Positions 1 to 64,000 of a stretch of 64,000 nt of DNA are shown piece after piece. The translations under genes and the position numbers were made by a program. Source of the DNA: Denitromonas ohlonensis (GTDB lineage Bacteria > Pseudomonadota > Gammaproteobacteria > Burkholderiales > Rhodocyclaceae); contig NZ_VMNI01000003.1 in NCBI RefSeq assembly GCF_007625205.1, positions 186,001 to 250,000 on the forward strand, written 5' to 3'. The notes under the pieces are model-generated. The model was not told the DNA's origin and ran no database searches. It was given only the letters and a program-made list of their open reading frames with translations. How positions within the stretch are numbered: position 1 is the first letter of the stretch; the number at the start of each line of letters is the position of its first letter.

Positions 1-413
1 CTGCGCGATTCGGTCGCGCCCGGCAGCTTGAGCAGGATGTTGCCCAAGAGTCGACGATACTCGCCCATCTGGCTGATGCGCGCTTTGATGAGGTAATCGA
101 ACTCGCCCGACACCAGATGACACTCCATCACCTCGGGGATGAACAGCATCTCATGCTTGACCTTGTCGAACACATCCCCCGACTTGGCGGACAGCTTGAT
201 CTCGACAAACACCAGCAAGGGCTTGCCCAGGGCGACCGGGTTGAGGTGGGCGTGATAGCCGGTAATCACCCCGTCACGCTCGAGCCGGCGCACCCGCTCG
301 GTACACGGCGTGCTCGACAAACCCACCTTGTCGGCAAGTTCAGTCATCGGCAGGCGGCCGTTTTTCTGAAGCAAATCGAGAATTTTCCGGTCCAGGCGAT
401 CAAGCTCACGCAT
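1..413 (-). CDS. Lrp/AsnC-family transcriptional regulator (DadR-like), 3' end cut by window edge
   Basis: The translation opens MRELDRLDRKILDLLQ and continues with a winged-helix domain (TELADKVGLSSTPCTERVRRLE, roughly residues 24-45) followed by the start of the RAM ligand-binding domain (VFVEIKLSAKSG). This is the usual Lrp/AsnC layout, and the C-terminal part lies beyond base 1. It is divergent from dadA-alr, as dadR is from dadAX in Pseudomonas. The inferred role is sensing of alanine or another amino acid and control of the D-alanine catabolic genes next door. Family assignment is firm; the DadR role rests on context. Confidence 0.88.
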   Translation of the reverse strand, partial: MRELDRLDRKILDLLQKNGRLPMTELADKVGLSSTPCTERVRRLERDGVITGYHAHLNPVALGKPLLVFVEIKLSAKSGDVFDKVKHEMLFIPEVMECHLVSGEFDYLIKARISQMGEYRRLLGNILLKLPGATESR

Positions 414-547
414 TTCACCTCTCCATGACTAGAAATGGCCAAAATAAAGTGATTATCAAAAAATATCGCCTGGATTGTAAGTGAAATTCACTACAAAAAA
501 AGCAATAAAGTAGCGAATCACAATATCAGCACATCAGGAAGCTCGTC
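414..547. promoter_or_regulatory. Divergent regulatory region between the Lrp-type regulator and dadA
   Basis: This 134 bp stretch is far richer in A/T than its surroundings, as expected for an Lrp-type control region. It contains an inverted repeat, AGTGAA-A-TTCACT, at 480-492, and a second GTGATT-like half site near 440. Its A-tracts could favour the DNA bending typical of Lrp binding. That these repeats are operators is an inference from position and symmetry. Confidence 0.5.
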
Positions 548-1858
548 ATGGACGTTATCGTACTCGGAAGCGGCGTCATCGGCACCTCGACCGCCTACTA
601 CCTCGCCCGCAACGGCGCCCGCGTCACCGTGCTGGAGCGCCAGCCCGGCCCCGCGCTGGAGACCAGTTACGCCAACGCAGGGCAGGTCTCACCGGGCTAC
701 TCCACGCCCTGGGCCGCGCCCGGCATTCCGCTCAAGGCCATGAAGTGGTTGTTCCAGCGCCATGCACCGCTGGCCATCCGGCCGGACGGCACCCGCTTCC
801 AGCTGGAGTGGATGATGGCCATGCTGCGCAACTGCGCGGCCGACCGTTACACCGTCAACAAGTCGCGCATGATGCGCCTCGCCGAATACAGCCGCGACTG
901 CCTGCGCGGCCTGCGCGCCGACACCGGCATCGACTACGAAAGCCGCAGCCGCGGCACGCTGCAACTGTTCCGCACCCAGGCCCAGGTCGATGCGGCCAAA
1001 CGCGACATCGATGTGCTGATGGACTTCGGCGTGCCCTTCGAACTGCTCGACCGCGACCAGGTCGCCGGTGCCGAGCCCGCGCTGGCCCATGCCAAACACA
1101 AACTCGCCGGCGGCCTGCGCCTGCCCAATGACGAAACCGGCGACTGCCATCTGTTCACCCGCCGCCTGGTCGAGATGGCCACCGAGCTGGGTGTCGACTT
1201 CCGCTTCGGGCAGGACGTGAACGGCCTGATCACCGACAAGGGCCGCATCACCGGCGTGCGTGTCGGCAATGAAGTGCTGCGCGCCGACCGCTATGTGCTC
1301 GCCTTCGGCAGCTACAGCCGCGACTTCCTCGCCCCGCTCGGCCTCAAGCTGCCGGTGTATCCGGTCAAGGGCTACTCGCTGACCATCCCGATGACCCACG
1401 CCGAGGCCGCACCGGTGTCGACCGTGCTCGACGAAACCTACAAGGTCGCCGTCACCCGCTTCGACGACCGCATCCGTGTCGGCGGCATGGCCGAGCTGGC
1501 CGGCTTCGATCTGTCGCTCAACCCGCGCCGCCGCCAGACGCTGGAACTGGTGGTGAACGACCTGTTCCCCGGTAGCGGTGATGTACCCGCCGCCGAGTTC
1601 TGGACCGGCCTGCGCCCGATGACGCCCGACTCCACGCCGATTGTTGGCGCCACCGACTACGGCAACCTGTTCATCAACACCGGTCACGGCACCCTGGGCT
1701 GGACGATGGCCTGCGGATCGGGCAAGCTCGTTGCCGATCTGGCCACCGACCGTCATCCGGACATTTCCACCGATGGGCTGTCGCTGGACCGCTACACTCG
1801 CCCAGAACAGCCCCGCATGGCGCCACGCCTGCAGGGCGCCCATCGGAGTGCCGTGTGA
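548..1858 (+). CDS. dadA: D-amino acid dehydrogenase, small subunit
   Basis: This 436-residue FAD-dependent oxidoreductase deaminates D-amino acids, chiefly D-alanine, to 2-oxo acids and passes electrons to the respiratory chain at the inner membrane. The N-terminus carries the dinucleotide-binding motif [19 protein letters not shown] (residues 5-23) followed by the acidic VLER end of the second strand. The conserved segments [18 protein letters not shown] and the C-terminal [14 protein letters not shown] are diagnostic of DadA, and length is normal. Its stop overlaps the alanine racemase start by 4 bases, giving a dadA-dadX operon that converts L-alanine to pyruvate through D-alanine. Confidence 0.96.
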
Positions 1859-2919
1859 GTCGACCTGCCATCGCCCGCATTGACCTGAGCGCGCTGCGCC
1901 ACAACTACCGCCTGGCGCGCAGCCGTCACGGCGGGCGAGCGCTGGCCGTGATCAAGGCCAACGCCTACGGGCATGGCGCCGTCGCCTGTGCCCGCGCGCT
2001 GGCCGGCGAGGCCGATGCCTTCGCGGTCGCCGTCGTCGAAGAGGCGCTGGAGCTGCGCGACGCCGGCATCCGCCTGCCCATCCTGGTGCTCGAAGGCGCC
2101 TTCGGTCCGGATGACCTCGCCCACGCCACCATGCACGACCTGTGGATGGTCGCGCACAACGCCGAACAGCTCGCCCTGATCGAAGCCCACCGCAGCATCC
2201 GCCCGCTCACCGTATGGCTGAAAATGGACAGCGGCATGCACCGCGCCGGCATTGCCCCGGCCGACTACGCCGCCGCCCACACCCGCTTGCGCGCGCTACC
2301 GCAGGTCGGCCCGATCGTGCTGATGACCCACTTCGCCCGTGCCGACGAACCCGACGAAGCCGCCACTGCCGAGCAAATCGCGGCCTTCGACCGCGCCACG
2401 GCCAACCTGCCCGGCGAGCGCAGCCTGTGCAACTCCGGCGGCATCCTCGGCTGGCCGGCCGGCTATCGCGACTGGGCCCGCCCCGGCATCCTGCTCTACG
2501 GCGCTGACCCGATGCCGAGCGACGACCACGGCCTCAAGCCGGTGATGACGCTCGAGAGCGCGATCATGAATATCCGCGAACTCGCCCCCGGCGAAGCGCT
2601 GGGCTATGGCGGGCGCTTCGTCTCCGACACCCCGACGCGCGTTGGTCTGGTCGCCATGGGCTACGCCGACGGCTATCCGCGCGTGGCGCCCACCGGCACG
2701 CCGGTGGCGGTGGATGGCCAGCTCACCCGCGTCATCGGTCGCGTGTCCATGGACATGATGACCGTCGACCTCACCGACCTGCCGGCCGCCCGCATCGGCA
2801 GCCGGGTCGAGTTATGGGGCAACACCGTGCCGATCAATACCGTCGCGCATGCGGCGGGCACCATCGCGTATGAGCTGCTGTGCAACATCAAACGCGTGCG
2901 GCGCGATTACATCGGCTGA
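1855..2919 (+). CDS. alr: Alanine racemase (DadX/Alr)
   Basis: This PLP enzyme interconverts L- and D-alanine. The PLP lysine is K34 in [12 protein letters not shown], and the second catalytic tyrosine lies in the GYGGRF motif in the C-terminal beta domain. Length is 354 residues, normal for the family. The start is GTG, overlapping the dadA stop as GTGA. Because it is co-transcribed with dadA, the catabolic name dadX would fit. Whether it also supplies D-alanine for peptidoglycan depends on whether a second alr exists outside the window. Confidence 0.95.
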
Positions 2920-3029
2920 TCGCCCAGCGCGCACCGGCGCCACTCGCCGCCGGCCGCGCAGCCGCCTATACTCGGTGAGCCAACACGCCTGCCGTCCGGT
3001 GACGGTCGGGTGCCTTGCCGGAGCCTGCC

Positions 3030-3782
3030 ATGCGATCTGCTTTTTGCGCCGTCCTGCCCGCCTTGCTTACCAGCGTGGCAATGGCGGCCGAACTGCCCAA
3101 GGGCGACTGCCTCGCACCGGCCGCCGGGCACGATCTGACCGCCTGCGATTTCACCGGGCGTGATCTGTCGGGGCTGGATCTGAGTGGCGCCCACCTCGAC
3201 AACGTGCGCTTCACCGATGCCCGCCTCAACGGCACCCGGCTCAACAAGATCACCGCCAAATGGGCCAACTTTCGCGGCGCCCAGCTCAAGGGCGCGCAGC
3301 TGGCTGACGCCGATCTGTTTCATGCCATTTTCGACAAGGCCGACCTGTCCGGCGCCAAGCTTCAGCGCGCCAACCTGTTCGGCGCCAACCTGATCGCCAC
3401 CCAAGCCCCCCAGGCCGACTTCAGCGGCGCCTTCCTCAAGGACCTGCTGATGCCCGAGGCCGATCTGAGCGGCGCGATCCTGCGTGACTGCAATGCGCTG
3501 CGCGCCGTGCTCACCGACTCCATTCTGGTCGGCGCGGACCTGTCCGGCAGCAACTTCACCGGTGCCGACGGCGAGTCGGCCGATTTTTCGTCCGCCATCC
3601 TGCGCGGCACGCGCCTGGGCGGCGCCTCACTGCGCGCCGCCATCTTCCGTCAGGCTGATCTCACCGACGCCGACTTCTCGCACGCCACCATCACGCAAGG
3701 CGATTTTACCGGTGCCCGCAACCTGCCCCAGACGGTGACCGACCTGCTGATCGGGCCGCACATCGGCGTGTTCACCCGATAA
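3030..3782 (+). CDS. Secreted pentapeptide-repeat protein
   Basis: The protein has about 250 residues and a Sec signal peptide (MRSAFCAVLPALLTSVAMAA, residues 1-20). Almost the entire mature part consists of A(D/N)Lxx-type five-residue repeats (for example ADLSGAKLQRANL and GADLSGSNFTGADG), which predict a right-handed quadrilateral beta-helix. The ATG at 3030 is preferred over an in-frame TTG 15 bases upstream because it starts exactly at the signal peptide. The function is unknown; some pentapeptide proteins mimic DNA, but export argues against that here. It is separated from alr by 110 bp and is probably its own unit. Confidence 0.8.
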   Translation: MRSAFCAVLPALLTSVAMAAELPKGDCLAPAAGHDLTACDFTGRDLSGLDLSGAHLDNVRFTDARLNGTRLNKITAKWANFRGAQLKGAQLADADLFHAIFDKADLSGAKLQRANLFGANLIATQAPQADFSGAFLKDLLMPEADLSGAILRDCNALRAVLTDSILVGADLSGSNFTGADGESADFSSAILRGTRLGGASLRAAIFRQADLTDADFSHATITQGDFTGARNLPQTVTDLLIGPHIGVFTR

Positions 3783-3881
3783 GCGTCGGACCAGCGCGTT
3801 GTCAGATACTGCGCGCGGTCAGGACGACCGCACGAAAAACAAAGCTCAGGACAACCCGGTCATCAAGGCCTGGTATTCAGC

Positions 3882-4730
3882 CTAGATCTCGTCGGCCAGC
3901 GCGATCAGCTCGGGATCATCCAGCGCCGGATAGCCCTCGGCGGGCGAATTGCCGCCGAACAACCAGCCGGCCATCCCCCCCGCCAACTGATTGGCGACGT
4001 AAACGACCTCTTCAAGCGTACGCACGCCGTAGTCAAGCGCGTGCGGCTGGTCGTGCTCACGCGTGGCCTGGATGATGTGCTCGGGCAGACCGAGCGCGCC
4101 CATCAAGGACTCCCCGATGCTCTCGTGCCACTGGGCGATAAGGTGTCTGACCGAGTCCGGCCGGATGCGCATCTCTTCATATTGCGCCGCGCGGTAGAGC
4201 ATGTAGAACGCGCCCAGGTCGTGCACCAACCCGGCCATCATCGCCTCTTCACGATTCACCCGCGTGAGCCGGGCGGCCACCACGCGCGCGGCGGCGGCCG
4301 TGCGCAAGGTGTGCATCCACAAGGCCTTGGGCAACTCACCGAAACAGACCAGGTCCTTGGAGCGCAGCAGTTGGTCCATGGCGATCGAGATCGCCAGCGT
4401 GCGCGTCGCCTCCAGACCAATCCGCATGACGGCGGCGTCTACATCGGTCACGGTGCGGCCGCCCGGATTGTAGGCCACCGAATTGGCCATTCGCAGCAGT
4501 TTGACCACCACCAGCGGCTCCATGCCGATCATCTGAGCGACCTTGCGTACCTGCACATCGGGGTCGCGCAGGGCATTGCGAATTTTCAGGGCGGCATCGA
4601 AACAGGTCGGAAAGGAGACATCCTTGGCCGACAGCTCGCGGGCAATGTCTTCAAGCATGCGAAAACGCTGTGCCGCCAGCGCCGCGTCTTTTTTGTCGAT
4701 GTTCGGATCGTCGGTGAAATGCTCGGTCAT
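3882..4730 (-). CDS. HDOD-domain protein
   Basis: The predicted protein has 282 residues with an HDOD domain covering most of it: MIGMEPLVVVKLLRMANSVAYN, then an HD-like region with GLVHDLGAFYMLYRAAQYEE and a HESIGESLMGALGLPEHI segment. HDOD proteins are usually signalling outputs that affect motility, stress or c-di-GMP pathways, and many lack phosphohydrolase activity. The start at 4730 (MTEHFTDDPN) is chosen because upstream in-frame sequence is low-complexity and arginine-rich. It is separated by about 70 bp from the FmdE-like gene on the same strand. No specific function can be assigned. Confidence 0.75.
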   Translation of the reverse strand: MTEHFTDDPNIDKKDAALAAQRFRMLEDIARELSAKDVSFPTCFDAALKIRNALRDPDVQVRKVAQMIGMEPLVVVKLLRMANSVAYNPGGRTVTDVDAAVMRIGLEATRTLAISIAMDQLLRSKDLVCFGELPKALWMHTLRTAAAARVVAARLTRVNREEAMMAGLVHDLGAFYMLYRAAQYEEMRIRPDSVRHLIAQWHESIGESLMGALGLPEHIIQATREHDQPHALDYGVRTLEEVVYVANQLAGGMAGWLFGGNSPAEGYPALDDPELIALADEI

Positions 4731-4803
4731 GGTCCTTGCCGCTTGCCGCCCCCTGCGGGGCGACATCCTCTCATACCCGCTTGAACTGCGCGCACCGACG
4801 CGC

Positions 4804-5406
4804 TCAGGCCGCGACCGACACCACCGCCGGATCATCGCCATGATCGACGAGGATCGCGCGCACCCGGGCCTGCCACAGGGCACCGAAAGCCGCCGCCTCT
4901 TGCGGCGAGGCCTGACCCGACAGCACCCGCGACATCAGCGGCCGCATCGCCGGGTCGGCCGGCACGCTGCTGGCGTCGTAGCGCACCGACACTTTCTCGC
5001 CGGTATCGCACCGGGTCAGCGCCAGCGCGTGCGCCACCGGTTGCGAAAAATGCAGCAGATTGCGCCGGTCGAACTGGCCCGCCAGCCCATGAAATCCACT
5101 GCGCTCGGTGGCGCCGGTAATGAAGGAGAGCACATTCGCGATCACCCCGGTCACGCCCTCATCCACCGACGCGGGCAAATCCACCCGCACATCGCCACGC
5201 ACCGGCAGCGCATCGCCGTAAAGCGCCTGCAAGCCCGTGCGCGCCATCAGGTAGGCGCCGGCCACGGTGGGGCAGGAATGCCCGGCCAGCTTGACCACCT
5301 CGCGATAGCCAATGTCGTACACGCCGTCATCAAACGCCCCGAGCAAGGCGGCCAGCGGGTCGCGCAGACGGATGGGTGCGACCTGATCAAAAAAATCCGC
5401 AGACAT
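4804..5406 (-). CDS. FmdE-like domain protein
   Basis: This 200-residue protein carries an AGHSCPTVAGAYLMARTG segment, which resembles the HGHxCPGLxxGYRMA core of the FmdE family (named after formylmethanofuran dehydrogenase subunit E). FmdE proteins bind metal through the conserved His and Cys and occur in many non-methanogens with unknown roles. The ATG at 5406 is chosen over one 18 bases upstream because a strong ribosome binding site (GAGGGG) precedes it by 6-7 bases. It is divergent from the diheme cytochrome gene. The family call comes from motif recognition and is moderately sure; the function is unknown. Confidence 0.6.
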   Translation of the reverse strand: MSADFFDQVAPIRLRDPLAALLGAFDDGVYDIGYREVVKLAGHSCPTVAGAYLMARTGLQALYGDALPVRGDVRVDLPASVDEGVTGVIANVLSFITGATERSGFHGLAGQFDRRNLLHFSQPVAHALALTRCDTGEKVSVRYDASSVPADPAMRPLMSRVLSGQASPQEAAAFGALWQARVRAILVDHGDDPAVVSVAA

Positions 5407-5580
5407 GAAAACCCCTCGTTTCATTTCAGAAAAAGCGTCACGCGCGCCCCCCGGGCGCCGCCAGATATTACGCCCGTGAGCGCTGTGTCGGCCGCCAACC
5501 TCAGCCTCACTTGCGCTGCGTCAAACCGTCGCGCAGCGCGGGCGGCGATACTTCAGCCATCCCTGATTTGTCGGTCTGCC

Positions 5581-6255
5581 ATGGTCACTCGTCTCTTTCG
5601 CTCTGCCCTGCTCGCCCTCTGCCTGCCTGCGCTCGCGTTCGCGGACGAGCCCAATCTCGACAACGGTCGTGAAATCAACGGCACCTGTGCGGCTTGCCAT
5701 GGCGAAAACGGCCAGGGCGGCAAACAGGGCGAATACCCGCGCATTGCCGGCCAGAGCGCCAAGTTCATCGAGTTCACACTCAAGAGCTTTCGCGCCCGCG
5801 AGCGCATCAACCTGCCAATGTTCCCCTACACGCAAGAGCGCGAACTGCCCGACGAAGACATCCGCGACATCGCCGCCTACCTGGCCGCCATCGAGCTGCC
5901 GACCCGGCCGCCGAAGTTCAAGGACACCGACGACGCGCTGACCCGCCTCACCGCCATGCAAAAGGTGATGCTCATCCCGCGCGTCGAGGGCGACATTGCC
6001 GCCGGCAAGACGCTTTACGAAGCACGCTGCACCACCTGTCATGGCGACGACGCCCGCGGCAAACGGATCGTGCCGATGCTCGCCGGCCAGTACAGCAACT
6101 ACCTCATGCGCCAGATGCAGAGCTTCCAGGCGGGCGAACGCCCGCACGACGAAGAAACCCCCGGCGAGGGCGTGCTCAAGGGCCTCAAGGAAGCCGAGCT
6201 GCAAAACATGCTGGCCTATTTCACCACCCTCCAGAACATCGAGGACAAGCAATGA
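5581..6255 (+). CDS. Diheme cytochrome c (cytochrome c4-like), periplasmic
   Basis: This 224-residue protein has a Sec signal peptide (MVTRLFRSALLALCLPALAFA) and two haem c sites, CAACH in the N-terminal half and CTTCH in the C-terminal half. The two similar halves each end in an IAGQ/LAGQ and axial-Met pattern, as in cytochrome c4. It should shuttle electrons in the periplasm to terminal oxidases or reductases. It overlaps the next small secreted protein by 4 bases, and a SCO-type copper chaperone follows, suggesting a link to cytochrome oxidase supply. The ATG was chosen because it begins at the signal peptide; the open frame extends far upstream by chance. Confidence 0.88.
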   Translation: MVTRLFRSALLALCLPALAFADEPNLDNGREINGTCAACHGENGQGGKQGEYPRIAGQSAKFIEFTLKSFRARERINLPMFPYTQERELPDEDIRDIAAYLAAIELPTRPPKFKDTDDALTRLTAMQKVMLIPRVEGDIAAGKTLYEARCTTCHGDDARGKRIVPMLAGQYSNYLMRQMQSFQAGERPHDEETPGEGVLKGLKEAELQNMLAYFTTLQNIEDKQ

Positions 6256-6593
6256 AAACCACTCTGCACGTCGCCATCCTGCTCGCGCTGTCGGCCCTGT
6301 TTGCCATCACTCCGGCACGTGCTGCCGATGTCGGCGCTGACTTGATCACCGAGCTGGGCGCAGCCAATGGCGTGGCCCTGGCCTGCAAGCACACCACCAA
6401 CATGTCCGCCATCAAGGTCGTCATGATTCACACCGTCCCCAAAACCCGCGCCAACGGCGAAGTGTTCGAGGCCGCTACCAATGAGGCCTTCCTCGGCCAG
6501 AGCGGCGAGCCCTGCCCCTCAGAGACCGAGCTGTCGCAGCGCGTGCATGGCATCGACACCCGCCTCAAGGCCCACTTCAAGTCGCAGGGCTGA
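6252..6593 (+). CDS. Small secreted protein of unknown function
   Basis: The predicted protein has 113 residues with a clear Sec signal peptide (MKTTLHVAILLALSALFAITPARA). The mature part is about 90 residues and contains two cysteines (ALACKHTT and GEPCPSE) that could form a disulfide. I recognise no domain. It is wedged between a diheme cytochrome c and a SCO1 protein with 4-base and 1-base overlaps, so the three are almost certainly translated together. A periplasmic accessory role in cytochrome or copper handling is an inference from position only. Confidence 0.75.
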   Translation: MKTTLHVAILLALSALFAITPARAADVGADLITELGAANGVALACKHTTNMSAIKVVMIHTVPKTRANGEVFEAATNEAFLGQSGEPCPSETELSQRVHGIDTRLKAHFKSQG

Positions 6594-7195
6594 TGCTTCA
6601 GCCACTCCGACTCGCCGCCCTGGCGGCGCTGCTCGCGCTCGCCAGCGTCGGCAGCATCGCCGCTGACGCCCCGGCCGACGACGACCGCCCCCTGCGCCCG
6701 CGTTACGCGCTGATGGACGCCAAGGGCCGCCCGGTCACCAACGAAACCTTTCCCGAGCAATTTCAGCTCATCAGCTTCGGCTACACCTTCTGCCCCGATG
6801 TGTGCCCCACCACGCTGGCCGAAGTCGCCGACGTCATGAAGCAGCTCGGGCCGCTCGCCGAGCGGGTGCAGCCGGTGTTCATCACCGTCGACCCGGCGCG
6901 CGACACCCCGGTCAACCTGCAGCAGTACGCCGACTTCTTTGATCCGCGCATCATCGGCCTCTCCGGCTCGCCGGCGCTGGTCGCCAAGGTGGCGCAGAAC
7001 TACAAGGTGCGCTACGAGATCGTGCGCGAGCCCAACGCGGCGCCCGACGCCTACACGGTCGACCACTCCGCCGGGCTGTACGTCCTCGCGCCGGGCGGCA
7101 GCTTCGTCAAGAAATTCGCCTATGGCGCCCCGGTCAGCCAGATCGTCGACGACCTGCGCCAGCTCATCGAACAGGCCCCCGCACCGCGCCCATGA
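6593..7195 (+). CDS. SCO1/SenC-family copper chaperone
   Basis: This 200-residue thioredoxin-fold protein has an N-terminal signal or anchor (residues 1-24), the copper-binding FGYTFCPDVCP motif with C67 and C71, and the distal conserved histidine in VDHSAGLYVL. SCO proteins deliver copper to, or reduce cysteines of, the CuA centre of cytochrome oxidase. CuA is also present in NosZ, so that is another possible client. The ATG overlaps the preceding stop by one base (TGATG). Confidence 0.92.
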   Translation: MLQPLRLAALAALLALASVGSIAADAPADDDRPLRPRYALMDAKGRPVTNETFPEQFQLISFGYTFCPDVCPTTLAEVADVMKQLGPLAERVQPVFITVDPARDTPVNLQQYADFFDPRIIGLSGSPALVAKVAQNYKVRYEIVREPNAAPDAYTVDHSAGLYVLAPGGSFVKKFAYGAPVSQIVDDLRQLIEQAPAPRP

Positions 7196-7274
7196 GCCGG
7201 CGCGCGTTACAATCGGCCCGAACGCGCGGCCAGATGGCCGTGCCCGGCCACCGACCCGAAACACGCCCGCGCCC

Positions 7275-8015
7275 ATGACTGCACCCCTGGACGACACCTT
7301 CGGCTATCAGAACGTCGCCCCTGCCGAGCGGCAGCGACGCATCCGCCACGTCTTCAACGCCGTGGCCGGCCGCTACGACCTGATGAACGACATGATGAGC
7401 TTCGGCATCCACCGCCTGTGGAAGCGCCGCTTCGTGCGCGATCTGCCGCGCGACGGACTCATCGTCGATCTGGCCGGCGGCACCGGCGATGTCGCCCGCC
7501 TGATGACCGACGCGCCCGGCCGCACGCTGGTGGTGTGCGACCCCAGCCTGGCCATGATGCAAGCCGGCCGCAACCGGGGCGACGCCCCGAGCCTGCGCTG
7601 GCTGGGCGGCGAGGCCGAACGCCTGCCCTTTGCCGACGGCAGCGTGCAGGCGCTGACCGTGGCCTTCGGCCTGCGCAACACCACCCACCTGGCCGCCGCG
7701 CTGGCCGAGATCCACCGCGTGCTCGCGCCCGGCGGGCAGTTCGCCTGCCTCGAATTCTCGCGTCCGCAGTGGTGGCTCAAGCCCTTCTACGACGCCTACT
7801 CCTTTCTCGTCATCCCGCGCCTCGGCGCCTGGGTGGCCAAGGCGCCGGAAGCCTATCAATATCTGGTCGAATCCATCCGCCGCTTTCCCGACCAGCGCAG
7901 CTTTGCGCAGATGGTCGGCGAGGCCGGTTTTGACGAGGTGCGCTGGCGCAATGTGTCTTTCGGCATCGCCTGCATCCACACCGGTCGCAAGCTCATGCCG
8001 GAGGGCGCCGCATGA
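7275..8015 (+). CDS. ubiE: Ubiquinone/menaquinone biosynthesis C-methyltransferase UbiE
   Basis: This 246-residue SAM-dependent methyltransferase has the UbiE signatures: VAGRYDLMNDMMSFGIHRLWKR near the N-terminus, the SAM-binding VDLAGGTGDVARLM, and VAFGLRNTTH and CLEFSRPQ further on. It methylates demethylmenaquinol and the ubiquinone precursor 2-polyprenyl-6-methoxy-1,4-benzoquinol. The ATG at 7275 gives the normal family length. It overlaps menA by 4 bases. Confidence 0.95.
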   Translation: MTAPLDDTFGYQNVAPAERQRRIRHVFNAVAGRYDLMNDMMSFGIHRLWKRRFVRDLPRDGLIVDLAGGTGDVARLMTDAPGRTLVVCDPSLAMMQAGRNRGDAPSLRWLGGEAERLPFADGSVQALTVAFGLRNTTHLAAALAEIHRVLAPGGQFACLEFSRPQWWLKPFYDAYSFLVIPRLGAWVAKAPEAYQYLVESIRRFPDQRSFAQMVGEAGFDEVRWRNVSFGIACIHTGRKLMPEGAA

Positions 8016-8926
8016 ACCTGCGCTCCGGCACCGGCATGGCCGACACCGGTCGACGCGGCCTCAAGTTCGGTCTGTGGTGGATGGCAATCCGCCCGCGCAC
8101 CTTGTCGCTGTCCGCCATCCCGGTGGTCGCCGGCAGCGCGCTGGCCTGGCATGAGGGCGCCGGCATCGCCTGGCTGCCACTGATCGTCGCCCTGCTCTGC
8201 GCCCTGCTCATCCAGGCCGGCACCAACCTGTTCAACGACGTCGGCGACGCCCTGCGTGGCAACGACGGCCCGACCCGACTCGGCCCCGCCCGCGTCACCG
8301 CCTCCGGCCTGGCCACCCCCGGTCAGGTGCGGCGCGCCGCGCTGGCCACGTTTCTGGCCGCGCTGCTCGGTGGCATCTATCTGGTGGTGGTTGGCGGCTG
8401 GCCGATCCTCGCCATCGGGCTGGCCTCGCTGGCCGCCGGCTGGGCCTACTCCGGCGGGCCACGGCCGCTGTCCTACACCGCCTGGGGCGAAGTCTTCGTG
8501 ATGCTGTTTTTCGGGCTGGTCGCCGTGGCCGGCAGCCACTATCTGCAAAGCGGCGGCTTCACCGCCTCGGCACTGTGGCTTGGCCTGGCGCTGGGTTGCC
8601 ATGCCGCGGCGGTGCTGCTGGTCAACAATGTGCGCGACCTCGAAGCCGACCGCCGCGCCGGCCGCCGTACCCTGGCCTCGGTGCTCGGCACCGGCCCCGC
8701 CCGCAGCCTCTACGCCATCCTCATGCTGGCGCCGTTTCCGCTGCTCGCCCAGCAGCTCGGCATGATCGGCGTCGGCGCCGCCTGGCTGGCCCTGCCGGTA
8801 TGCCTGTGGCTGGCGCTGCGTTTCCGCCACCAGCCACCGGGCGCGCAAATGAACCACCACCTGGCACGCACCGCCCAGGCCCAACTGCTGCTCGGCGCGC
8901 TGCTGAGTATCGCGCTGCTGTGGTAA
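8012..8926 (+). CDS. menA: 1,4-dihydroxy-2-naphthoate polyprenyltransferase (MenA)
   Basis: This 304-residue polytopic UbiA-superfamily prenyltransferase would make demethylmenaquinone at the membrane. It matches MenA, not UbiA, in its opening WWMAIRPRTLSLSAIPVVAG, the first Asp-rich motif NLFNDVGDALRGND followed by RLGPARVTASG, and the second NNVRDLEADRRAGRRTLA. The overlap with ubiE puts the last two steps of menaquinone synthesis together. The rest of the men pathway is not in the window, so whether menaquinone is really made is not shown. Confidence 0.85.
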   Translation: MNLRSGTGMADTGRRGLKFGLWWMAIRPRTLSLSAIPVVAGSALAWHEGAGIAWLPLIVALLCALLIQAGTNLFNDVGDALRGNDGPTRLGPARVTASGLATPGQVRRAALATFLAALLGGIYLVVVGGWPILAIGLASLAAGWAYSGGPRPLSYTAWGEVFVMLFFGLVAVAGSHYLQSGGFTASALWLGLALGCHAAAVLLVNNVRDLEADRRAGRRTLASVLGTGPARSLYAILMLAPFPLLAQQLGMIGVGAAWLALPVCLWLALRFRHQPPGAQMNHHLARTAQAQLLLGALLSIALLW

Positions 8927-8942
8927 ACCGGCCCCACTGACC

Positions 8943-9797
8943 ATGATCAAGATCCTGCTGCCCCTGGGCCTCGCCTTCATCATGTTCAGCCTCGGGCTGG
9001 GCCTGAAACTGGCCGATTTCCGCCGGGTGATGACCCGCCCCGACGCGATCGCCCTCGGCCTGCTGGCGCAGATCCTGCTGCTGCCGCTGACCGCCTGGCT
9101 GATCGCCACCGGCCTGAATCTGGCGCCGGAAGCCGCCGTCGGGCTGATGATTCTCGCTGCCTGCCCCGGCGGCGTCACGGCCGGCATGGTGACGCACCTG
9201 GCGCGCGGCGAAACCGCCTTGTCGATCAGCCTCACCGCGCTCACCAGCATCGCCGCCTTCCTCACCGTGCCGCTGATCGTCGGTGCCAGCCTGACCCACT
9301 TCATGGGCGAATCGGCGACCGTGCAACTGCCCCTCGGTCAGACCGTCGGCGGCCTGTTTCTGATCACGCTGCTGCCGGTCACCCTCGGTCTGTGGCTGAA
9401 CGAAACCGAACGCATCGGCGTACGTCACGCCGTCGTGATTCACCGCGTCGCCACCGGGCTGTTTCTGCTGATCGTGCTGTTCACCTTCGCCAGCCAGTGG
9501 CCGGCGATGGCCAAGCACTTCCCGAGCGTCGGGCCGGCCGCCTTGCTGCTCAACCTGATCACCATGGCCACGGGCGCTGCCTTGGGCGCGCTGGTGCGGC
9601 TCGACAGCGCCGGCCGCGTCGCACTGACCATGGAGTGCGGCATGCAGAACAGCGCGCTCGGCATCACCCTCGCCGTCAGCCTGCTGGCCGCCCCCGCGCT
9701 GGCCGTGCCGGCGGTGATCTACGCCTTTTTGATGAACATCACCGCCTTTGCGGTGATCGCCGTCCGCCGCGCGCGACACCAGCCGGTCGCAGGCTAA
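8943..9797 (+). CDS. Bile acid:sodium symporter (BASS) family transporter
   Basis: This 284-residue membrane protein has about nine hydrophobic helices. It shows family signatures: FIMFSLGLGLKLADFRRV near the N-terminus, the CPGGVTAGMVTHLARG loop in the middle, and MECGMQNSALGITLAV in the crossover region near the end. BASS proteins import organic anions with Na+; bacterial substrates are mostly undefined (pantoate, keto acids, bile acids). It lies 16 bp after menA. Its stop overlaps the convergent EamA gene by 4 bases. Confidence 0.85.
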   Translation: MIKILLPLGLAFIMFSLGLGLKLADFRRVMTRPDAIALGLLAQILLLPLTAWLIATGLNLAPEAAVGLMILAACPGGVTAGMVTHLARGETALSISLTALTSIAAFLTVPLIVGASLTHFMGESATVQLPLGQTVGGLFLITLLPVTLGLWLNETERIGVRHAVVIHRVATGLFLLIVLFTFASQWPAMAKHFPSVGPAALLLNLITMATGAALGALVRLDSAGRVALTMECGMQNSALGITLAVSLLAAPALAVPAVIYAFLMNITAFAVIAVRRARHQPVAG

Positions 9798-10657
9798 GCC
9801 AGGCCGAGCAAGACCACGCCGGCCACCATCAGGCCGGCGCCGGCCAGCCGCGACGCACTCACCGCCTCGCGCAAAACCCGCGCCCCGATCAGCACGCCAA
9901 TCAGCATCGACACCTCGCGCACCGGCGCCACATAGCTCAAGGGCGCCATCGTCATCGCCTGCAACACCAGCAGATAGGCAGCGGGCGAGAGCACGCCGAT
10001 CATCACGATATGGCGCAGGTTCCGCCGAACCTCCGCACGAAAGACCGCGCGCCGGGCCAGCATCTGCGGCGCCAGGAACACCGTGCGCACCATCAGGCCG
10101 AGGCTGTAATACAAGATCACCGGCACGCCAATCGCCTTGACCGCCCAGGCGTCGATCAGGGTGTAGCCCGCGATGCACACGCCGGTCATCAGCCCCCAGT
10201 GAATGCCGGTCAACAAGCCCGGCGAGGCCACCACCGTGCGCACCACGCCGCCGATCAAAAACAAACCGGCCAGCACCGCGCCAATGCCCAGCCAGCCAAT
10301 AAGCGACGGGTTTTCGCCAAACCACAGCAAGGCGCCGAGCACCGCAAACATCGGCCCGCTACCGCGCGCGACCGGGTACACCACCGAGAACTCACCGACC
10401 CGATAGCCGCGCAGCAACACCAGGTTGTAGACGATATGCACCACCGCGCTGGCCGAAATCGCCAGCCAGGCGTGCGCGCTGAGCGCCTGCGGCAAGTCCA
10501 GCCACAGCCAGGCGGCGATCGGCGCCGTGACCAGCACGCTAACCATGTTGAAGGCCCAGACAAACACCACCCCGCCCGCCGCCCGCTTGGCCGACAGGTT
10601 CCACACGGCATGCAACATCGCGCCGGCAATCACCAGCATCAGGGCTTCCAGGCTCAC
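9794..10657 (-). CDS. EamA/DMT-superfamily permease
   Basis: This 287-residue protein has ten predicted transmembrane helices arranged as two EamA repeats. The first begins with LMLVIAGAMLHAVWNLSAKRA, and the second includes LTGIHWGLMTGVCIAGYTLIDAWAV. The VYPVARGSGPMFAVLGA segment is typical of DMT carriers. Such transporters usually export amino acids or other metabolites, and the substrate cannot be read from sequence. It converges on the BASS gene with a 4-base overlap. Confidence 0.85.
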   Translation of the reverse strand: MSLEALMLVIAGAMLHAVWNLSAKRAAGGVVFVWAFNMVSVLVTAPIAAWLWLDLPQALSAHAWLAISASAVVHIVYNLVLLRGYRVGEFSVVYPVARGSGPMFAVLGALLWFGENPSLIGWLGIGAVLAGLFLIGGVVRTVVASPGLLTGIHWGLMTGVCIAGYTLIDAWAVKAIGVPVILYYSLGLMVRTVFLAPQMLARRAVFRAEVRRNLRHIVMIGVLSPAAYLLVLQAMTMAPLSYVAPVREVSMLIGVLIGARVLREAVSASRLAGAGLMVAGVVLLGLA

Positions 10658-10792
10658 GGCAACGCCACCTTTGTGCGTTCAAATAGTCTTTCGACATGAT
10701 GCGGCCTGGCGGCCCAGCGCGCCAGCCTCAACGCGGCAAGCGCCCGGGCAAGCGGATAGAATGCCGCCTTTGCGCTACCACCCCGCCCGACC

Positions 10793-11710
10793 ATGTCCGC
10801 CTCCACCGACGTCATCATCCTCACCGAAGATCGCTACACCACGCCCGACCCCCGCGACTGGTACCAGCAGCAGATTGCCACCGAGGACGGCCTGGTGGCT
10901 GACGCGCTGCGCGCCCGTGGCCAGCGTGTCGAACGTCGCTCCTGGGCCGACCCCGACATGCACTGGCGCGACACCCGCTGCGCCCTGTTCCGCAGCACCT
11001 GGGATTATTTCGACCGCTTTGACGCCTTCAGCCGATGGTTCGACCGGGCCGCCGCACAGACCCGCTTTTTCAATGATGCGGCCACCCTGCGCTGGAACAT
11101 GGACAAGCGCTATCTGGCCGAGCTGCGCGCGGCGGGCGTGGCCATCGTGCCGACGGTGTATGTCGATCGCGGCGAGGCGACGAGGCTGGCCAACATTCTG
11201 GCCGCACAAGGCTGGCCCGAGGCGGTGTTCAAGCCCGTGGTGTCCGGCGCCGCGCGGCTCACCTACCGCATCAACACCGACAACGCCGCCGCCCATGAAG
11301 CGCTCTTTGCCGACTGCGTTGCCGCCGAAGCGATGATGGTGCAAGCCTTCGAGCCGGCCATCGTCAGCGACGGCGAACTATCGCTGATCGTCATCGATGG
11401 CCTCACCACCCACGCCATTCGCAAAACCGCCAAGGTCGGCGACTTCCGCGTGCAGGACGACCACGGCGGCACCGTGCACGCGCACGCACCGGCCGACGAC
11501 GAACGCGCTTTTGCCGAAGCCGCCGTACGCGCCTGCGCCACGCTGCCACTGTATGCGCGGGTCGATTTCGTGCGCCGCGGGCCGAACGATTTTCGCCTCA
11601 TGGAACTCGAGTTGGTCGAGCCCGAACTGTTCTTCCGCTTCCACCCGCCAGCGGCCGACGCCCTCGCCGAGGCCATCATCAAACGCCTGGCCGACGCAAG
11701 CGAGGCCTGA
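10793..11710 (+). CDS. ATP-grasp domain protein (RimK/DcsG-like)
   Basis: This is a 305-residue protein. The N-terminal pre-ATP-grasp domain has the RSTWDYFDRFDAFSRW segment. An ATP-grasp fold follows, with FKPVVSGAA (nucleotide-binding lysine) and VMVQAFEP-like and DGELSLIVIDG strands, ending in the metal-binding RLMELELVEPELFFRF region (E-x-N-type site here ELELVEPE). The pattern resembles standalone ligases related to D-cycloserine synthetase DcsG and other glutathione-synthetase-like enzymes. The substrate is unknown. No partner gene adjoins it, so it appears monocistronic. Confidence 0.7.
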   Translation: MSASTDVIILTEDRYTTPDPRDWYQQQIATEDGLVADALRARGQRVERRSWADPDMHWRDTRCALFRSTWDYFDRFDAFSRWFDRAAAQTRFFNDAATLRWNMDKRYLAELRAAGVAIVPTVYVDRGEATRLANILAAQGWPEAVFKPVVSGAARLTYRINTDNAAAHEALFADCVAAEAMMVQAFEPAIVSDGELSLIVIDGLTTHAIRKTAKVGDFRVQDDHGGTVHAHAPADDERAFAEAAVRACATLPLYARVDFVRRGPNDFRLMELELVEPELFFRFHPPAADALAEAIIKRLADASEA

Positions 11711-11735
11711 GGGCAAGAATCAATTTTTGCCAAAA

Positions 11736-11757
11736 CGCCGAATTCCGGCGGCTTTTT
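11736..11757 (+). terminator. Probable rho-independent terminator after the ATP-grasp gene
   Basis: A short hairpin CGCCG-AATTC-CGGCG is followed by GC and a run of five T residues, 25 bp after the ATP-grasp stop. The stem is only 5 bp, so efficiency is uncertain. Confidence 0.5.
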
Positions 11758-11902
11758 CCGGGAAGCCGGCCATCTCCGCGCGTTTTTCCCTTTCGGTCAG
11801 CCGCACATTGAACCAAGTGTGCGATCCTGCGATCATGCGGCCCACGCGCCGCCGCACACAAGGCAGGAACGGCAGAATCGAACAAGACGGGAGGAGACAC
11901 CC

Positions 11903-12694
11903 ATGATCCGACGCATTTGCCTGATGGCCGCCCTCGCCATCCTCAGCCAGAACGCCCTAGCCAAAGACTGGACCAAGATCCGCTTCGCCACCGAAGGCGC
12001 CTACCCCCCGTTCAACATGACCGCGCCCGACGGCACGGTGCAGGGCTTTGATGTGGACATCGCTAACGCGCTGTGCAAGCAGATGCAAGCCGAGTGCACC
12101 TGGGTCAAGCAAGAGTGGGACGGCATGATCCCTGCGTTGATGGGCCGCAAGTTCGACGCCATCGCCGCGTCGATGTCGATCACCGAAGACCGCAAGAAAA
12201 AAGTCGATTTTTCCGACAAGTACTACGCCACGCCGCTGGGTCTGGTGGCCGCCAAAGGCAGCGCGCTGCGCCCCGATCTGGCGCTGCTCAAAGGCAAGCG
12301 CATCGGCGTGCAGCGCGGCACAGTGGCCGACAACTTCGCCAGCCGCTTCTGGGCCAGCGAGGGCGTTGAGGTGGTTCGCTACGGCAAACAGGAAGAGGTC
12401 TATCTCGATCTGGCCGCTGGCCGCTTGGACGCCACCTGGGTGGATGCGCTTGAAGCCGAGGGCGGTTTCCTGAACAAGCCCGCCGGTGAAGGGCACGCCT
12501 TCGCTGGCCCGACCATTTTCGGTCGCAACGCCGACGAGAAGGCCGTCATCGGCGAAGGCGTGGGCGTGGCCGTGCGCAAGAAGGACACCGATCTGAAAGC
12601 CAAGATCAACCAGGCCCTGGCCGAGATCCGCGCCAACGGCACCTACGACAGCATCCGCAAAAAGTACTTCGCCCAGGACATCTACGGCGAATGA
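11903..12694 (+). CDS. Basic amino acid ABC transporter, periplasmic binding protein (ArgT/HisJ/AotJ-like)
   Basis: This 263-residue SBP family 3 protein has a signal peptide (MIRRICLMAALAILSQNALA). The mature part opens IRFATEGAYPPFNMTAPDGTVQGFDVDIANALC, followed by the family pattern MIPALMGRKFDAIAASMSIT. The ligand is probably arginine, ornithine, lysine or histidine, by similarity to HisJ/AotJ. The ATG follows a strong GGAGGAG site by 5 bases. It is the first gene of a binding protein-permease-permease-ATPase operon. Confidence 0.9.
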   Translation: MIRRICLMAALAILSQNALAKDWTKIRFATEGAYPPFNMTAPDGTVQGFDVDIANALCKQMQAECTWVKQEWDGMIPALMGRKFDAIAASMSITEDRKKKVDFSDKYYATPLGLVAAKGSALRPDLALLKGKRIGVQRGTVADNFASRFWASEGVEVVRYGKQEEVYLDLAAGRLDATWVDALEAEGGFLNKPAGEGHAFAGPTIFGRNADEKAVIGEGVGVAVRKKDTDLKAKINQALAEIRANGTYDSIRKKYFAQDIYGE

Positions 12695-12760
12695 GCTGCA
12701 CGCTGTCCGCCGCTCGGCTGACCGATCGCCCCGCGCCCGCGGGGCGTGCTCGTTAACGCC

Positions 12761-13447
12761 ATGCTTCACGGCTACGCTCCTTCGCTGCTCGACGGCGCCT
12801 GGCTGACCTTCCAGGTCGCGGTGTTTTCGCTCGTGCTGGCGCTGGTGCTCGGCTTGGCCGGGGCCTCGGCCAAGCTCTCCAAGCTGCGCCTGGTGCGCGC
12901 ACCGGCGGTGGCCTACACCACCATCGTGCGCGGCATCCCCGATCTGGTGATGATGCTGCTGGTGTTCTACGGCGGGCAGATGCTCATCAACATGGCGACC
13001 GACGCGCTCGAATGGGACTACGTCGACGTCAATCCCTTCGTCGCCGGCGTGGCCACGCTGGGCTTCATCTTTGGCGCCTACTTCACCGAAACTTTCCGTG
13101 GCGCCTTTCTGGCCGTGCCGGCCGGTCAGCTCGAAGCCGGCGCCGCCTATGGCATGAGCCGCTGGCAGATCTTCAGCCACATCCTGTTTCCGCAAATGCT
13201 GCGCCACGCGCTGCCGGGCCTGGGCAACAACTGGCAAGTCATGCAGAAGAGCACCGCGCTGGTGTCCATCATCGGTCTGTCGGACATCACCTGGCTGGCC
13301 GACCAGGCCGGGCGCAGCACCCACCAGCCCTTCCTGTTCTACGCCGTGGTCTGTGCCTTCTATCTGGCCATGACCGCGCTCTCGTCGGTGGTCTTCAATC
13401 ACCTCGAACGCCGCTACTCGGTCGGCGTGCGCCGGAGCGCGGCATGA
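12761..13447 (+). CDS. Basic amino acid ABC transporter permease 1 (HisQ/AotQ-like)
   Basis: This 228-residue inner-membrane permease opens with LLDGAWLTFQVAVFSLVLAL, the HisQ/AotQ start. It carries the cytoplasmic EAA loop QLEAGAAYGMSRWQIFSHILFPQMLRHALPG that contacts the ATPase. The ATG at 12761 aligns with the family start and is preferred over a GTG 15 bases upstream. Its stop overlaps the second permease by 4 bases. Confidence 0.9.
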   Translation: MLHGYAPSLLDGAWLTFQVAVFSLVLALVLGLAGASAKLSKLRLVRAPAVAYTTIVRGIPDLVMMLLVFYGGQMLINMATDALEWDYVDVNPFVAGVATLGFIFGAYFTETFRGAFLAVPAGQLEAGAAYGMSRWQIFSHILFPQMLRHALPGLGNNWQVMQKSTALVSIIGLSDITWLADQAGRSTHQPFLFYAVVCAFYLAMTALSSVVFNHLERRYSVGVRRSAA

Positions 13448-14172
13448 TCGAGTGGAGCGTCATCACCGACAGCCTGCCGCAATACGCCAGCGGCCTGTGG
13501 CTCACCGCGCAACTCACCGTGCTGTCGCTGGCCGCCGGGCTGATGATCGCGATTCCGCTGTCGGTGATGCGGATCTCGCGCAAGCGGCTGGTCGCCGGCC
13601 CGGTGTGGGTCTTCACCTATTTCTTCCGCGGCACGCCCATGCTGGTGCAGTTGCTGCTGATCTACTACGGCCTCGGCCAGTTTGAGTGGGTTCAGGCGCA
13701 ATGGCAGGCCGGTAACACCTTCTGGCTGATCTTCCGCGAGCCCTATGGCTGCGCCTTGGTCACTTTTACCCTTAACACCTGCGCCTACACCACCGAGATT
13801 CTGGCTGGCGCGCTGCGCACCACGCCGCACGGCGAAATCGAAGCCGCCCAGGCCTGTGGCATGAGTCGCTTCACGATGCTGCGGCGCATCCTGATTCCGG
13901 GCGCCCTGCGCCGGGCGCTGCCGGCGTATAGCAACGAGGCGATCTTCATGCTGCACGGCACGGCGATCGCCTCGACCGTCACGTTGATGGACCTGACCGG
14001 CGCGGCACGCAACGCCTACTCGCAACACTTTGCCCCATTCGAAGCCTTCATCTTTGCCGGCCTGCTCTACCTGACGCTGACCTTCGCGCTGGTCGGCCTG
14101 TTCCGCCTCGCCGAGCGGCGCTATCTGGCGCATCTGCAGCCGCGCAAGGCGATCAAAGGACACACCGCATGA
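13444..14172 (+). CDS. Basic amino acid ABC transporter permease 2 (HisM/AotM-like)
   Basis: This 242-residue permease has five to six membrane helices, the [19 protein letters not shown] segment and the EAA loop [30 protein letters not shown]. It would pair with the upstream permease to form the transmembrane channel. Both ends are coupled by 4-base overlaps, to permease 1 upstream and to the ATPase gene downstream. Confidence 0.92.
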
Positions 14173-14933
14173 CCCAGCTGACCGTCGAAGACCTGCACAA
14201 AAGTTACGGCGACCACGAGGTGCTCAAGGGCGTCTCGCTGTCGGCCGAGGCCGGCGACGTGATCAGCATCATCGGCTCCTCCGGCTCGGGCAAGAGCACC
14301 TTCCTGCGCTGCATCAACTTCCTTGAGCAGCCCGACGCCGGCCGCATTCATGTGGCGGGCGAAGAAATCCGTCTGGTGCGCGGTGGCGATGGCCATCTGA
14401 AAGTGGCCGACGCCAAGCAACTCCAGCGCCTGCGCACCCGCCTGGCGATGGTCTTCCAGCACTTCAATCTGTGGGCGCACATGACGGTGATCGAGAACGT
14501 CATGGAAGCGCCGGTGCATGTGCTCGGCCTGCGCAAGGCTGAGGCCCGCGAGCGTGCCGAGGCCTATCTCGACAAGGTCGGCATCGCCCGCTTCCGCGAC
14601 GCCTACCCGGCACATATGTCGGGCGGTCAGCAGCAACGCGTGGCGATTGCCCGCGCGCTGGCCATGGAGCCGGCGGTGCTGCTGTTCGACGAGCCGACCT
14701 CGGCGCTGGACCCGGAGCTGGTCGGCGAAGTACTCAAGGTGATGCGCGCGCTGGCCGAGGAAGGCCGCACCATGGTGGTGGTGACACACGAAATGGGCTT
14801 TGCCCGCGAGGTGTCCAGCCAGGTGATGTTTCTGCACCAGGGCCTGGCCGAGGAGGTCGGCGCCCCGGCGGATGTCTTCGATAACCCGCGCAGCGAACGC
14901 CTGCGTCAGTTTTTGTCGGGCAGCCTGAAGTAG
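14169..14933 (+). CDS. Basic amino acid ABC transporter ATP-binding protein (HisP/AotP-like)
   Basis: This 254-residue ABC ATPase has Walker A (GSSGSGKST, about residues 38-46), the signature [16 protein letters not shown], Walker [12 protein letters not shown] and the switch histidine in VVTHEMGFA. The insert [27 protein letters not shown] is typical of HisP-type polar amino acid importers. It is the last gene of the operon, converging on a histidine kinase gene 16 bp away. Confidence 0.94.
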
Positions 14934-14949
14934 CCTGCCAGAGCGTCCA

Positions 14950-16254
<1,305 letters not shown>

Positions 16255-16255
16255 G

Positions 16256-16867
16256 TCACAAGCTCGCCAGGAAACGGTCGATCGCGTCGCGCAGCACCAG
16301 AATCTGGTCCTCCGGCAACAGCATGACCAGATGGCAGGAGAAGGAACGTTTTTCGAGGCTGAAATTCACCTCGACAAACAGGGCACATGGCGAGTCCATC
16401 CGTTCCACGTCGAGCAGGCTGCTCACCTCGGCTTCGGTGGCCATCAACGAGGGCGCGGAAAAACCCATCTCGGCATTGAGTTGCTCGGCCAGGCCGCCCA
16501 GGCAGGCGCCGACCAGCACGTTGCTCACATCGAGCAGCAATTCTTGCTCAGTGGCCTCGTCAATAACGTCGTCATAGCCCATCAGATCGGCCAGCTCGCG
16601 GCAGTGCGAGACGCCATACACCACCACGGCCTCGCCCCGAAGATCGCCATGAAAGCCCTGACGCACTGCTGTCACCTTTTCAGACCCGACAATGCGCGCA
16701 AGCGCAGGGGGAATCAGATTCGGCTTGAGCACCAGGATGCGCGGGACCGAGAGCATCACGAATTCACCCAACACGGCCGCCACAGACGCGCCCGCCTGCC
16801 CCATGCCGATATTGGTCAGCTCCTGCAGCGCATCGCGCTGGTCTTCGGAAAACAAGGCGGTGCTCAT
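16256..16867 (-). CDS. CheC-family CheY-phosphate phosphatase
   Basis: This 203-residue protein has two CheC-type active-site motifs. The first is E16-x2-N19-x22-P42 (ELTNIG...VP). The second is D113-x2-N116-x22-P139 (DVSNVLVG...AP), with Asp in place of the usual Glu. CheC proteins dephosphorylate CheY-P. Here no flagellar or other chemotaxis gene adjoins, so the target is most likely the CheY-like protein encoded immediately upstream with an ATGA overlap. It is followed one base later by the histidine kinase gene. Confidence 0.85.
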   Translation of the reverse strand: MSTALFSEDQRDALQELTNIGMGQAGASVAAVLGEFVMLSVPRILVLKPNLIPPALARIVGSEKVTAVRQGFHGDLRGEAVVVYGVSHCRELADLMGYDDVIDEATEQELLLDVSNVLVGACLGGLAEQLNAEMGFSAPSLMATEAEVSSLLDVERMDSPCALFVEVNFSLEKRSFSCHLVMLLPEDQILVLRDAIDRFLASL

Positions 16868-17232
16868 AGGGCGACTCCGTATTCACGTAACACGACGCCC
16901 AACTTCTCGGCATCCACCGGTTTTTTGACGAAGGCGATGGCCCCCAACCGTTTGACGCGCTCCTGCGCCTCCGGCTGGATATCGGCCGACACCACCACCA
17001 CCAGACAATTGAGTCCCTCGGCTTTCAGGGCTTCGAGCACCTGAAAGCCGTCCATTTCAGGCATGGTCAGATCCAGAAACATCACGTCTACGTCGCCCTG
17101 CCGATAGGCGGCCAGCGCTTCAAGCCCGTTTGTGGCCTGACGGACTTCGACATCCCACGCCGCGGGCAAGGAGCGGATGAGCATCTTGCGCGCCATTGCC
17201 GAATCGTCCACCACCAAAACTGTCGACGCCAT
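16864..17232 (-). CDS. CheY-like single-domain response regulator
   Basis: This 122-residue receiver domain has no output module. It has the acidic pair VVDDSA, phospho-acceptor D54 in VMFLDLTMPEMDGF, a switch Ser in VVVSADIQ and a conserved Lys in FVKKPVD. The ATG at 17232 follows an AGGAG site with 6 bases spacing and is chosen over a TTG just upstream. It is the first gene of an operon with CheC and a PAS kinase, so the three form a compact phosphorelay with its own off-switch. Confidence 0.92.
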   Translation of the reverse strand: MASTVLVVDDSAMARKMLIRSLPAAWDVEVRQATNGLEALAAYRQGDVDVMFLDLTMPEMDGFQVLEALKAEGLNCLVVVVSADIQPEAQERVKRLGAIAFVKKPVDAEKLGVVLREYGVAL

Positions 17233-17362
17233 CAAAATCTCCTCTGCCTGATCGAGTCCCCGGGACCGCTACGCGCGAGCGGTCACCGTGACGTACAAAG
17301 CAGACTACGGCGGAGCATCGCCAGACTTTAGGCGAGCCGACGGAAAACCTATTGCTTTGGTG

Positions 17363-18193
17363 CTAGCGTGGCCGCTCCGCGGTCAGGCCCGCCAGCGTAC
17401 GGCGCAAGGCCGCCACCCCCAAGCGATGCAAGTAGCGGCTGCGATAAAAGCGCCCGCCCGGGCCGAGCCGGAACGCCTGGCCGGCCGGCGTATAGGCCGG
17501 CAAGCACACGCCATCCGGCGCGAGGCCGGCGCGCACTTGCCGCCAATAGTCGGGCACGTCGATGCGGCCGCGCTTGAGCGCCGGCGGCATGACGAACACG
17601 GTCTTGCCCAAGCGCTGCTGGGCGACCAGCTGCTGCACCTCCCAGCGGGTTTCGCCCTGATCGCTCGGGATCATCACGATCCAGCGGGCGTGCTTGATGA
17701 GCTGCTGAAACATGGTCTTCCACGCCGCGTCCGTCACCGCGATCCGGCCCGCACCAATCGCCTCGCCCGGCCGCCCCAGGGCAATCAGGGGCAGATCGGG
17801 CGACAGCGCGGCGGCGAGCACCCGTTCGAACTCCATCTCTGCCTCATGAGCGAAATACGCCGGCATGAGGGGCAGGCCACGCCAGCGGCGATTGGTCACC
17901 GTCAGGCGACCGGTCACCGAGAACGGGCGCAGGTAGACCGCAAACTGCGGCGCCACATCATCCACCCCGCTGAGCAGCTGCAGCAGCACCGCCTCGGCGC
18001 GACGGTCCCGTCTGCGCTGTGTCCACCACCGCTCGACTGCCGCCAGCACACGACCGCTCAAAAAGAAGGCGGCGCTGCCCATGGCCGCCATCGACGCCGA
18101 CAACCCATCGCCGGTCACACTGCCGCGACTGAGCAGATGCAGCAACACCACCCACGCCGCCAGCAGGTTGCAGTAGCGCACCAGCACGCTCAT
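17363..18193 (-). CDS. Membrane-anchored protein with TIR/deoxyribosyltransferase-like domain, function unknown
   Basis: The predicted protein has 276 residues. Two hydrophobic segments (about 7-23 and 29-48) and a basic stretch (RRRDRR) precede a soluble domain. That domain shows AVYLRPFSV (86-93), FEHE/EFERVL, IALGRPGEAIGAGR (137-150), AWKTMFQQLIKHARWIVMIP and a TRWEVQQLV segment with W184-E185. The LRPF, GRPGE and WE pattern recalls TIR-like/nucleoside deoxyribosyltransferase-like proteins seen in actinobacteria and elsewhere. That relationship is recognition by eye, not a search. The ATG overlaps the stop of the upstream membrane protein (ATGA), so the two are coupled. Confidence 0.65.
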   Translation of the reverse strand: MSVLVRYCNLLAAWVVLLHLLSRGSVTGDGLSASMAAMGSAAFFLSGRVLAAVERWWTQRRRDRRAEAVLLQLLSGVDDVAPQFAVYLRPFSVTGRLTVTNRRWRGLPLMPAYFAHEAEMEFERVLAAALSPDLPLIALGRPGEAIGAGRIAVTDAAWKTMFQQLIKHARWIVMIPSDQGETRWEVQQLVAQQRLGKTVFVMPPALKRGRIDVPDYWRQVRAGLAPDGVCLPAYTPAGQAFRLGPGGRFYRSRYLHRLGVAALRRTLAGLTAERPR

Positions 18194-19476
18194 GGCCGCC
18201 TCCCGCATTCTCGCGCCGCTTCCGCGGCCTCCTCCGCTGACCAGGGCCGATCCAGCAACAGGTTCGGATCCCAGGCGCGCAGGCAGATGTCGTAGTCCCA
18301 CTCCGCATCCAGCGTGGTCAAGAGCGTATCGAGCGCGGCGCGCGCGGCGGGGTCGGCCGCCTGTTCGCGCGCCTGGGCAAAGAGGCGGTGCTCGGTCGCC
18401 CGGCTCTCAAACCAGGTGTGGGGCACGGCGAGCGGATCGGGCGCCCTGTCGGGCAGAGGCCAGACCAGTTGCCCCACCCAACGCAGACGGTCCGACACAA
18501 ACCGATCGAGCGCGCCATCCAAACGATGATCGAGCATCCCGCTGTCAACAGGCCCTGCGCCGACCAGCGCATCAAGCGCGTTGAGATCGGCATCGAGGCG
18601 CCGATCCAATCGCACAATCGGTGCCAACAACGCCTGCCGGTGCGCCGCATAGCGCTGCCGTAGCGCCATCGCCTGCGCCATAAGCGAGGGCGCGCTCGCC
18701 CCCGGCGCATCGGCGAGAAAATCTCGCGTCGCCGGCACCAGCGTCCGCGCCGCGTGGCGCGCAGTGGCCTCGCGCTGCAAGCCCAGATCAATCCACGGTC
18801 CGGCGAGCAACACCAGCGGCAAGGCCAGATAAGCGAACTGCTGGCCGAGCTGGCGCAGAAGCACCGCCACGAGCCGCCCCAGCCCGCGCCGCAGCCGCCA
18901 CCCCAGGAAGCGCACCCCGGCCAACCCATGCCGGCGCAGCAAGCGCGGCGTCGCCAGCAGGTCCGCAACGCCATGCCCCGCATCTTGCCACCACCCCCAT
19001 CGCGCGCTGAGCTCGCCGCGCCGACGCTCCACCCGCATCGCCCACGCCCGGCGCAAGCGGCCAACGCGGCCCGATCGTCGAGGCGCCGATCGCCACCGCG
19101 TTGCCAGGCGCCACAGCCGCGCACCGCCAGCACTCAGACCCGCCGCGACGGCCACACTGCCGGCCGCACACACCATCCACATCACGATTACGCCGGCGCT
19201 GCCCGCCGGGTCCACCGCCAGACCCGCCCACCCATGCGTCACCGCCGCCTGCCATGCCTCCAGGCCCTGTCGCCGATCCGACAAGGCCAAAGCGATGCCG
19301 TCGGCACTCACCCCCGGATGCAGCACCCCGTGCACCACCGCGAGGCCCACACGACGCAAGCCCTCGCCCAGCCCCATCGCGATCTGCGCCAGCCAGTCCG
19401 CACTCGCCGACGCCGCCCAGGCCGTCGCGGGCAGGCAGCACAACACGACATAGCGCCAGACGTCCGACGGTCTCAT
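18190..19476 (-). CDS. Multi-segment membrane protein of unknown function, partner of the TIR-like protein
   Basis: The predicted protein has 428 residues and I do not recognise it. An N-terminal hydrophobic segment (VVLCCLPATAWAASA) looks like a signal or first helix. Further helices lie at AGVIVMWMVCAAGSVAVAAGL and FAYLALPLVLLAGPWIDLGL. The arginine-rich loop between them predicts a cytoplasmic face. The C-terminal 200 residues are alpha-helical and soluble, with WFESRATEHRLFAQAREQAAD. The start is uncertain: ATG at 19476 is taken, with an in-frame TTG 9 bases earlier and no clear ribosome binding site. It is coupled by overlap to the downstream gene. Confidence 0.6.
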   Translation of the reverse strand: MRPSDVWRYVVLCCLPATAWAASASADWLAQIAMGLGEGLRRVGLAVVHGVLHPGVSADGIALALSDRRQGLEAWQAAVTHGWAGLAVDPAGSAGVIVMWMVCAAGSVAVAAGLSAGGARLWRLATRWRSAPRRSGRVGRLRRAWAMRVERRRGELSARWGWWQDAGHGVADLLATPRLLRRHGLAGVRFLGWRLRRGLGRLVAVLLRQLGQQFAYLALPLVLLAGPWIDLGLQREATARHAARTLVPATRDFLADAPGASAPSLMAQAMALRQRYAAHRQALLAPIVRLDRRLDADLNALDALVGAGPVDSGMLDHRLDGALDRFVSDRLRWVGQLVWPLPDRAPDPLAVPHTWFESRATEHRLFAQAREQAADPAARAALDTLLTTLDAEWDYDICLRAWDPNLLLDRPWSAEEAAEAARECGRRP

Positions 19477-19746
19477 GAGCAACAAGGCGCCGCACCGCCA
19501 CCCACATCAGCCGGCGCCACGTGTGGGCATACTTGAGCTATAGCACTGCAACGCTTCAGCGCAATCCGGGTCCAAATCAGCAAACGCTGAAGCACACCAC
19601 GCAAAACCGCCCCGGTGGCATCATGGCGCGACCATCCGATGGCGACCAATCGCCCTGCATTTGCGTCCGCGCAAGGCAGGCGGGGTGCGTCCACGGCAAG
19701 GTGTGCGCCTCGTGGGCGCGCCCCAAACTCACAGGAGAACTGACCG

Positions 19747-20247
19747 ATGTCGATGCTGACCCGACTGCGCGGCCTGAGCCGCCTGCTGGCCATCACGGCG
19801 GCCCTCGGCCTGCCGACGCTGGCCATCGCCGACGCCAACCCCGGCGAACAACCCATTCACCAGATCGCCCGCACCGGCACCGGCGACGAGGTGACTGCCG
19901 CGCTCAAGGCCGACCCCAAGGCCCGCGACGCGCGCACCGCCCGCGGCTCCACGCCGTTGCACTTGGCCGCCATGAATTCCGACCTCAGCGCCATGCGCGC
20001 CCTGATCGCCGCCGGCGCCGACCCCAACGCCCGCGACCAGGACGGCTCCACCCCGCTGCACATGGCCGCCTACGCCACCCGAACCGACAACGCCCAGCTG
20101 TTGCTCGAAGCCGGCGCCGACCCGGTGGCCAAGAACATCCACGGCCGCGACCCCGCCGCGATGGGCCGCAAGGTCAAGGCCGACGAAACCGTCGGCGTCA
20201 TCTCATTGTGGATTCTCAAAGGCTGCCAGGCCGGCAAGCCGTGCTGA
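19747..20247 (+). CDS. Secreted ankyrin-repeat protein
   Basis: This 166-residue protein has a signal peptide (ending GLPTLAIADA, about residue 30) followed by about three to four ankyrin repeats: the RGSTPLHLAAMNSDLSAMRALIAAGADPNA type, then DGSTPLHMAAYATRTDNAQLLLEAGADP. A good AGGAG site precedes the ATG. Ankyrin repeats mediate protein binding, and the partner is unknown. A DUF411 gene follows 10 bp downstream, so the two are probably co-transcribed periplasmic proteins. Confidence 0.85.
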   Translation: MSMLTRLRGLSRLLAITAALGLPTLAIADANPGEQPIHQIARTGTGDEVTAALKADPKARDARTARGSTPLHLAAMNSDLSAMRALIAAGADPNARDQDGSTPLHMAAYATRTDNAQLLLEAGADPVAKNIHGRDPAAMGRKVKADETVGVISLWILKGCQAGKPC

Positions 20248-20257
20248 AGGAGACGCC

Positions 20258-20761
20258 ATGAAAACCCTGCTCCTTACCGCCCTCACCGCGCTCACGCTGA
20301 GCACCGCCGCAAACGCCGACACCCCCGCCGCCGAGATCGAGATGTACGCCCCGACCGTCTGCCTGGCCTGCATCGATTACGCCGAGCACCTGCGCCAGCA
20401 CGGCTTCAAGGTCACCGTCAATCGCCTGCCCATGGACGACCTCAAGGCCACCAAAGAACGCCTCAAGGTCCCGCGCGGCTACGAAGCCATCCCCTCCGCC
20501 ACGGTCGCCGGCTACTTCATTGAAGGCCACGTGCCCGCCGAAGACATCCAGCTGCTGCTCAAGAAAAAGCCCGACGCCCGCGGCCTCGCCGTGCCCGGCC
20601 TGCCGCTCGGCGCCCCAGGCCGCGAATACTCCAGCCCCACCTGCGAAACCGGCTGCACCACCCTGGACAAGACCCAGGGCACCGAACGCCCCCGGCGCGA
20701 GCCCTTCAATACCTTTTTGATCCTCAAGGACGGGGACAGCAAGGTGTGGTGGCGGCACTGA
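20258..20761 (+). CDS. DUF411-family periplasmic protein
   Basis: This 167-residue protein has a signal peptide (residues 1-20). It matches DUF411 in EMYAPTVCLACIDYAEHLRQHGF (C35 and C38), then ATVAGYFIEGHVPAEDIQLLLKKKPDARGLAVPGLPLGAPG. DUF411 proteins often sit in metal, particularly copper, resistance loci and may bind metal through the N-terminal cysteines. Here the usual CGCC is CLAC. An extra C-terminal part has CETGC. A metal-related role is inferred from the family. Confidence 0.8.
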   Translation: MKTLLLTALTALTLSTAANADTPAAEIEMYAPTVCLACIDYAEHLRQHGFKVTVNRLPMDDLKATKERLKVPRGYEAIPSATVAGYFIEGHVPAEDIQLLLKKKPDARGLAVPGLPLGAPGREYSSPTCETGCTTLDKTQGTERPRREPFNTFLILKDGDSKVWWRH

Positions 20762-20795
20762 GGGTGGGCCGTGCGCCGCACAGGCGGCGAGGGGT

Positions 20796-20828
20796 GTAGG
20801 TTGGGTTGAGCGCAGCGAAGCCCAACAT
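20796..20828. repeat. Short intergenic repeat with TTGGG/CCCAA symmetry
   Basis: The segment GTAGGTTGGGTTGAGCGCAG with CGAAGCCCAACA following is a dispersed intergenic sequence type familiar from many betaproteobacterial genomes. Its ends can pair through TTGGG and CCCAA. It does not code. Copy number in this genome cannot be judged from one window. Confidence 0.5.
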
Positions 20829-20914
20829 GCGGCATCTCAGCCTAAATGAACTCCATTCACGCATCGCCCGCCGTCAAATACCGCGGCTTCGAATCACTTG
20901 AATTGGCCGGGTCT

Positions 20915-21112
20915 CGCCCCGGCGGGCGACTTACTTTCTTGCTTGTGCAAGAAAGCTAAGCAAAGAAGCACAGCCCGCTTTCGCGCCCCTTCGGGGTTCC
21001 CGCCCTGCGGCGATGTCGGGCGGGGTGCTTCGCGAACTCGCCCTGCGGGCTCAAACAAGCGAAGCCCCTTTTTCCGCCCGCCACCCCCTCCGGTTGGCGC
21101 GACAGAGGGCGG
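20915..21112. repeat. Dispersed betaproteobacterial intergenic repeat
   Basis: This block contains the recognisable GGCGGGCGACTTACTTTCTT start, a perfect hairpin CTTTCTTGC-TTGT-GCAAGAAAG at 20934-20955, and several GC-rich hairpins such as CCCCTTCGGGG. Similar blocks are scattered between genes in Burkholderiales and Rhodocyclales and are often mis-called as short ORFs on either strand. No ribosome binding site or recognisable protein supports coding here. Confidence 0.6.
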
Positions 21113-21147
21113 ATCGATCGTGCCCAGCTTGACCACCGCGGAGTAGT

Positions 21148-21224
21148 AGGGTGGTCAGCTCCGCTGCCCACCAAGCAACGTTTTTCATAAAGCACGATGG
21201 TGGGTGGCAAGCCACCCACCCTAC
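21148..21224. repeat. Paired GTAGGGTGG / CCACCCTAC inverted repeat
   Basis: The left part has GTAGGGTGGTCAGC and the right part ends in a perfect 10-bp-arm hairpin GGTGGGTGGC-AA-GCCACCCACC (21199-21220) followed by CTAC. The outer ends are complementary (GTAGGGTGG and CCACCCTAC). This is another common intergenic repeat type. Together with its two neighbours it fills the 560 bp gap between the DUF411 gene and the PEBP-like pseudogene. Confidence 0.55.
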
Positions 21225-21322
21225 GACGCGACATCCAGGCAGCCATTGATCAGCCCGCCGAACCCCACCACCCACACCAACATCCATTTAAGATGGTCGA
21301 TGCATAACCACGGGAGGACATC

Positions 21323-21873
21323 ATGCGCTACACATCGATCTACGTCGCTGCACTCATCGGTCTCACCGGCTGCGTCTCATCGGGCGGCTATCGTCCTGTC
21401 GCCGACAAACTGCCCACACTGGAGGTCGCATTCGCGATTCGGCCTGGGACGGCAAGACGATCCCGCCGGACAGCGTGTGCTCCAACTTCGGCGGCAAAGA
21501 CGTCAGTCCGGCATTGAAAGTCAGCAATATCCCGACGGGGGCAAACGCGATCATCATCCAGTTCAATGATCGCGACTACGGGCCGCTATCGAACAACGGC
21601 GGGCACGGCACGATTGGGTACTGGGTGAGCGGTGGCGGCAGCGCAACCCTGCCGAGCGTCAAAGGCTTCAGCGCCGAGATGCCGGCTGGCGCGTTTATCG
21701 AAGCCCGGTCGTACGGCCAAGGCGCCTACCGATCCCCCGGTTATCTGGCGCCATGCTCCGGCGGCCGAGGCCATGCCTATGAAGCCGTCGTCAAAGCTGT
21801 CTACAAAGCGAAGAGCCCCAACGAAGAGAGCCGTCTTCTCGCTGAAACAACACTTCTGCTCGGCCGTTTCTAA
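21323..21873 (+). pseudogene. PEBP (YbhB/YbcL)-like lipoprotein, frameshifted
   Basis: The first frame begins at 21323 with a lipoprotein signal ending LTGC (MRYTSIYVAALIGLTGC). It loses homology near 21430 and terminates at 21517. The second frame, one base out of phase, continues as AWDGKTIPPDSVCSNFGGKD, then VSPALKVSNIPTGANAIIIQF, HGTIGYWV and a C-terminal CSGGRGHAYE. The joined protein would be about 183 residues and resembles phosphatidylethanolamine-binding/Raf-kinase-inhibitor-like proteins. A single base missing near 21425-21440 would explain the break. It may be a true inactivation or an assembly error. Confidence 0.65.
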
Positions 21874-21884
21874 CTGATCCTGCT

Positions 21885-21913
21885 TGTTCGGCGGCAAGCT
21901 TAGCCGCCGAACA
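21885..21913. terminator. Perfect inverted repeat between convergent genes, possible bidirectional terminator
   Basis: The 11-bp arms TGTTCGGCGGC and GCCGCCGAACA flank the loop AAGCTTA. The structure covers the last codons and stop of the flavoprotein gene on the minus strand and follows the PEBP-like frame on the plus strand by 11 bp. No T-run follows on either side, so termination is only suggested by the stable stem and its position at the 3' end of the long nos operon. Confidence 0.45.
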
Positions 21914-23186
21914 TCTCCCCAAACATTCCCGCCGCCCACGTCATTTCCTCGCCACGCGGCTGGTTCTCGCGCGACTGGTCGATACGTTGCTCCAGCGCGC
22001 CGTCGCCGCGGATGCGGTAGCTGGCGTCGATGCGGACCATTTCCGGGGGGGTGAAGCTGTCGTAGACCCAGCAGGTGCTGTCGGGAAACGGGGGGTCGAA
22101 GGGCTTGCCGTGGATTCGGGCGGCGATGGTGGCAGCGGCGATGCGGCCGTGGTGGACGGCCATGTGGCCGGTTTTGGGGTAGTGGCCGAAGAGCGGGGAG
22201 ACAAGGCCGACGGCGTCGCCGATGACGAAGACGTGCTCGTCGGCGACGGATTGCAGCGTGCGGGCGTCGACGTCGGCCCAGCCGGTGGGCTCGCCGTGGT
22301 CGTTGCGTCGGTCGAGGCCGGCGAGGCGGATCAGCGCGCCGGCGTGTTGCGGACCGGCGAGGATGGCGTCGGAGAAGGGGAATTCATCGAAATCGGTGAC
22401 CACCACTTTCTTGAACGGGTCGACACGCTCGATACGCTGGAAAGGCTTGAAGTCGACATAGTCGGAGAGCTGGCGGTCGAAGCTGTCGCGGAAGCCGGCC
22501 ATGCCGGCGCCGGGGTCGAGCACGATGAGCCGACCCTTGATCTGTTTTTGTTGAAACCAGGTGGCAATGGCGATGGCCCGCTCATAGGGCGTGGGCGGGC
22601 AACGGTAGGGCGCGGGCGGGATGGTCATGAGCAGATCGCCGCCTTTGAAGGCATGCAGCCGCTGCTTGAGCTGCCGGACGCCGGCCGCGCCAACGAAGCC
22701 GCCATCGAACTGCTGGCGAATCGCCGTGAGTGCGTCGCTGTCGCCACCGACCCACGGCGCGAGATTTTCGGCGATGCCGGGCGAGAGCAGAAGCCAGTCG
22801 TAGCTCAGGCGGCCACCGGCGGTTTCAATCTGGCGGGTTTGCCGATCAATGCCGCGCACTTCGGCCTGCACAAAGGTGTAGCCATGACGCGCGGCCGCCT
22901 GGCGGTAGTCGTGCTCGAGCGTGGCGTCGGGCACCCGGTCGATCAGCCAGGCGTTGGACAACGGGAGCGAGAAGAATTGCGCCTGACGCTCGATGAGGAC
23001 GATGTCCCACGCCGGCAATGCGCGGCGCAGATGGGCGGCGGCGGAGAGCCCGCCCCAACCCCCGCCAACGACCACGACACGGCCTTTTTTGGCGGGCGGC
23101 AGCAGGGCCTGCGCGCTGCGCGCCCGACCAAACACCAGGCCGGCGGTCAGGCCGCCCAGCGCATGCAGGGCCTGTCGGCGTTTCAC
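21900..23186 (-). CDS. FAD-dependent oxidoreductase, flavocytochrome c sulfide dehydrogenase (FccB/SoxF)-like
   Basis: This 428-residue protein has a Tat-like signal (KRRQALHALGGLTAGLVFG), an FAD-binding VVVVGGGWGGLSAAAHLRR, and the FCSD hallmarks. These are a cysteine in PPAPYRCPPTPYERA, the second in DSTCWVYDS, VFVIGDAVG, and an FCSD C-terminal flavin-binding domain. The two cysteines would form the redox disulfide that accepts sulfide sulfur. No cytochrome FccA gene adjoins. The GTG start overlaps the TlpA-like gene stop, placing it at the end of the nos operon. The substrate is unproven. Confidence 0.8.
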   Translation of the reverse strand: MKRRQALHALGGLTAGLVFGRARSAQALLPPAKKGRVVVVGGGWGGLSAAAHLRRALPAWDIVLIERQAQFFSLPLSNAWLIDRVPDATLEHDYRQAAARHGYTFVQAEVRGIDRQTRQIETAGGRLSYDWLLLSPGIAENLAPWVGGDSDALTAIRQQFDGGFVGAAGVRQLKQRLHAFKGGDLLMTIPPAPYRCPPTPYERAIAIATWFQQKQIKGRLIVLDPGAGMAGFRDSFDRQLSDYVDFKPFQRIERVDPFKKVVVTDFDEFPFSDAILAGPQHAGALIRLAGLDRRNDHGEPTGWADVDARTLQSVADEHVFVIGDAVGLVSPLFGHYPKTGHMAVHHGRIAAATIAARIHGKPFDPPFPDSTCWVYDSFTPPEMVRIDASYRIRGDGALEQRIDQSRENQPRGEEMTWAAGMFGEMFGG

Positions 23187-23671
23187 AGCAGCGGCGCGAC
23201 GGCGGCCTGCATGTCCTCGGCGCTCATCACGCCGAGCTTGCGGGTGGTGATCTTGCCATCGGCGTCGATGACCACGGTGAAGGGCAGCCCGGCCTTGGTG
23301 TTGCCGAGCGCCTTCATGAGCTCGACGCCCTTGCCGGCGCCGGCGAACACGACGAGATAGTCCATTTCGTAGGCGGCGACGAAGTCGCGGGCGCTGTCGC
23401 CGAGGTCTTCGACCCCGATACCGACCACCTGCAAGCCCGCCGCCTTGTGCTGCTTGGCGAGTTCGGCCAGATGCGGAATCTCGCTGCGGCAGGGGCCGCA
23501 CCAGCGCGCCCAGAAGTTGACCACGGCCGGCTTGCCCTTGAGCGATGCCAGCGCGACCGGCTGGCCATCCAGACCGGGGAAGCCGGCGGCGAACAGCGCC
23601 GTGGCCTCATCGGCAGCGTGTGCCGACAGGCTGGTGACCGCAAAAAACAGCAGGGCAAACAGGTGGCGCAT
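23183..23671 (-). CDS. TlpA/ResA-like periplasmic thioredoxin
   Basis: This 162-residue protein has a Sec signal (MRHLFALLFFAVTSLSAHA), a thioredoxin fold and the catalytic WARWCGPCRSEIPHL motif (CGPC). Such proteins reduce cysteines of apo-cytochromes or copper sites. At the end of the nos genes it could keep NosL, NosZ or the flavoprotein cysteines reduced, which is an inference. It lies 12 bp after nosY and overlaps the flavoprotein start by GTGA. Confidence 0.88.
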   Translation of the reverse strand: MRHLFALLFFAVTSLSAHAADEATALFAAGFPGLDGQPVALASLKGKPAVVNFWARWCGPCRSEIPHLAELAKQHKAAGLQVVGIGVEDLGDSARDFVAAYEMDYLVVFAGAGKGVELMKALGNTKAGLPFTVVIDADGKITTRKLGVMSAEDMQAAVAPLL

Positions 23672-23683
23672 GGCGATTCCTTG

Positions 23684-24511
23684 TTAAGGCAGATCGCTGC
23701 GGCGGAACAGCACGAAGCCGGTCGCGGCAGACAGGGTGCCAAGGAGCACAGGATAAACCACCGCGAAAATCTTGAAGCCGGCGACGCCGAACAGATCGAG
23801 AATCACATAGGCCGAGGGGCCGAAGACGATCAGCTGCGGGTCGAACATCGACAGCGCGGCGGTGCGGAAAACCTGCAGCGGGTTGGCCAGCGCCAGGGTG
23901 ATGGCAAACTCGGGCGCAACACGCGACTGAATCAGCAGGCCGAGCAGAATCAGGTCGAGGAAGAGCAGCATCACCAGCCAGGTGACGAAGGCCAGGCCTT
24001 GCGCGACGTCGGTGCTGCGCGCCAGTGTGGACAAGAGCATGCCGATGCCGAGGAAGCACCAGCCCATGGCGGCGAGGATGGCGGTGTAGTAAAGGAACAT
24101 GCCCCAGGGCACTTCGATTTCCTGGAACATCGCCCACAGCGCGGCACCGGCCATGGCGGCGAACACCGGCAGAAAGATGGAGATATAGCGCCCGACGATC
24201 TTGCCCCAGTACCAGGCCGACAGCGACACGGGCAGCGAGAGGAGGTATTCGAACACACCGGCTTCGCGGTCGCCGGCGACGGAGCGCACGGTGGTGATGA
24301 GCACGAAGATGGGCAGGATCGCCATGGCCAGCTGGATGTAGGTGACCAGCAGGCGCGACAGGCCGATGAAGCCGAGCACCCGCGATTCGGTCAGGCCAAA
24401 GGCAAACAGCAGCGCAACGATGCCGCCGAACACCAACGAGTAGATGAGGAACCAGCGCGAGCGCAGGGATTCGACCAAGTCGAGCTTGGCGGTGAGCCAC
24501 AGGTGTTTCAT
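23684..24511 (-). CDS. nosY: NosY, ABC transporter permease for NosZ copper-site assembly
   Basis: This 275-residue membrane protein has about six helices. The ABC-2 family pattern includes VLITTVRSVAGDREAGVFEYLLSLPVSLSAWYWGKIVGRYI. With NosF and NosD it forms the ABC complex that matures the CuZ (Cu4S) centre of nitrous oxide reductase. It starts directly after the nosL stop. Confidence 0.93.
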   Translation of the reverse strand: MKHLWLTAKLDLVESLRSRWFLIYSLVFGGIVALLFAFGLTESRVLGFIGLSRLLVTYIQLAMAILPIFVLITTVRSVAGDREAGVFEYLLSLPVSLSAWYWGKIVGRYISIFLPVFAAMAGAALWAMFQEIEVPWGMFLYYTAILAAMGWCFLGIGMLLSTLARSTDVAQGLAFVTWLVMLLFLDLILLGLLIQSRVAPEFAITLALANPLQVFRTAALSMFDPQLIVFGPSAYVILDLFGVAGFKIFAVVYPVLLGTLSAATGFVLFRRSDLP

Positions 24512-24958
24512 TTACTTGCCTCGCGCCAGCACGTACTGCTTGGCTTCTTCGTAGGACATGTCGCCCGGATTGGGGATGGTGGTGGCACCGAGGCCGTAGC
24601 CCATCGGCGTGATCTTGCCGCCAAAATAACGGGCCTTGAAGGCGTCAATCCACAAGGTGGTTTTGTAGTCGGTGACCCAGAATTCGATCTGGTCTTCGGG
24701 CCAGCCTTTCTCGCTCATGAAGATGATGGCGTCGCCGAAGTCGTCGAACTTGTGCGGCACTTTCTGGGGGTCGCGGATCTGGGCGGCAAAGCGGCGATCG
24801 GAGAGCACCATGTTGCAACGCTCGCAGGGGTCGCGATCCCATTTGACCTCGACCGGCCCGGTGTTCGGGTCGTCCGGCCCGCAGGCGGTCAGCAGGCTGC
24901 CGGCCAGCGGCACAGCGGCGAGCGCGCCGATCTGGCGGAAAAAGTGGCGTCGGCTCAT
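24512..24958 (-). CDS. nosL: NosL, copper-binding lipoprotein
   Basis: This 148-residue protein has a lipobox LTAC (C26) preceded by a twin-Arg-like MSRRHFFRQ. The metal site is in DRDPCERCNMVLSDRRFAAQI, followed by FDDFGDAIIFM and the NosL TDYKTTLWIDAFKARY region. NosL is an outer-membrane copper chaperone that hands Cu(I) to the NosDFY machinery. It is coupled to nosF by ATGA overlap. Confidence 0.94.
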   Translation of the reverse strand: MSRRHFFRQIGALAAVPLAGSLLTACGPDDPNTGPVEVKWDRDPCERCNMVLSDRRFAAQIRDPQKVPHKFDDFGDAIIFMSEKGWPEDQIEFWVTDYKTTLWIDAFKARYFGGKITPMGYGLGATTIPNPGDMSYEEAKQYVLARGK

Positions 24959-25827
24959 TGCAGGGTGACTCCCGGATCGAGCTCGACCATGTCGATGCCC
25001 TTGAGCAGGCCCACATAGCGCGAGAGCATGCCGAGGAAGCGCAGACGGTCGGGGCCCGCCACCAGCCCGTGCCACTCCATGCCCTCGCCCACGTCGGTGA
25101 AGCTCCACTCGCTCAGGGCCCGGGCAATGGCGTCATCCGCACGATGCAGACGCAGTTTGGTGTTGAGCATGGCGGCGAGATTCGAGTCGTCGGCCACGCG
25201 GTCGTCGAGCACCACCTTACCCATGTCCATTTCGATCACACGATTGACCAACTGCGCCACTTCGTCGAGACGGTGGCTGGAGATGATCATCGAGGTGTTT
25301 TCAATCCGCTCGGCGAGCAGACTGAAGAAAATGTGCCGGGCTTCGGGATCGAGGTTGGCGGCGGGCTCGTCGAGCACCAGCACTTTCACGTCGCGTCCGA
25401 GCGCGATGGCGATCAGCAGCTTTTGCTTCATGCCGCCCGAGAGGCGATTGAAGGGGCGGTTGCGCAGTTCTTCGATATTCAGGCCGAGCCGGGTGCCGAT
25501 GATCTCGATCCGCTTGGGGTCGCTATTGCACACCGCGGCGGCAAACGTGACCAACTGGCCGACCGGCATCTTGAGCGGCGGCGGCAATTGCGGCACGAAG
25601 CCGATCTTGCCGAGCACGCTGGCGCGCTGCTTGCGCGGCGATTCGCCATCGACCAGCACCTCGCCGTCGAAGGTGTACTCACCCAGCAGACAACGGATCA
25701 AGGTGGTCTTGCCGGCACCGTTGGAGCCGATCAGGGCAATACGCTCGCCAGTGGCGATGTCCAGCGTCACGCCGTCGAGGACGGGGTGACGCCGGAACAG
25801 TTTTTTGACGCTATCGAAACGAATCAT
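24955..25827 (-). CDS. nosF: NosF, ABC transporter ATP-binding protein
   Basis: This 290-residue ATPase has Walker A GSNGAGKTT, signature RLSGGMKQKLLIAIALG, Walker B VLVLDEPAANLD and switch His in IISSHRLDEV. It energises the NosDFY complex that builds the CuZ site. The ATG at 25827 (MIRFDSVKKLF) is taken as start; the open frame upstream of it has no family similarity. It is 10 bp from nosH and overlaps nosL. Confidence 0.93.
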   Translation of the reverse strand: MIRFDSVKKLFRRHPVLDGVTLDIATGERIALIGSNGAGKTTLIRCLLGEYTFDGEVLVDGESPRKQRASVLGKIGFVPQLPPPLKMPVGQLVTFAAAVCNSDPKRIEIIGTRLGLNIEELRNRPFNRLSGGMKQKLLIAIALGRDVKVLVLDEPAANLDPEARHIFFSLLAERIENTSMIISSHRLDEVAQLVNRVIEMDMGKVVLDDRVADDSNLAAMLNTKLRLHRADDAIARALSEWSFTDVGEGMEWHGLVAGPDRLRFLGMLSRYVGLLKGIDMVELDPGVTLQ

Positions 25828-25837
25828 CCGGGGTCGC

Positions 25838-26806
25838 TTAAAGCAGCTTGTTAAGCCCCTTGACCTCGAACTTGAGGGCACCGCTGGGGCAGGTATCCAC
25901 GCACAGACCGCAGCGGGTGCAGTCGGGTCCGATCGGGACTTTGACGTCCGGCGAGCGGCCCTTGATGACAACTTCGAGCACGTGGGGCACGAGGCACACT
26001 TTGCGGCAGTCGCCCTCGTGGAAGCAATGATTTAGGTCATACACCACGCGCACAGGCGAGATCACGCCGACTGCGCCGTAGGTCAGCCCGATGGGGCAGA
26101 CATACCGGCACCAGGCGCGACGAGAATATACCACCTCGAACACCAGCAGCAGCGCGACCCAGCCCAGCGCCAGGCTGGGGCCATAAATGAGTGCGCGACT
26201 GAGGATACCGGTCGGCGACAGGGTTTCGAAAACGGTGAAGCCGGTGACGATCGCCAGCAGCGAGAACAGCACCCACATCACGGTGCGGGCACCGCGATGG
26301 AACTCATGGTCGGTGACGAGCTTCTTGGCCACCAGCTTGAGGTGCAGCTTTTCGAACAGTTCGGCCACCAGGTGATAGGGACACACCCAGGAACAGAAAC
26401 TGCGCCCGCCCAGTGCCGCCCACAGCAGGAACACCGTGGCCGTGCCAATGAACAGGTTCACGATGATGTGCTTGTGCGCCAGCATCACCTGCAAGGCCGA
26501 GTTCAGATCGATGAGGTGAAAGCCGACAAAGCGCGAGGCGGTGAGCGCACCTTCGAGGATCTGGATGTCGAGCCAGAACGAGAAGGTGAACAGGATGTTC
26601 ACCAGAATCAGCACTGTCCAGCGACGGTTGCGCCAAGTGTTCTTTTCGAGGGCATGGTCGCGCACATGCTGCTTCATGGCCTCGAAGTCATCCTTGGTCA
26701 GGCGCTTCATTTTGTGAATTTTCTGGGCTTCCGGCGTGATTTCCACCGGTTTTTTCGGCGCCTGGCCCAGCATGAGCATGATCTGCTCTAGAAATCGGCC
26801 TTTCAT
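25838..26806 (-). CDS. nosH: NosH, membrane-bound NapH-type ferredoxin
   Basis: This 322-residue protein has four to five membrane helices, poly-cysteine motifs of the NapH/NosR family (CSWVCPYHLV, CRYVCPIGLTYG), and a C-terminal 4Fe-4S ferredoxin site (CTRCGLCVDTCPSG). In clade II nos clusters NosG and NosH are proposed to pass quinol electrons toward NosZ, replacing NosR, of which no gene is present here. The start overlaps the nosG stop as ATGA. Confidence 0.87.
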   Translation of the reverse strand: MKGRFLEQIMLMLGQAPKKPVEITPEAQKIHKMKRLTKDDFEAMKQHVRDHALEKNTWRNRRWTVLILVNILFTFSFWLDIQILEGALTASRFVGFHLIDLNSALQVMLAHKHIIVNLFIGTATVFLLWAALGGRSFCSWVCPYHLVAELFEKLHLKLVAKKLVTDHEFHRGARTVMWVLFSLLAIVTGFTVFETLSPTGILSRALIYGPSLALGWVALLLVFEVVYSRRAWCRYVCPIGLTYGAVGVISPVRVVYDLNHCFHEGDCRKVCLVPHVLEVVIKGRSPDVKVPIGPDCTRCGLCVDTCPSGALKFEVKGLNKLL

Positions 26807-27711
26807 GCTTCGCCCTCCCACACTGCCCGCGAATCAACCACGATGGCGGTCGGCTCCACGGGGCAGATCATTTCACACACGCCACAGCCCACGCATTGCT
26901 CCATCACCACCGGGATGCCGCGCTTGCTGCCGTCGGCGGCTTCGGTCACTTCCAGGCGAATGGCGTCCTGAATCGGGCACTCGGTGACACACAGGTCGCA
27001 CAGATCGCGCTCATAGGGGTGGTCGGCCACCGGAATGGGCGCCCAGCGATCCACGTCCATGTAGCGCATCTGCCCGGTGAAGTCGGCGCCACGCGCCGGC
27101 CCCTTGAAGCCCTTGCCCTGCGTCGCCAGACAGGCCTCGGGACGCGACAGACGCGCAAGACCGGCACGCTCGATCAGGTTGAGCGTGGGCTCGGGGTCGT
27201 TGGCCTTGGCCTTGAGTACCGGCTTATGCGCCAGTTCTGCGCCGGGGCGGATCTTCAGGAAATCGGGCTTGCGATAGACCAGCGAACCGGTCGGACAGGC
27301 CAGAATGCACTGCACCGCATCGCAGGAGAAATCACAGGCCTGCTTGCGCGAGTCGATATGCGGCACGCCCAGGCCAAAGCCATCGGTGATGTCACCGAGC
27401 ACGATCGCTTCGACCGGACACACCTGAACGCACTGACCGCACTTGATACAGGACGACAGAAAATCGTTTTCGTCCAGCGCACCGGGTGGGCGCAGGCGGG
27501 GATTGTCGGCCTGCGCGGCCACTGGCAGATAGCCGGCCAGCCCCGCGCCGACCACACCAGTGCTCATCACCGCGGTGCGAATGAATCGCCGTCGCGCCTC
27601 GAGCGCCCGGGCGTTCGAGCGCGGTGCAGCGCCGCCCTTTTTGGCACGGGGTGCGGCCGCAGCGTCAGACTCGGCCGGCACGGCCGGACCGGATTCGGTC
27701 TCCTGGCTCAT
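26803..27711 (-). CDS. nosG: NosG, NapG-type periplasmic iron-sulfur protein
   Basis: This 302-residue protein has a low-complexity N-terminus, a twin-arginine region (ARRRFIRTAVMSTGVVGAGLAGY) and four ferredoxin-type clusters, including CIKCGQCVQVCPVEA, CDAVQCILACPTG, CDLCVTECPIQDA and CVGCGVCEMICPVEP. It is a NapG paralogue expected to work with NosH. The ATG at 27711 is preferred, overlapping the nosD stop; upstream in-frame sequence is unrelated to the family. Confidence 0.87.
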   Translation of the reverse strand: MSQETESGPAVPAESDAAAAPRAKKGGAAPRSNARALEARRRFIRTAVMSTGVVGAGLAGYLPVAAQADNPRLRPPGALDENDFLSSCIKCGQCVQVCPVEAIVLGDITDGFGLGVPHIDSRKQACDFSCDAVQCILACPTGSLVYRKPDFLKIRPGAELAHKPVLKAKANDPEPTLNLIERAGLARLSRPEACLATQGKGFKGPARGADFTGQMRYMDVDRWAPIPVADHPYERDLCDLCVTECPIQDAIRLEVTEAADGSKRGIPVVMEQCVGCGVCEMICPVEPTAIVVDSRAVWEGEA

Positions 27712-29165
27712 GATCTTGCCTCTTTGGGGTTGTAGAACAGCGGTGCGTCGTCCTTGAGCAACAGCACAGGGCTGGTGAAGGGCGCGAGCCGTTCCAGAAA
27801 ATCGAGCGCCTCGAGCATGGGCGCATTCTTGAAAAAGCGGGCGTAGGGCTGCTCCATCCACAGCTGATCGGTGAAGGCGTACAGCTCGTAAGGCGTATCG
27901 CCCACACGATCGGTATTGCGGTCAAAGCCTTGGTAATCGTCCCAGTAGTTGCCGTGCCACTTGCTCTTGGTGGCGGCGCCGGCACCGCCGACGGCGATCT
28001 GCGACAGATTGCCTTCGAAGACGTTGCCGCTCACCTCGGTACCGCCGATGTCGGAGGTGAACTGAATGCCGATGCCGTTGTAGGCGATACGGTTGCCGCG
28101 GATGGTTACGGTGCTGTCGGGCTCAAAGGGCGAGATGTCACTGCCGATACCGACTGCGCAGTAGATGATCTCGTTGCCTTCGATAATCACATCCGAGGCT
28201 TCCTTCATGCCGACCGCCATGCCGGTGGCGCCATTGGCCTGCGAAATGACGTTGTTGCGGATGGTCGAGTAGCCGGCATACATGACGTATACGCCCACCG
28301 AGTTTTCGTAGTACTTGTTGCCCTCCACCAGATTGCGGTTGGCGAACATGAAGTGCAGCGAGTAGCGGGAGCGTCGGCCGAGGTTGTTGCGGAAGATGTT
28401 GTCGTTCGAGTACCAGGCCACCACGTCACGTGAATCGACAACCTCGTTGCCCTCCACCAGATTGTGATGGCTCGACCACAGCCGGATACCGTCGCCTCGC
28501 AGACCCAGCTCAGCGGGCTTGGAGCTGATGTAGCTATTGCGCAGGGTGTTGTGGTTCGCTTGCTTGAGATCGACCCCAAACAGGCAATCATCCATCCGGA
28601 TCGATTCGAACAGGCCGTGCTGGCCGCGCACATTCAGACAGGCGTCGTCCGAGTCGTGCGACCCGCCAGAGCCGGTCAGGTGCAGCCCTCGCAAGGTCAC
28701 GCCCGCCGCCTGCACGACCATCACGGTACCGCTGCCGCCACCATGAATCACGACCTTGCCATCGCCTTCGATGGTGAGCGTCTTGTCGACCAGCACCGGG
28801 CCGGCGTAGTCGCCGGGCGGCACCTTGAGCACACTGCCGACCGGCGCCGCATCCACCAGGGTCTGGAACCAGGGCATGTCGGTGCGATTGGGCGCGGTCG
28901 GCTTGGGCGCCGGCCGGCTGGAATCGCCCCAGGAGTCGGCAGCCGATTCGCTCGGCGCCTCTTTTTCCATGCCGGCGCCAGGAAACGCCACCCGGGGATC
29001 AAACGGCTCGGCCGGCCCCGCCTTGGGCGCCTCTCCGGCCGCCTTCAGGCCCGAGGCCTTGAGTTTGTCGAGAATCGAATCGACATCGGCCAGGGCGATG
29101 GTTTGCGGGAACAGCGAACCAGCGAGCACCGCGACAACCGGCAAAAGCCGCGCCAGGGTTTTCAC
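27708..29165 (-). CDS. nosD: NosD, periplasmic beta-helix protein for NosZ maturation
   Basis: This 485-residue protein has a signal peptide (MKTLARLLPVVAVLAGSLFPQTIALA) and a linker rich in Pro and Ala. A right-handed parallel beta-helix made of PbH1 repeats follows (for example NLVEGNKYYENSVGVYVMY, IIEGNEIIYCAVGIG). NosD receives copper and sulfur and inserts them into NosZ together with NosFY. The GTG start overlaps the nosB stop. Confidence 0.94.
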   Translation of the reverse strand: MKTLARLLPVVAVLAGSLFPQTIALADVDSILDKLKASGLKAAGEAPKAGPAEPFDPRVAFPGAGMEKEAPSESAADSWGDSSRPAPKPTAPNRTDMPWFQTLVDAAPVGSVLKVPPGDYAGPVLVDKTLTIEGDGKVVIHGGGSGTVMVVQAAGVTLRGLHLTGSGGSHDSDDACLNVRGQHGLFESIRMDDCLFGVDLKQANHNTLRNSYISSKPAELGLRGDGIRLWSSHHNLVEGNEVVDSRDVVAWYSNDNIFRNNLGRRSRYSLHFMFANRNLVEGNKYYENSVGVYVMYAGYSTIRNNVISQANGATGMAVGMKEASDVIIEGNEIIYCAVGIGSDISPFEPDSTVTIRGNRIAYNGIGIQFTSDIGGTEVSGNVFEGNLSQIAVGGAGAATKSKWHGNYWDDYQGFDRNTDRVGDTPYELYAFTDQLWMEQPYARFFKNAPMLEALDFLERLAPFTSPVLLLKDDAPLFYNPKEARS

Positions 29166-30172
29166 TCGGCCGTCCCCTCTCGCATCTGCTTGCGACGCAG
29201 CAGCGTGGCCAGCAACAGGCACAGGCTCATGATCACCACCAGCAGATAGCCCCAGTAGGGATAGGAATAGGTAGAGAACTGCGCCACCTTACCCACGCCG
29301 AACACCGTCGGCATGAAGGGTTTGACGGTAAATGCGCCCCACGGGTGCAGGTTGTGGCCGAAGAACCACAGCCAGCCCGCGTAGTCGATGACGAAGAAGA
29401 TCGGCAGGAGCGCAGGCACAAAGGCCAGCAGCAAGGAAAAGCCACGGATCTTCCAGACACCGACCCACACCACGGCCATCGCCGCCATCAGGCCCACCGC
29501 CACGCCAGTGGTCACACTCTTGAGCATGCTGCCCCACTCGGCAATGCGCTCGGGTTCATTGAAGAACGCACCGGCCTCGCCCATGTAGTACTCGGCGTAG
29601 GACTGCAGCTTGCCCATCACGAACAGCTCGCCGACCATCCAGGCGGCGACCGCGGCGAAACCGATGGCCATCACGGTCAGGCGCGCCTTGCGTTTGGCCA
29701 TCGCGAAGCCGAGCAGCATCACCCCGAAGAAACCGAAGATGTAGCGCGACACCTGCCGCTCGACGGGCGCGCCGATGCCGATCGGGTGCATGCCGACGTA
29801 GTGGTTGATGGTGTTCATCTCGTGCACGCAGTCGAGGGCCTCGGCGTTCTTATTGACGTCGGTCTTCTGCTTTTTCTGGGCTTCGAGAATCGGGTTGTAG
29901 CGCTCTTTCTGGGAGCCGAGGTCTTCCTGGAAGGTCTCGGTCATCAGACGGCTGGTTTTCGGTGCCGTGCTGCAGCCGTTCTCCACGCCGGTAAAGCTGA
30001 AGTGGATGCGGATACCATCGGGAAAGGCGTCTTCCGGGTAGTTGGGCGCGGTCAGCGCGACCCACCAGGTCGGCGAAAAATAGGCGCCGATCATCAGCAC
30101 CAGAGCGATCAGGGTCAATCCGCGCACGATCAGCGATTGCTTGCTCGCAGCGGCAGTGTTTTGGGGTTGCAT
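29162..30172 (-). CDS. nosB: NosB-like polytopic membrane protein of clade II nos clusters
   Basis: This 336-residue protein has about six membrane helices: one near residues 14-40, a roughly 100-residue loop with two cysteines (ENGCSTAPK, ALDCVHEMN), then five helices ending near residue 326. Clade II (Wolinella/Dechloromonas-type) clusters carry such a membrane protein, usually called NosB, whose function is unknown. Naming here rests on gene order and topology. It is 185 bp from the upstream cytochrome gene and overlaps nosD. Confidence 0.7.
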   Translation of the reverse strand: MQPQNTAAASKQSLIVRGLTLIALVLMIGAYFSPTWWVALTAPNYPEDAFPDGIRIHFSFTGVENGCSTAPKTSRLMTETFQEDLGSQKERYNPILEAQKKQKTDVNKNAEALDCVHEMNTINHYVGMHPIGIGAPVERQVSRYIFGFFGVMLLGFAMAKRKARLTVMAIGFAAVAAWMVGELFVMGKLQSYAEYYMGEAGAFFNEPERIAEWGSMLKSVTTGVAVGLMAAMAVVWVGVWKIRGFSLLLAFVPALLPIFFVIDYAGWLWFFGHNLHPWGAFTVKPFMPTVFGVGKVAQFSTYSYPYWGYLLVVIMSLCLLLATLLRRKQMREGTAE

Positions 30173-30315
30173 ACGTTCACCGTGTCGTTGGAAGTCCCGT
30201 CGCGGTGTGGTGCCAGCACCATGGACACAGTGCGCCCGATCGGGACGGGGTCCGTCCGGGCGCTTTCGGCGCCAATGATTATTGTTGTCGCGCGATCATT
30301 CATGTCGCGCTGAAC

Positions 30316-30348
30316 CCCGACACCGCGACCACCGGTCGCGATGTCGGG
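30316..30348 (-). terminator. Strong hairpin just after the diheme cytochrome gene
   Basis: The arms CCCGACACCGCGACC and GGTCGCGATGTCGGG pair at 14 of 15 positions around a 3-base loop, beginning about 10 bases after the cytochrome stop on the minus strand. No T-run follows, so it may be an mRNA-stabilising or partial attenuation structure that lowers expression of the nosBDGHFLY genes relative to the cytochrome. Confidence 0.5.
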
Positions 30349-30357
30349 AATGTAGCA

Positions 30358-31071
30358 TTACTTACACATGCTGCCCGGCATCTTCAGGCTGGACTGGTAA
30401 GCCGAAATCGCCACCAGATCCTTGTCCGAATACTTGGAGATGATTTTCACCATGTCCGGGTTGGCATTGCGGCGGTGACCGTCGCGAATTTCGGTCATCT
30501 GACGCAGCAGGTAGGCATAGTGCTGACCGGCGATCACCGGGTAGAACTTGTCCTTCACGCCCTCGCCGTTTTCGCCATGGCATTCCTGGCACTCTTTCTT
30601 GTACAGGGTGCGGCCCTTGGCGATCTGCAGCATCTTGTCGGCTTCGTCGTACTTGCCATGATCGACCGGCACGCACAGGCTTTCAATGTAGGCGGAGACG
30701 TCGGCCAGGTCCTGCGCGTCGGTCATGGTTGCGGCAAACGGATACATGGTCGGGTTGTCACGCAGGCCGGCGCGGATGTCGGCCATCTGCTTGATCAGCA
30801 CGGTCGAGTGCTGACCGGCCAGCTGCGGGAAGGTGCCGTCCGGACGGCCCGCGCCCGAGGGCAGGTGGCAGGCGCCACAGATCTCGTAGACTTCCTTGCC
30901 TTTTTTGACGTCGCCTTTCAGCGTCAGGGCTTCGTTCTTTTCGCCGCCCTCGGCGTTCCAGACATAGCCCTCGCCTTCGATACCGGTTTTCTTCGGTGCG
31001 GGGCCGCCGGCCGCCTGCACTGCGCCGACGGCAAATACGGCCAGCGACGCTGCAATCAAAAACTGTTTCAT
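30358..31071 (-). CDS. Diheme cytochrome c of the nos cluster
   Basis: This 237-residue periplasmic cytochrome has a signal peptide (MKQFLIAASLAVFAVGAVQA) and two haem sites, CGACHLPSG and CQECHGENG. Axial-Met and MxxI segments occur in each half. It is the first gene after a perfect TTGAT-N4-ATCAA box and probably carries electrons to NosZ. The ATG at 31071 is used because GGAGGG lies 9 bases upstream; an ATG 9 bases earlier would abut that site. In clade II clusters two c-type cytochromes commonly accompany nosZ. Confidence 0.88.
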   Translation of the reverse strand: MKQFLIAASLAVFAVGAVQAAGGPAPKKTGIEGEGYVWNAEGGEKNEALTLKGDVKKGKEVYEICGACHLPSGAGRPDGTFPQLAGQHSTVLIKQMADIRAGLRDNPTMYPFAATMTDAQDLADVSAYIESLCVPVDHGKYDEADKMLQIAKGRTLYKKECQECHGENGEGVKDKFYPVIAGQHYAYLLRQMTEIRDGHRRNANPDMVKIISKYSDKDLVAISAYQSSLKMPGSMCK

Positions 31072-31106
31072 GACTCTCATCCCTCCGAGGAGAATTAGTA
31101 ATCGCT

Positions 31107-31148
31107 AAAGTACGCGAACATTCGCAAGCGTACGTTGATACCCATCAA
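31107..31148 (-). promoter_or_regulatory. FNR/DNR-type class II promoter for the diheme cytochrome-nosBDGHFLY genes
   Basis: A perfect TTGAT-N4-ATCAA palindrome lies at 31135-31148. On the minus strand exactly 22 bases separate it from TACTTT (31112-31107). This matches class II FNR geometry, with the site centred at about -41.5 and the -10 element 22 bases on, giving a predicted transcription start near 31100. The site starts 64 bases upstream of the chosen ATG. Confidence 0.75.
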
Positions 31149-31233
31149 AAACTGCCCGCATGCGCCTGAAAGACAGACACCGTGGATCGGCCCGAAGGCC
31201 AATGCACGGTGCGGCACGAACAGCCGGAATCGC

Positions 31234-31545
31234 TCAGGGTGCCATTTTCGAGATGTAGTCGGCGAGCACCTTGATCTGTGCATCATCGACCAGGTGCATC
31301 ACACCCTTCATCGCAGCCGTCTGGCCGTTGTTGCGCTTGCCGCTCTTGATGTCGGCCATCTGCGCTTCAAGATAAGCGGCATTCTGACCAGCGATCTTCG
31401 GGTAGTTCGGCATCAGGGTTTTCTTGCCGTCGGCGCCATGACAGGCGGCGCAGGTCTTTGATGCGTAAAGCGCGGCGCCATCTTCGGCCAGCGCCGGCGT
31501 AGCCATCAGGCCGATCAATGCGGCGAATACTACTGCTTTCTTCAT
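31234..31545 (-). CDS. Monoheme cytochrome c, nos cluster
   Basis: This 103-residue protein has a signal peptide (MKKAVVFAALIGLMATPALA), one CAACHGADG haem site and an axial methionine probably in KGVMHLV, as in small class I (c5/c553-like) cytochromes. It sits between nosZ and the diheme cytochrome on the same strand, 80 bp after nosZ. It probably donates electrons to the CuA centre of NosZ. Transcription would need to pass the terminator-like hairpin after nosZ. Confidence 0.88.
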   Translation of the reverse strand: MKKAVVFAALIGLMATPALAEDGAALYASKTCAACHGADGKKTLMPNYPKIAGQNAAYLEAQMADIKSGKRNNGQTAAMKGVMHLVDDAQIKVLADYISKMAP

Positions 31546-31565
31546 GGGTATTCCCTCTCGTAAAT

Positions 31566-31600
31566 GAAAAACCGGGGAGCAATAAATATCACTCCCCGGT
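31566..31600 (-). terminator. Rho-independent terminator/attenuator after nosZ
   Basis: Reading the minus strand, arms ACCGGGGAG and CTCCCCGGT flank a 12-base AT-rich loop and are followed by a run of T residues, a textbook intrinsic terminator. It lies about 30 bp after the nosZ stop and before the monoheme cytochrome gene. It would give abundant nosZ message with limited read-through into the cytochrome. Confidence 0.82.
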
Positions 31601-31627
31601 CGGTACCGCTTTGGTTCAGGTCAAGAA

Positions 31628-33925
31628 TTACTCAACCTTCTTGGCGCCATTTTGCTCAAGGTAGGTCTTGGCACGCAGACCGAGGTCGGCGGCTTTCACC
31701 TGGTACTGCCACACCTGCTCGGCCCAGAGGTTAGCCTGGTCCCAGTCAGCGCCGCGAGCGGCATCTTCGTGCTTGGCCTTGGCTTCCTTGGTGCGGTTGA
31801 GCTGATCGACAGCGTCTTCCATCATGGCAACCACGTCCGGGAAGTCGGTGTAGTTAACACTGGTGATGTAGCCCACAACCTGGTCGATGACGACCTGGGT
31901 GTCTGCCACTTTCTTCAGCGTCTTCTTGTAGTCCTCTTCCGTATAGCCAGCACCCGCCAGCGAGGCGTCCTTCTCCGGCTTCCAGCCCTTCGGCTTGACC
32001 AGGAGATAGCCCTGCATTTCGAGGTGCAGCGCCGAGCAGAACTCGGTGCAGTAGTACGGATACACACCTTCCTTGTCGGCGGTGAACTTGACGGTGACCG
32101 TCTTGCCCGGCTCAACCGACGCATGCACGTTGAAGGTCGAGACGGTGAAGCCGTGGGTCTCGTCCTGCGCACGCTCGAGGTTGGTCAGGTGAACCGTGAC
32201 TTCGTCACCCTTCTCGACTTCGATGGTTTCCGGCGTGATGTGCGAGCGGATCAGCGTACCGAACACTTCGACCTTGTTGCCATTGCGGACGGTCTTTTCC
32301 TGACCGGCACGGACGGCACCCGGGTGCGGCTTGTCGGTGCGGCTATCGGTGCCGACCTTGTAGCGCACAGCAGGCTTCAGCTTGTCGGCCTTGATGGCGA
32401 CCACATAGTGCGGCTCACCCAGCGGCAGCGGCATGTCGTACAGCAACTGCATCTTGTCGTTGCTGATGTCGATGAGCTGGTGGTTCTGCGGATGCAGCGG
32501 GCCCACCGGGTTGAAGCGGTCGATCGACAGCTTGTTGAGGGCCACCAGATACTTGCCCTGCGGCGCCATCGTGTCGCCTTCCATGGTCATCAGGTGACCG
32601 ATGTTGTAGTGCACGCTGATCTTGTCGAGCACCTTGCCTTCGCAGTAGTTCCACTTGGCAACTTGCGAGTCCACATACAGCGAGGTGTAGGCTACGCAGT
32701 TCTTGGCGTCGTACTGGGTGTGCAGGGGGCCAAGGCCGAGTTCGACCTGGGTGTGCAGCGCATCCTTCATGGCGATCACGGGGATGCCGTACGGATCTTT
32801 CGATTCGAACTTGCCGGCCTTGATGGCGGCCATGATGTTCTCGAAGCTGTACACCGACACGTGCGTGTCGAGCTTGCCGGAGACGGTGATGAACTTGCCG
32901 TCAGGCGTCACGTCGACACCGTGCGGGGACTTGGGCTCGGGCACCAGGAAGAGCACGCCTTCCTTGACTGCCACTTCGATCGGCAGCACGTCGTGGCCGT
33001 TGATCTTGGTGGCTTTGCCGGCCTTGACCAGCTCGGCCGCCTTCTTCCAGTTGACCACGTGCATGTAGTCGGTGTCCTTGGCGGAACAACCGGCTTCATA
33101 CGGCGGACGACCCTTCTCGATACCACCGACATAACGCTCGGAGCAGAAAGAGTTGGTGAAGGACCAGCCCTCGGACGGGCCTTTACCCGCGTCGGACAAA
33201 TCCTGCGAATACGGCGGCAGCTCGAGCGAGAAGGACTCGTTCGGGACCAGACGGCCTTCGTGACGATCGAACTTCCAGTAGGTCACGCCACCACGATACT
33301 TGCTGTTGAACGAGGTCAGCGGCTCGAACTTCTGGTTGGCCAGCGGCGAGGCGTACTGCGCGGCTTCAATCACGTACTCGGTGTTCGGGGTAACGAAGGC
33401 GCCACCGTGCTCGGACTTGAAGATCGGGTTGACCACGATCTGCTTGGTTTCGAAGTCACGCAGGTCGATCACGGCGAGGCGCGGGTTGGCCTTGTCGTTG
33501 ATGAACAGGAACTGACCGTCGTACTGACCTTGCGTCTCGGAAATGGCCGGGTGGTGCGTATCGCCCCAGTTGATTTCCTTGCCGTCGATGTTGCCCTGAC
33601 GCAGCACGGCCTTCGAGTTCTCGTCGAAGCCATAGCCCTGCCACGGTTCCGGCGTAAACACGGCGATGTACTTGAGGATGCGCATGGACGGAATGCCATA
33701 CACAATGATCTGGCCAGACTGACCGCCCGAGCTGAACGCGAGGAATTCGTCGCGCTTGCCGGTCGGCACATAGGTTTTGGCCGCAGCCATAAGGTCTTGC
33801 TGGGACAGCCCACGGCGCTTCATGACGTCCTGCAGCGACTCGGCGGCAAATGCCGACGAGGTTGCTGCCAGACCGAAGCCAGCCGCAAGCGCCAGTCCAA
33901 CCGCCTGCTTGATACGGGTTTTCAT
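31628..33925 (-). CDS. nosZ: Nitrous oxide reductase, clade II (Sec-exported) NosZ
   Basis: This 765-residue periplasmic enzyme reduces N2O to N2. The signal peptide (MKTRIKQAVGLALAAGFGLAATSSAFA) lacks a twin-arginine motif, the mark of clade II NosZ. CuZ ligands include the His pair in GDTHHPAISETQ and histidines along the propeller (SEHGGAF, HGVDVTPDG). The C-terminal cupredoxin domain has the CuA motif CTEFCSALHLEM. No C-terminal haem domain is fused. The start follows GGGAGAG. An FNR-type box lies 116 bases upstream. Confidence 0.97.
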   Translation of the reverse strand: MKTRIKQAVGLALAAGFGLAATSSAFAAESLQDVMKRRGLSQQDLMAAAKTYVPTGKRDEFLAFSSGGQSGQIIVYGIPSMRILKYIAVFTPEPWQGYGFDENSKAVLRQGNIDGKEINWGDTHHPAISETQGQYDGQFLFINDKANPRLAVIDLRDFETKQIVVNPIFKSEHGGAFVTPNTEYVIEAAQYASPLANQKFEPLTSFNSKYRGGVTYWKFDRHEGRLVPNESFSLELPPYSQDLSDAGKGPSEGWSFTNSFCSERYVGGIEKGRPPYEAGCSAKDTDYMHVVNWKKAAELVKAGKATKINGHDVLPIEVAVKEGVLFLVPEPKSPHGVDVTPDGKFITVSGKLDTHVSVYSFENIMAAIKAGKFESKDPYGIPVIAMKDALHTQVELGLGPLHTQYDAKNCVAYTSLYVDSQVAKWNYCEGKVLDKISVHYNIGHLMTMEGDTMAPQGKYLVALNKLSIDRFNPVGPLHPQNHQLIDISNDKMQLLYDMPLPLGEPHYVVAIKADKLKPAVRYKVGTDSRTDKPHPGAVRAGQEKTVRNGNKVEVFGTLIRSHITPETIEVEKGDEVTVHLTNLERAQDETHGFTVSTFNVHASVEPGKTVTVKFTADKEGVYPYYCTEFCSALHLEMQGYLLVKPKGWKPEKDASLAGAGYTEEDYKKTLKKVADTQVVIDQVVGYITSVNYTDFPDVVAMMEDAVDQLNRTKEAKAKHEDAARGADWDQANLWAEQVWQYQVKAADLGLRAKTYLEQNGAKKVE

Positions 33926-34040
33926 ATTGTTCTCTCCCTGAACAGAAAGCTCGGATAAGGGCACAAACACGCCAATCGTCGCAAAAAAGTACACTGCGAT
34001 AATTTGCCGCACATGGTGCGCGCATCAGGTTTCCCTAACG

Positions 34041-34054
34041 TTGATGTTGATCAA
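34041..34054. promoter_or_regulatory. Perfect FNR/DNR box between nosZ and the divergent gene
   Basis: The site is TTGAT-GTTG-ATCAA. It lies 116 bases upstream of nosZ and 90 bases upstream of the divergent gene at 34144, so either or both could respond to oxygen limitation or NO. On the minus strand the hexamer 22 bases on is CACCAT (34018-34013), only a weak -10 match, in contrast to the other two boxes in the window. Confidence 0.8.
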
Positions 34055-34143
34055 GTTATGCGACGAAGTGCCGCACTTATGCTTGAAACCCCCGCCAAAT
34101 AAGGCGCGGCACGGATCAGGACACCTCCGCTGCCCCCCTTTTC

Positions 34144-34650
34144 ATGACCGAATCCTTGCGCTCCCTGACACCCAAACTGACCGCCCTCGGCGGTGTACTG
34201 GCCGCACTGGCAGCCGCCCTCTATGGCTGGCAAGTGTGGACGGCACCGCCCACCGAGGTGTTATTGCCGCGCTCAAGCTGCGACCTCAATGCCGGCGCAT
34301 GCGCACAAACGCTGCCCACCGGTGCGACGGTGCGCTTCGCCATCGGGCCGCAGCCGATCCCGGTCATGGAAGATCTCGATCTGAAGGCCGACTTCACCGG
34401 CAAGACGCCTGACCGCGTGGCCGTCGATCTGAACGGCACCACCATGAAAATGGCGGCCAATCAGCCGCAGCTGCAGCCCGTTGGCAACAACCGCTTTGAA
34501 GGCAAGACCGCGCTGTCGGTGTGCATTACCGGTGCCATGCAATGGCAGGCCGTACTGCAGGTCGACTACGGACGCACCCGTTATCTGCTGCCCTTTGTCT
34601 TCGACTCGGCGCACAGCGACGACACCGAGCTCGCCAAGCCGCTAAAATAG
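34144..34650 (+). CDS. Membrane-anchored periplasmic protein of unknown function
   Basis: This 168-residue protein has one N-terminal hydrophobic segment (TALGGVLAALAAALYGWQVW, about residues 13-32). An extracytoplasmic domain follows, containing SSCDLNAGACAQTLPTG and a late CITGAMQW segment. The three cysteines may form a disulfide plus a free thiol. I recognise no family. It is divergent from nosZ across the FNR box and 46 bp upstream of the PCuAC copper chaperone, so a role in copper delivery to NosZ or oxidases is a reasonable inference. Confidence 0.7.
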   Translation: MTESLRSLTPKLTALGGVLAALAAALYGWQVWTAPPTEVLLPRSSCDLNAGACAQTLPTGATVRFAIGPQPIPVMEDLDLKADFTGKTPDRVAVDLNGTTMKMAANQPQLQPVGNNRFEGKTALSVCITGAMQWQAVLQVDYGRTRYLLPFVFDSAHSDDTELAKPLK

Positions 34651-34696
34651 CCGCGTTTGCGCGACCCGCGCGCCCGCTCCCAACGAGACCTGCCCC

Positions 34697-35170
34697 ATGC
34701 GTTGCACCCCACTCCACCTCGCCACCGCACTGCTGGCCCTTGGCCTGCCCGCCCTTGCCCCGGCTGCCGGCATGGCCGATAGCGTGGCGATCGAAGACGC
34801 GCATGTCCGCCAGATGCCGCCGGCCGCGCCCAACACCGCCGCGTTTCTGACCGTCATCAACACCGCCGCCACACCGATCCGCCTGACCGGTGCGCGCAGC
34901 GAGGTGGCCAACACCGTGGAACTGCACGATCACATCCAGGATGGCGACATCCTGCGCATGCGCCGTATCGACGGCGTCGACATCCCCGCCGGCAGCCGTG
35001 CCGCGCTAGCGCCGGGCGGCAAACATGTGATGCTGATCGGCCTGAAGCAAGCCCTCAAGGCCGGCACCCAGGTGCAGCTCACCCTGCAATTCGCCGATGG
35101 CAGCGAGTATCCCCTCAGCGCCCCGGTCACCCCGATCCGCCCCGCCGCCATGCCCGGCATGAAGCACTGA
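34697..35170 (+). CDS. PCuAC-family periplasmic copper chaperone
   Basis: This 157-residue protein has a signal peptide (MRCTPLHLATALLALGLPALAPAAG). The cupredoxin-like domain carries the Cu(I) pattern: VELHDHIQDGDILRMRRID, then PGGKHVMLIGL. Family members load CuA of cytochrome oxidase, often with SCO. A late MPGMKH tail adds further His/Met ligands. Its position next to the nos cluster suggests it may also serve NosZ. Confidence 0.92.
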   Translation: MRCTPLHLATALLALGLPALAPAAGMADSVAIEDAHVRQMPPAAPNTAAFLTVINTAATPIRLTGARSEVANTVELHDHIQDGDILRMRRIDGVDIPAGSRAALAPGGKHVMLIGLKQALKAGTQVQLTLQFADGSEYPLSAPVTPIRPAAMPGMKH

Positions 35171-35179
35171 AGACACGAC

Positions 35180-37084
35180 TCAAGCCCGCAGCAAATCAGC
35201 GTCCTCCACCACCCGCAGCGGCAGCAGATCGCTGTCGGTGGTGATCACCAGCGACGGATCGACCCGCACACAGGCCCCGCCATAGACGCCGCCGACAGAG
35301 AAGGTGCACACCTGCACGTTCAAGCCCCCCAGATGCGGCAGGCCGAAGAAGGCCTGATAGACCTGCGCCTGCTGATCGAAGCGCCCCTCGGTTTCAGTCA
35401 CCAAGCCGTCATGGGCGTCGAAAATGCTGATATTGCTGCCGCAACGCCCAGCGATCGGTTTGACCACATAGCCCGCCTCGACCGGAAAATCGGCATCCAG
35501 CGCAAAGCGCGCGTCGAGCAAATACGGGTGCTTCGGAAACATTGACCACAAAATGGGCAGGATCGCCTTGTTGCTGGGGATCAAGGTCCACAGCGGCTCG
35601 AACACCACCACGTCACGGCGCAGCAACACATCCACCAGGCGCGGCGGTTGCGGCGAGCCCTCGCCGGAATTGATCTCGGCCAGCCGTCGCGCGTCGTCTT
35701 CGTCGCACTCGGCCCGCAACTGATCCAGCGCGGTCTCCCACGCCCAGGTTTTCCACACCCAGCGGATCGGCTGGCCGTCGGCATCCACCACCTGCCCCTG
35801 CGCGTTCCAGCCCAGGCCGGCAACGCCCTTGATCATCTTGCATGGAATACCCGCGGCCTCGATGGCCGACTTCATGTAGCGGGCGTGATAGGTTTCCTCC
35901 ATGTCGCGGTCGTGCATGATGTGCAGCACATCATCCACCCCGCTCTCCTGCCAGGCCTCGATCAAGCCGTCGAACAGCCCGTCGCCCGGGCACACGCCGT
36001 CATCGCAGCCGAAGTGTTCGGCCCAGCGCCCCTGCACCTTGCCCGTTTCCATGTGACAGGATGCCGAATCGGCGTTGTATTCGTAGACTTTGACGCCCCG
36101 ATCCGACACCGAAAAGTCGAAGCGCCCGGTGATCATCTGGCTGCGCCGACGATCCCATGACACCTTCAGGCGTGGCCACAGCACCGACGGAATATTGAAG
36201 TGCGCCAGCAGGCGGTCGTCATGCAGCACCGCCTGGGTCGCGTGCATGAACATGGCGTGCAGCTCGTTCGTCGCCCGGCGCAGTTCGCGCAGCGCGGTGT
36301 CGGACACGCGGAAGTAGCGGTACTGATCCGCCTCACGATCCGTCAGCCGATGCCCCCCCATCTTGGCGATGAACGCCGCCTCATCAGGCTGGCGCGCATC
36401 CAGCCACGGCGCGCGATGCTGCCCTTGGTTCTCGACCTGCCCGATCTGCAGATTGAACAAACGCCTATCGACCGCTTCATGCGCCACGGCGTGGGTCGCG
36501 TCATCGGTCTGCAGCATCCAGCCCAGAATCTTCGCGCCGGGCATCTGCGCGGTGATCCAGTACCCCCCGCCGTCGTCGATCCGCGCCGGCAGCGCGCGCG
36601 AATACGATTGACCGTCGGGCCAGCAGTGATGACCCACGTTCTGTTCGATCACGCACACCCGATCGGCGTGCACTTCAACAATCACCGCCACATGCCCGGT
36701 CACTTCGAACTCGCCGCCCTCGTCCCAGATCAGCAAACAACCGGGTTCGGGATGCCGCCGGGCACCGTTGTGGAAGGCGTGCAGCGGCAGGCGACGATCG
36801 TCCTTCACCACCCGCACCGAGCGCAGCCGGAAGATGTCGTAGGCCATGGGCACGTCGTCGAACACATAGCCCTTGTTGAGATACAGCCAACGCCGGGCCA
36901 ACTCGACGCACTGCCACTTGTAGCCCATGTACTCGCCATCGAGATAGCTGCGATAGCTGTGGCGGTCGGGGTACTCGGCGCGATCGGCCGACGGATAATG
37001 CGAGGAATAGACCGCCACCTCGCCCGCGGCGACCCCCAGAATCGTGCCGAACCGCGCCGGCTCAGGCGCTTGCACATCGCTCAT
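35180..37084 (-). CDS. gss: Bifunctional glutathionylspermidine synthetase/amidase
   Basis: This 634-residue protein is close to the 619-residue E. coli Gss. The N-terminal CHAP amidase has the catalytic cysteine in GYKWQCVELARRWLYLN, the histidine in VTGHVAVIVEVH and the conserved EQNVGHHCWPDGQSYSR. The C-terminal ATP-grasp synthetase has VKVYEYNADSASCH, LDARFALDADFPVEAGYVVKPIAGR and CGSNISIFD. It ligates glutathione to spermidine and hydrolyses the product in redox control. It is convergent with the PCuAC gene. Confidence 0.93.
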   Translation of the reverse strand: MSDVQAPEPARFGTILGVAAGEVAVYSSHYPSADRAEYPDRHSYRSYLDGEYMGYKWQCVELARRWLYLNKGYVFDDVPMAYDIFRLRSVRVVKDDRRLPLHAFHNGARRHPEPGCLLIWDEGGEFEVTGHVAVIVEVHADRVCVIEQNVGHHCWPDGQSYSRALPARIDDGGGYWITAQMPGAKILGWMLQTDDATHAVAHEAVDRRLFNLQIGQVENQGQHRAPWLDARQPDEAAFIAKMGGHRLTDREADQYRYFRVSDTALRELRRATNELHAMFMHATQAVLHDDRLLAHFNIPSVLWPRLKVSWDRRRSQMITGRFDFSVSDRGVKVYEYNADSASCHMETGKVQGRWAEHFGCDDGVCPGDGLFDGLIEAWQESGVDDVLHIMHDRDMEETYHARYMKSAIEAAGIPCKMIKGVAGLGWNAQGQVVDADGQPIRWVWKTWAWETALDQLRAECDEDDARRLAEINSGEGSPQPPRLVDVLLRRDVVVFEPLWTLIPSNKAILPILWSMFPKHPYLLDARFALDADFPVEAGYVVKPIAGRCGSNISIFDAHDGLVTETEGRFDQQAQVYQAFFGLPHLGGLNVQVCTFSVGGVYGGACVRVDPSLVITTDSDLLPLRVVEDADLLRA

Positions 37085-37276
37085 TCAAACCGCTCCCTCA
37101 TCCCACTGCCCGGCGCAATCGACTTGCCACTATCGCTTTCGACGACACAAAACACCACCGGTTCAGCGCCCTGACCCGCCCCGCGTCTATCACGCATCGC
37201 GGGTAAGCAGCTACCATAGCCCGTATCACGGCCCTGTCCACGGGCCATGCTGACGGCACATCACCCGAGGGTCTGG

Positions 37277-40087
37277 ATGCGTCAATACTGCCTGCTGCTG
37301 GCCTGCCTGCTCTTGCTGCCCCATGGCGCGGCGCGGGCCGGCTTGGCCACGGCAAGCGACGCTGGCGTGCGCCCCCGGGTACTAAGCATTTTTTTCGGCA
37401 ACCGTGATGCCCCCTACGAAATCCTGCTTGAAGCGGGGCTGCGCGCAGGGTTTTCCGAGACGAACGAGCAGCCCGGCATCGTGCTTGAAAACGTCTATCT
37501 GGACATGGTCGACAGCTATGATCCGGCCCGCGCCAGACTCATCAATCAGGCCCTCAAGCTCAAGCACGCCGCGCGGCCGCCCTTTGATGCGGTGATCCTG
37601 AGCGGTTTGCCCAGCAAACAGTTCATGCGCGAGCATGGTCGCTGGTTGAGCGACGGCCCGGTCATCCAGATCGAAAGCGACTTCATCGATATCCCCGCCA
37701 CCCTCGACGCAGGCCAATTCTCGCTGCGCCAAACCCTGGCCATCGCCGAAACCGCCGTCGATGCACTCGCCATGCGGCCAAACACCCGCACGCTCTGGGT
37801 AATCGCCGGGACGGGGCGAAGCGATATCGCGGCGCTCGACGCGGCACGCGCCCAGCTTGCGCCATTGGCCGGCCGTGTCGCCGTGCGCTTCATCACGGTA
37901 CAGGACGCCGATGCCCTGCTCGCCGAGGTGGCGACCGCCCCCCGCGACACGGCCCTGATCTACCTGCGCGCCTCCCGCGACGGCACGGCGCAGCGGCTCA
38001 TTCCCGCCACCTTCGGCCGGCAGCTTGCGCGCGCGGCCAGCGTGCCGATGTTCTGTATTTATGAGCCGATTCTGCTGCAAAGCGATTGCGTGGGCGGGCG
38101 CGTCTCGGCCGGCCCGCAGACCGGCAAAACGGCGGCCAGCCTGATCCGGCAACAGTTGAGCGGCCGCGACGCCGGACCTGCGGTGCAGTTGCTGCCCGCC
38201 CCGGCACGCTACCGGTGGCCGCAACTTCAGCGCTGGCAGATCCGCCGCGCCACGATCCCGGCCGGCGCCGATCTGATCGACTTCACGCCGACCATCTACG
38301 AGCGATACAAAAAACAGGTCTGGAGCGGCGTACTGGTCCTCTGCCTGCTGGCCGCCGCGCTGGTCGGGCTGATGTGGGCGCTGGGTCAGTACCGCAAGCA
38401 GCGCGACACGCTCGCGGAGTTCGAGCAACGCTGGCATCTGGCGCTGGACAACGCCGGCCAAGGGGTCTGGGATCTCGACCTACGCAGTGGCGAGGCCTTC
38501 TATGCGCCGGGCTGGCGGGCCATCCTCGGCCTTGAGGCCAGCGCAAACGCCCCCCAGATCCGCGAAGCGCACATTCACCCGGCCGACCAGCAACGGGTCT
38601 CCTCGCTGTTGCAGCAGCACCTGTCGGGCCATACGCCGCACTTCGAGAGCGAACATCGCATGGTGCGTGCCGACGACACCACCGTCTGGGTGCGCGAACG
38701 CGGCCAGGTGGTGCGTCGTGACAAGCAGGGCGCGCCCCTGCGCTTCATCGCCTGCATGCAGGACATCACCGAGCAGCGCGTCGCCCAGGAACACATCCGC
38801 CACATGGCGACCCACGACACCCTCACCGGCCTGCCCAACCGCACCCTGCTGACCGACCGGCTCGATCGCGCCATGAGTCGGGCCCGCCGCATGGGCAACC
38901 GGGTGGCGGTCGTGTTTATGGATCTGGACCATTTCAAGACGGTCAATGACACCCTCGGCCACCCGATTGGCGATCTGCTGCTGATCGCCGTTGCGGGCCG
39001 GATGATGCCGCACCTGCGTGAAACCGACACCATCAGCCGTCAGGGCGGCGACGAATTCGTGATTTTGCTGCCCGAACTGGCCAGCGCGGCCGACGCGGCG
39101 CATGTGTGCGAGAAGCTGCAACGCGAAATGGACGAACCGGTCACCCTCGACGGGCGCTCGCTGCGCATCTCGGTGTCGATGGGGGTGGCCTTGTTCCCCG
39201 ACGATGGCAACAGTGTCGAAACCCTGCTGCAAAAAGCCGACGTGGCGCTCTATCAGGTCAAGAACGCCGGCCGCGGCGACTACCGCTTCTTCTCCGCCGA
39301 CATGAACCACGAACTGGAAGACCAGTTCGATCTGGAGTCGCGGATGAGCACCGCCTTGCGCAACGGATACATTCAATGGTGGTATCAGCCGCAGATCGAC
39401 CTGGCCACCGGCGCGCTGGTCGGCGCCGAAGCGCTGGCGCGGTGGATCGAGCCCGACGGCACGCGCATCGCCCCTGACGCCTTCATTCCGGTCGCCGAAA
39501 AATTTGGCCACATTCAAACATTGGGCGCGCTGGCGCTGCGCTCGGCCTGCCGCGAGGCGCTCAAATGGGCGCAGGCCTGCGGGCGGCCCATTCCCGTGGC
39601 GGTCAATCTATCGGCCGTGCAGTTTCGTCGCTCCGGACTGACCGAGATGGTGCGCACCATCCTGACCGAGACGGGACTGCCCGCCGAGCACCTGATTCTG
39701 GAAATCACCGAATCGGTGCTGATGGAAGACAACATCACCACCCGCGAGAGCCTGGCCGGCATTGCCAGCCTCGGCATCGGGCTGTCGATCGACGACTTTG
39801 GCACGGGCTACTCCAGCCTGGCCTATCTGAAGCGCTTCCCGGTCAACCATCTGAAGATCGACCGGGCCTTCGTCGCGGATCTGAACTGCGACCCGGACAG
39901 CGACACCATCGTCCGCACCATTGTGCAGCTCGGCCACAACCTGAATCTGCAAGTCGTGGCCGAAGGGGTCGAGTCCGCCGCCCAGGCAGAAAAGCTCCGC
40001 CACTATGGTTGCGACATGGTCCAGGGCTATTTTTATCACCGGGCCCTGTCGCCGGAACACTTCTTGCAAGTCCTCCAGCACGCCTGA
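37277..40087 (+). CDS. GGDEF-EAL protein with periplasmic binding-protein-like sensor and PAS domain
   Basis: This protein has 936 residues. A signal peptide (1-22) and periplasmic substrate-binding-like domain (about 30-320) precede a membrane helix (about 345-367), a PAS domain (about 385-500), GGDEF (motif near residue 590) and EAL (motif near 718). The GGDEF motif is intact with an inhibitory RETD site 5 residues before it. EAL catalytic signatures (EALARW, LEITESVLMED, IDDFGTGYSSLAYLKRFP, VAEGVES) are all present, so it may both make and degrade c-di-GMP. ATG at 37277 follows GAGGG. Confidence 0.9.
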   Translation: MRQYCLLLACLLLLPHGAARAGLATASDAGVRPRVLSIFFGNRDAPYEILLEAGLRAGFSETNEQPGIVLENVYLDMVDSYDPARARLINQALKLKHAARPPFDAVILSGLPSKQFMREHGRWLSDGPVIQIESDFIDIPATLDAGQFSLRQTLAIAETAVDALAMRPNTRTLWVIAGTGRSDIAALDAARAQLAPLAGRVAVRFITVQDADALLAEVATAPRDTALIYLRASRDGTAQRLIPATFGRQLARAASVPMFCIYEPILLQSDCVGGRVSAGPQTGKTAASLIRQQLSGRDAGPAVQLLPAPARYRWPQLQRWQIRRATIPAGADLIDFTPTIYERYKKQVWSGVLVLCLLAAALVGLMWALGQYRKQRDTLAEFEQRWHLALDNAGQGVWDLDLRSGEAFYAPGWRAILGLEASANAPQIREAHIHPADQQRVSSLLQQHLSGHTPHFESEHRMVRADDTTVWVRERGQVVRRDKQGAPLRFIACMQDITEQRVAQEHIRHMATHDTLTGLPNRTLLTDRLDRAMSRARRMGNRVAVVFMDLDHFKTVNDTLGHPIGDLLLIAVAGRMMPHLRETDTISRQGGDEFVILLPELASAADAAHVCEKLQREMDEPVTLDGRSLRISVSMGVALFPDDGNSVETLLQKADVALYQVKNAGRGDYRFFSADMNHELEDQFDLESRMSTALRNGYIQWWYQPQIDLATGALVGAEALARWIEPDGTRIAPDAFIPVAEKFGHIQTLGALALRSACREALKWAQACGRPIPVAVNLSAVQFRRSGLTEMVRTILTETGLPAEHLILEITESVLMEDNITTRESLAGIASLGIGLSIDDFGTGYSSLAYLKRFPVNHLKIDRAFVADLNCDPDSDTIVRTIVQLGHNLNLQVVAEGVESAAQAEKLRHYGCDMVQGYFYHRALSPEHFLQVLQHA

Positions 40088-40279
40088 GATCGGCGCGCCG
40101 CCCGGCGGCAGAAACAACCCCGGAAAGTGCGGTCCGTACTAGCTCAAGTGGCGCCCTGTGGGCGTTCTGAGCGCAGGCGTATAGTAGTGAAGTGCCCGCC
40201 GTGGAAACGACGGGCGAGGGAAACGCCCCAAACCAGTGCATGCATCAGTCTTGGTATGCACCGTCCTCACGGAGGAGCC

Positions 40280-41761
40280 ATGCCGCAAATCAATTGGAAT
40301 GACTACGCCTGCGAAGGCCTGTACGACGAGCTTCTGGCCAGTGCGGGCAAACCCCGTCCTGCCGCCCAGGCCGTCTGCGACTACCTGAGCTCGATCGACG
40401 CAAAGGAAGTTCGCGATCTGAAAACGGCCGCCGAAGTGGCGATCCAGGTCATGGGCATCACCTTCACCGTGTACTCCGATGGCGACATGATCGACCGCGC
40501 CTGGCCCTTCGACATCGTGCCGCGCATCATTCCCAGCCACGAGTGGGAACACGTCGAGGCCGGCCTCAAGCAACGCGTGAAGGCGCTCAACCTGTTCATT
40601 GACGACCTCTACAACGAGCAGCGCATCATCAAGGACGGCGTGTTCCCGGCCGAGCTGCTGGAGCAATCCGTCAACTTCCGTCAGCAATGTGTCGGCATCC
40701 ACCCGCCGGGCGGCATCTGGGCGCACATCTGCGGCTCCGATCTGGTGCGCGACAAGGACGGCACCATCTACGTGCTCGAAGACAACCTGCGCATTCCGTC
40801 CGGCGTGTCTTACATGCTCGAGAATCGCAACGTCAGCAAGCGCGTAATGCCCGAACTGTTCCAGACCGGCCGCATCCTGCCCGTTGACGATTATCCGGCG
40901 CAGCTGCACGACATGCTCGCCGCGATGTCGCCGCGCAAGATCAACGAGCCGAACATCGTCGTGCTCACGCCCGGCATTTACAACTCGGCCTACTACGAGC
41001 ACGCCTTCCTGGCGCAGCAAATGGGCGTCGATCTGGTCGAAGGCTCCGACCTCATCGTGGGCTCCGACGACTGCGTGTATATGCGGACCATCGACGGTCT
41101 GGTGCATGTGGACGTGATCTACCGGCGGGTCGACGACTTGTTCATCGACCCCGAGGCCTTCAACCCCGAATCGACGCTCGGCGTGCCCGGCGTCATGCGC
41201 GCATGGCGCAAGGGCACGGTCGCCCTGTGCAATGCGCCCGGCGCCGGCGTGGCCGACGACAAGGTGGTGTATGCCTATGTGCCAGAGATCATCCGCTACT
41301 ATCTCGACGCCGAGCCCATCTTGCCGAACGTGCCGAGCTATCTGTGCATGCGTGAGGACGATCGCAACTACGTGCTGGCCAACCTCGACAAGCTGGTGGT
41401 CAAGCCGGCCAACGAGTCCGGCGGCTACGGCATGCTCATTGGCCCGCACTCAACCGCCGAAGAGCAAGCCCAGTTTGCCGAACTGATCAAGGCCAACCCG
41501 CGCAACTACATGGCCCAGCCCACCCTGGGCCTGTCCGTGACCCCGACGCTCACCGACAGCGCCATCGAGCCGCGACATGTCGATCTGCGCCCCTTCATCC
41601 TGTCCTCTGGCACCGACACCTATGTGACCACCGGCGGGCTGACCCGCGTCGCGCTGGTCAAGGGGTCGCTGGTCGTCAACTCCTCGCAAGGTGGCGGCAG
41701 CAAGGACACCTGGATCGTCGACACCTCCGGACAGGGACAAGTCCAAGGACAAGGGAGCTGA
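40280..41761 (+). CDS. Circularly permuted ATP-grasp protein (DUF404/DUF407)
   Basis: This 493-residue protein has the family features CVGIHPPGGIWAHICGSDLVRD, IYVLEDNLRIPSGVSYMLENR and the LVVKPANESGGYGMLIGP nucleotide-binding region. The ATG follows GGAGGAG by 4 bases, and the open frame upstream is not homologous. Such enzymes are thought to form amide or peptide bonds, with substrates unknown. A DUF403 gene follows after 4 bases, the standard partnership. Confidence 0.88.
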   Translation: MPQINWNDYACEGLYDELLASAGKPRPAAQAVCDYLSSIDAKEVRDLKTAAEVAIQVMGITFTVYSDGDMIDRAWPFDIVPRIIPSHEWEHVEAGLKQRVKALNLFIDDLYNEQRIIKDGVFPAELLEQSVNFRQQCVGIHPPGGIWAHICGSDLVRDKDGTIYVLEDNLRIPSGVSYMLENRNVSKRVMPELFQTGRILPVDDYPAQLHDMLAAMSPRKINEPNIVVLTPGIYNSAYYEHAFLAQQMGVDLVEGSDLIVGSDDCVYMRTIDGLVHVDVIYRRVDDLFIDPEAFNPESTLGVPGVMRAWRKGTVALCNAPGAGVADDKVVYAYVPEIIRYYLDAEPILPNVPSYLCMREDDRNYVLANLDKLVVKPANESGGYGMLIGPHSTAEEQAQFAELIKANPRNYMAQPTLGLSVTPTLTDSAIEPRHVDLRPFILSSGTDTYVTTGGLTRVALVKGSLVVNSSQGGGSKDTWIVDTSGQGQVQGQGS

Positions 41762-41765
41762 AAAC

Positions 41766-42728
41766 ATGCTGTCACGTGTAGCCGAAAACCTTTACTGGAT
41801 GGCGCGCTATCTGGAGCGCGCCGAAGACACCGCCCGCCTGGTGCGGGTCAGTCGCCACCTGATGCTCGACTTCCCCGGCACCGCCACCCTCGGCTGGTCA
41901 TCGCTGATTTCGATCAGCGGCGCGGATGAGATCTTCGACGAGTACTACACCGAGCGGGACGCAGCCAGCGTGCTCACCTTCCTGTGCGCCGACCGCCGCT
42001 ACAGCGGCTCGGTCCTCGGTGCGCTCTCAGCCGCTCGCGAGAATCTGCGCACCACGCGTGAGGTCATGCCGCGCGAAGTGTGGGAAGAAGTGAACCGGCT
42101 GTTTCTCGAATGCAGCGACATCTTCAGCGGCACCATCGATCTGCGCCGTCTTGACGACTTCCTGCGGGTGGTCATCCGCGGCTGCCAGGCGCTGACCGGC
42201 ATGCTCGACGGCAGTCTGAGCGACACCCCCGCACGCACCTTCTGCGCGGTCGGCGGCTACCTCGAACGCGCCGACATGATCACCCGCATCCTCGACGTGC
42301 GTTCGGCCAACCTGCTGCCGCGCACGCCGGACGACCTCACCCCCTTCGAGAACCTGCAGTGGATGAGCGTGCTCAAATCGCTGTCGGCCTATCAGATGTA
42401 CCGTCAGCATGTGCGCCTGCGGGTGCGCGGCCCCGATGTGGTGCGTTTCATCCTGCTCAACCCGCAGTTCCCGCGCGCCCTGTACCGCTGCCTGAACAAT
42501 CTTCATCGCAAGCTGTACACCCTGCCCAGGTCAACGCTGGCCTGCCAGCGTGTCACCGAGCTGCTCGGCATGCTGGCGACCGAGGACGCCGCCCATCTGG
42601 CCGACTCGCCAGACCGGCTGCACGCCTTTGTCGATGAGTTGCAGCTAGGCTTCAACCGGGTGCACGAAGCGATTCAGGGCACCTGGTTTGCGGGGGTCGA
42701 CAGTCCGGCGCCCGTCGTGGCCGACTAA
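41766..42728 (+). CDS. Alpha-E domain protein (DUF403)
   Basis: This 320-residue all-alpha protein opens MLSRVAENLYWMARYLERAE, the DUF403 signature, with FVDELQLGFNRVHEAI near the end. It is always found beside DUF404/407 ATP-grasp genes, often with a transglutaminase-like protease, which is absent here. The function is not established. A bidirectional terminator follows at once. Confidence 0.88.
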   Translation: MLSRVAENLYWMARYLERAEDTARLVRVSRHLMLDFPGTATLGWSSLISISGADEIFDEYYTERDAASVLTFLCADRRYSGSVLGALSAARENLRTTREVMPREVWEEVNRLFLECSDIFSGTIDLRRLDDFLRVVIRGCQALTGMLDGSLSDTPARTFCAVGGYLERADMITRILDVRSANLLPRTPDDLTPFENLQWMSVLKSLSAYQMYRQHVRLRVRGPDVVRFILLNPQFPRALYRCLNNLHRKLYTLPRSTLACQRVTELLGMLATEDAAHLADSPDRLHAFVDELQLGFNRVHEAIQGTWFAGVDSPAPVVAD

Positions 42729-42731
42729 ACA

Positions 42732-42759
42732 AAAAACCCGGGTCACCCCGGGTTTTTTT
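42732..42759. terminator. Bidirectional rho-independent terminator between DUF403 and ccmI
   Basis: The hairpin AACCCGGG-TCAC-CCCGGGTT is followed by seven T residues on the plus strand and preceded by six A residues, which become a T-run on the minus strand. It ends both the DUF404-DUF403 operon and the ccm operon. Confidence 0.88.
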
Positions 42760-42760
42760 A

Positions 42761-44002
42761 TTATTGCGCCAGCTCGGTCTCGATCAGGAGATTCACCCCG
42801 CTGGCGTCTGGCGGCACCGCCAGCACGCTGCTGTCCAGATCGCCGGGGCGCGCCCCGGCATTGCCGCTCTTGGAGACCCGGGCACCGATCTCCACCTTGG
42901 CGGGAATCGGGCGATCCCCCGCCATGGAAGGCACCCCGGCAAAATCAAACTGCACGGGCAGATCCGCCACCGTCTTGCGCAAGATCGCGAACGGCATGCC
43001 ACCGCCCTCGGGCCGGACATAGATGAACACCACGTCGTCCGCCTTGGCCTTCTCGACCAGGGCCGGCGACAACGCCACCGTCCCGGCCAGCGAAATGCCG
43101 GCACCCGGCGCGGCCGCAGGCGCAGCTGCCGCCACCGCCGCGGCAGGCGCCATCCCGGCCTTTTGACGTGCCTCGGCGATGCCTTGACGAATGGAGGTCG
43201 CCAACTCGCTTTCAGCGGGCAACTGAGCGAGCATGCGCTCCCACTGCGCCGCCGCCTTGGCGAAATCGGACGCCTGGAATGCCGCACTGCCCGACAGCGC
43301 CAGCGCCTTGATATTGTCCGGCTCCAGCGACAAGGCCTTGTCGATCAGGCGCGACGGCTCGCCCACCAGCGAACGGTTGTTGCCGGCGGCCAGCGCATCG
43401 GCCCAGTCGGCATAGACCTGCGCTTCATCCGGCATGCGCTTGGCCAGCTCGCCATAAGCGGTGGCGGCATCGGCGAAACGGCCCATGGCGCTATACGAGC
43501 GGGCCAGCATGAACCAGCCTTCGGCGTTCTCCGGGTCTTGCTTGAGGCGCTCGGCCAGCGTGGCCACCATCTCTTCGACCTGCTCCTGCGTCACCTGATG
43601 GGTGTCTTCGCCACCGACCTGAGTCGGGTCCAGCCCATCCAGGCTGCCGATATCGAGATAGATGACGCCCGCAAGCAGCGGGATCAGCAAGGCCGTCGCC
43701 ATGCCCCAGCCCCGCGCCGGCTTCCCGCTCAAGGTGCCCGAGCGGGTCTCGCCCTCTTCCAGCGCGCGGCGTTCGAGTTCGTCCCGGGTGCGCTGATAGT
43801 CAGACTGCGACATATCGCCTGCGGCGACGTCTGCGTCGAGCTCGGCGAGTTGTTCGCGCAGGACCGACAGCGCCGTTTTGGTCTGCAATGCATTGGCGTC
43901 GTCGTCAAGCTGGGCGCCAGAGGCGTTGCGGAACAGCGGCACCACCACCATCAACAGGGCCGCCACCACCAGCAGTACGGCAAATACGATGAAGCTAGTC
44001 AT
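42761..44002 (-). CDS. ccmI: CcmI, cytochrome c biogenesis TPR protein
   Basis: This 413-residue protein has an N-terminal membrane segment (FIVFAVLLVVAALLMVVVPLF), a second helix near residue 100, TPR-type helices (NAEGWFMLARSYSAMGRFADAATAYGEL) and a long Ala/Pro linker to a C-terminal periplasmic domain. It presents apo-cytochrome c to CcmF/CcmH. It is the last gene of the ccm operon and overlaps ccmH by 4 bases. Confidence 0.92.
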   Translation of the reverse strand: MTSFIVFAVLLVVAALLMVVVPLFRNASGAQLDDDANALQTKTALSVLREQLAELDADVAAGDMSQSDYQRTRDELERRALEEGETRSGTLSGKPARGWGMATALLIPLLAGVIYLDIGSLDGLDPTQVGGEDTHQVTQEQVEEMVATLAERLKQDPENAEGWFMLARSYSAMGRFADAATAYGELAKRMPDEAQVYADWADALAAGNNRSLVGEPSRLIDKALSLEPDNIKALALSGSAAFQASDFAKAAAQWERMLAQLPAESELATSIRQGIAEARQKAGMAPAAAVAAAAPAAAPGAGISLAGTVALSPALVEKAKADDVVFIYVRPEGGGMPFAILRKTVADLPVQFDFAGVPSMAGDRPIPAKVEIGARVSKSGNAGARPGDLDSSVLAVPPDASGVNLLIETELAQ

Positions 44003-44472
44003 GCCTGTGTTCCGTTGTTGTCATCTTTTTCAAGCAGGGCGCGCGCTTTGGCGCGCTGCGCTTCGTTCAGCACCGGTGCGCTTTCTTTGTTGCGCCGCGA
44101 CAGGCGCAGCATCAGCACACCAATACCGACCACGGCCAGCACCAGCGGACCGAGCCACAACAGCAGCGTGCTGCCGCGCATCGGCGGCTCATACAGCACG
44201 AAGTCGCCATAGCGGGCCACCATGTAGTCGGCGATCTCGTCTTCGTTTTTGCCGGCACTCAGCTGTTCGCGCACCTGCTCACGCAGATCCACTGCCAGGT
44301 CCGCGTCGGACTCGGCGATGGACTGGTTCTGACAGACCAGACAGCGCAGCTTGTGCGACAAGGCCATCACGCGCTCTTCAAGCGCCTGGTCCGCCGCGAC
44401 GGGCTCTGCCGTCTGGGCGTGCGCAACGAGCGCGAACAAAGACAGCCCGCAGGCCAGAAGGAAACGTCGCAT
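43999..44472 (-). CDS. ccmH: CcmH, apocytochrome thiol oxidoreductase
   Basis: This 157-residue protein has a signal peptide (MRRFLLACGLSLFALVAHAQ), the diagnostic LRCLVCQNQSIAESDADLAVDLR redox motif (CLVC), then YGDFVLYEPP and a C-terminal membrane helix. It works with CcmG to reduce apocytochrome cysteines for haem attachment. Confidence 0.95.
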   Translation of the reverse strand: MRRFLLACGLSLFALVAHAQTAEPVAADQALEERVMALSHKLRCLVCQNQSIAESDADLAVDLREQVREQLSAGKNEDEIADYMVARYGDFVLYEPPMRGSTLLLWLGPLVLAVVGIGVLMLRLSRRNKESAPVLNEAQRAKARALLEKDDNNGTQA

Positions 44473-44474
44473 GA

Positions 44475-45068
44475 TCAGGATTCCGCCTTGAGGGCGGCCA
44501 CTTTGGGCAGGATGGTGTCGCGCAGCGCATCGGGCGTGATCGGGCCGATGTGCTTGTGGCGAATCACGCCTTGCTTGTCGATGAGGAAGGTCTCGGGCAC
44601 GCCATACACGCCAAAGTCGATGCCGACACGACCATTGATGTCGAGAATGCTCACGTCGTAGGGGTCGCCATGGCTCTGCAGCCAGTCACGGGCGCGCTCG
44701 ATGGCCATCGGCAACTCGTTCTCGGCCGCCACCTTGCGCATGTCGATACCGCCGTCGCCGCGCACTTCCTTGTAGTTGAGCCCGACCAGAGGCACTTCCT
44801 TGCGCTTGGCGAGCGCCACCAGCACCGGATGCTCCTGGCGGCAAGCGACGCACCACGAGGCCCACACATTGAGCAACCACACCTGGCCCTTCATGTCGGC
44901 CAGCGCGAGGGTTTGCTCGGGGTTATCCAGGCGCGCGAGGGTGAAATCCGGCGCGGGTTTGTCGATGAGCGGTGAGGGGACTTCCCGCGGATTCAGGCTC
45001 AGGCCGAATCCGAGGAAACCCACCAGCAGCAAAAACAGAAACAGGGGAACAAGAAACTTGGCTTTCAT
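44475..45068 (-). CDS. ccmG: CcmG/DsbE, thioredoxin-like reductase
   Basis: This 197-residue membrane-anchored thioredoxin has a helix at residues 4-22, the catalytic VWASWCVACRQEHPVL (CVAC; the usual motif is CPTC/CxxC) and the GVYGVPETFLIDKQG signature of DsbE. It keeps CcmH and apocytochromes reduced. It is 8 bp from ccmF and 2 bp from ccmH. Confidence 0.95.
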   Translation of the reverse strand: MKAKFLVPLFLFLLLVGFLGFGLSLNPREVPSPLIDKPAPDFTLARLDNPEQTLALADMKGQVWLLNVWASWCVACRQEHPVLVALAKRKEVPLVGLNYKEVRGDGGIDMRKVAAENELPMAIERARDWLQSHGDPYDVSILDINGRVGIDFGVYGVPETFLIDKQGVIRHKHIGPITPDALRDTILPKVAALKAES

Positions 45069-45076
45069 AGGACTCT

Positions 45077-47050
45077 TCAGGCCGTTTGGCGCGCGCCGGC
45101 GTCAGGAGCAGTACGTGCCGCCAGCCGGCGATAACGTCGGTCGGCCGCCGCCAATCCGCCACCGAAGGCCATCAGCAAGCAACCGAACCAGATCCAGCTG
45201 ATAAAGGGCTTGTAATAGAGGCGCACAATCCAGGTCGTGTCGTCGATCATCTCGCCCATCGACGCGTAAATATCGCCAAACAGGCCGATATCCAGCGAGG
45301 CCTCGGTCATGGGCATCTGGCGCGCGAGGTAGATCCGTTTTTCGGGCGTGAGCGTCGCGACCGGCTGACCCTCGCGGGTGACTTTCAGCGTCCCTTGGGC
45401 TGCCGCATAGTTCGGGCCGGGTGCATCGGTGATGGCGGTCAGCTCGAAGTCGTAGCCGGCCAGCGTGGCGGTGTCACCCACCTGCATTTTCACATCGATG
45501 TTGGTCTGCGTGCCATTGACCATGGCGACCCCGATGATGAAGAAGCCGATACCGACGTGGGCGATCCACATGCCCCACCAGGCGCGCGGAATGCCGCTCA
45601 GGCGCACACCGGCCGCGGCACCCGGCCGCTCACGCAGACGCTCGACGAGCAGCACGGCATTGACAATCAGCACCCAGGCGGCCAGCGACATGCCGACGAT
45701 CATGCGCCAGCTCATCGTGCCGGCCATCCACGCGCCGGTCAGCCCGAGCACCACACTGGCGACAAACCACGGCGCCACTTTGCCCAGGACGACGCCGACG
45801 TCGTGGCCCTTCCAGCGCAGCAGGGGCCCCATCGCCATCAGCAAGACGACCGGCACCATCAGCGGCAGAAACACCGACTCGAAGTACGGCGGGCCAACAG
45901 AGATCTTGCCCAGATTGAGCGCATCGAGGAACAAGGGGTAGAGCGTGCCGAGCAGCACCGAGGTGGCAACCACCGACAGCAATACGTTATTGGCCAGCAA
46001 CACCGACTCGCGCGACACCAGGGCAAACTTGCCGCCGCCGGCGAGTTTGGGCGCGCGCCAGGCGAAGAGCATCAGCGAGACGCCGATCACCAGCACCAGC
46101 AAGCCGAGGATATACATGCCGCGACGCGGGTCGGTGGCGAAGGCATGCACCGAGGTGAGCACGCCCGAGCGGACCAGGAAGGTGCCCAGCAAGGACAACG
46201 AGAAGGCGGCGATGGCAAGCAATACCGTCCAGCTGCGGAAGGCGCCGCGCTTTTCAGTCACCGCCAGCGAATGGATCAGCGCCGTGCCGACCAGCCAAGG
46301 CATGAAGGAGGCGTTTTCGACCGGGTCCCAGAACCACCAGCCGCCCCAGCCCAGCTCGTAATAGGCCCAGCCCGAGCCCACCGCGATACCCAAGGTGAGG
46401 AACACCCAGGCCACGCTGGTCCAGGGGCGCGACCAGCGCGCCCAGGCGACATCCAGCCGGCCGGAGATGAGCGCGGCAATGGCGAAGGCGAAGGCCACCG
46501 AGAAGCCGACATAGCCCATGTAGAGCAGCGGCGGATGGATGATCATCCCCGGGTCTTGCAGCAAGGGGTTGAGGTCCTGGCCCTCGGCCACACCCGGCAA
46601 CAGACGGTTGAAGGGGTTGGACGTAAACAGAATGAAGGAGATGAAGCCGCCGCTGACCAGGCCAAGCACGCCGAGCACGCGGGCGACGAAGATGTCCGGC
46701 AGCGTGCGCGAGAACATCGCGACCGCCAGCGTCCACCCCGCCAGGATCAGCCCCCACAGCAGCAAGGAACCCTCATGGCTGCCCCAGACGGCCGTCACGC
46801 GGTAATGCACGGGCAGTTTGGTATTGGAGTGCTGGGCAACGTACTCCACTGAAAAATCGTTGGCCACGAAGGCCCAGGTCAAACAGGCAAACGCCAAGGC
46901 CATGAAGGCAAACTGCGCCACCGCGGCGGGCCGCGCCACGGCAATCAAGGCGGAGCGATACTGGTGCGCGCCGACCAGCGGCACGACGCCCTGCACCAGC
47001 GCGACCAGGAAGGCCAGAATGAGCGCGAAATGTCCGAGTTCTGGAATCAT
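45077..47050 (-). CDS. ccmF: CcmF, haem lyase subunit
   Basis: This 657-residue polytopic membrane protein has the WWD haem-handling domain (GWGGWWFWDPVENASFMPWL). It starts IPELGHFALILAFLVAL and carries VWGSHEGSLLLW and conserved periplasmic histidines. With CcmH/CcmI it attaches haem from holo-CcmE to the CxxCH sites of apocytochromes. Confidence 0.96.
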   Translation of the reverse strand: MIPELGHFALILAFLVALVQGVVPLVGAHQYRSALIAVARPAAVAQFAFMALAFACLTWAFVANDFSVEYVAQHSNTKLPVHYRVTAVWGSHEGSLLLWGLILAGWTLAVAMFSRTLPDIFVARVLGVLGLVSGGFISFILFTSNPFNRLLPGVAEGQDLNPLLQDPGMIIHPPLLYMGYVGFSVAFAFAIAALISGRLDVAWARWSRPWTSVAWVFLTLGIAVGSGWAYYELGWGGWWFWDPVENASFMPWLVGTALIHSLAVTEKRGAFRSWTVLLAIAAFSLSLLGTFLVRSGVLTSVHAFATDPRRGMYILGLLVLVIGVSLMLFAWRAPKLAGGGKFALVSRESVLLANNVLLSVVATSVLLGTLYPLFLDALNLGKISVGPPYFESVFLPLMVPVVLLMAMGPLLRWKGHDVGVVLGKVAPWFVASVVLGLTGAWMAGTMSWRMIVGMSLAAWVLIVNAVLLVERLRERPGAAAGVRLSGIPRAWWGMWIAHVGIGFFIIGVAMVNGTQTNIDVKMQVGDTATLAGYDFELTAITDAPGPNYAAAQGTLKVTREGQPVATLTPEKRIYLARQMPMTEASLDIGLFGDIYASMGEMIDDTTWIVRLYYKPFISWIWFGCLLMAFGGGLAAADRRYRRLAARTAPDAGARQTA

Positions 47051-47493
47051 TGCGACACCGTCGCGGCTGTTTTGTGCGCCTGGTCGATGGCGTCCTGCGC
47101 TTCGGGCGGCATGTAGTTTTCGTCGTGCTTGGCCAGCACTTCCGTGGCCGAAAACTGGCCGTCAGCCCCCAGCGCGCCCTGCACCACGGCTCCCTTGCCT
47201 TCCTTGAACAGGTCGGGCAAGGGGCCCTTGTATGCCACGGGAATCGAACGGGCGGTATCGGTAATGGCGAAGCGCACGGTGATGCCGTCGGCGTCGCGCT
47301 TGATCGAGCCGTCCTCGACCATGCCGCCGATACGGAAGGTTCGCCCTTGCGGCGCCTTACCTTCGGCCACCTCGGTCGGCGTATGGAAGAACACCAGGTT
47401 CTGCTGGAATGCCGACAACACCAGGGCCACGGCACCGCCAAGCAAGGCGACACCTGCCACCACGAGGATCAGACGTTTCTGTCTGGCTTTCAT
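47047..47493 (-). CDS. ccmE: CcmE, periplasmic haem chaperone
   Basis: This 148-residue protein has one N-terminal anchor (RLILVVAGVALLGGAVALVL), an OB-fold beta-barrel and the covalent haem-binding histidine in VLAKHDENYMPPE. ATG at 47493 begins MKARQKR, the usual start. It is coupled by overlap to ccmD and ccmF. Confidence 0.95.
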   Translation of the reverse strand: MKARQKRLILVVAGVALLGGAVALVLSAFQQNLVFFHTPTEVAEGKAPQGRTFRIGGMVEDGSIKRDADGITVRFAITDTARSIPVAYKGPLPDLFKEGKGAVVQGALGADGQFSATEVLAKHDENYMPPEAQDAIDQAHKTAATVSQ

Positions 47494-47690
47494 TCTTGAA
47501 TCTCCTTGCGCCGCGCGCTGGCCTTCATGGCCTGACGCAGCCGCTGCAACCGATGAACCACTTGCTTCCGACGGCGTAACACCACGACAAGTTCCAGCGC
47601 GATTAAAGCAAATGTGACGCCATAGGAACCCCAGACGAAGAACCCGGCCCCACCCATGGACCAGAAATCGGACATCGATTGCCAGTTCAT
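47490..47690 (-). CDS. ccmD: CcmD, small haem-exporter membrane protein
   Basis: This 66-residue protein has one helix (FFVWGSYGVTFALIALELVVVL) followed by a basic tail (RRRKQ). It stabilises CcmC-CcmE and helps release holo-CcmE. It is identified by size, topology and position between ccmC and ccmE, with 4-base overlaps on each side. Confidence 0.9.
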   Translation of the reverse strand: MNWQSMSDFWSMGGAGFFVWGSYGVTFALIALELVVVLRRRKQVVHRLQRLRQAMKASARRKEIQE

Positions 47691-48448
47691 GCCTGCGCCC
47701 CCTTGGCATCCAGGACCTCGCCCACCCAATCGGTATGGCGCTCACGCTCGAGAATCAGCGAGCGCACCCGCCACAGCACCACAGCGATCGTATAAGCCCA
47801 CGAGGCGAGCGCCATCACCAGCATGGCCATCAGCATGGTGGTTGCCATGCTGGGCGCCTTGGTGAGGCTGACCGATGCGCCCTGATGGAGGGTGTTCCAC
47901 CATTTCACCGAGAAATAGATGATCGGCACATTCACCGCGCCAACCAGCGCGAGAATGGCGCCGGCCTTGTCGGCCCGACGGGGGTCTTCAATCGCGCGGG
48001 TCAGGGCCATGAAGCCGAAATACAGAAACAACAGCAGCAACTGCGAGGTCAGCCGCGCATCCCAGACCCAATACGCGCCCCAGGTCGGCCGCCCCCACAG
48101 GGCGCCGGTCCACAAGGCGACGAAACAGAACATCGCGCCGGTTGGGGCCAGCGCCTGGGTCATCATGGCCGACAGGCGGGTGTTGAAAACGACCCCGATC
48201 GCCGACCAGAAGGCCATGATCAGATAGATGAACATCGACATCCAGGCCGCCGGCACATGAATGAAGATGACCCGATACACCTCGCCCTGTACCGCATCGG
48301 TCGGTGCGACAAAAAAGCCGAGATACAGGCCGATCAAGGTGAAGCCCACCGCGGCCGCCGCAAACCAGGGCGCCAGACGCCCCGCGAGCGGATAGAACAC
48401 GTTCGGTGCGGCGTAACGAAAGAGACTGAAGCGTTGTCCGGATTCCAT
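47687..48448 (-). CDS. ccmC: CcmC, haem transfer protein
   Basis: This 253-residue membrane protein has six helices, the WWD-type motif GAYWVWDARLTSQLLLLFLYFG and flanking conserved histidines (IFIHVPAAWMSMFIY, WNTLHQGASVS). It transfers haem to CcmE. A 52 bp gap separates it from ccmB. Confidence 0.96.
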   Translation of the reverse strand: MESGQRFSLFRYAAPNVFYPLAGRLAPWFAAAAVGFTLIGLYLGFFVAPTDAVQGEVYRVIFIHVPAAWMSMFIYLIMAFWSAIGVVFNTRLSAMMTQALAPTGAMFCFVALWTGALWGRPTWGAYWVWDARLTSQLLLLFLYFGFMALTRAIEDPRRADKAGAILALVGAVNVPIIYFSVKWWNTLHQGASVSLTKAPSMATTMLMAMLVMALASWAYTIAVVLWRVRSLILERERHTDWVGEVLDAKGAQA

Positions 48449-48500
48449 GGCCTTAGGAAATCAGTAGCTGCGGCAAGACGACCGCAAGTTTTTCGGGGGC

Positions 48501-49169
48501 CTACTCTACCGCGATTCGCAAGGCGGCGGCACACGCCCACGGCGCCAGCGCCAGCGCCGCCAGCGATCCACCGCCCAGCAGCATCAAATGCGCATTCGCC
48601 CCCGTGCCCGACAGGTAAGCATCCACCGCGCCCGCCCCAAAAATCAGGATCGGCACGAACAAGGGCAAGACCAGGAGCGCGAGCAGCATGCCCCCCCCCC
48701 TAAGCCCCAGCGTGAGCGCGGCGCCCACCCCGCCCAAAAGCGACAGGATCGGCGTACCGAGCAGCAAGGATAGGATCAGCACCCCGGTTGCGCTTTGCGT
48801 CATATCAAACAGCAAGGCCAGTGCCGGCGCGGCAATGACCAAGGGCACGGCGGTGGTCAGCCAGTGCGCCAGCACCTTGGCCAGCACCCACAGCACGGGG
48901 GGCTCGGGCGACAGCAGAAGCTGCTCGAGCACGCCGTCCGTGTGGTCCTGCGAAAACACGCGGTGCAGCGACAGCAGCGTTGCCAGCAGCGCGGCGACCC
49001 ACAACACACCAGGCGCGATGGTCCGCAGCAGATTCGGTTCGGCGCCGACACCAAAAGGGAACAAACAGGCGACGATGGTGAAGAACGACAGGGTCACCAG
49101 CACGTCGGCACGATTGCGCCAGGCCAGCAGCAGATCACGGCGCAACACTTCGAGAAAGACGCTCAGCAT
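48501..49169 (-). CDS. ccmB: CcmB, ABC transporter permease
   Basis: This 222-residue membrane protein has six helices. It opens FLEVLRRDLLLAWRNRADVL and carries FSQDHTDGVLEQLLLSPEP. With CcmA it releases holo-CcmE from CcmC. The start overlaps ccmA by 7 bases. A run of ten G residues on the coding strand (48700-48691) encodes part of LRGGGM and could slip. Confidence 0.94.
   Translation of the reverse strand: MLSVFLEVLRRDLLLAWRNRADVLVTLSFFTIVACLFPFGVGAEPNLLRTIAPGVLWVAALLATLLSLHRVFSQDHTDGVLEQLLLSPEPPVLWVLAKVLAHWLTTAVPLVIAAPALALLFDMTQSATGVLILSLLLGTPILSLLGGVGAALTLGLRGGGMLLALLVLPLFVPILIFGAGAVDAYLSGTGANAHLMLLGGGSLAALALAPWACAAALRIAVE
48691..48700. other. Homopolymeric (C/G)10 tract inside ccmB
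   Basis: Ten consecutive C residues on the plus strand encode the Gly-Gly-Gly segment of CcmB. Loss or gain of one base would truncate CcmB. Such tracts can act as slippage sites. Whether this one varies cannot be seen from a single sequence. Confidence 0.7.
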
Positions 49170-49789
49170 GCCGACTCCGCAAGATCGACCGTCCGCATCG
49201 GCGTGGCAAAGGGGACATCCTGGTGCGTGGTCATCACCACCATGCCACCGCGGGCACAATGGGCGTCGAGCCACTCGGCCAGATCGCGCACGGCCGTGAC
49301 GTCCAGCGCGGTAAAGGGCTCATCAAGTATCCACAAGGGCACGTTCTCGGACAGATACAGCCGCGCCAGCCCGACGCGACGACGCTGCCCTTGAGACAGC
49401 ACCTTGGCGGGCAAGTCGCGCTGGGGGCCGAGCCCGATGCGCTCGAGCGCCAGTTCGGACTGGCCGACATCGGCACTCAGACCATGACAGGCGGCCGCGA
49501 AGCGCAGGTTTTCAAGCGGACTGAGCAGATCGTTCAGGGCTGCGGCATGGCCCAGATAGAGCGTGTCGCGATGGAAGGCCTCGCGGGCGCGGTCGATACG
49601 CGCCCCCTTCCAGCTCACCTGACCGTGCTCGGGCATGCCCAGCCCGCACAGCAAGCGCAGCAGACTGGTCTTGCCAACCCCGTTCGGGCCGGCGATGCGA
49701 ACCAACTCACCGGGTCGAACGGTCAGGGCGACATCGGCAAACAACATGCGATCGCCGCGCAGGCAGGCGAGTTCAGTGACTTCCAGCAT
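49163..49789 (-). CDS. ccmA: CcmA, ABC transporter ATP-binding protein
   Basis: This 208-residue ATPase has Walker A GPNGVGKTSLL, a signature-like region VLSQGQRRRVGLARLYLS and Walker B LWILDEPFTALD. It opens the ccm gene series after a terminator-like hairpin, so a promoter within 49790-49850 is likely. Confidence 0.95.
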   Translation of the reverse strand: MLEVTELACLRGDRMLFADVALTVRPGELVRIAGPNGVGKTSLLRLLCGLGMPEHGQVSWKGARIDRAREAFHRDTLYLGHAAALNDLLSPLENLRFAAACHGLSADVGQSELALERIGLGPQRDLPAKVLSQGQRRRVGLARLYLSENVPLWILDEPFTALDVTAVRDLAEWLDAHCARGGMVVMTTHQDVPFATPMRTVDLAESAC

Positions 49790-49850
49790 GGCCGCGATTC
49801 AATCACATTGGGGCGTAAAAGGATATGTGTGAAATCAAATCGAAGGCGCG

Positions 49851-49878
49851 AAAAAAAGGGCCGCTTGCGCGGCCCTTT
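49851..49878 (-). terminator. Rho-independent terminator between napC and ccmA
   Basis: On the minus strand, stem AAAGGGCCGC-GCAA-GCGGCCCTTT is followed by a continuous run of T residues. It lies about 30 bases after the napC stop. It should end most nap transcripts and separate nap control from ccm control. Confidence 0.85.
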
Positions 49879-49906
49879 GCCCGATTCGTTTCTTGCTCCG
49901 ACGGCG

Positions 49907-50548
49907 TCAGTTCTGAGCGCCGGCCGGCTTTTCTTCCGTCGGATGGAAGACTTCCGGCGCGGCACCGCCCTTGTCGCTGCCGATATCCTGCTCCACGGCC
50001 GGCAGCGAGTGGGCAATCCCCTTGTGGCAGTCAATGCAGGTCTTGCCTTCGGAGAAGCCATCCTGGTGCATGCGTGTCGAACGACGCCCCTGGATCGAGT
50101 AGTCGAAATACTCGAAGTTGTGGCAGTTCCGGCACTCGCGCGAATCCGTCGCCTTCATCCGCGCCCATTCGTTCTGGGCCAGCTGCAGGCGCTTCCCATT
50201 GAACTTCTCGGGCGTATCGACCGTACCAAGGAAGTGATGCCACAGTTCCTTGGAGGCCTGGATCTTGCGGATGATCTTGTGCGTCCAGTCTTTCGGCACA
50301 TGACAATCCGGACACGTCGCTCGCACACCACTTCGGTTCGAGAAGTGGATCGTGTTGCGATATTCCTGATAGACGTTCGCTTCCATCTCGTGACAGGAGA
50401 TGCAGAACGCCTCGCGGTTGGTCCATTCCATGGCGGTGTTGAAGCCGCCCCAGAACAGGATGCCCGCCACGAACACCAGCAACACCAGCCCGAGCCCGGC
50501 TCCGCGCAGGCGTCCCCAGAGGCCGCCCCTGTTATTGTCGTAGCTCAT
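49907..50548 (-). CDS. napC: NapC, tetraheme membrane-anchored quinol dehydrogenase
   Basis: This 213-residue NapC/NirT-family protein has one N-terminal helix ([19 protein letters not shown]) and four haem motifs: CISCH, CPDCH, CRNCH and CIDCH. It oxidises quinol and passes electrons to NapB. Confidence 0.96.
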
Positions 50549-50572
50549 ATCTAGCTCCCTTGAAGCGGTGGA

Positions 50573-51022
50573 TCAGCGCAAGCCTTCGGCTTTCTTGAAG
50601 GTGTTATCGACCAGGGTCGGTGCGTCGGTCTGCGGCACGTGACACTGGCTGCAGAAGTAGCGCCGCGGCGAAATGTTCGACAACTCCTTGCCGTCGCGAT
50701 CCTTGAAGTGCGTCAGGCTGACCTTGGTCGCGCCGGTTTCGCGGTAGCGCGTCCAGGAATGGCAGTCCATGCACTTGTTGAAGTTGATGCTGACTTCATA
50801 GCCCTCGACCTTGTGCGGAATCAACGGCGGTTGCTGGACATAGTCCCGCGCTGTTGGCGCATGGTCCTTGGGTACGACATAGCCGCCCGGGTCCAGCTCT
50901 GGTGCGGCAACGTCCCGACCCCGAAGGGACTGAACGCTGTCAGCTGCCTGAACGCCGAGAGAAATGCCCAGGCTCATGGTTGCCAGCAAGGCGACTACGA
51001 GATTACGGGTCTTGTTTTTCAT
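50573..51022 (-). CDS. napB: NapB, diheme cytochrome c subunit of nitrate reductase
   Basis: This 149-residue protein has a signal peptide (NLVVALLATMSLGISLGVQA), haem sites CMDCH and CSQCH, and the NapB segments PPLIPHKVEGYEVSINFNKC and SPRRYFCSQCHVPQ. It hands electrons from NapC to NapA. It starts 4 bases into the napH stop. Confidence 0.96.
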   Translation of the reverse strand: MKNKTRNLVVALLATMSLGISLGVQAADSVQSLRGRDVAAPELDPGGYVVPKDHAPTARDYVQQPPLIPHKVEGYEVSINFNKCMDCHSWTRYRETGATKVSLTHFKDRDGKELSNISPRRYFCSQCHVPQTDAPTLVDNTFKKAEGLR

Positions 51023-51942
51023 GACTCGCTCCTATCGAATCGGGTGGTCAATCTAAATACATCCTTGCCGCAAACGTCGATACAACGCCCACAGCTGGTA
51101 CAGTCTTTGTCAAGAATCAATGGGTGGTCCTGCGCCACCGCCTTCAATGCTGGCCGGATCACCTGCGGTTCCGGACAAACAGCAAAACAGTCCATGCAAT
51201 CGTCGCACCCGGAGCGCTTGTCTGCCGTGACCCGAATCAACGCCGCCGAGTTCAGCACACCGTAGAACGCGCCCATGGGGCACACATGGCCACACCAGCC
51301 ACGGCTGGCGAACAGTAAATCGTAGAGAAACACGCTCAGCACGATGCCCCAGGACAGACCGAATCCGAAGATCAGTCCGCGATGCAACATCGACACCGGA
51401 TTGACCCATTCCCAGGCAATGCTCCCGGTCAGCGCCGAGGCCAGCACGGTCAAACCCAGCAGCCAGTAGCGCGTGTACTCGCTCGGCACCTTGCCGCCCT
51501 TGATGCCCAGACGCCGCCGCAACCAGGCCGCCGCGTCGGTCACCATATTTACCGGGCACACCCAGGAACAGAACAGCCGACCGCCAAGCAGCAGATAAAA
51601 CGCCGCCACAATGCCGCCGCCCAGCAAGGCTTCCTTGTACGGCACCTGCCCCGCGGCAATCGATTGCAGCAACAGATAGGGATCGGTCAGCGGCAACACC
51701 CCAAGGGTGAGACTTGATGACAGATTGCCTTTGACAATCCAGAGACCAAACCACGGCCCGAACATGAACAGCGCCAGAATGCCCAACTGCGAAAGTCGGC
51801 GCAGCAACAACCACTTGTGCGCCCGCAGCCAGCCCTTGACCTTGACGGCATCAGCGCCCGGGCGCGTCATCACCGATGCACGCGACGCGGACTCGGCCGA
51901 AGCCGGCGGCACCGCCGCAGGCGTATGGCTCGCCGTATTCAT
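51019..51942 (-). CDS. napH: NapH, membrane quinol-interacting ferredoxin
   Basis: This 307-residue protein has four helices, motifs CSWVCPVNMV and CGHVCPMGAFYG, and two C-terminal 4Fe-4S sites (CDDCMDCFAVCPEPQ, CTSCGRCIDVCGKD). With NapG it offers a second quinol-to-NapA route. ATG at 51942 gives an ATGA overlap with napG; a GTG 9 bases upstream is the alternative. Confidence 0.94.
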   Translation of the reverse strand: MNTASHTPAAVPPASAESASRASVMTRPGADAVKVKGWLRAHKWLLLRRLSQLGILALFMFGPWFGLWIVKGNLSSSLTLGVLPLTDPYLLLQSIAAGQVPYKEALLGGGIVAAFYLLLGGRLFCSWVCPVNMVTDAAAWLRRRLGIKGGKVPSEYTRYWLLGLTVLASALTGSIAWEWVNPVSMLHRGLIFGFGLSWGIVLSVFLYDLLFASRGWCGHVCPMGAFYGVLNSAALIRVTADKRSGCDDCMDCFAVCPEPQVIRPALKAVAQDHPLILDKDCTSCGRCIDVCGKDVFRLTTRFDRSES

Positions 51943-52799
51943 GGCTTCCACCCCGAATCAATGCCGCCCGGCTTGACCGGCGCGTCAGACGGCGGCACAT
52001 ACCCCGGTGCCACACGCGTATCGCCGTACTTACGATCCTCCAGGCCCCGCATCGGCAACTGGTGCTGCTCGCCGATCAGGGAGCCGCCAGCGGCCTCCTT
52101 CTCGACCCAGCCCTTACGGTAGTGCTCGGCCGACTTGCCCTGCGCCAGCTTGTGCGGCAAGACCTTGATCGCTGCCTCCGGCAACACGCAGGAATGCTCG
52201 CACTTGCCACAGCCGGTGCAGTGCTCCGAATGGACCGTCGGCAACAACATCGCATGCCGGTCAGAGCGGGGGTTGTGCACCAACTCCAGCGTGATGGCCT
52301 GATCGATGACCGGGCAAACGCGATAGCACACATCGCAACGCAGACCGAGGAAGTTAAGACAGGTTTCCTGGTCAATCAGCACCGCCAGCCCCATGCGCGC
52401 CTTGCCAATGTCGGTGAGCTCACGATCAAGCGCGCCGGTCGGACAGGCTTTGACACAGGGAATGTCATCGCACATTTCGCAGGGCACTTTGCGCCCTTCG
52501 AAAAACGGCGTGCCCGTTGCTACGTTATCGCCCAACTCGGAGAGCTTCAACGTGTCAAAAGGACAATCCCGCACACATAGCCCACAACGCACACAGGCCG
52601 CCAGAAAATCCTGCTCTGGCAGCGCGCCAGGTGGCCGGATGGCCTCCGCCGGACGGGCGGAGGCTTCCGCGCCGTAGAGTCCGACGCCCAGGGCCAACAT
52701 GCACGCCCCACCTGCCGCACCGGCCATTTCCTTGAGGAAACGGCGGCGCGCCTGGCTGGACTTGCTGTTCGCGGATGGACGAGTGTTTTGCGTGCTCAT
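51939..52799 (-). CDS. napG: NapG, periplasmic 4Fe-4S ferredoxin
   Basis: This 286-residue protein has a Tat signal (ARRRFLKEMAGAAGGACML) and four cysteine clusters: CVRCGLCVRDCPFD, CDDIPCVKACPTG, CDVCYRVCPVID and CTGCGKCEHSCVLPE. It accepts electrons from NapH. It resembles NosG in this window, and the two are evident paralogues. Confidence 0.95.
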   Translation of the reverse strand: MSTQNTRPSANSKSSQARRRFLKEMAGAAGGACMLALGVGLYGAEASARPAEAIRPPGALPEQDFLAACVRCGLCVRDCPFDTLKLSELGDNVATGTPFFEGRKVPCEMCDDIPCVKACPTGALDRELTDIGKARMGLAVLIDQETCLNFLGLRCDVCYRVCPVIDQAITLELVHNPRSDRHAMLLPTVHSEHCTGCGKCEHSCVLPEAAIKVLPHKLAQGKSAEHYRKGWVEKEAAGGSLIGEQHQLPMRGLEDRKYGDTRVAPGYVPPSDAPVKPGGIDSGWKP

Positions 52800-52873
52800 G
52801 GTGTGCGGCGTCTCGTGCGAGGCGATGAACTGCCCCGCACGCGACTGCCCTCATTCACTCAGATGGGTCGATA

Positions 52874-55417
52874 TCAGGCTTTGGTGACCTTGACTGCGCA
52901 CTTCTTGAAGTCCGTCTCTTTCGAGATCGGGCAGGTCGCATCGAGCGTCAGCTTGTTCACCAGGCGGCCTTCGTCGAAGAAGGGCACGAAGATCAGCCCA
53001 ACCGGTGGCTTGTTGCGGCCACGGGTTTCGAGCTGCGCCACCATGTCACCCCGGCGAGAGGCCACTTTGACCTTCATGCCACGCTGCAGGCCACGCCGTG
53101 CGGCGTCGTCCGGATGCATGAAGACTTGCGCCTCCGGCACCGAACGGTGCAACTCCGGCACCCGGCGGGTCATCGACCCGGTGTGCCAGTGTTCCAGCAC
53201 GCGGCCCGTGCAGAGCCACATGTCGTAGTCGGCGTCCGGCATCTCGGGGGGATCTTCGTAGGGCAGCGCAAAGATGACCGCGCGCTTGTCCTTGTGACCA
53301 TAGAACTGAACGTCGGAGCCCTTCTCGACATACGGGTCGTAACCCTCGCGGAAGCGCCACAACGTTTCCTTGCCATCGACCACCGGCCAGCGCAGACCAC
53401 GCGCCTTGTGATAGGTGTCGAAGTCGGCCAGGTCGTGACCATGGCCACGGCCGAAAGCGGCGTACTCTTCAAACAGACCTTTCTGCAGGTAGTAGCCCAA
53501 TGCCTTGGACTCGTCGTTCATGTAGCCCTTCCACGCGTGATCGTTGGCCTTGGCGACTTCCGACATCGGGAACTTGTTGACCTGACCGTTGGCGTAGAGC
53601 ACGTCGTACAAGGTCTTGCCCTTGTATTCCGGCATTTTGGCGATCATCTCGGCCGGCCACACTTCCTCGACCTTGAAGCGCTTCGAGAACTCGATGTACT
53701 GCCACAGATCGGACGTTGCCTCACCCGGAGGCGCAACCTGCTGACGCCAGAACTGAGTGCGACGCTCGGCGTTACCGTAAGCGCCTTCTTTCTCGGTCCA
53801 CATCGCGGTCGGCAGAATCAGGTCGGCCGACAGGGCGGAGACGGTCGGGTAGCAATCCGACACCACCACGAAGGCCTTCTCGTTACGCCATCCCGGATAG
53901 ATTTCGTCGTTGATGTTCGGACCGGCCTGCATGTTGTTGGTGGTCGAGGTCCAGTAGCAGCTGATCTTGCCATCCTTGAGCATGCGGCTCTGGAGCACGG
54001 CGTGGAAACCGATCTTGCCGTTGAGCAGTCCCTCGGGCAGCTTCCAGATCTTCTCGGACGTGGCGCGGTGCGCCGGATTCATGACCACCAGGTCGGCCGG
54101 CAGACGGTGCGCGAAGGTGCCCACTTCGCGCGCCGTGCCGCACGCGGACGGCTGGCCGGTCAGCGAGAACGGACCCGACCCCGGCGTGGAGATCTTGCCG
54201 GTCAGCAGGTGGATGTTGTAGATCATGTTATTCGCCCAGGTCCCGCGGGTGTGCTGGTTGAAACCCATGGTCCAGAACGAAACAACCTTCTTGCTCGGGT
54301 CGGCATACAACTGAGCGAGCTTCTCGAGACGCTCGGCCGGCACGCCGGAGAGCTTGGCAGTCTTCTCGAGGGTGTAGTCGGCCACAAACGCGGCGTATTC
54401 CTCGAAGCTGATCGGTGCAGCGCCGCCCACCTTGCTGGAATTCTTGGCGTTCTTTTCGCGCTCGTCGGTCGGGCGCAGGCCGTAGCCGATATCGTCGTTG
54501 CCTTTCTTGAAATTGACGTGCTTCTGCACGAACTCAAGATTCACGGCCTTGTTCTGAATGATGTAGTTGGCGATGTAGTTGAGGATCGCCAGGTCGGTCT
54601 GCGGCGTGAAGATCATGCCGTTGTCAGCCAACTCAAAGGAGCGGTGCTCGAAGGTCGAGAGCACATGCACTTCGCTGCCCTTGTGGGTCAGACGACGGTC
54701 GGTCAGACGCGACCACAGGATCGGGTGCATCTCGGCCATGTTCGAACCCCACAGCACGAAGGCGTCGGCGTTCTCGATGTCGTCATAGCACCCCATCGGC
54801 TCGTCGATGCCGAAGGTGCGGATGAAGCCGGCCACGGCCGAGGCCATGCAATGGCGCGCGTTCGGGTCGATGTTGTTGGAGCGGAAGCCGGCCTTCCAAA
54901 GCTTGGCGGCGGCATAGCCTTCCCACACCGTCCACTGGCCGGAGCCGAACATGGCGATGCTGGAGGTGATCTGATCGGCCGGCTTGCCGGCGTTGGCCTT
55001 CAGGTCGGCAGCGATCGCTGCTTTCCACTTCTCGGCCATGATGTCGTAGGCCTGATCCCAAGAGATTGGCGTGAACTCGCCGTTCTTGTTGTACTTGCCG
55101 TCCTTCATGCGAAGCAGCGGCTTGGTCAGGCGGTCTTCGCCGTACATGATCTTGGACAGGAAGTAGCCCTTGATGCAGTTCAGGCCCCGGTTCACCGGCG
55201 CATCCGGGTCACCCTGGGTCGCCACCACGCGACCTTTCTGCACGCCCACCAGCACCGAACAGCCGGTGCCGCAGAAGCGACAGGCTGCCTTGTCCCAGCG
55301 AACATCGGTATCCGTCGCGTTGGCCGCCTGTGCCGTGACAGGCAGGCTGATCCCCGCTGTTGCCGCAGCCGCCGCAACGGCATTGGCCTTGATGAAACCA
55401 CGTCGATCCATAGTCAT
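52874..55417 (-). CDS. napA: NapA, periplasmic nitrate reductase catalytic subunit
   Basis: This 847-residue molybdoenzyme has a Tat signal ([20 protein letters not shown]), a 4Fe-4S site ([13 protein letters not shown] with a distal C in GLNCIKGYF) and a Mo-binding cysteine in [19 protein letters not shown]. It carries the bis-MGD cofactor and reduces nitrate to nitrite. AGGAGG lies 7 bases before the ATG at 55417. Confidence 0.97.
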
Positions 55418-55418
55418 T

Positions 55419-55679
55419 TCACGCCTCCTGTTCCTGCAATTCGAGACCTTCATCGGTATATTCATATGCCATCGTCACCCCGAGCACCATCTTGTTCAGG
55501 TTGACTGCCAGAATGGAATCCATTGTTGAATAGCCTTCGCCGTCCTCCACGGTCACGATCAAGCGACCCTGGTCTGGCGCAGTGCCATGCACTTCAACAC
55601 CGGGAATTTCCAGTAGCGCCTCAGTCAGCGCCCGGATGTGTTCGGGGCTGACCCGAACCACAAGACTTGCGATTTTCAT
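55419..55679 (-). CDS. napD: NapD, NapA signal-peptide chaperone
   Basis: This 86-residue cytoplasmic protein opens [20 protein letters not shown], with IPGVEVHG and [25 protein letters not shown] typical of NapD. It binds the NapA Tat signal until cofactor insertion is complete. It is identified by size, motifs and position, and its start overlaps the napF stop. Confidence 0.94.
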
Positions 55680-56173
55680 CTTTGACTCTCCATCGGGTTG
55701 CTGACGGCAATGGCGCCGACAGGGCATGGCGCTACGCAAGCGCCACAACCGGTGCATGTGCCTTCGTTCATTTCCGGGCGGGAAATACCGCCCAGGGCGG
55801 GCCGGAAACGAATGGCGCCGGCCTCGCAGTTCTCACCACAAATCCGGCACTCCACGCCCTTTCGGGCCACACAGGTTTCCCCGAGGTGCGCCTTCATTGC
55901 CCACGCCGGGGCACCCGCTTCACGCCGGATTGCGCCGGTTTCGCAGGCCGCGGCGCAATCGCCGCAAAAGGTGCACTCGCCAAGGGAAAAGTCGATCGTG
56001 GGATAGCCGCCGTCACCCACACGCACTACCCGAGTCGGGCAGGCAGTCACGCAATCATCGCAGCGCGAACACAGTTGGATGAAATCTGCCTCCGCCAGCG
56101 CCCAAGGGGGGCGAGGCTCAGCAGCAACTTGGCGGAAACGGCCGCGGAGAAATCCGCGACGGGCGACATCCAT
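55676..56173 (-). CDS. napF: NapF, cytoplasmic ferredoxin for NapA maturation
   Basis: This 165-residue protein opens with MDVARRGFLRGRF and has four cysteine groups: CSRCDDCVTACPTRV, CTFCGDCAAACETGA, CRICGENCEAGA and CTGCGACVAPCPVGA. It is the first gene of the nap operon, with an FNR-type site 64 bases upstream. No napE precedes it. Confidence 0.94.
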   Translation of the reverse strand: MDVARRGFLRGRFRQVAAEPRPPWALAEADFIQLCSRCDDCVTACPTRVVRVGDGGYPTIDFSLGECTFCGDCAAACETGAIRREAGAPAWAMKAHLGETCVARKGVECRICGENCEAGAIRFRPALGGISRPEMNEGTCTGCGACVAPCPVGAIAVSNPMESQR

Positions 56174-56208
56174 CGGACTTAAAGTCCCTAAAAACCGTGT
56201 GGGTTCTT

Positions 56209-56250
56209 ATTGGACACCCGCGAACAACCGTTTGACTTGATTGCGATCAA
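56209..56250 (-). promoter_or_regulatory. FNR/DNR-type class II promoter for the nap operon
   Basis: A perfect TTGAT-N4-ATCAA palindrome lies at 56237-56250. On the minus strand 22 bases separate it from TCCAAT (56214-56209), a 4/6 match to the -10 consensus. The 64-base distance to the napF ATG equals that of the nos cytochrome promoter. Confidence 0.75.
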
Positions 56251-56282
56251 ACTAGGCCGGAATGTCTGATCTGACGTGCACG

Positions 56283-57692
56283 TCAGCCGGTGACGGGGCT
56301 CACGGCCTGCCGATGCGCCGGCGCATCGAACCAGCGCAATAGCAGACGGTAGATGTCGAGGTCGAAAGAGTAACGAGCCGCGGGCAAGGCAGCGCGGGCT
56401 TCTTCGTCAGTCGCGCCCGTCGACAGATAACACCAGGCATCGAGCAAGTGCCAGGCGCTCAGGCCGGTCGCCGGGTCGTGCTCATGGAGCAGTACCGGTC
56501 CGGCCCACGGCCATGGCTTGAGCCCCTTGCCGGTCAACGCGCCGAGCAGACGCGCGTCGTGCTGCTCCGGGGTTTCCTTGCCGGCACAGACGCCGGCGCA
56601 ACGCTTCATCTGATGCGCCATGCAGGCGCCATTGCGACCACTGTCGAGGCCGAGCCGGCGCGGGCAGAGCTGATACAGATACGCCAGCTCTCGGAGCAGG
56701 TTGTCCGCCTCCTTGCGGGTACGGAAGGCCCCATGCACGCCCTCCCAGGCACGCGGATCGCCCTCGGCGAGGGGCACGCGTTCGAGCACCGTGGCCTTTC
56801 GCTTGTTGCTGGGCAGGATGCGCAGACCGAACACCTCGTCGTTCTTGCGCAGCTGCCGGTTGTGCAGCGGCGTGTCGTGCTTGACCAGACAGGCCTCCAG
56901 CAACAACGCCCCCAGCTCGCCGGCGGTCTGCTCCCACTCCACCCGCCGCACTTGCCGCGCGAGTTCCGCCTCCTTGCCACTGAGCCGGGTGGCGGCGAAA
57001 TGCGACATCACGCGGGTGCGCATGCGCTTGCTCTTGCCGATGTAGAGCGGCAGATCGTTTTCGCCGTAAAAGAAATACACCCCGGGGCTGTCCGGAATGC
57101 CTTCCAGCACCCCCTCGGGCAGGCCCGGCGGCCGCGCGGGCTGTTTCATGGCGCGCGCCACGGCGTTCTCCAGCGTTTCGGCCGGGAAGGCGTTGCGGAC
57201 CTGGTCGAGAAACTGGCACAACACTTCAGTGTCGCCCATGGCGCGATGGCGGGCGGTGCAGACCAGCCCGTGGCGCTCGATCAGGGCGTCGAGCCCGTGG
57301 CGATGATGCTGCGGATACAGAGCGCGGGAGAGTTTGACGGTGCACAGCACCGCGGCATCAAAGGGTTTGTCGAGTGCGGCGAAGGCGGTCTTGAGGAAGC
57401 CGTAGTCGAAACGGGCGTTGTGGGCCACAAACACGGCATCGTCCAGCAAGGCGAGGACGGTGTCGGCAAGCTCGGAAAACTCGGGCGCATCGGCCACCAT
57501 CGCATCGGTAATGCCAGTGAAGCTCTGGATCATGCCCGGAATGTGCACCCCGGGCCGCACCAGCGAACTCCAGCGCTCAAGCTCGCGACCGTCTTCGAGC
57601 AGGACGATGGCGATTTCGGTGATCCGGTCGCGTACCGGATGGGCTCCGGTGGTTTCCAGATCGACCACGGCCAGTCGATGCGGCAGCGTCAA
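56283..57692 (-). CDS. DEDDh exonuclease fused to a GIY-YIG (UvrC/Cho-like) nuclease
   Basis: This is a 469-residue protein. The N-terminal DnaQ-like domain has VVDLETTGAH, FVAHNARFDYGFLK and HRAMGDTEVL (residues about 9-160). A GIY-YIG domain follows with PGVYFFYGENDLPLYIGKSKRMRTRV (about 205-290), and the C-terminal part contains cysteines near CPRRLGLD and CAGVC. This fusion is a known Cho-type repair nuclease architecture. TTG at 57692 is the apparent start; no better ATG lies in frame. Confidence 0.85.
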   Translation of the reverse strand: MTLPHRLAVVDLETTGAHPVRDRITEIAIVLLEDGRELERWSSLVRPGVHIPGMIQSFTGITDAMVADAPEFSELADTVLALLDDAVFVAHNARFDYGFLKTAFAALDKPFDAAVLCTVKLSRALYPQHHRHGLDALIERHGLVCTARHRAMGDTEVLCQFLDQVRNAFPAETLENAVARAMKQPARPPGLPEGVLEGIPDSPGVYFFYGENDLPLYIGKSKRMRTRVMSHFAATRLSGKEAELARQVRRVEWEQTAGELGALLLEACLVKHDTPLHNRQLRKNDEVFGLRILPSNKRKATVLERVPLAEGDPRAWEGVHGAFRTRKEADNLLRELAYLYQLCPRRLGLDSGRNGACMAHQMKRCAGVCAGKETPEQHDARLLGALTGKGLKPWPWAGPVLLHEHDPATGLSAWHLLDAWCYLSTGATDEEARAALPAARYSFDLDIYRLLLRWFDAPAHRQAVSPVTG

Positions 57693-57740
57693 GGCATCAG
57701 GTGGCGCGTTGCGCGGCCACCCTCAAAAACACGTGAGGCA

Positions 57741-57926
57741 TCAGTCCGTCTGATAGTAGTACGGCTTGCTCGGCACACTGGCTTCGCTGTTGCGCGCGCG
57801 GGCGTCGGCGTCCTGCGGCTTGTCCCACCACAGGGCGCGACCGGCTTGCTGCTCTTTCTTCTCTTGCGGGTGATTGGCCATCCACTCGCGCATGAATTTG
57901 GTGTGCTCGGATTCGTACAGTGCCAT
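57741..57926 (-). CDS. DUF3460 small protein
   Basis: This 61-residue cytosolic protein reads ALYESEHTKFMREWMANHPQ then ALWWDKPQ and a PYYYQTD end, matching DUF3460, a short betaproteobacterial family of unknown role. A clear AGGAGA site precedes the ATG at 57926. Confidence 0.8.
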   Translation of the reverse strand: MALYESEHTKFMREWMANHPQEKKEQQAGRALWWDKPQDADARARNSEASVPSKPYYYQTD

Positions 57927-57985
57927 TGCTTTCTCCTGATTCAGCGACGCGATTCTAGGCAAGTCGCCGCCAATGCGCCAGCCAT

Positions 57986-60181
57986 TCAGCGGCGCTGATC
58001 ACTCTTTAGCCGCGAAACCCGGGTCACCGATTGTTGTACCCGCACCGCCCGGATCACCCGCGCCAGGTGCACCCGGTTCTCGACTTCAAGGACGAACTGC
58101 AAGGCAGTGTAAGGCGCCTGCTCCACATCCATGGTGACATTGAGGATGTTGGCGTTGGCGTCGGCGATCGCCGCCGCCACCTTGGCCAGCACCCCGCGAT
58201 TGTCGATAGTCAGCACCCGGATCGTGGCCTCGAACAATCGCCCTTCCGCCGGCTCCCAACCGACGTCAATCCAGCGCCCGCGGTCGCCGCGACGGCGAGC
58301 CACCACCGGGCAGTCGTCGGTGTGCACCTCCAGACCCTGGCCCTTGCGGATGGTGGCGATGATGTCATCGCCCGGAATCGGGTGGCAGCACTTGGCCAGC
58401 TGCACCGCCGTGCCCTCGCTGCCACGGATCAACACCGCGCCCAAGGGTTTGGGCTTGATTACGTCGGGTCGGCCGGACTCCTGGTCCTGCGCCTCGGCCA
58501 CCCGTCGCGCGACGATCACCGGCAGGCGCTTGCCCAGACCGATATCGGCAAAAATCTCGCGGCGATCGCGTACGCCCGCATCGCCCAGGAAGCGGTCCCA
58601 GGCAAACACGCTGATCTGTCCCAGCGTCAGCCCGTGCTCGCGCAGCGCCTGGTTGAGCAGTCGCTCGCCCAGCGCCACCGCTTCGTCATGCTGCGCCGAT
58701 TTGAGGAAATGCCGGATCTGCGCCCGTGCCTTGCCAGTGCGCACATAGCTCAACCAGGCCGGGTTGGGGCTGGCATGGGCGGCGGTAATCACCTCCACCT
58801 GATCGCCATTGCGCAGCTCGGTGCGCAGCGGCACCAGATCGCCATTGACCCGGCAGGCCACGCAACGATTGCCAATGTCGGTATGCACCGCGTAGGCGAA
58901 ATCGACCGGTGTCGCGCCGCGCTGCAAGGACAGGATGCGTCCCTTGGGCGTGAAGGCATACACCTCGCTCGGAAAGAGGTCGATCTTGACGTGCTCGAGG
59001 AACTCGGTCGCCTCGGCCGACGCCGACTGCAGGTCGATCAGCGACTGTAGCCACGAGTGCGTGCGCTGATGCAGCTCCGACAGGCTGGATTCATCATCCT
59101 TGTACAACCAGTGCGAGGCCACGCCCGACTCGGCCACATGGTGCATCGCGCGGGTGCGCACCTGCACCTCCACCGGCGTGCCATACGGCCCGATCAAGGT
59201 GGTGTGCAGCGACTGATAGCCGTTGGCCTTGGGGATCGCGATGTAGTCCTTGAACTTGCCTGGCACCGGCTTGTACAAGGCATGCAGCGAACCGATGGTC
59301 AGATAGCATGAGGGCACATCGGGCACGATCACCCGGAAGCCGTAGATATCGAGCACCTGCGAGAAAGACAGGCGCTTCTCGATCATCTTGCGATAGATGC
59401 CGTAAAGGTGCTTTTCGCGGCCCTGAATCTCCGCCGAAATCCCCCATTGCGGCAGACGCGCCTCCAGCGCGGTGAGCACCTTGCCCACCACCTCGCGACG
59501 ATTGCCGCGCGCCGCCTTGATCGCCTTGGCCAGCACCTGGTAGCGCAGCGGGTGCTTGTGCATGAACGACAGTTCCTGCAACTCGCGGTACAGGCCGTTC
59601 AGGCCCAGCCGGTTGGCGATCGGCGCGTAGATTTCGAGGGTTTCGCTGGCAATGCGGCGACGCTTGGCCGGGCGGACGAAGTCCAGCGTACGCATGTTGT
59701 GCAGGCGGTCGGCCAGCTTGATCAGGATGACCCGCAGATCGGTGGCCATCGCCAGCAGCATCTTGCGGAAGTTTTCCGCCTGCGCCTCTTCCTGGGATCG
59801 GAACTCGATCTTGTCGAGCTTGGACAGGCCATCGACCAGTTCAGCGGTCACCCGGCCGAAGCGCTCGGTGATTTCCGCTTTGGTGACGGAGGTGTCCTCC
59901 ATCACGTCGTGCAGCAAGGCCGCCGTCAGTGCCTGCGCGTCGAGATTCCACTCGGCGACCAGTTCAGTGACCGCCACCGGATGGGTGATGTAGGGCTCGC
60001 CGCTGATGCGGTACTGCCCGGTGTGGGCGGCGGCCGAAAAATGGTAGGCCGCCTCAACGCGACCGACATCTTCAGGCCGCAGATAGGTACTGATTTTTGC
60101 CTTCAGCCGCTCGAAATCCAGCGTCGGAACGCTGGACACGGGCGGGCCAAAAGGCATCGGGACCGGGCGGCCGACATCCAT
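57986..60181 (-). CDS. spoT: Bifunctional (p)ppGpp synthetase/hydrolase SpoT
   Basis: This 731-residue protein has an HD hydrolase domain (TAALLHDVMEDT), a synthetase domain (RLHNMRTLDFV, YGFRVIVPDV, ANGYQSLHT), a TGS domain (GATPVDFAYAVHTDIGNRC) and a C-terminal ACT domain. It makes and breaks the stringent-response alarmone. It follows rpoZ by 55 bp, the standard gmk-rpoZ-spoT order. Confidence 0.96.
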   Translation of the reverse strand: MDVGRPVPMPFGPPVSSVPTLDFERLKAKISTYLRPEDVGRVEAAYHFSAAAHTGQYRISGEPYITHPVAVTELVAEWNLDAQALTAALLHDVMEDTSVTKAEITERFGRVTAELVDGLSKLDKIEFRSQEEAQAENFRKMLLAMATDLRVILIKLADRLHNMRTLDFVRPAKRRRIASETLEIYAPIANRLGLNGLYRELQELSFMHKHPLRYQVLAKAIKAARGNRREVVGKVLTALEARLPQWGISAEIQGREKHLYGIYRKMIEKRLSFSQVLDIYGFRVIVPDVPSCYLTIGSLHALYKPVPGKFKDYIAIPKANGYQSLHTTLIGPYGTPVEVQVRTRAMHHVAESGVASHWLYKDDESSLSELHQRTHSWLQSLIDLQSASAEATEFLEHVKIDLFPSEVYAFTPKGRILSLQRGATPVDFAYAVHTDIGNRCVACRVNGDLVPLRTELRNGDQVEVITAAHASPNPAWLSYVRTGKARAQIRHFLKSAQHDEAVALGERLLNQALREHGLTLGQISVFAWDRFLGDAGVRDRREIFADIGLGKRLPVIVARRVAEAQDQESGRPDVIKPKPLGAVLIRGSEGTAVQLAKCCHPIPGDDIIATIRKGQGLEVHTDDCPVVARRRGDRGRWIDVGWEPAEGRLFEATIRVLTIDNRGVLAKVAAAIADANANILNVTMDVEQAPYTALQFVLEVENRVHLARVIRAVRVQQSVTRVSRLKSDQRR

Positions 60182-60236
60182 AAAAGACCTGATCTGCTCA
60201 GTTCAGATGCCGGCGCCGCGGTGCGTCATCGCACGC

Positions 60237-60452
60237 TTACGCCTGGCCTCGGTTGAGCACTTCCAGCCCGACCTTGCCAGCTTCGATCTCGCGCAGCGCG
60301 ATCACCGTCGGCTTGTCGCGATCGGCGCGGTCGATCTCGATCTGCGGCTCGTTGCCGTTGGTCAGCTGGCGCGCACGATAGGTCGCGGCCAGGGTGAGCT
60401 GAAAGCGGTTGGGGATACGCTTGAGACAATCTTCAATCGTAATACGGGCCAT
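60237..60452 (-). CDS. rpoZ: RNA polymerase omega subunit
   Basis: This 71-residue protein opens [19 protein letters not shown], followed by ATYRARQL and [13 protein letters not shown], diagnostic of omega. It stabilises RNA polymerase and contributes a ppGpp site. It lies between gmk and spoT. Confidence 0.97.
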
Positions 60453-60458
60453 GGGAAC

Positions 60459-61073
60459 TCAATCCTTCTCGAGGAATTCAAAATAAGTCGGGAAACGCGC
60501 ATGCTGATTGGCATAGCGCAGCCGGGCGGCGCGCACAACAGCCACCAGATCGTCCAGCGCTGCGGGCAATTCGTTGTTAATTATAACGTAATCGAACTCA
60601 GCCACATGACGCATCTCGCCCCGCGCGGCAAGCAAGCGCCGGCCGATCACGTCTTCACTGTCGGTGCCCCTGCCGCGCAGGCGGCGTTCGAGCTCCTCGG
60701 TCGAAGGTGGTAGAACGAAAACGCCAACCGCACCCGGAAAGGCCTTGCGCACCTGCTGCGCGCCCTGCCAGTCGATTTCGAGCAGCATGTCGCGCCCCGC
60801 GTCGATCTGCGCCTGCAGCCAGACACGCGAGGTGGCGTAGTAATTGCCATGCACTTCCGCCCACTCGAGGAACTCGCCCCGATCGCGCAATTCGCGAAAC
60901 TTGGCGACGTCCACAAAATGGTACTCGCGCCCATTCTCCTCACCCGGCCGCGGCGGACGGGTCGTGTAGGAAATGGACAAATGGACCGAGGCGTCGCGCT
61001 CGAGCAGGCCTTTGACCAAGGTCGTTTTGCCGGCGCCGGACGGAGCGGTGACGATAAACAGGGTTCCAGACAT
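60459..61073 (-). CDS. gmk: Guanylate kinase
   Basis: This 204-residue enzyme converts GMP to GDP with ATP. It has the P-loop TAPSGAGKTTLV, the GMP-binding SYTTRPPRPGEENGREYHFV and the LEIDWQGAQQVR and VFVLPPS segments. It is the first gene of gmk-rpoZ-spoT. Confidence 0.97.
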   Translation of the reverse strand: MSGTLFIVTAPSGAGKTTLVKGLLERDASVHLSISYTTRPPRPGEENGREYHFVDVAKFRELRDRGEFLEWAEVHGNYYATSRVWLQAQIDAGRDMLLEIDWQGAQQVRKAFPGAVGVFVLPPSTEELERRLRGRGTDSEDVIGRRLLAARGEMRHVAEFDYVIINNELPAALDDLVAVVRAARLRYANQHARFPTYFEFLEKD

Positions 61074-61387
61074 TCAGTATCCACGGGCAGCGGTCGCCGC
61101 CATCCTTTTTCCAATCCGAGGATTCTAGCCCGTATCTGGCGCACCAGTGCGCGCCGGCCCGCGGATAGCCGACGCCTTTCCCTATCACCCCCGCCCAAAT
61201 CGGGGCTTTTGTAAAACCGCCTTTACAATTGTAACGATCGAGAACTCGCCGCAAACATGCCGGTCACATTTGCGTTCCATAGTGCCAACATGAGGACTTG
61301 AAGTTTTTACTCGCGCCCCCATGTAGCCTCGACCGACCCTGACCCGCCCGCCGGCCACCTAGAGCCAGCGGCGTCCTGGAGCACCGC
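61074..61387. other. Intergenic region upstream of gmk and the secreted protein at 61388
   Basis: In these 314 bases between divergent genes I see no ORF with coding character. The only structure found is the TTGTAAA-N6-TTTACAA inverted repeat at 61209-61228. The region presumably holds the promoters of both flanking units. Confidence 0.5.
61209..61228. promoter_or_regulatory. TTGTAAA-N6-TTTACAA inverted repeat, possible operator
   Basis: Perfect 7-base arms flank ACCGCC. Symmetry and spacing suit binding of a dimeric regulator. It is 160 bp from the downstream ATG on the plus strand and 136 bp from gmk on the other. I cannot name the regulator. Confidence 0.4.
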
Positions 61388-61825
61388 ATGACCCGAAGAA
61401 CGGAAAGCAACGTCCGCAAGATTCTCAGCACGGCCGCCATGGCGCTGGCCGTCCCCACCGCGGCCTCCGCAGCCACCACGGCGGCGCCCGCCATGACCGA
61501 GAAGGCCTCGGTCAGCAGCTCGGCCGCCAAGCGCAGCGCCCGCCAGAACGAGCACGATGAGGCCCACCCGGAGCTGTTCCCGCTCAAGCTGCGCCCCGCG
61601 GCTAGCGCCGGCACCGAAGCCGCCGAGAAGGCCATCCAGGTCAAGGTGCTGGATGCAGCTGGTCGCCGCATTTTGCTGGCACGCGCGCACGGCAACATCA
61701 CGCTGGGCCCGCTGCCGGCCGGCGAGTACACCCTGCAGCTGTGCTCGGGCACCTCGATGGAAGAGCACGCCCTCAAGCTCGGCGCCGGCAAGCGCGGGCT
61801 GTTGCGCTACGAACTCGGCGCCTGA
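61388..61825 (+). CDS. Secreted protein of unknown function
   Basis: This 145-residue protein has a signal-like segment (ILSTAAMALAVPTAASA, residues 12-28), a charged linker (KRSARQNEHDEAHPE) and a small beta-rich C-terminal domain (IQVKVLDAAGRRILLARAHG, then LPAGEYTLQLCSG). The last part looks like a one-domain beta sandwich of the carboxypeptidase-regulatory type. A GGAG site precedes the start and a strong terminator follows. Confidence 0.65.
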   Translation: MTRRTESNVRKILSTAAMALAVPTAASAATTAAPAMTEKASVSSSAAKRSARQNEHDEAHPELFPLKLRPAASAGTEAAEKAIQVKVLDAAGRRILLARAHGNITLGPLPAGEYTLQLCSGTSMEEHALKLGAGKRGLLRYELGA

Positions 61826-61847
61826 TCGGCGCGCGTCGCACCCATGA

Positions 61848-61880
61848 CAAAGGCGCCCGGTGGGCGCCTTTGTCGTTTTA
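61848..61880 (+). terminator. Terminator after the secreted protein
   Basis: The 11-base arms CAAAGGCGCCC and GGGCGCCTTTG enclose a GGT loop and are followed by TCGTTTTA. It also lies just after the sortase stop on the opposite strand and may serve both converging genes. Confidence 0.75.
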
Positions 61881-61895
61881 GTGTCCGGTTGAGAT

Positions 61896-62591
61896 CTACA
61901 AGGTCTCGCTCGCACCAAGCTGCTCCGCCGTCACGACATAGCGCAACGGGCCGCCGGCACGCAGCGCGTCGAAGGGGTAGCAAGTCACCAGCGTGAGGCG
62001 ATGCGTATCCGGCGGGGATGCCAGCACGCCGGTGTCGGACTTGTCGACCACGCGCTGATCGGTGATGCGATACACCGCCACCTCGCCCGTCGGCATCTCC
62101 ACCTCGACCGCCTCGCCGGCCTGCACCCACTCCAGAAAGGCAAAGTGCGTGTCCCGATGGCCGCCGATCACGCTGTTGCCCAAGGCGCCGGGGTCGGCCG
62201 TACCGAACACATGCCCCGGCCCGAAGGCCAGACTGCGGCCCTGACTGCCGGCCAGCACATACAGCTCAACCCCGCGCGCGGGCACGCTCAGCCGCGCCAC
62301 CGGCCAGGTGTCGGCCCACGGCCAGGGTTTGACCTGCGACGCGCCGGCCAGCGTCTTCTGCCAGGCCTGGCTGATCAAGGTCTGCGCCAGCCAGGCCTTC
62401 GCATGGATGTAACCGGCCTGACCGAATTGCGACAGCGCGACCAGCAGGCTGACGGCAGCAATCGCCTTGATGCTCCACGCGACGATTCGCTGGTGGCGCG
62501 GTGCGGCGACGTCCCGGCAGGTCGGCGCAGGCCAGGCGCATTCGACGCCGAGAAATTCGTGATGACTGCAGTTGTGGCAAACGGTGCTCAT
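61896..62591 (-). CDS. Class GN (proteobacterial) sortase
   Basis: This is a 231-residue protein. An N-terminal zinc-ribbon-like stretch (CHNCSHHEFLGVEC) is followed by one membrane helix (IAAVSLLVALSQFGQAGYI). The sortase fold has the catalytic histidine in IGGHRDTHFAFLEW, the cysteine in LTLVTCYPFDAL and a C-terminal Arg in PLRYVV. It would cleave the sorting signal of the adjacent vWA protein. It is 3 bp from that gene. Confidence 0.87.
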   Translation of the reverse strand: MSTVCHNCSHHEFLGVECAWPAPTCRDVAAPRHQRIVAWSIKAIAAVSLLVALSQFGQAGYIHAKAWLAQTLISQAWQKTLAGASQVKPWPWADTWPVARLSVPARGVELYVLAGSQGRSLAFGPGHVFGTADPGALGNSVIGGHRDTHFAFLEWVQAGEAVEVEMPTGEVAVYRITDQRVVDKSDTGVLASPPDTHRLTLVTCYPFDALRAGGPLRYVVTAEQLGASETL

Positions 62592-62594
62592 GAC

Positions 62595-64000
62595 TTACCC
62601 CTTCATGCTCAGTTGGCGTACGCGCGGCGTACGGGTGAGGAAGAACGCGGCCAGCGCCATCAGGCCCAGCAGCAGATGCCAGCGCGCATCGGTGGCGCCT
62701 TGCGGCAACTCGCCAACCACCCCCGAGGGCGACCAGCCCGCCGGGAAGTGCCCCGGCACGGCGCCGGACTGGAGACGCGCGTCGGCGGAACGCGCCGGGG
62801 TCTTGTCGACCGCCACAAAACTGGTGAATTTGCTGACCAGCTGGAACTCCAGCGCCAGGGCCAGCACCTGCTTGCGCACGACCGCCTCGTCGGCACCGTC
62901 GGCGAGCGTGTCCATCCAGTGATCAATCTTCTGCCGCGCCCACAACACGCCCATGCCTTCGCCGGGATTGGCGTCGCCAAGAGCGAGCGAGCTGGTCCAG
63001 CGGATATCGCCCGCATCACCGCTCAGACGCACTTCGCCACCCACGGTTCGATCAATCGCCGCAGCCACCACCACCGGCTCGCCCAGATACAGGTCGGGCA
63101 ACGGGTCGGGTGAGGCATCGGCCCGCGCACCGCTCGGCCAGGTAATGGTCAGCCCCTTGACCACCGGTGATTCGAGCTTGGTAAAGAGTTCGGACATGCG
63201 CGCCCGCACTTCCTCAATCTTGCCAATGTAGGTAAAGGTCCCGCGCCCGGCCTGCGCCGCCTTGCGCATGAAGTGGCTGTTCGGCGCCGAGCCGATGCCG
63301 ACGGTAAACAAGCGCGAGTCGCCGAGGCGCTGCTGGATCATGCCAAACAACTGCGCCTCGTTGCCGACCGCGCCGTCGGTCAAAAACACGATCTGACGCA
63401 CCCGGTCGGCATTGCGCCCGCCGTCGAGCGCCAGAGCCAGCGCACCGGCCATCTCCGTGCCCCCATTGGCGCGCAGGCGCTGCACCCAGCGCACCGCATG
63501 GTCAACATTGGCCCGGCTGGCCGGCTGAGCCGAGGTGTAGAGCGCCGAGGCGGTGGAATTGAATTCGATGACATTGAAGCGGTCCTCGGCGTCCAGCCGC
63601 GCCAGGGCCATGGCCAGGGCCTCGCGCGCCTGGACGATGGACTCGCCTTCCATTGAGCCGGAGGTGTCGATGATGTACACCACCTCGCGCGGCAGCCGCT
63701 TGCCGACCGCACTCGGCGCCGGCGGTACCAGCATCAGCAGCGCGTGGTCGCGATCCTTGCCGGGCTCGACAAACAACGTGGCCGACGGCGCCGTGCCGGC
63801 CGCGAGCGTCCAGTTGAGAACAAAGTCGCGATTGGCCGGGGTGCGCCCCTCGCTCAGCCGAATGCGGCGCACCGAGGGCTTGAGCGTATCGACACGCACG
63901 CGGTGAAAGGGGCTGTCGACCGACGCGATCGGCACACCGGCATCGAGATACACATTCAGACTCACCGGATTGATGATCGGGCCGGCCTCGTCGGGCAGCA
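62595..64000 (-). CDS. vWA/VIT-type sortase target protein, N-terminal part beyond window
   Basis: The visible 3' portion (about 468 residues) contains a von Willebrand A domain with the MIDAS motif DTSGSMEGES. The C-terminal sorting signal reads LPQGA, hydrophobic LLLGLMALAAFFL and a basic tail RTPRVRQ. An upstream VIT-like region is partly seen. The reading frame is open to the window edge, so the start is missing. It matches the single dedicated target gene found beside proteobacterial class GN sortases, probably a surface or periplasmic membrane-anchored protein. Confidence 0.88.
   Translation of the reverse strand, partial: LPDEAGPIINPVSLNVYLDAGVPIASVDSPFHRVRVDTLKPSVRRIRLSEGRTPANRDFVLNWTLAAGTAPSATLFVEPGKDRDHALLMLVPPAPSAVGKRLPREVVYIIDTSGSMEGESIVQAREALAMALARLDAEDRFNVIEFNSTASALYTSAQPASRANVDHAVRWVQRLRANGGTEMAGALALALDGGRNADRVRQIVFLTDGAVGNEAQLFGMIQQRLGDSRLFTVGIGSAPNSHFMRKAAQAGRGTFTYIGKIEEVRARMSELFTKLESPVVKGLTITWPSGARADASPDPLPDLYLGEPVVVAAAIDRTVGGEVRLSGDAGDIRWTSSLALGDANPGEGMGVLWARQKIDHWMDTLADGADEAVVRKQVLALALEFQLVSKFTSFVAVDKTPARSADARLQSGAVPGHFPAGWSPSGVVGELPQGATDARWHLLLGLMALAAFFLTRTPRVRQLSMKG

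Follow-up and report, generated by a model that had tools for sequence, protein, structure and literature searches.

A clade II nos cluster of Denitromonas ohlonensis, contained in the 64,000-nucleotide stretch of DNA analyzed here (the window), runs into a gene for an FCSD-like flavoprotein whose constant partners are two genes convergent with it at positions 19747–20761, encoding a CopG/DUF411 variant (D411L) and an ankyrin-repeat protein (ANK). The three genes are inherited together, and in the sampled relatives they occur only alongside a clade II nos cluster; the trio may thus be an unrecognized helper module. Judging from the sequences, we tentatively propose that it forms an optional periplasmic sulfide/thiol–copper redox unit serving or guarding clade II NosZ, a role that falls just short of probable. 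The relevant features of the window are as follows.

19747..20247, plus strand: ANK, ankyrin-repeat protein with a signal-like N-terminus and a C-terminal Cys pair (Pfam Ank; 35-row alignment; distribution)
20258..20761, plus strand: D411L, CopG/DUF411 variant with CLAC and a CExxC loop (PF04214; 6wis/6wje; own clade, support 100/100)
21900..23186, minus strand: FCSD-like flavoprotein with a twin arginine and redox cysteines C196 and C372 (PF21706; FCSD structures)
23183..23671, minus strand: tlpA, CGPC thioredoxin with a signal-like N-terminus (PF08534; TlpA/ResA matches below NCBIfam cut-offs)
23684..24511, minus strand: nosY, ABC-2 permease (PF12679)
24512..25057, minus strand: nosL (weak PF05573 match, 20.2 bits, below the cut-off of 24; CXXCXM present as CERCNM)
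24955..25893, minus strand: nosF, ABC ATPase (PF00005)
25838..26806, minus strand: nosH, NapH-like (TIGR02163 above cut-off)
26803..27708, minus strand: nosG, NapG-like ferredoxin protein (NCBIfam matches below cut-off)
27708..29222, minus strand: nosD (TIGR04247 above cut-off)
29162..30172, minus strand: nosB-like protein (position and conservation across nos loci; no Pfam match)
30358..31080, minus strand: C2, c4-like diheme cytochrome (two Pfam cytochrome c stretches; cytochrome c4 matches)
31234..31545, minus strand: C1, c-type cytochrome (cytochrome c models matched below cut-offs; counterpart in most fetched nos loci)
31628..33934, minus strand: nosZ, clade II (Sec-dependent) N2O reductase (TIGR04246)
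34144..34650, plus strand: protein encoded divergently from nosZ (homologs adjoin nosZ in L227, L233 and L234; no Pfam match)
34697..35170, plus strand: PCu(A)C copper chaperone (PF04314)

Clade II nos clusters are usually made up of nosZ, cytochromes and nosB, D, G, H, F, Y and L, a gene content that the window shares. NosZ is of the Sec type (TIGR04246, 926.6 bits against a cut-off of 625). NosL displays the CXXCXM motif, as do all 12 other NosL matches examined; the motif is described as a feature of clade II NosL (PMC6530538). All genes of the cluster, from nosZ to the flavoprotein gene, lie on the minus strand. The initial annotation regarded tlpA and the flavoprotein gene as contiguous with nos, and the coordinates bear this out: a gap of 12 bp separates the end of nosY (23684) from the start of tlpA (23671), and the TGA of tlpA overlaps the GTG of the flavoprotein gene in GTGA (23186–23183). 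A scan for promoters and terminators found none between nosY, tlpA and the flavoprotein gene, and detected a weak terminator-like site at 21832–21814, past the latter. The order nosY–tlpA–flavoprotein is repeated in five other assemblies, with flavoproteins 82–94% identical to that of the window in four of them (L033–L036) and 51% identical in L037. The arrangement is therefore not an assembly accident, and chance juxtaposition is likewise ruled out. As to whether relatives would show this order, as the initial annotation asked, it does recur, but was seen only in Denitromonas-type genomes and L037; it is the position that is rare, whereas the co-occurrence of the genes is strong.

The initial annotation also viewed TlpA as an unusual extension of the cluster and joined it with the flavoprotein as a pair. 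Neither view held. Of the sampled family members, 41 have clade II NosZ, and in 29 of these tlpA is located 7.4–13.7 kb downstream of nosZ, making it an ordinary, usual end gene of clade II nos clusters in the family; this end gene sets the family's clusters apart from the usual clade II make-up, and the trio is attached in some lineages only. TlpA and the flavoprotein differ in history: TlpA tracks nos and the flavoprotein tracks D411L and ANK, which lie beyond the segment first annotated, so that we rejected the TlpA–flavoprotein pair as a conserved unit. There are exceptions to this separation, as TlpA adjoins the flavoprotein in G114 and D411L in G088. Moreover, TlpA relatives of similar score are present in some genomes lacking a clade II NosZ match (e.g., G003, G087, G103 and G043), so TlpA is not confined to nos. 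The window protein has a thioredoxin-type domain with a CGPC version of CxxC (PF08534, 86.2 bits against 26.6) and, by its N-terminus, is probably exported. Its score for the TlpA equivalog NF047696 is 76.4 bits, below the curated cut-off of 230. In Bradyrhizobium, TlpA is reported to act on oxidase subunit II, reducing the cysteines that bind copper (PMC7558416). The window protein resembles it in being a CGPC thioredoxin of the TlpA/ResA type, but differs in scoring below the NCBIfam cut-offs and in being encoded within a nos cluster.

The assignment of the flavoprotein to the FCSD type, made in the initial annotation from the cysteines, was corroborated. Its N-terminus, VKRRQALHALGG, contains the twin arginine, the FCSD central domain is present (PF21706 FCSD_central, 67.9 bits against 27, E 1.1e-18), and the flavin subunits 5n1t, 1fcd and 3vrd are matched with E-values of 1.3e-40 to 1.1e-34. 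Both FCSD redox cysteines align (in RCPPTPYER and STCW), and the C196/C372 pair is invariant in all 35 aligned rows. Thus, the protein shares with FccB/SoxF (1fcd, 3vrd, 5n1t) the PF21706 domain, the FAD-binding region, the redox cysteines and the twin-arginine N-terminus. Unlike FccB/SoxF, it belongs to a clade of its own (support 97/98), has D411L and ANK as partners and lacks an adjoining fccA. It also differs at the cysteine in YYTC of 1fcd, which we take to be the covalent FAD carrier in A. vinosum FCSD: the window flavoprotein has Leu at this position (FFSL), and Cys is found in 5 of the 35 aligned rows. The absence of a cytochrome partner, proposed initially, stands in part. No fccA was found beside the flavoprotein gene, whose neighbors are tlpA and an opposite-strand gene for a PBP-domain protein, but C2, which together with C1 makes up the only cytochromes of the nos cluster, resembles cytochrome c4 and is a remote relative of the FCSD heme subunit (3vrd_A, E 1.3e-7; 1fcd_C, E 6.6e-6). 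C2 is therefore a possible candidate for the electron acceptor of the flavoprotein. Elsewhere in the genome, a canonical-looking second FCSD gene is located behind a c-type cytochrome gene (L282).

D411L shares the DUF411 domain with CopG (PF04214, 68.9 bits against 27; 6wis, E 2.8e-28), aligning over profile positions 28–126. For CopG, binding of a tetranuclear copper cluster through its CxCC motif is reported, and a copper-binding thioredoxin-like domain is described in CopG-like proteins (PMC7558416). In D411L, by contrast, CxCC is replaced by CxxC (CLAC in the window) with A or S in the third place in all 35 rows, and the SCHT-type cysteine is missing: CHT is present in 0 of 37 D411L proteins versus 19 of 19 canonical DUF411 proteins, whereas a late CxxxC is present in 37 of 37 versus 0 of 19. 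With the CxCC motif and the SCHT cysteine lost, copper binding by D411L is not assured. The D411L cysteines are invariant in 35 of 35 rows, and so is the C-terminal Cys pair of ANK in its 35-row alignment, two rows of which are identical.

We then asked how these genes are distributed in a sample of 150 genomes of the family. Called at 140 bits or more (the next score being 95.4), D411L is present in 32 of the 150, and all 32 have clade II nos genes, with nosZ itself unseen in two. The NosZ search by itself detected clade II nos in 27 of these. The remaining five looked like cases of the trio without nos, but all carry clade II accessory clusters in which nosZ is truncated or missing, a close re-examination that covered these five among the genomes classed as lacking clade II nos. 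In G001, G008 and G066, pieces of nosZ lie at contig ends beside accessory genes, in G090 the cluster reaches the contig end ahead of nosZ, and in G114 nosDGHFLY–tlpA is present and nosZ was not seen. None of the 44 clade I genomes has D411L; one of them, G060, of the same genus, lacks ANK and the flavoprotein group as well. The link of the flavoprotein to clade II nos suggested by the initial annotation is well beyond chance in the genome samples. For D411L, the association reaches a Fisher value of 5e-22, and by genus (all 16 D411L genera fall among the 24 clade II nos genera of 68) a value of 5e-10, both of which overstate the evidence because the sampled genomes are related.

The other two members follow D411L closely. 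ANK is found in 32 of 32 D411L genomes versus 0 of 15 others tested, also where the genes are unlinked. A related flavoprotein is present in 31 of the 32 by score and partner and in 29 by the tree, which was built without the distant row L002 and in which the G020 and G081 proteins group with a sister clade. The call required at least 369 bits; however, G103, with clade I NosZ and no D411L, scores higher (370.7) than G106 (369.6), so the group is not cleanly cut by score alone. G103 was excluded for lacking D411L, in agreement with the tree, and the other flavoproteins near the border, from G139 and G035, were likewise excluded, all three belonging to the sister clade. Alignment A2 left out, of the 38 entries listed, L067–L069 (sister clade) and L125 (the same gene as L052). 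The trio genes adjoin nos genes in Denitromonas-type genomes, L037, G028, G117 and G112, and are unlinked to them in most genomes. When mapped on a NosZ tree built from 41 of the 45 listed loci, D411L requires at least seven gains or losses.

A sample of 349 genomes of the order gave a similar picture. With cut-offs of 218 bits for D411L (next score 136) and 596 bits for the flavoprotein (next 566), all 11 D411L genomes, three of them from another family, have clade II NosZ, the flavoprotein occurs by score in the same 11, and D411L is absent from all 324 genomes without clade II NosZ. Two full-length but low-scoring matches, one in G412 and the second in G147, were rejected as canonical CGCC/SCHT proteins. 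In the plasmid set, no D411L was found at 1e-25, and one Paracoccus flavoprotein (36.5%) was. D411L is absent from 14 of 46 clade II nos genomes in the family and from 14 of 25 in the order; evidently, NosZ works without it. A literature search, mostly at the depth of result lists, found no description of the trio.

How might the trio serve NosZ? The export of its members, their substrates and contacts, the electron route and the physiological effect are predictions throughout. The flavoprotein would oxidize sulfide, persulfide or a partner dithiol at the C196/C372 pair and FAD, and its electrons would pass via C1/C2 to NosZ, those recovered from the oxidation going to N2O reduction. Copper or sulfane sulfur may be carried by D411L and the cysteine-tailed ANK, while TlpA would act as the cluster's general thiol reductant, presumably keeping the NosL CXXCXM and NosZ CuA cysteines reduced for copper loading. 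As a net result, sulfide would be kept from stripping NosZ of copper, and the Cu–S centers would be kept working. The protective element was added because NosZ is reportedly inhibited by sulfide, which chelates copper (PMC11782648). Clade I NosZ should benefit from such protection as well, but D411L is missing from clade I genomes.

Alternatively, the trio could take part in sulfur supply to, and assembly of, CuZ. In this scheme, a persulfide would form on the cysteine pair of the flavoprotein, and apo-NosZ would receive sulfane sulfur or copper from D411L and ANK, which would work together with NosDFY and NosL. This is compatible with the finding of the trio only where clade II nos genes are present, with the four repositioned cysteines of D411L, with the pairing of a sulfide-type flavoprotein and a relative of the copper cluster binder CopG (PMC7558416), and with a report that names NosDFY as likely, not proven, sulfide suppliers for CuZ (PMC6530538). 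However, we consider it unlikely, as the trio is missing from the 14 family genomes noted above and from the clade I set of 44, whose members build CuZ too, and D411L has been gained or lost repeatedly and has lost the CxCC motif. It is likewise doubtful that the trio represents a dedicated periplasmic copper–sulfur pathway of clade II N2O respiration, in which the flavoprotein would make sulfane sulfur or remove sulfide, D411L with its two remodeled cysteine pairs would carry copper or a Cu–S unit, ANK would dock the two, and the building or repair of CuZ would follow a route without a known counterpart in clade I.

Another possibility is a general periplasmic unit against copper/sulfide or nitrosative stress in NirS-type complete denitrifiers, with no direct NosZ contact and an ecological link to nos. 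The cd1 gene (PF02239) is present in 31 of 32 D411L genomes versus 8 of 14 clade II nos genomes without D411L, and a link to NirS-type denitrification is therefore not separated from the link to NosZ. Moreover, in G008, G065 and G106 the distance from trio genes to cd1 genes is at most about 12 kb, and the lack of linkage to nos in most genomes points the same way. Yet among NirS-positive genomes the flavoprotein group occurs in 26 of 35 with clade II NosZ versus 4 of 60 without, these four carrying clade II accessory clusters, and in none of the 38 with clade I, which makes this explanation improbable. Finally, a SoxF/FccB-type sulfide dehydrogenase that uses C1/C2 and merely adds sulfide as a donor for N2O respiration is quite unlikely: FCSD membership with its redox cysteines, the relationship of C2 to the heme subunit and a row of nosZ, a small c-type cytochrome gene and a canonical-looking FCSD gene in G112 fit the sulfide-to-N2O idea, but L282 may already cover sulfide oxidation, the covalent-FAD cysteine is rarely kept, and D411L and ANK are left unexplained.

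N2O has its biological sink in NosZ; to our knowledge, little is known about how the clade II form of this enzyme acquires and keeps Cu–S centers. The enzyme is reported to be disabled by sulfide as well as by a lack of copper (PMC11782648, PMC6530538). The trio, which unites a flavoprotein of the sulfide type with a variant of CopG and an ankyrin protein bearing a cysteine tail, was found in our samples only with clade II nos. It provides named candidates, and, if the proposed role is correct, its presence would predict which N2O reducers tolerate sulfide.

The window carries a clade II nos cluster on its minus strand, in which nosZ (TIGR04246, 927 bits) is followed by genes for the c-type cytochromes C1 and C2, a nosB-like gene, nosD, G, H, F, L, Y, tlpA and a gene for a flavoprotein resembling flavocytochrome c sulfide dehydrogenase (FCSD). 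The genome is of the Denitromonas type, its flavoprotein being 94% identical to that of Denitromonas halophila SFB-3. The initial annotation described the last two genes as a continuation of the nos genes, and the sequence bears out both the 12-bp nosY–tlpA spacing and the GTGA overlap between the tlpA stop and the flavoprotein start. A terminator scan of the region found no terminator-like sites between nosY, tlpA and the flavoprotein gene, one weak site beyond the latter, and a 14-pair hairpin at 31601-31570, directly 3′ of nosZ and ahead of C1; in all, the scan detected 22 such sites in the region versus 12 in shuffles. Divergent from nosZ lie a gene for a PCu(A)C copper chaperone and the following gene:

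34144-34650, divergent from nosZ: no Pfam match; relatives adjoin nosZ in three fetched loci (L227, L233, L234)

Elsewhere in the window, 35180-37084 encodes a CHAP domain fused to a glutathionylspermidine-synthase-type ATP-grasp domain.

TlpA is a usual member of clade II nos clusters in this family. A NosZ search detected clade II NosZ (NosZ-II) in 41 of the 150 sampled family genomes. In 29 of them the gene for the best TlpA relative lies 7.4-13.7 kb downstream on the nosZ strand; in the remaining 12, the two genes are on different contigs (11 genomes) or far apart (G147). Comparable TlpA relatives are also present in some genomes without detected NosZ-II. The CXXCXM motif, which PMC6530538 ascribes to clade II NosL, occurs in the window NosL and in all 12 NosL matches inspected among the fetched loci, so that a thiol reductant is to be expected. 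For TlpA, reduction of the copper-binding cysteines in oxidase subunit II has been reported (PMC7558416); its targets here may be NosL or the NosZ CuA site. Shortly past tlpA, four relatives encode a second NosD-like protein, 42-45% identical (L227:5279-6403, L274:4504-5628, L276:10267-11391, L280:3970-5106).

The flavoprotein matches FCSD flavin subunits and belongs to a clade with 97/98 support. Both redox cysteines are invariant in all 35 aligned rows, 33 of which have an RR pair near the N-terminus and five of which retain the covalent-FAD cysteine. Across 45 loci surrounding relatives, none longer than 21 kb, the most frequent other protein cluster was a DUF411 protein (26 loci), whose gene faces the flavoprotein gene wherever mapped, followed by a generic ABC-ATPase cluster (18) and an ankyrin protein (14). 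Both partner genes are present in the window, just outside 21900..33925:

20258-20761: D411L, a CopG/DUF411 variant
19747-20247: ANK, an ankyrin-repeat protein with a C-terminal cysteine pair

D411L forms a separate clade with 100/100 support (37 rows against 19 canonical DUF411 proteins). In D411L the canonical CxCC is replaced by CxxC, the SCHT-type cysteine is missing (CHT in 0/37 versus 19/19), and a late CxxxC is present (37/37 versus 0/19). ANK terminates in a GC...C motif whose two cysteines are invariant across all 35 rows, one sequence being represented twice.

The three genes are inherited together. D411L was found in 32 of the 150 family genomes (scores of 143 bits and up, the next being 95). 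A related flavoprotein is present in 31 of the 32 and in no genome without D411L, a grouping that leaves out G103, which has no D411L and whose flavoprotein scores 370.7 bits, just above the lowest group member (369.6). In the tree, the G103 protein falls in a sister clade with those of G139 and G035; the flavoproteins of two D411L-bearing genomes, G020 and G081, also fall there, and the count by tree is 29 of 32. By eye, sister-clade genes (L067, L068, L069, L074, L075) often lie beside selA-, selB-, fdhE- and formate dehydrogenase subunit-like genes. Among 47 chosen genomes, ANK was found in 32/32 with D411L, even where the genes lie apart and with only a partial match in the fragmented G077, and in 0/15 others. 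In an order sample of 349 genomes, the flavoprotein group occurs by score in the same 11 genomes as D411L, G020 among them. Seven of these were already in the family sample; G476 is new, as are three genomes from a different family, in which the three genes are again neighbors in another arrangement.

In these samples the trio was found only in genomes with clade II nos genes. By the NosZ search alone, NosZ-II is present in 27 of the 32 D411L genomes versus 14 of 118 others. Of the five exceptions, three (G001, G008, G066) show an end of nosZ at a contig edge next to accessory genes, G090 has a nos cluster cut ahead of nosZ, and G114 has nosDGHFLY-tlpA with no nosZ seen. Clade II nos genes are thus present in every one of the 32, and in 14 further family genomes that lack D411L (Fisher 5e-22, related genomes not being independent). 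By genus, all 16 D411L genera fall within the 24 nos-II genera out of 68 (5e-10). In both counts the check for accessory genes covered the five exceptions, and the other genomes were counted on the first search. D411L was absent from all 44 clade I genomes of the family sample; D411L, ANK and the flavoprotein group are all absent from G060, of the same genus with clade I NosZ. In the order sample all 11 D411L genomes have NosZ-II, itself found in 25 of 349. On a 41-row NosZ tree, D411L requires 9 changes versus a shuffled mean of 13.6; at least 7 are forced by well-supported branches, a number that horizontal movement of nosZ itself might have raised. An ecological explanation by way of NirS-type denitrification seems unlikely, although a cd1 gene is present in 31/32 D411L genomes versus 8/14 nos-II genomes without D411L.

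Trio genes adjoin the nos 3′ end in Denitromonas-type genomes and L037; ANK, D411L and the flavoprotein gene lie upstream of nosZ in G028, and ANK and D411L past the nos 3′ end in G117. In G112 an additional ANK lies close to an additional nosZ: at L279:4331-9229 (G112:C1:3305000-3324999), nosZ is followed on the same strand by genes for a small c-type cytochrome (CANCH) and a canonical-looking FCSD, with ANK facing, a distinct case of a sulfide dehydrogenase gene joined to nosZ. Such nos-linked trio genes occur in 4 of 16 sampled genera, beyond random placement (1e-4, from a rough 1.7% chance per genome and ignoring several genomes per genus). In most genomes the trio is located away from nos.

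The N-termini suggest that every one of these proteins is exported, and invariant cysteine pairs occur in each. In FCSD-type enzymes, electrons move from sulfide via a cysteine pair and FAD to a c-type cytochrome; cytochrome C2 of the nos cluster is c4-like and distantly related to the FCSD haem subunit. NosZ is reported to be disabled by micromolar sulfide through copper chelation and rescued by sulfide oxidation (PMC11782648), and CopG-like proteins are described with a copper-binding thioredoxin-like domain (PMC7558416). We recognised no description of the trio among the best-ranked papers, a set mostly outside the subscription literature, and it may be described elsewhere. Delivery of sulfur or copper to CuZ is a doubtful alternative. 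Plain sulfide-driven electron input is less probable still. Against a plain sulfide dehydrogenase, this genome encodes a canonical-looking FCSD at another locus, with the covalent-FAD motif VSCPMSN (L282:5303-7788, contig C24); its gene is preceded by a c-type cytochrome gene and two genes judged by eye to be soxYZ-like. FCSD-type chemistry, the c4-like cytochrome, sulfide damage to NosZ and the CopG-like copper domain together tentatively favor the reading that the trio is an optional sulfide/thiol-copper redox unit, which would guard or service clade II NosZ and may return electrons to N2O reduction.
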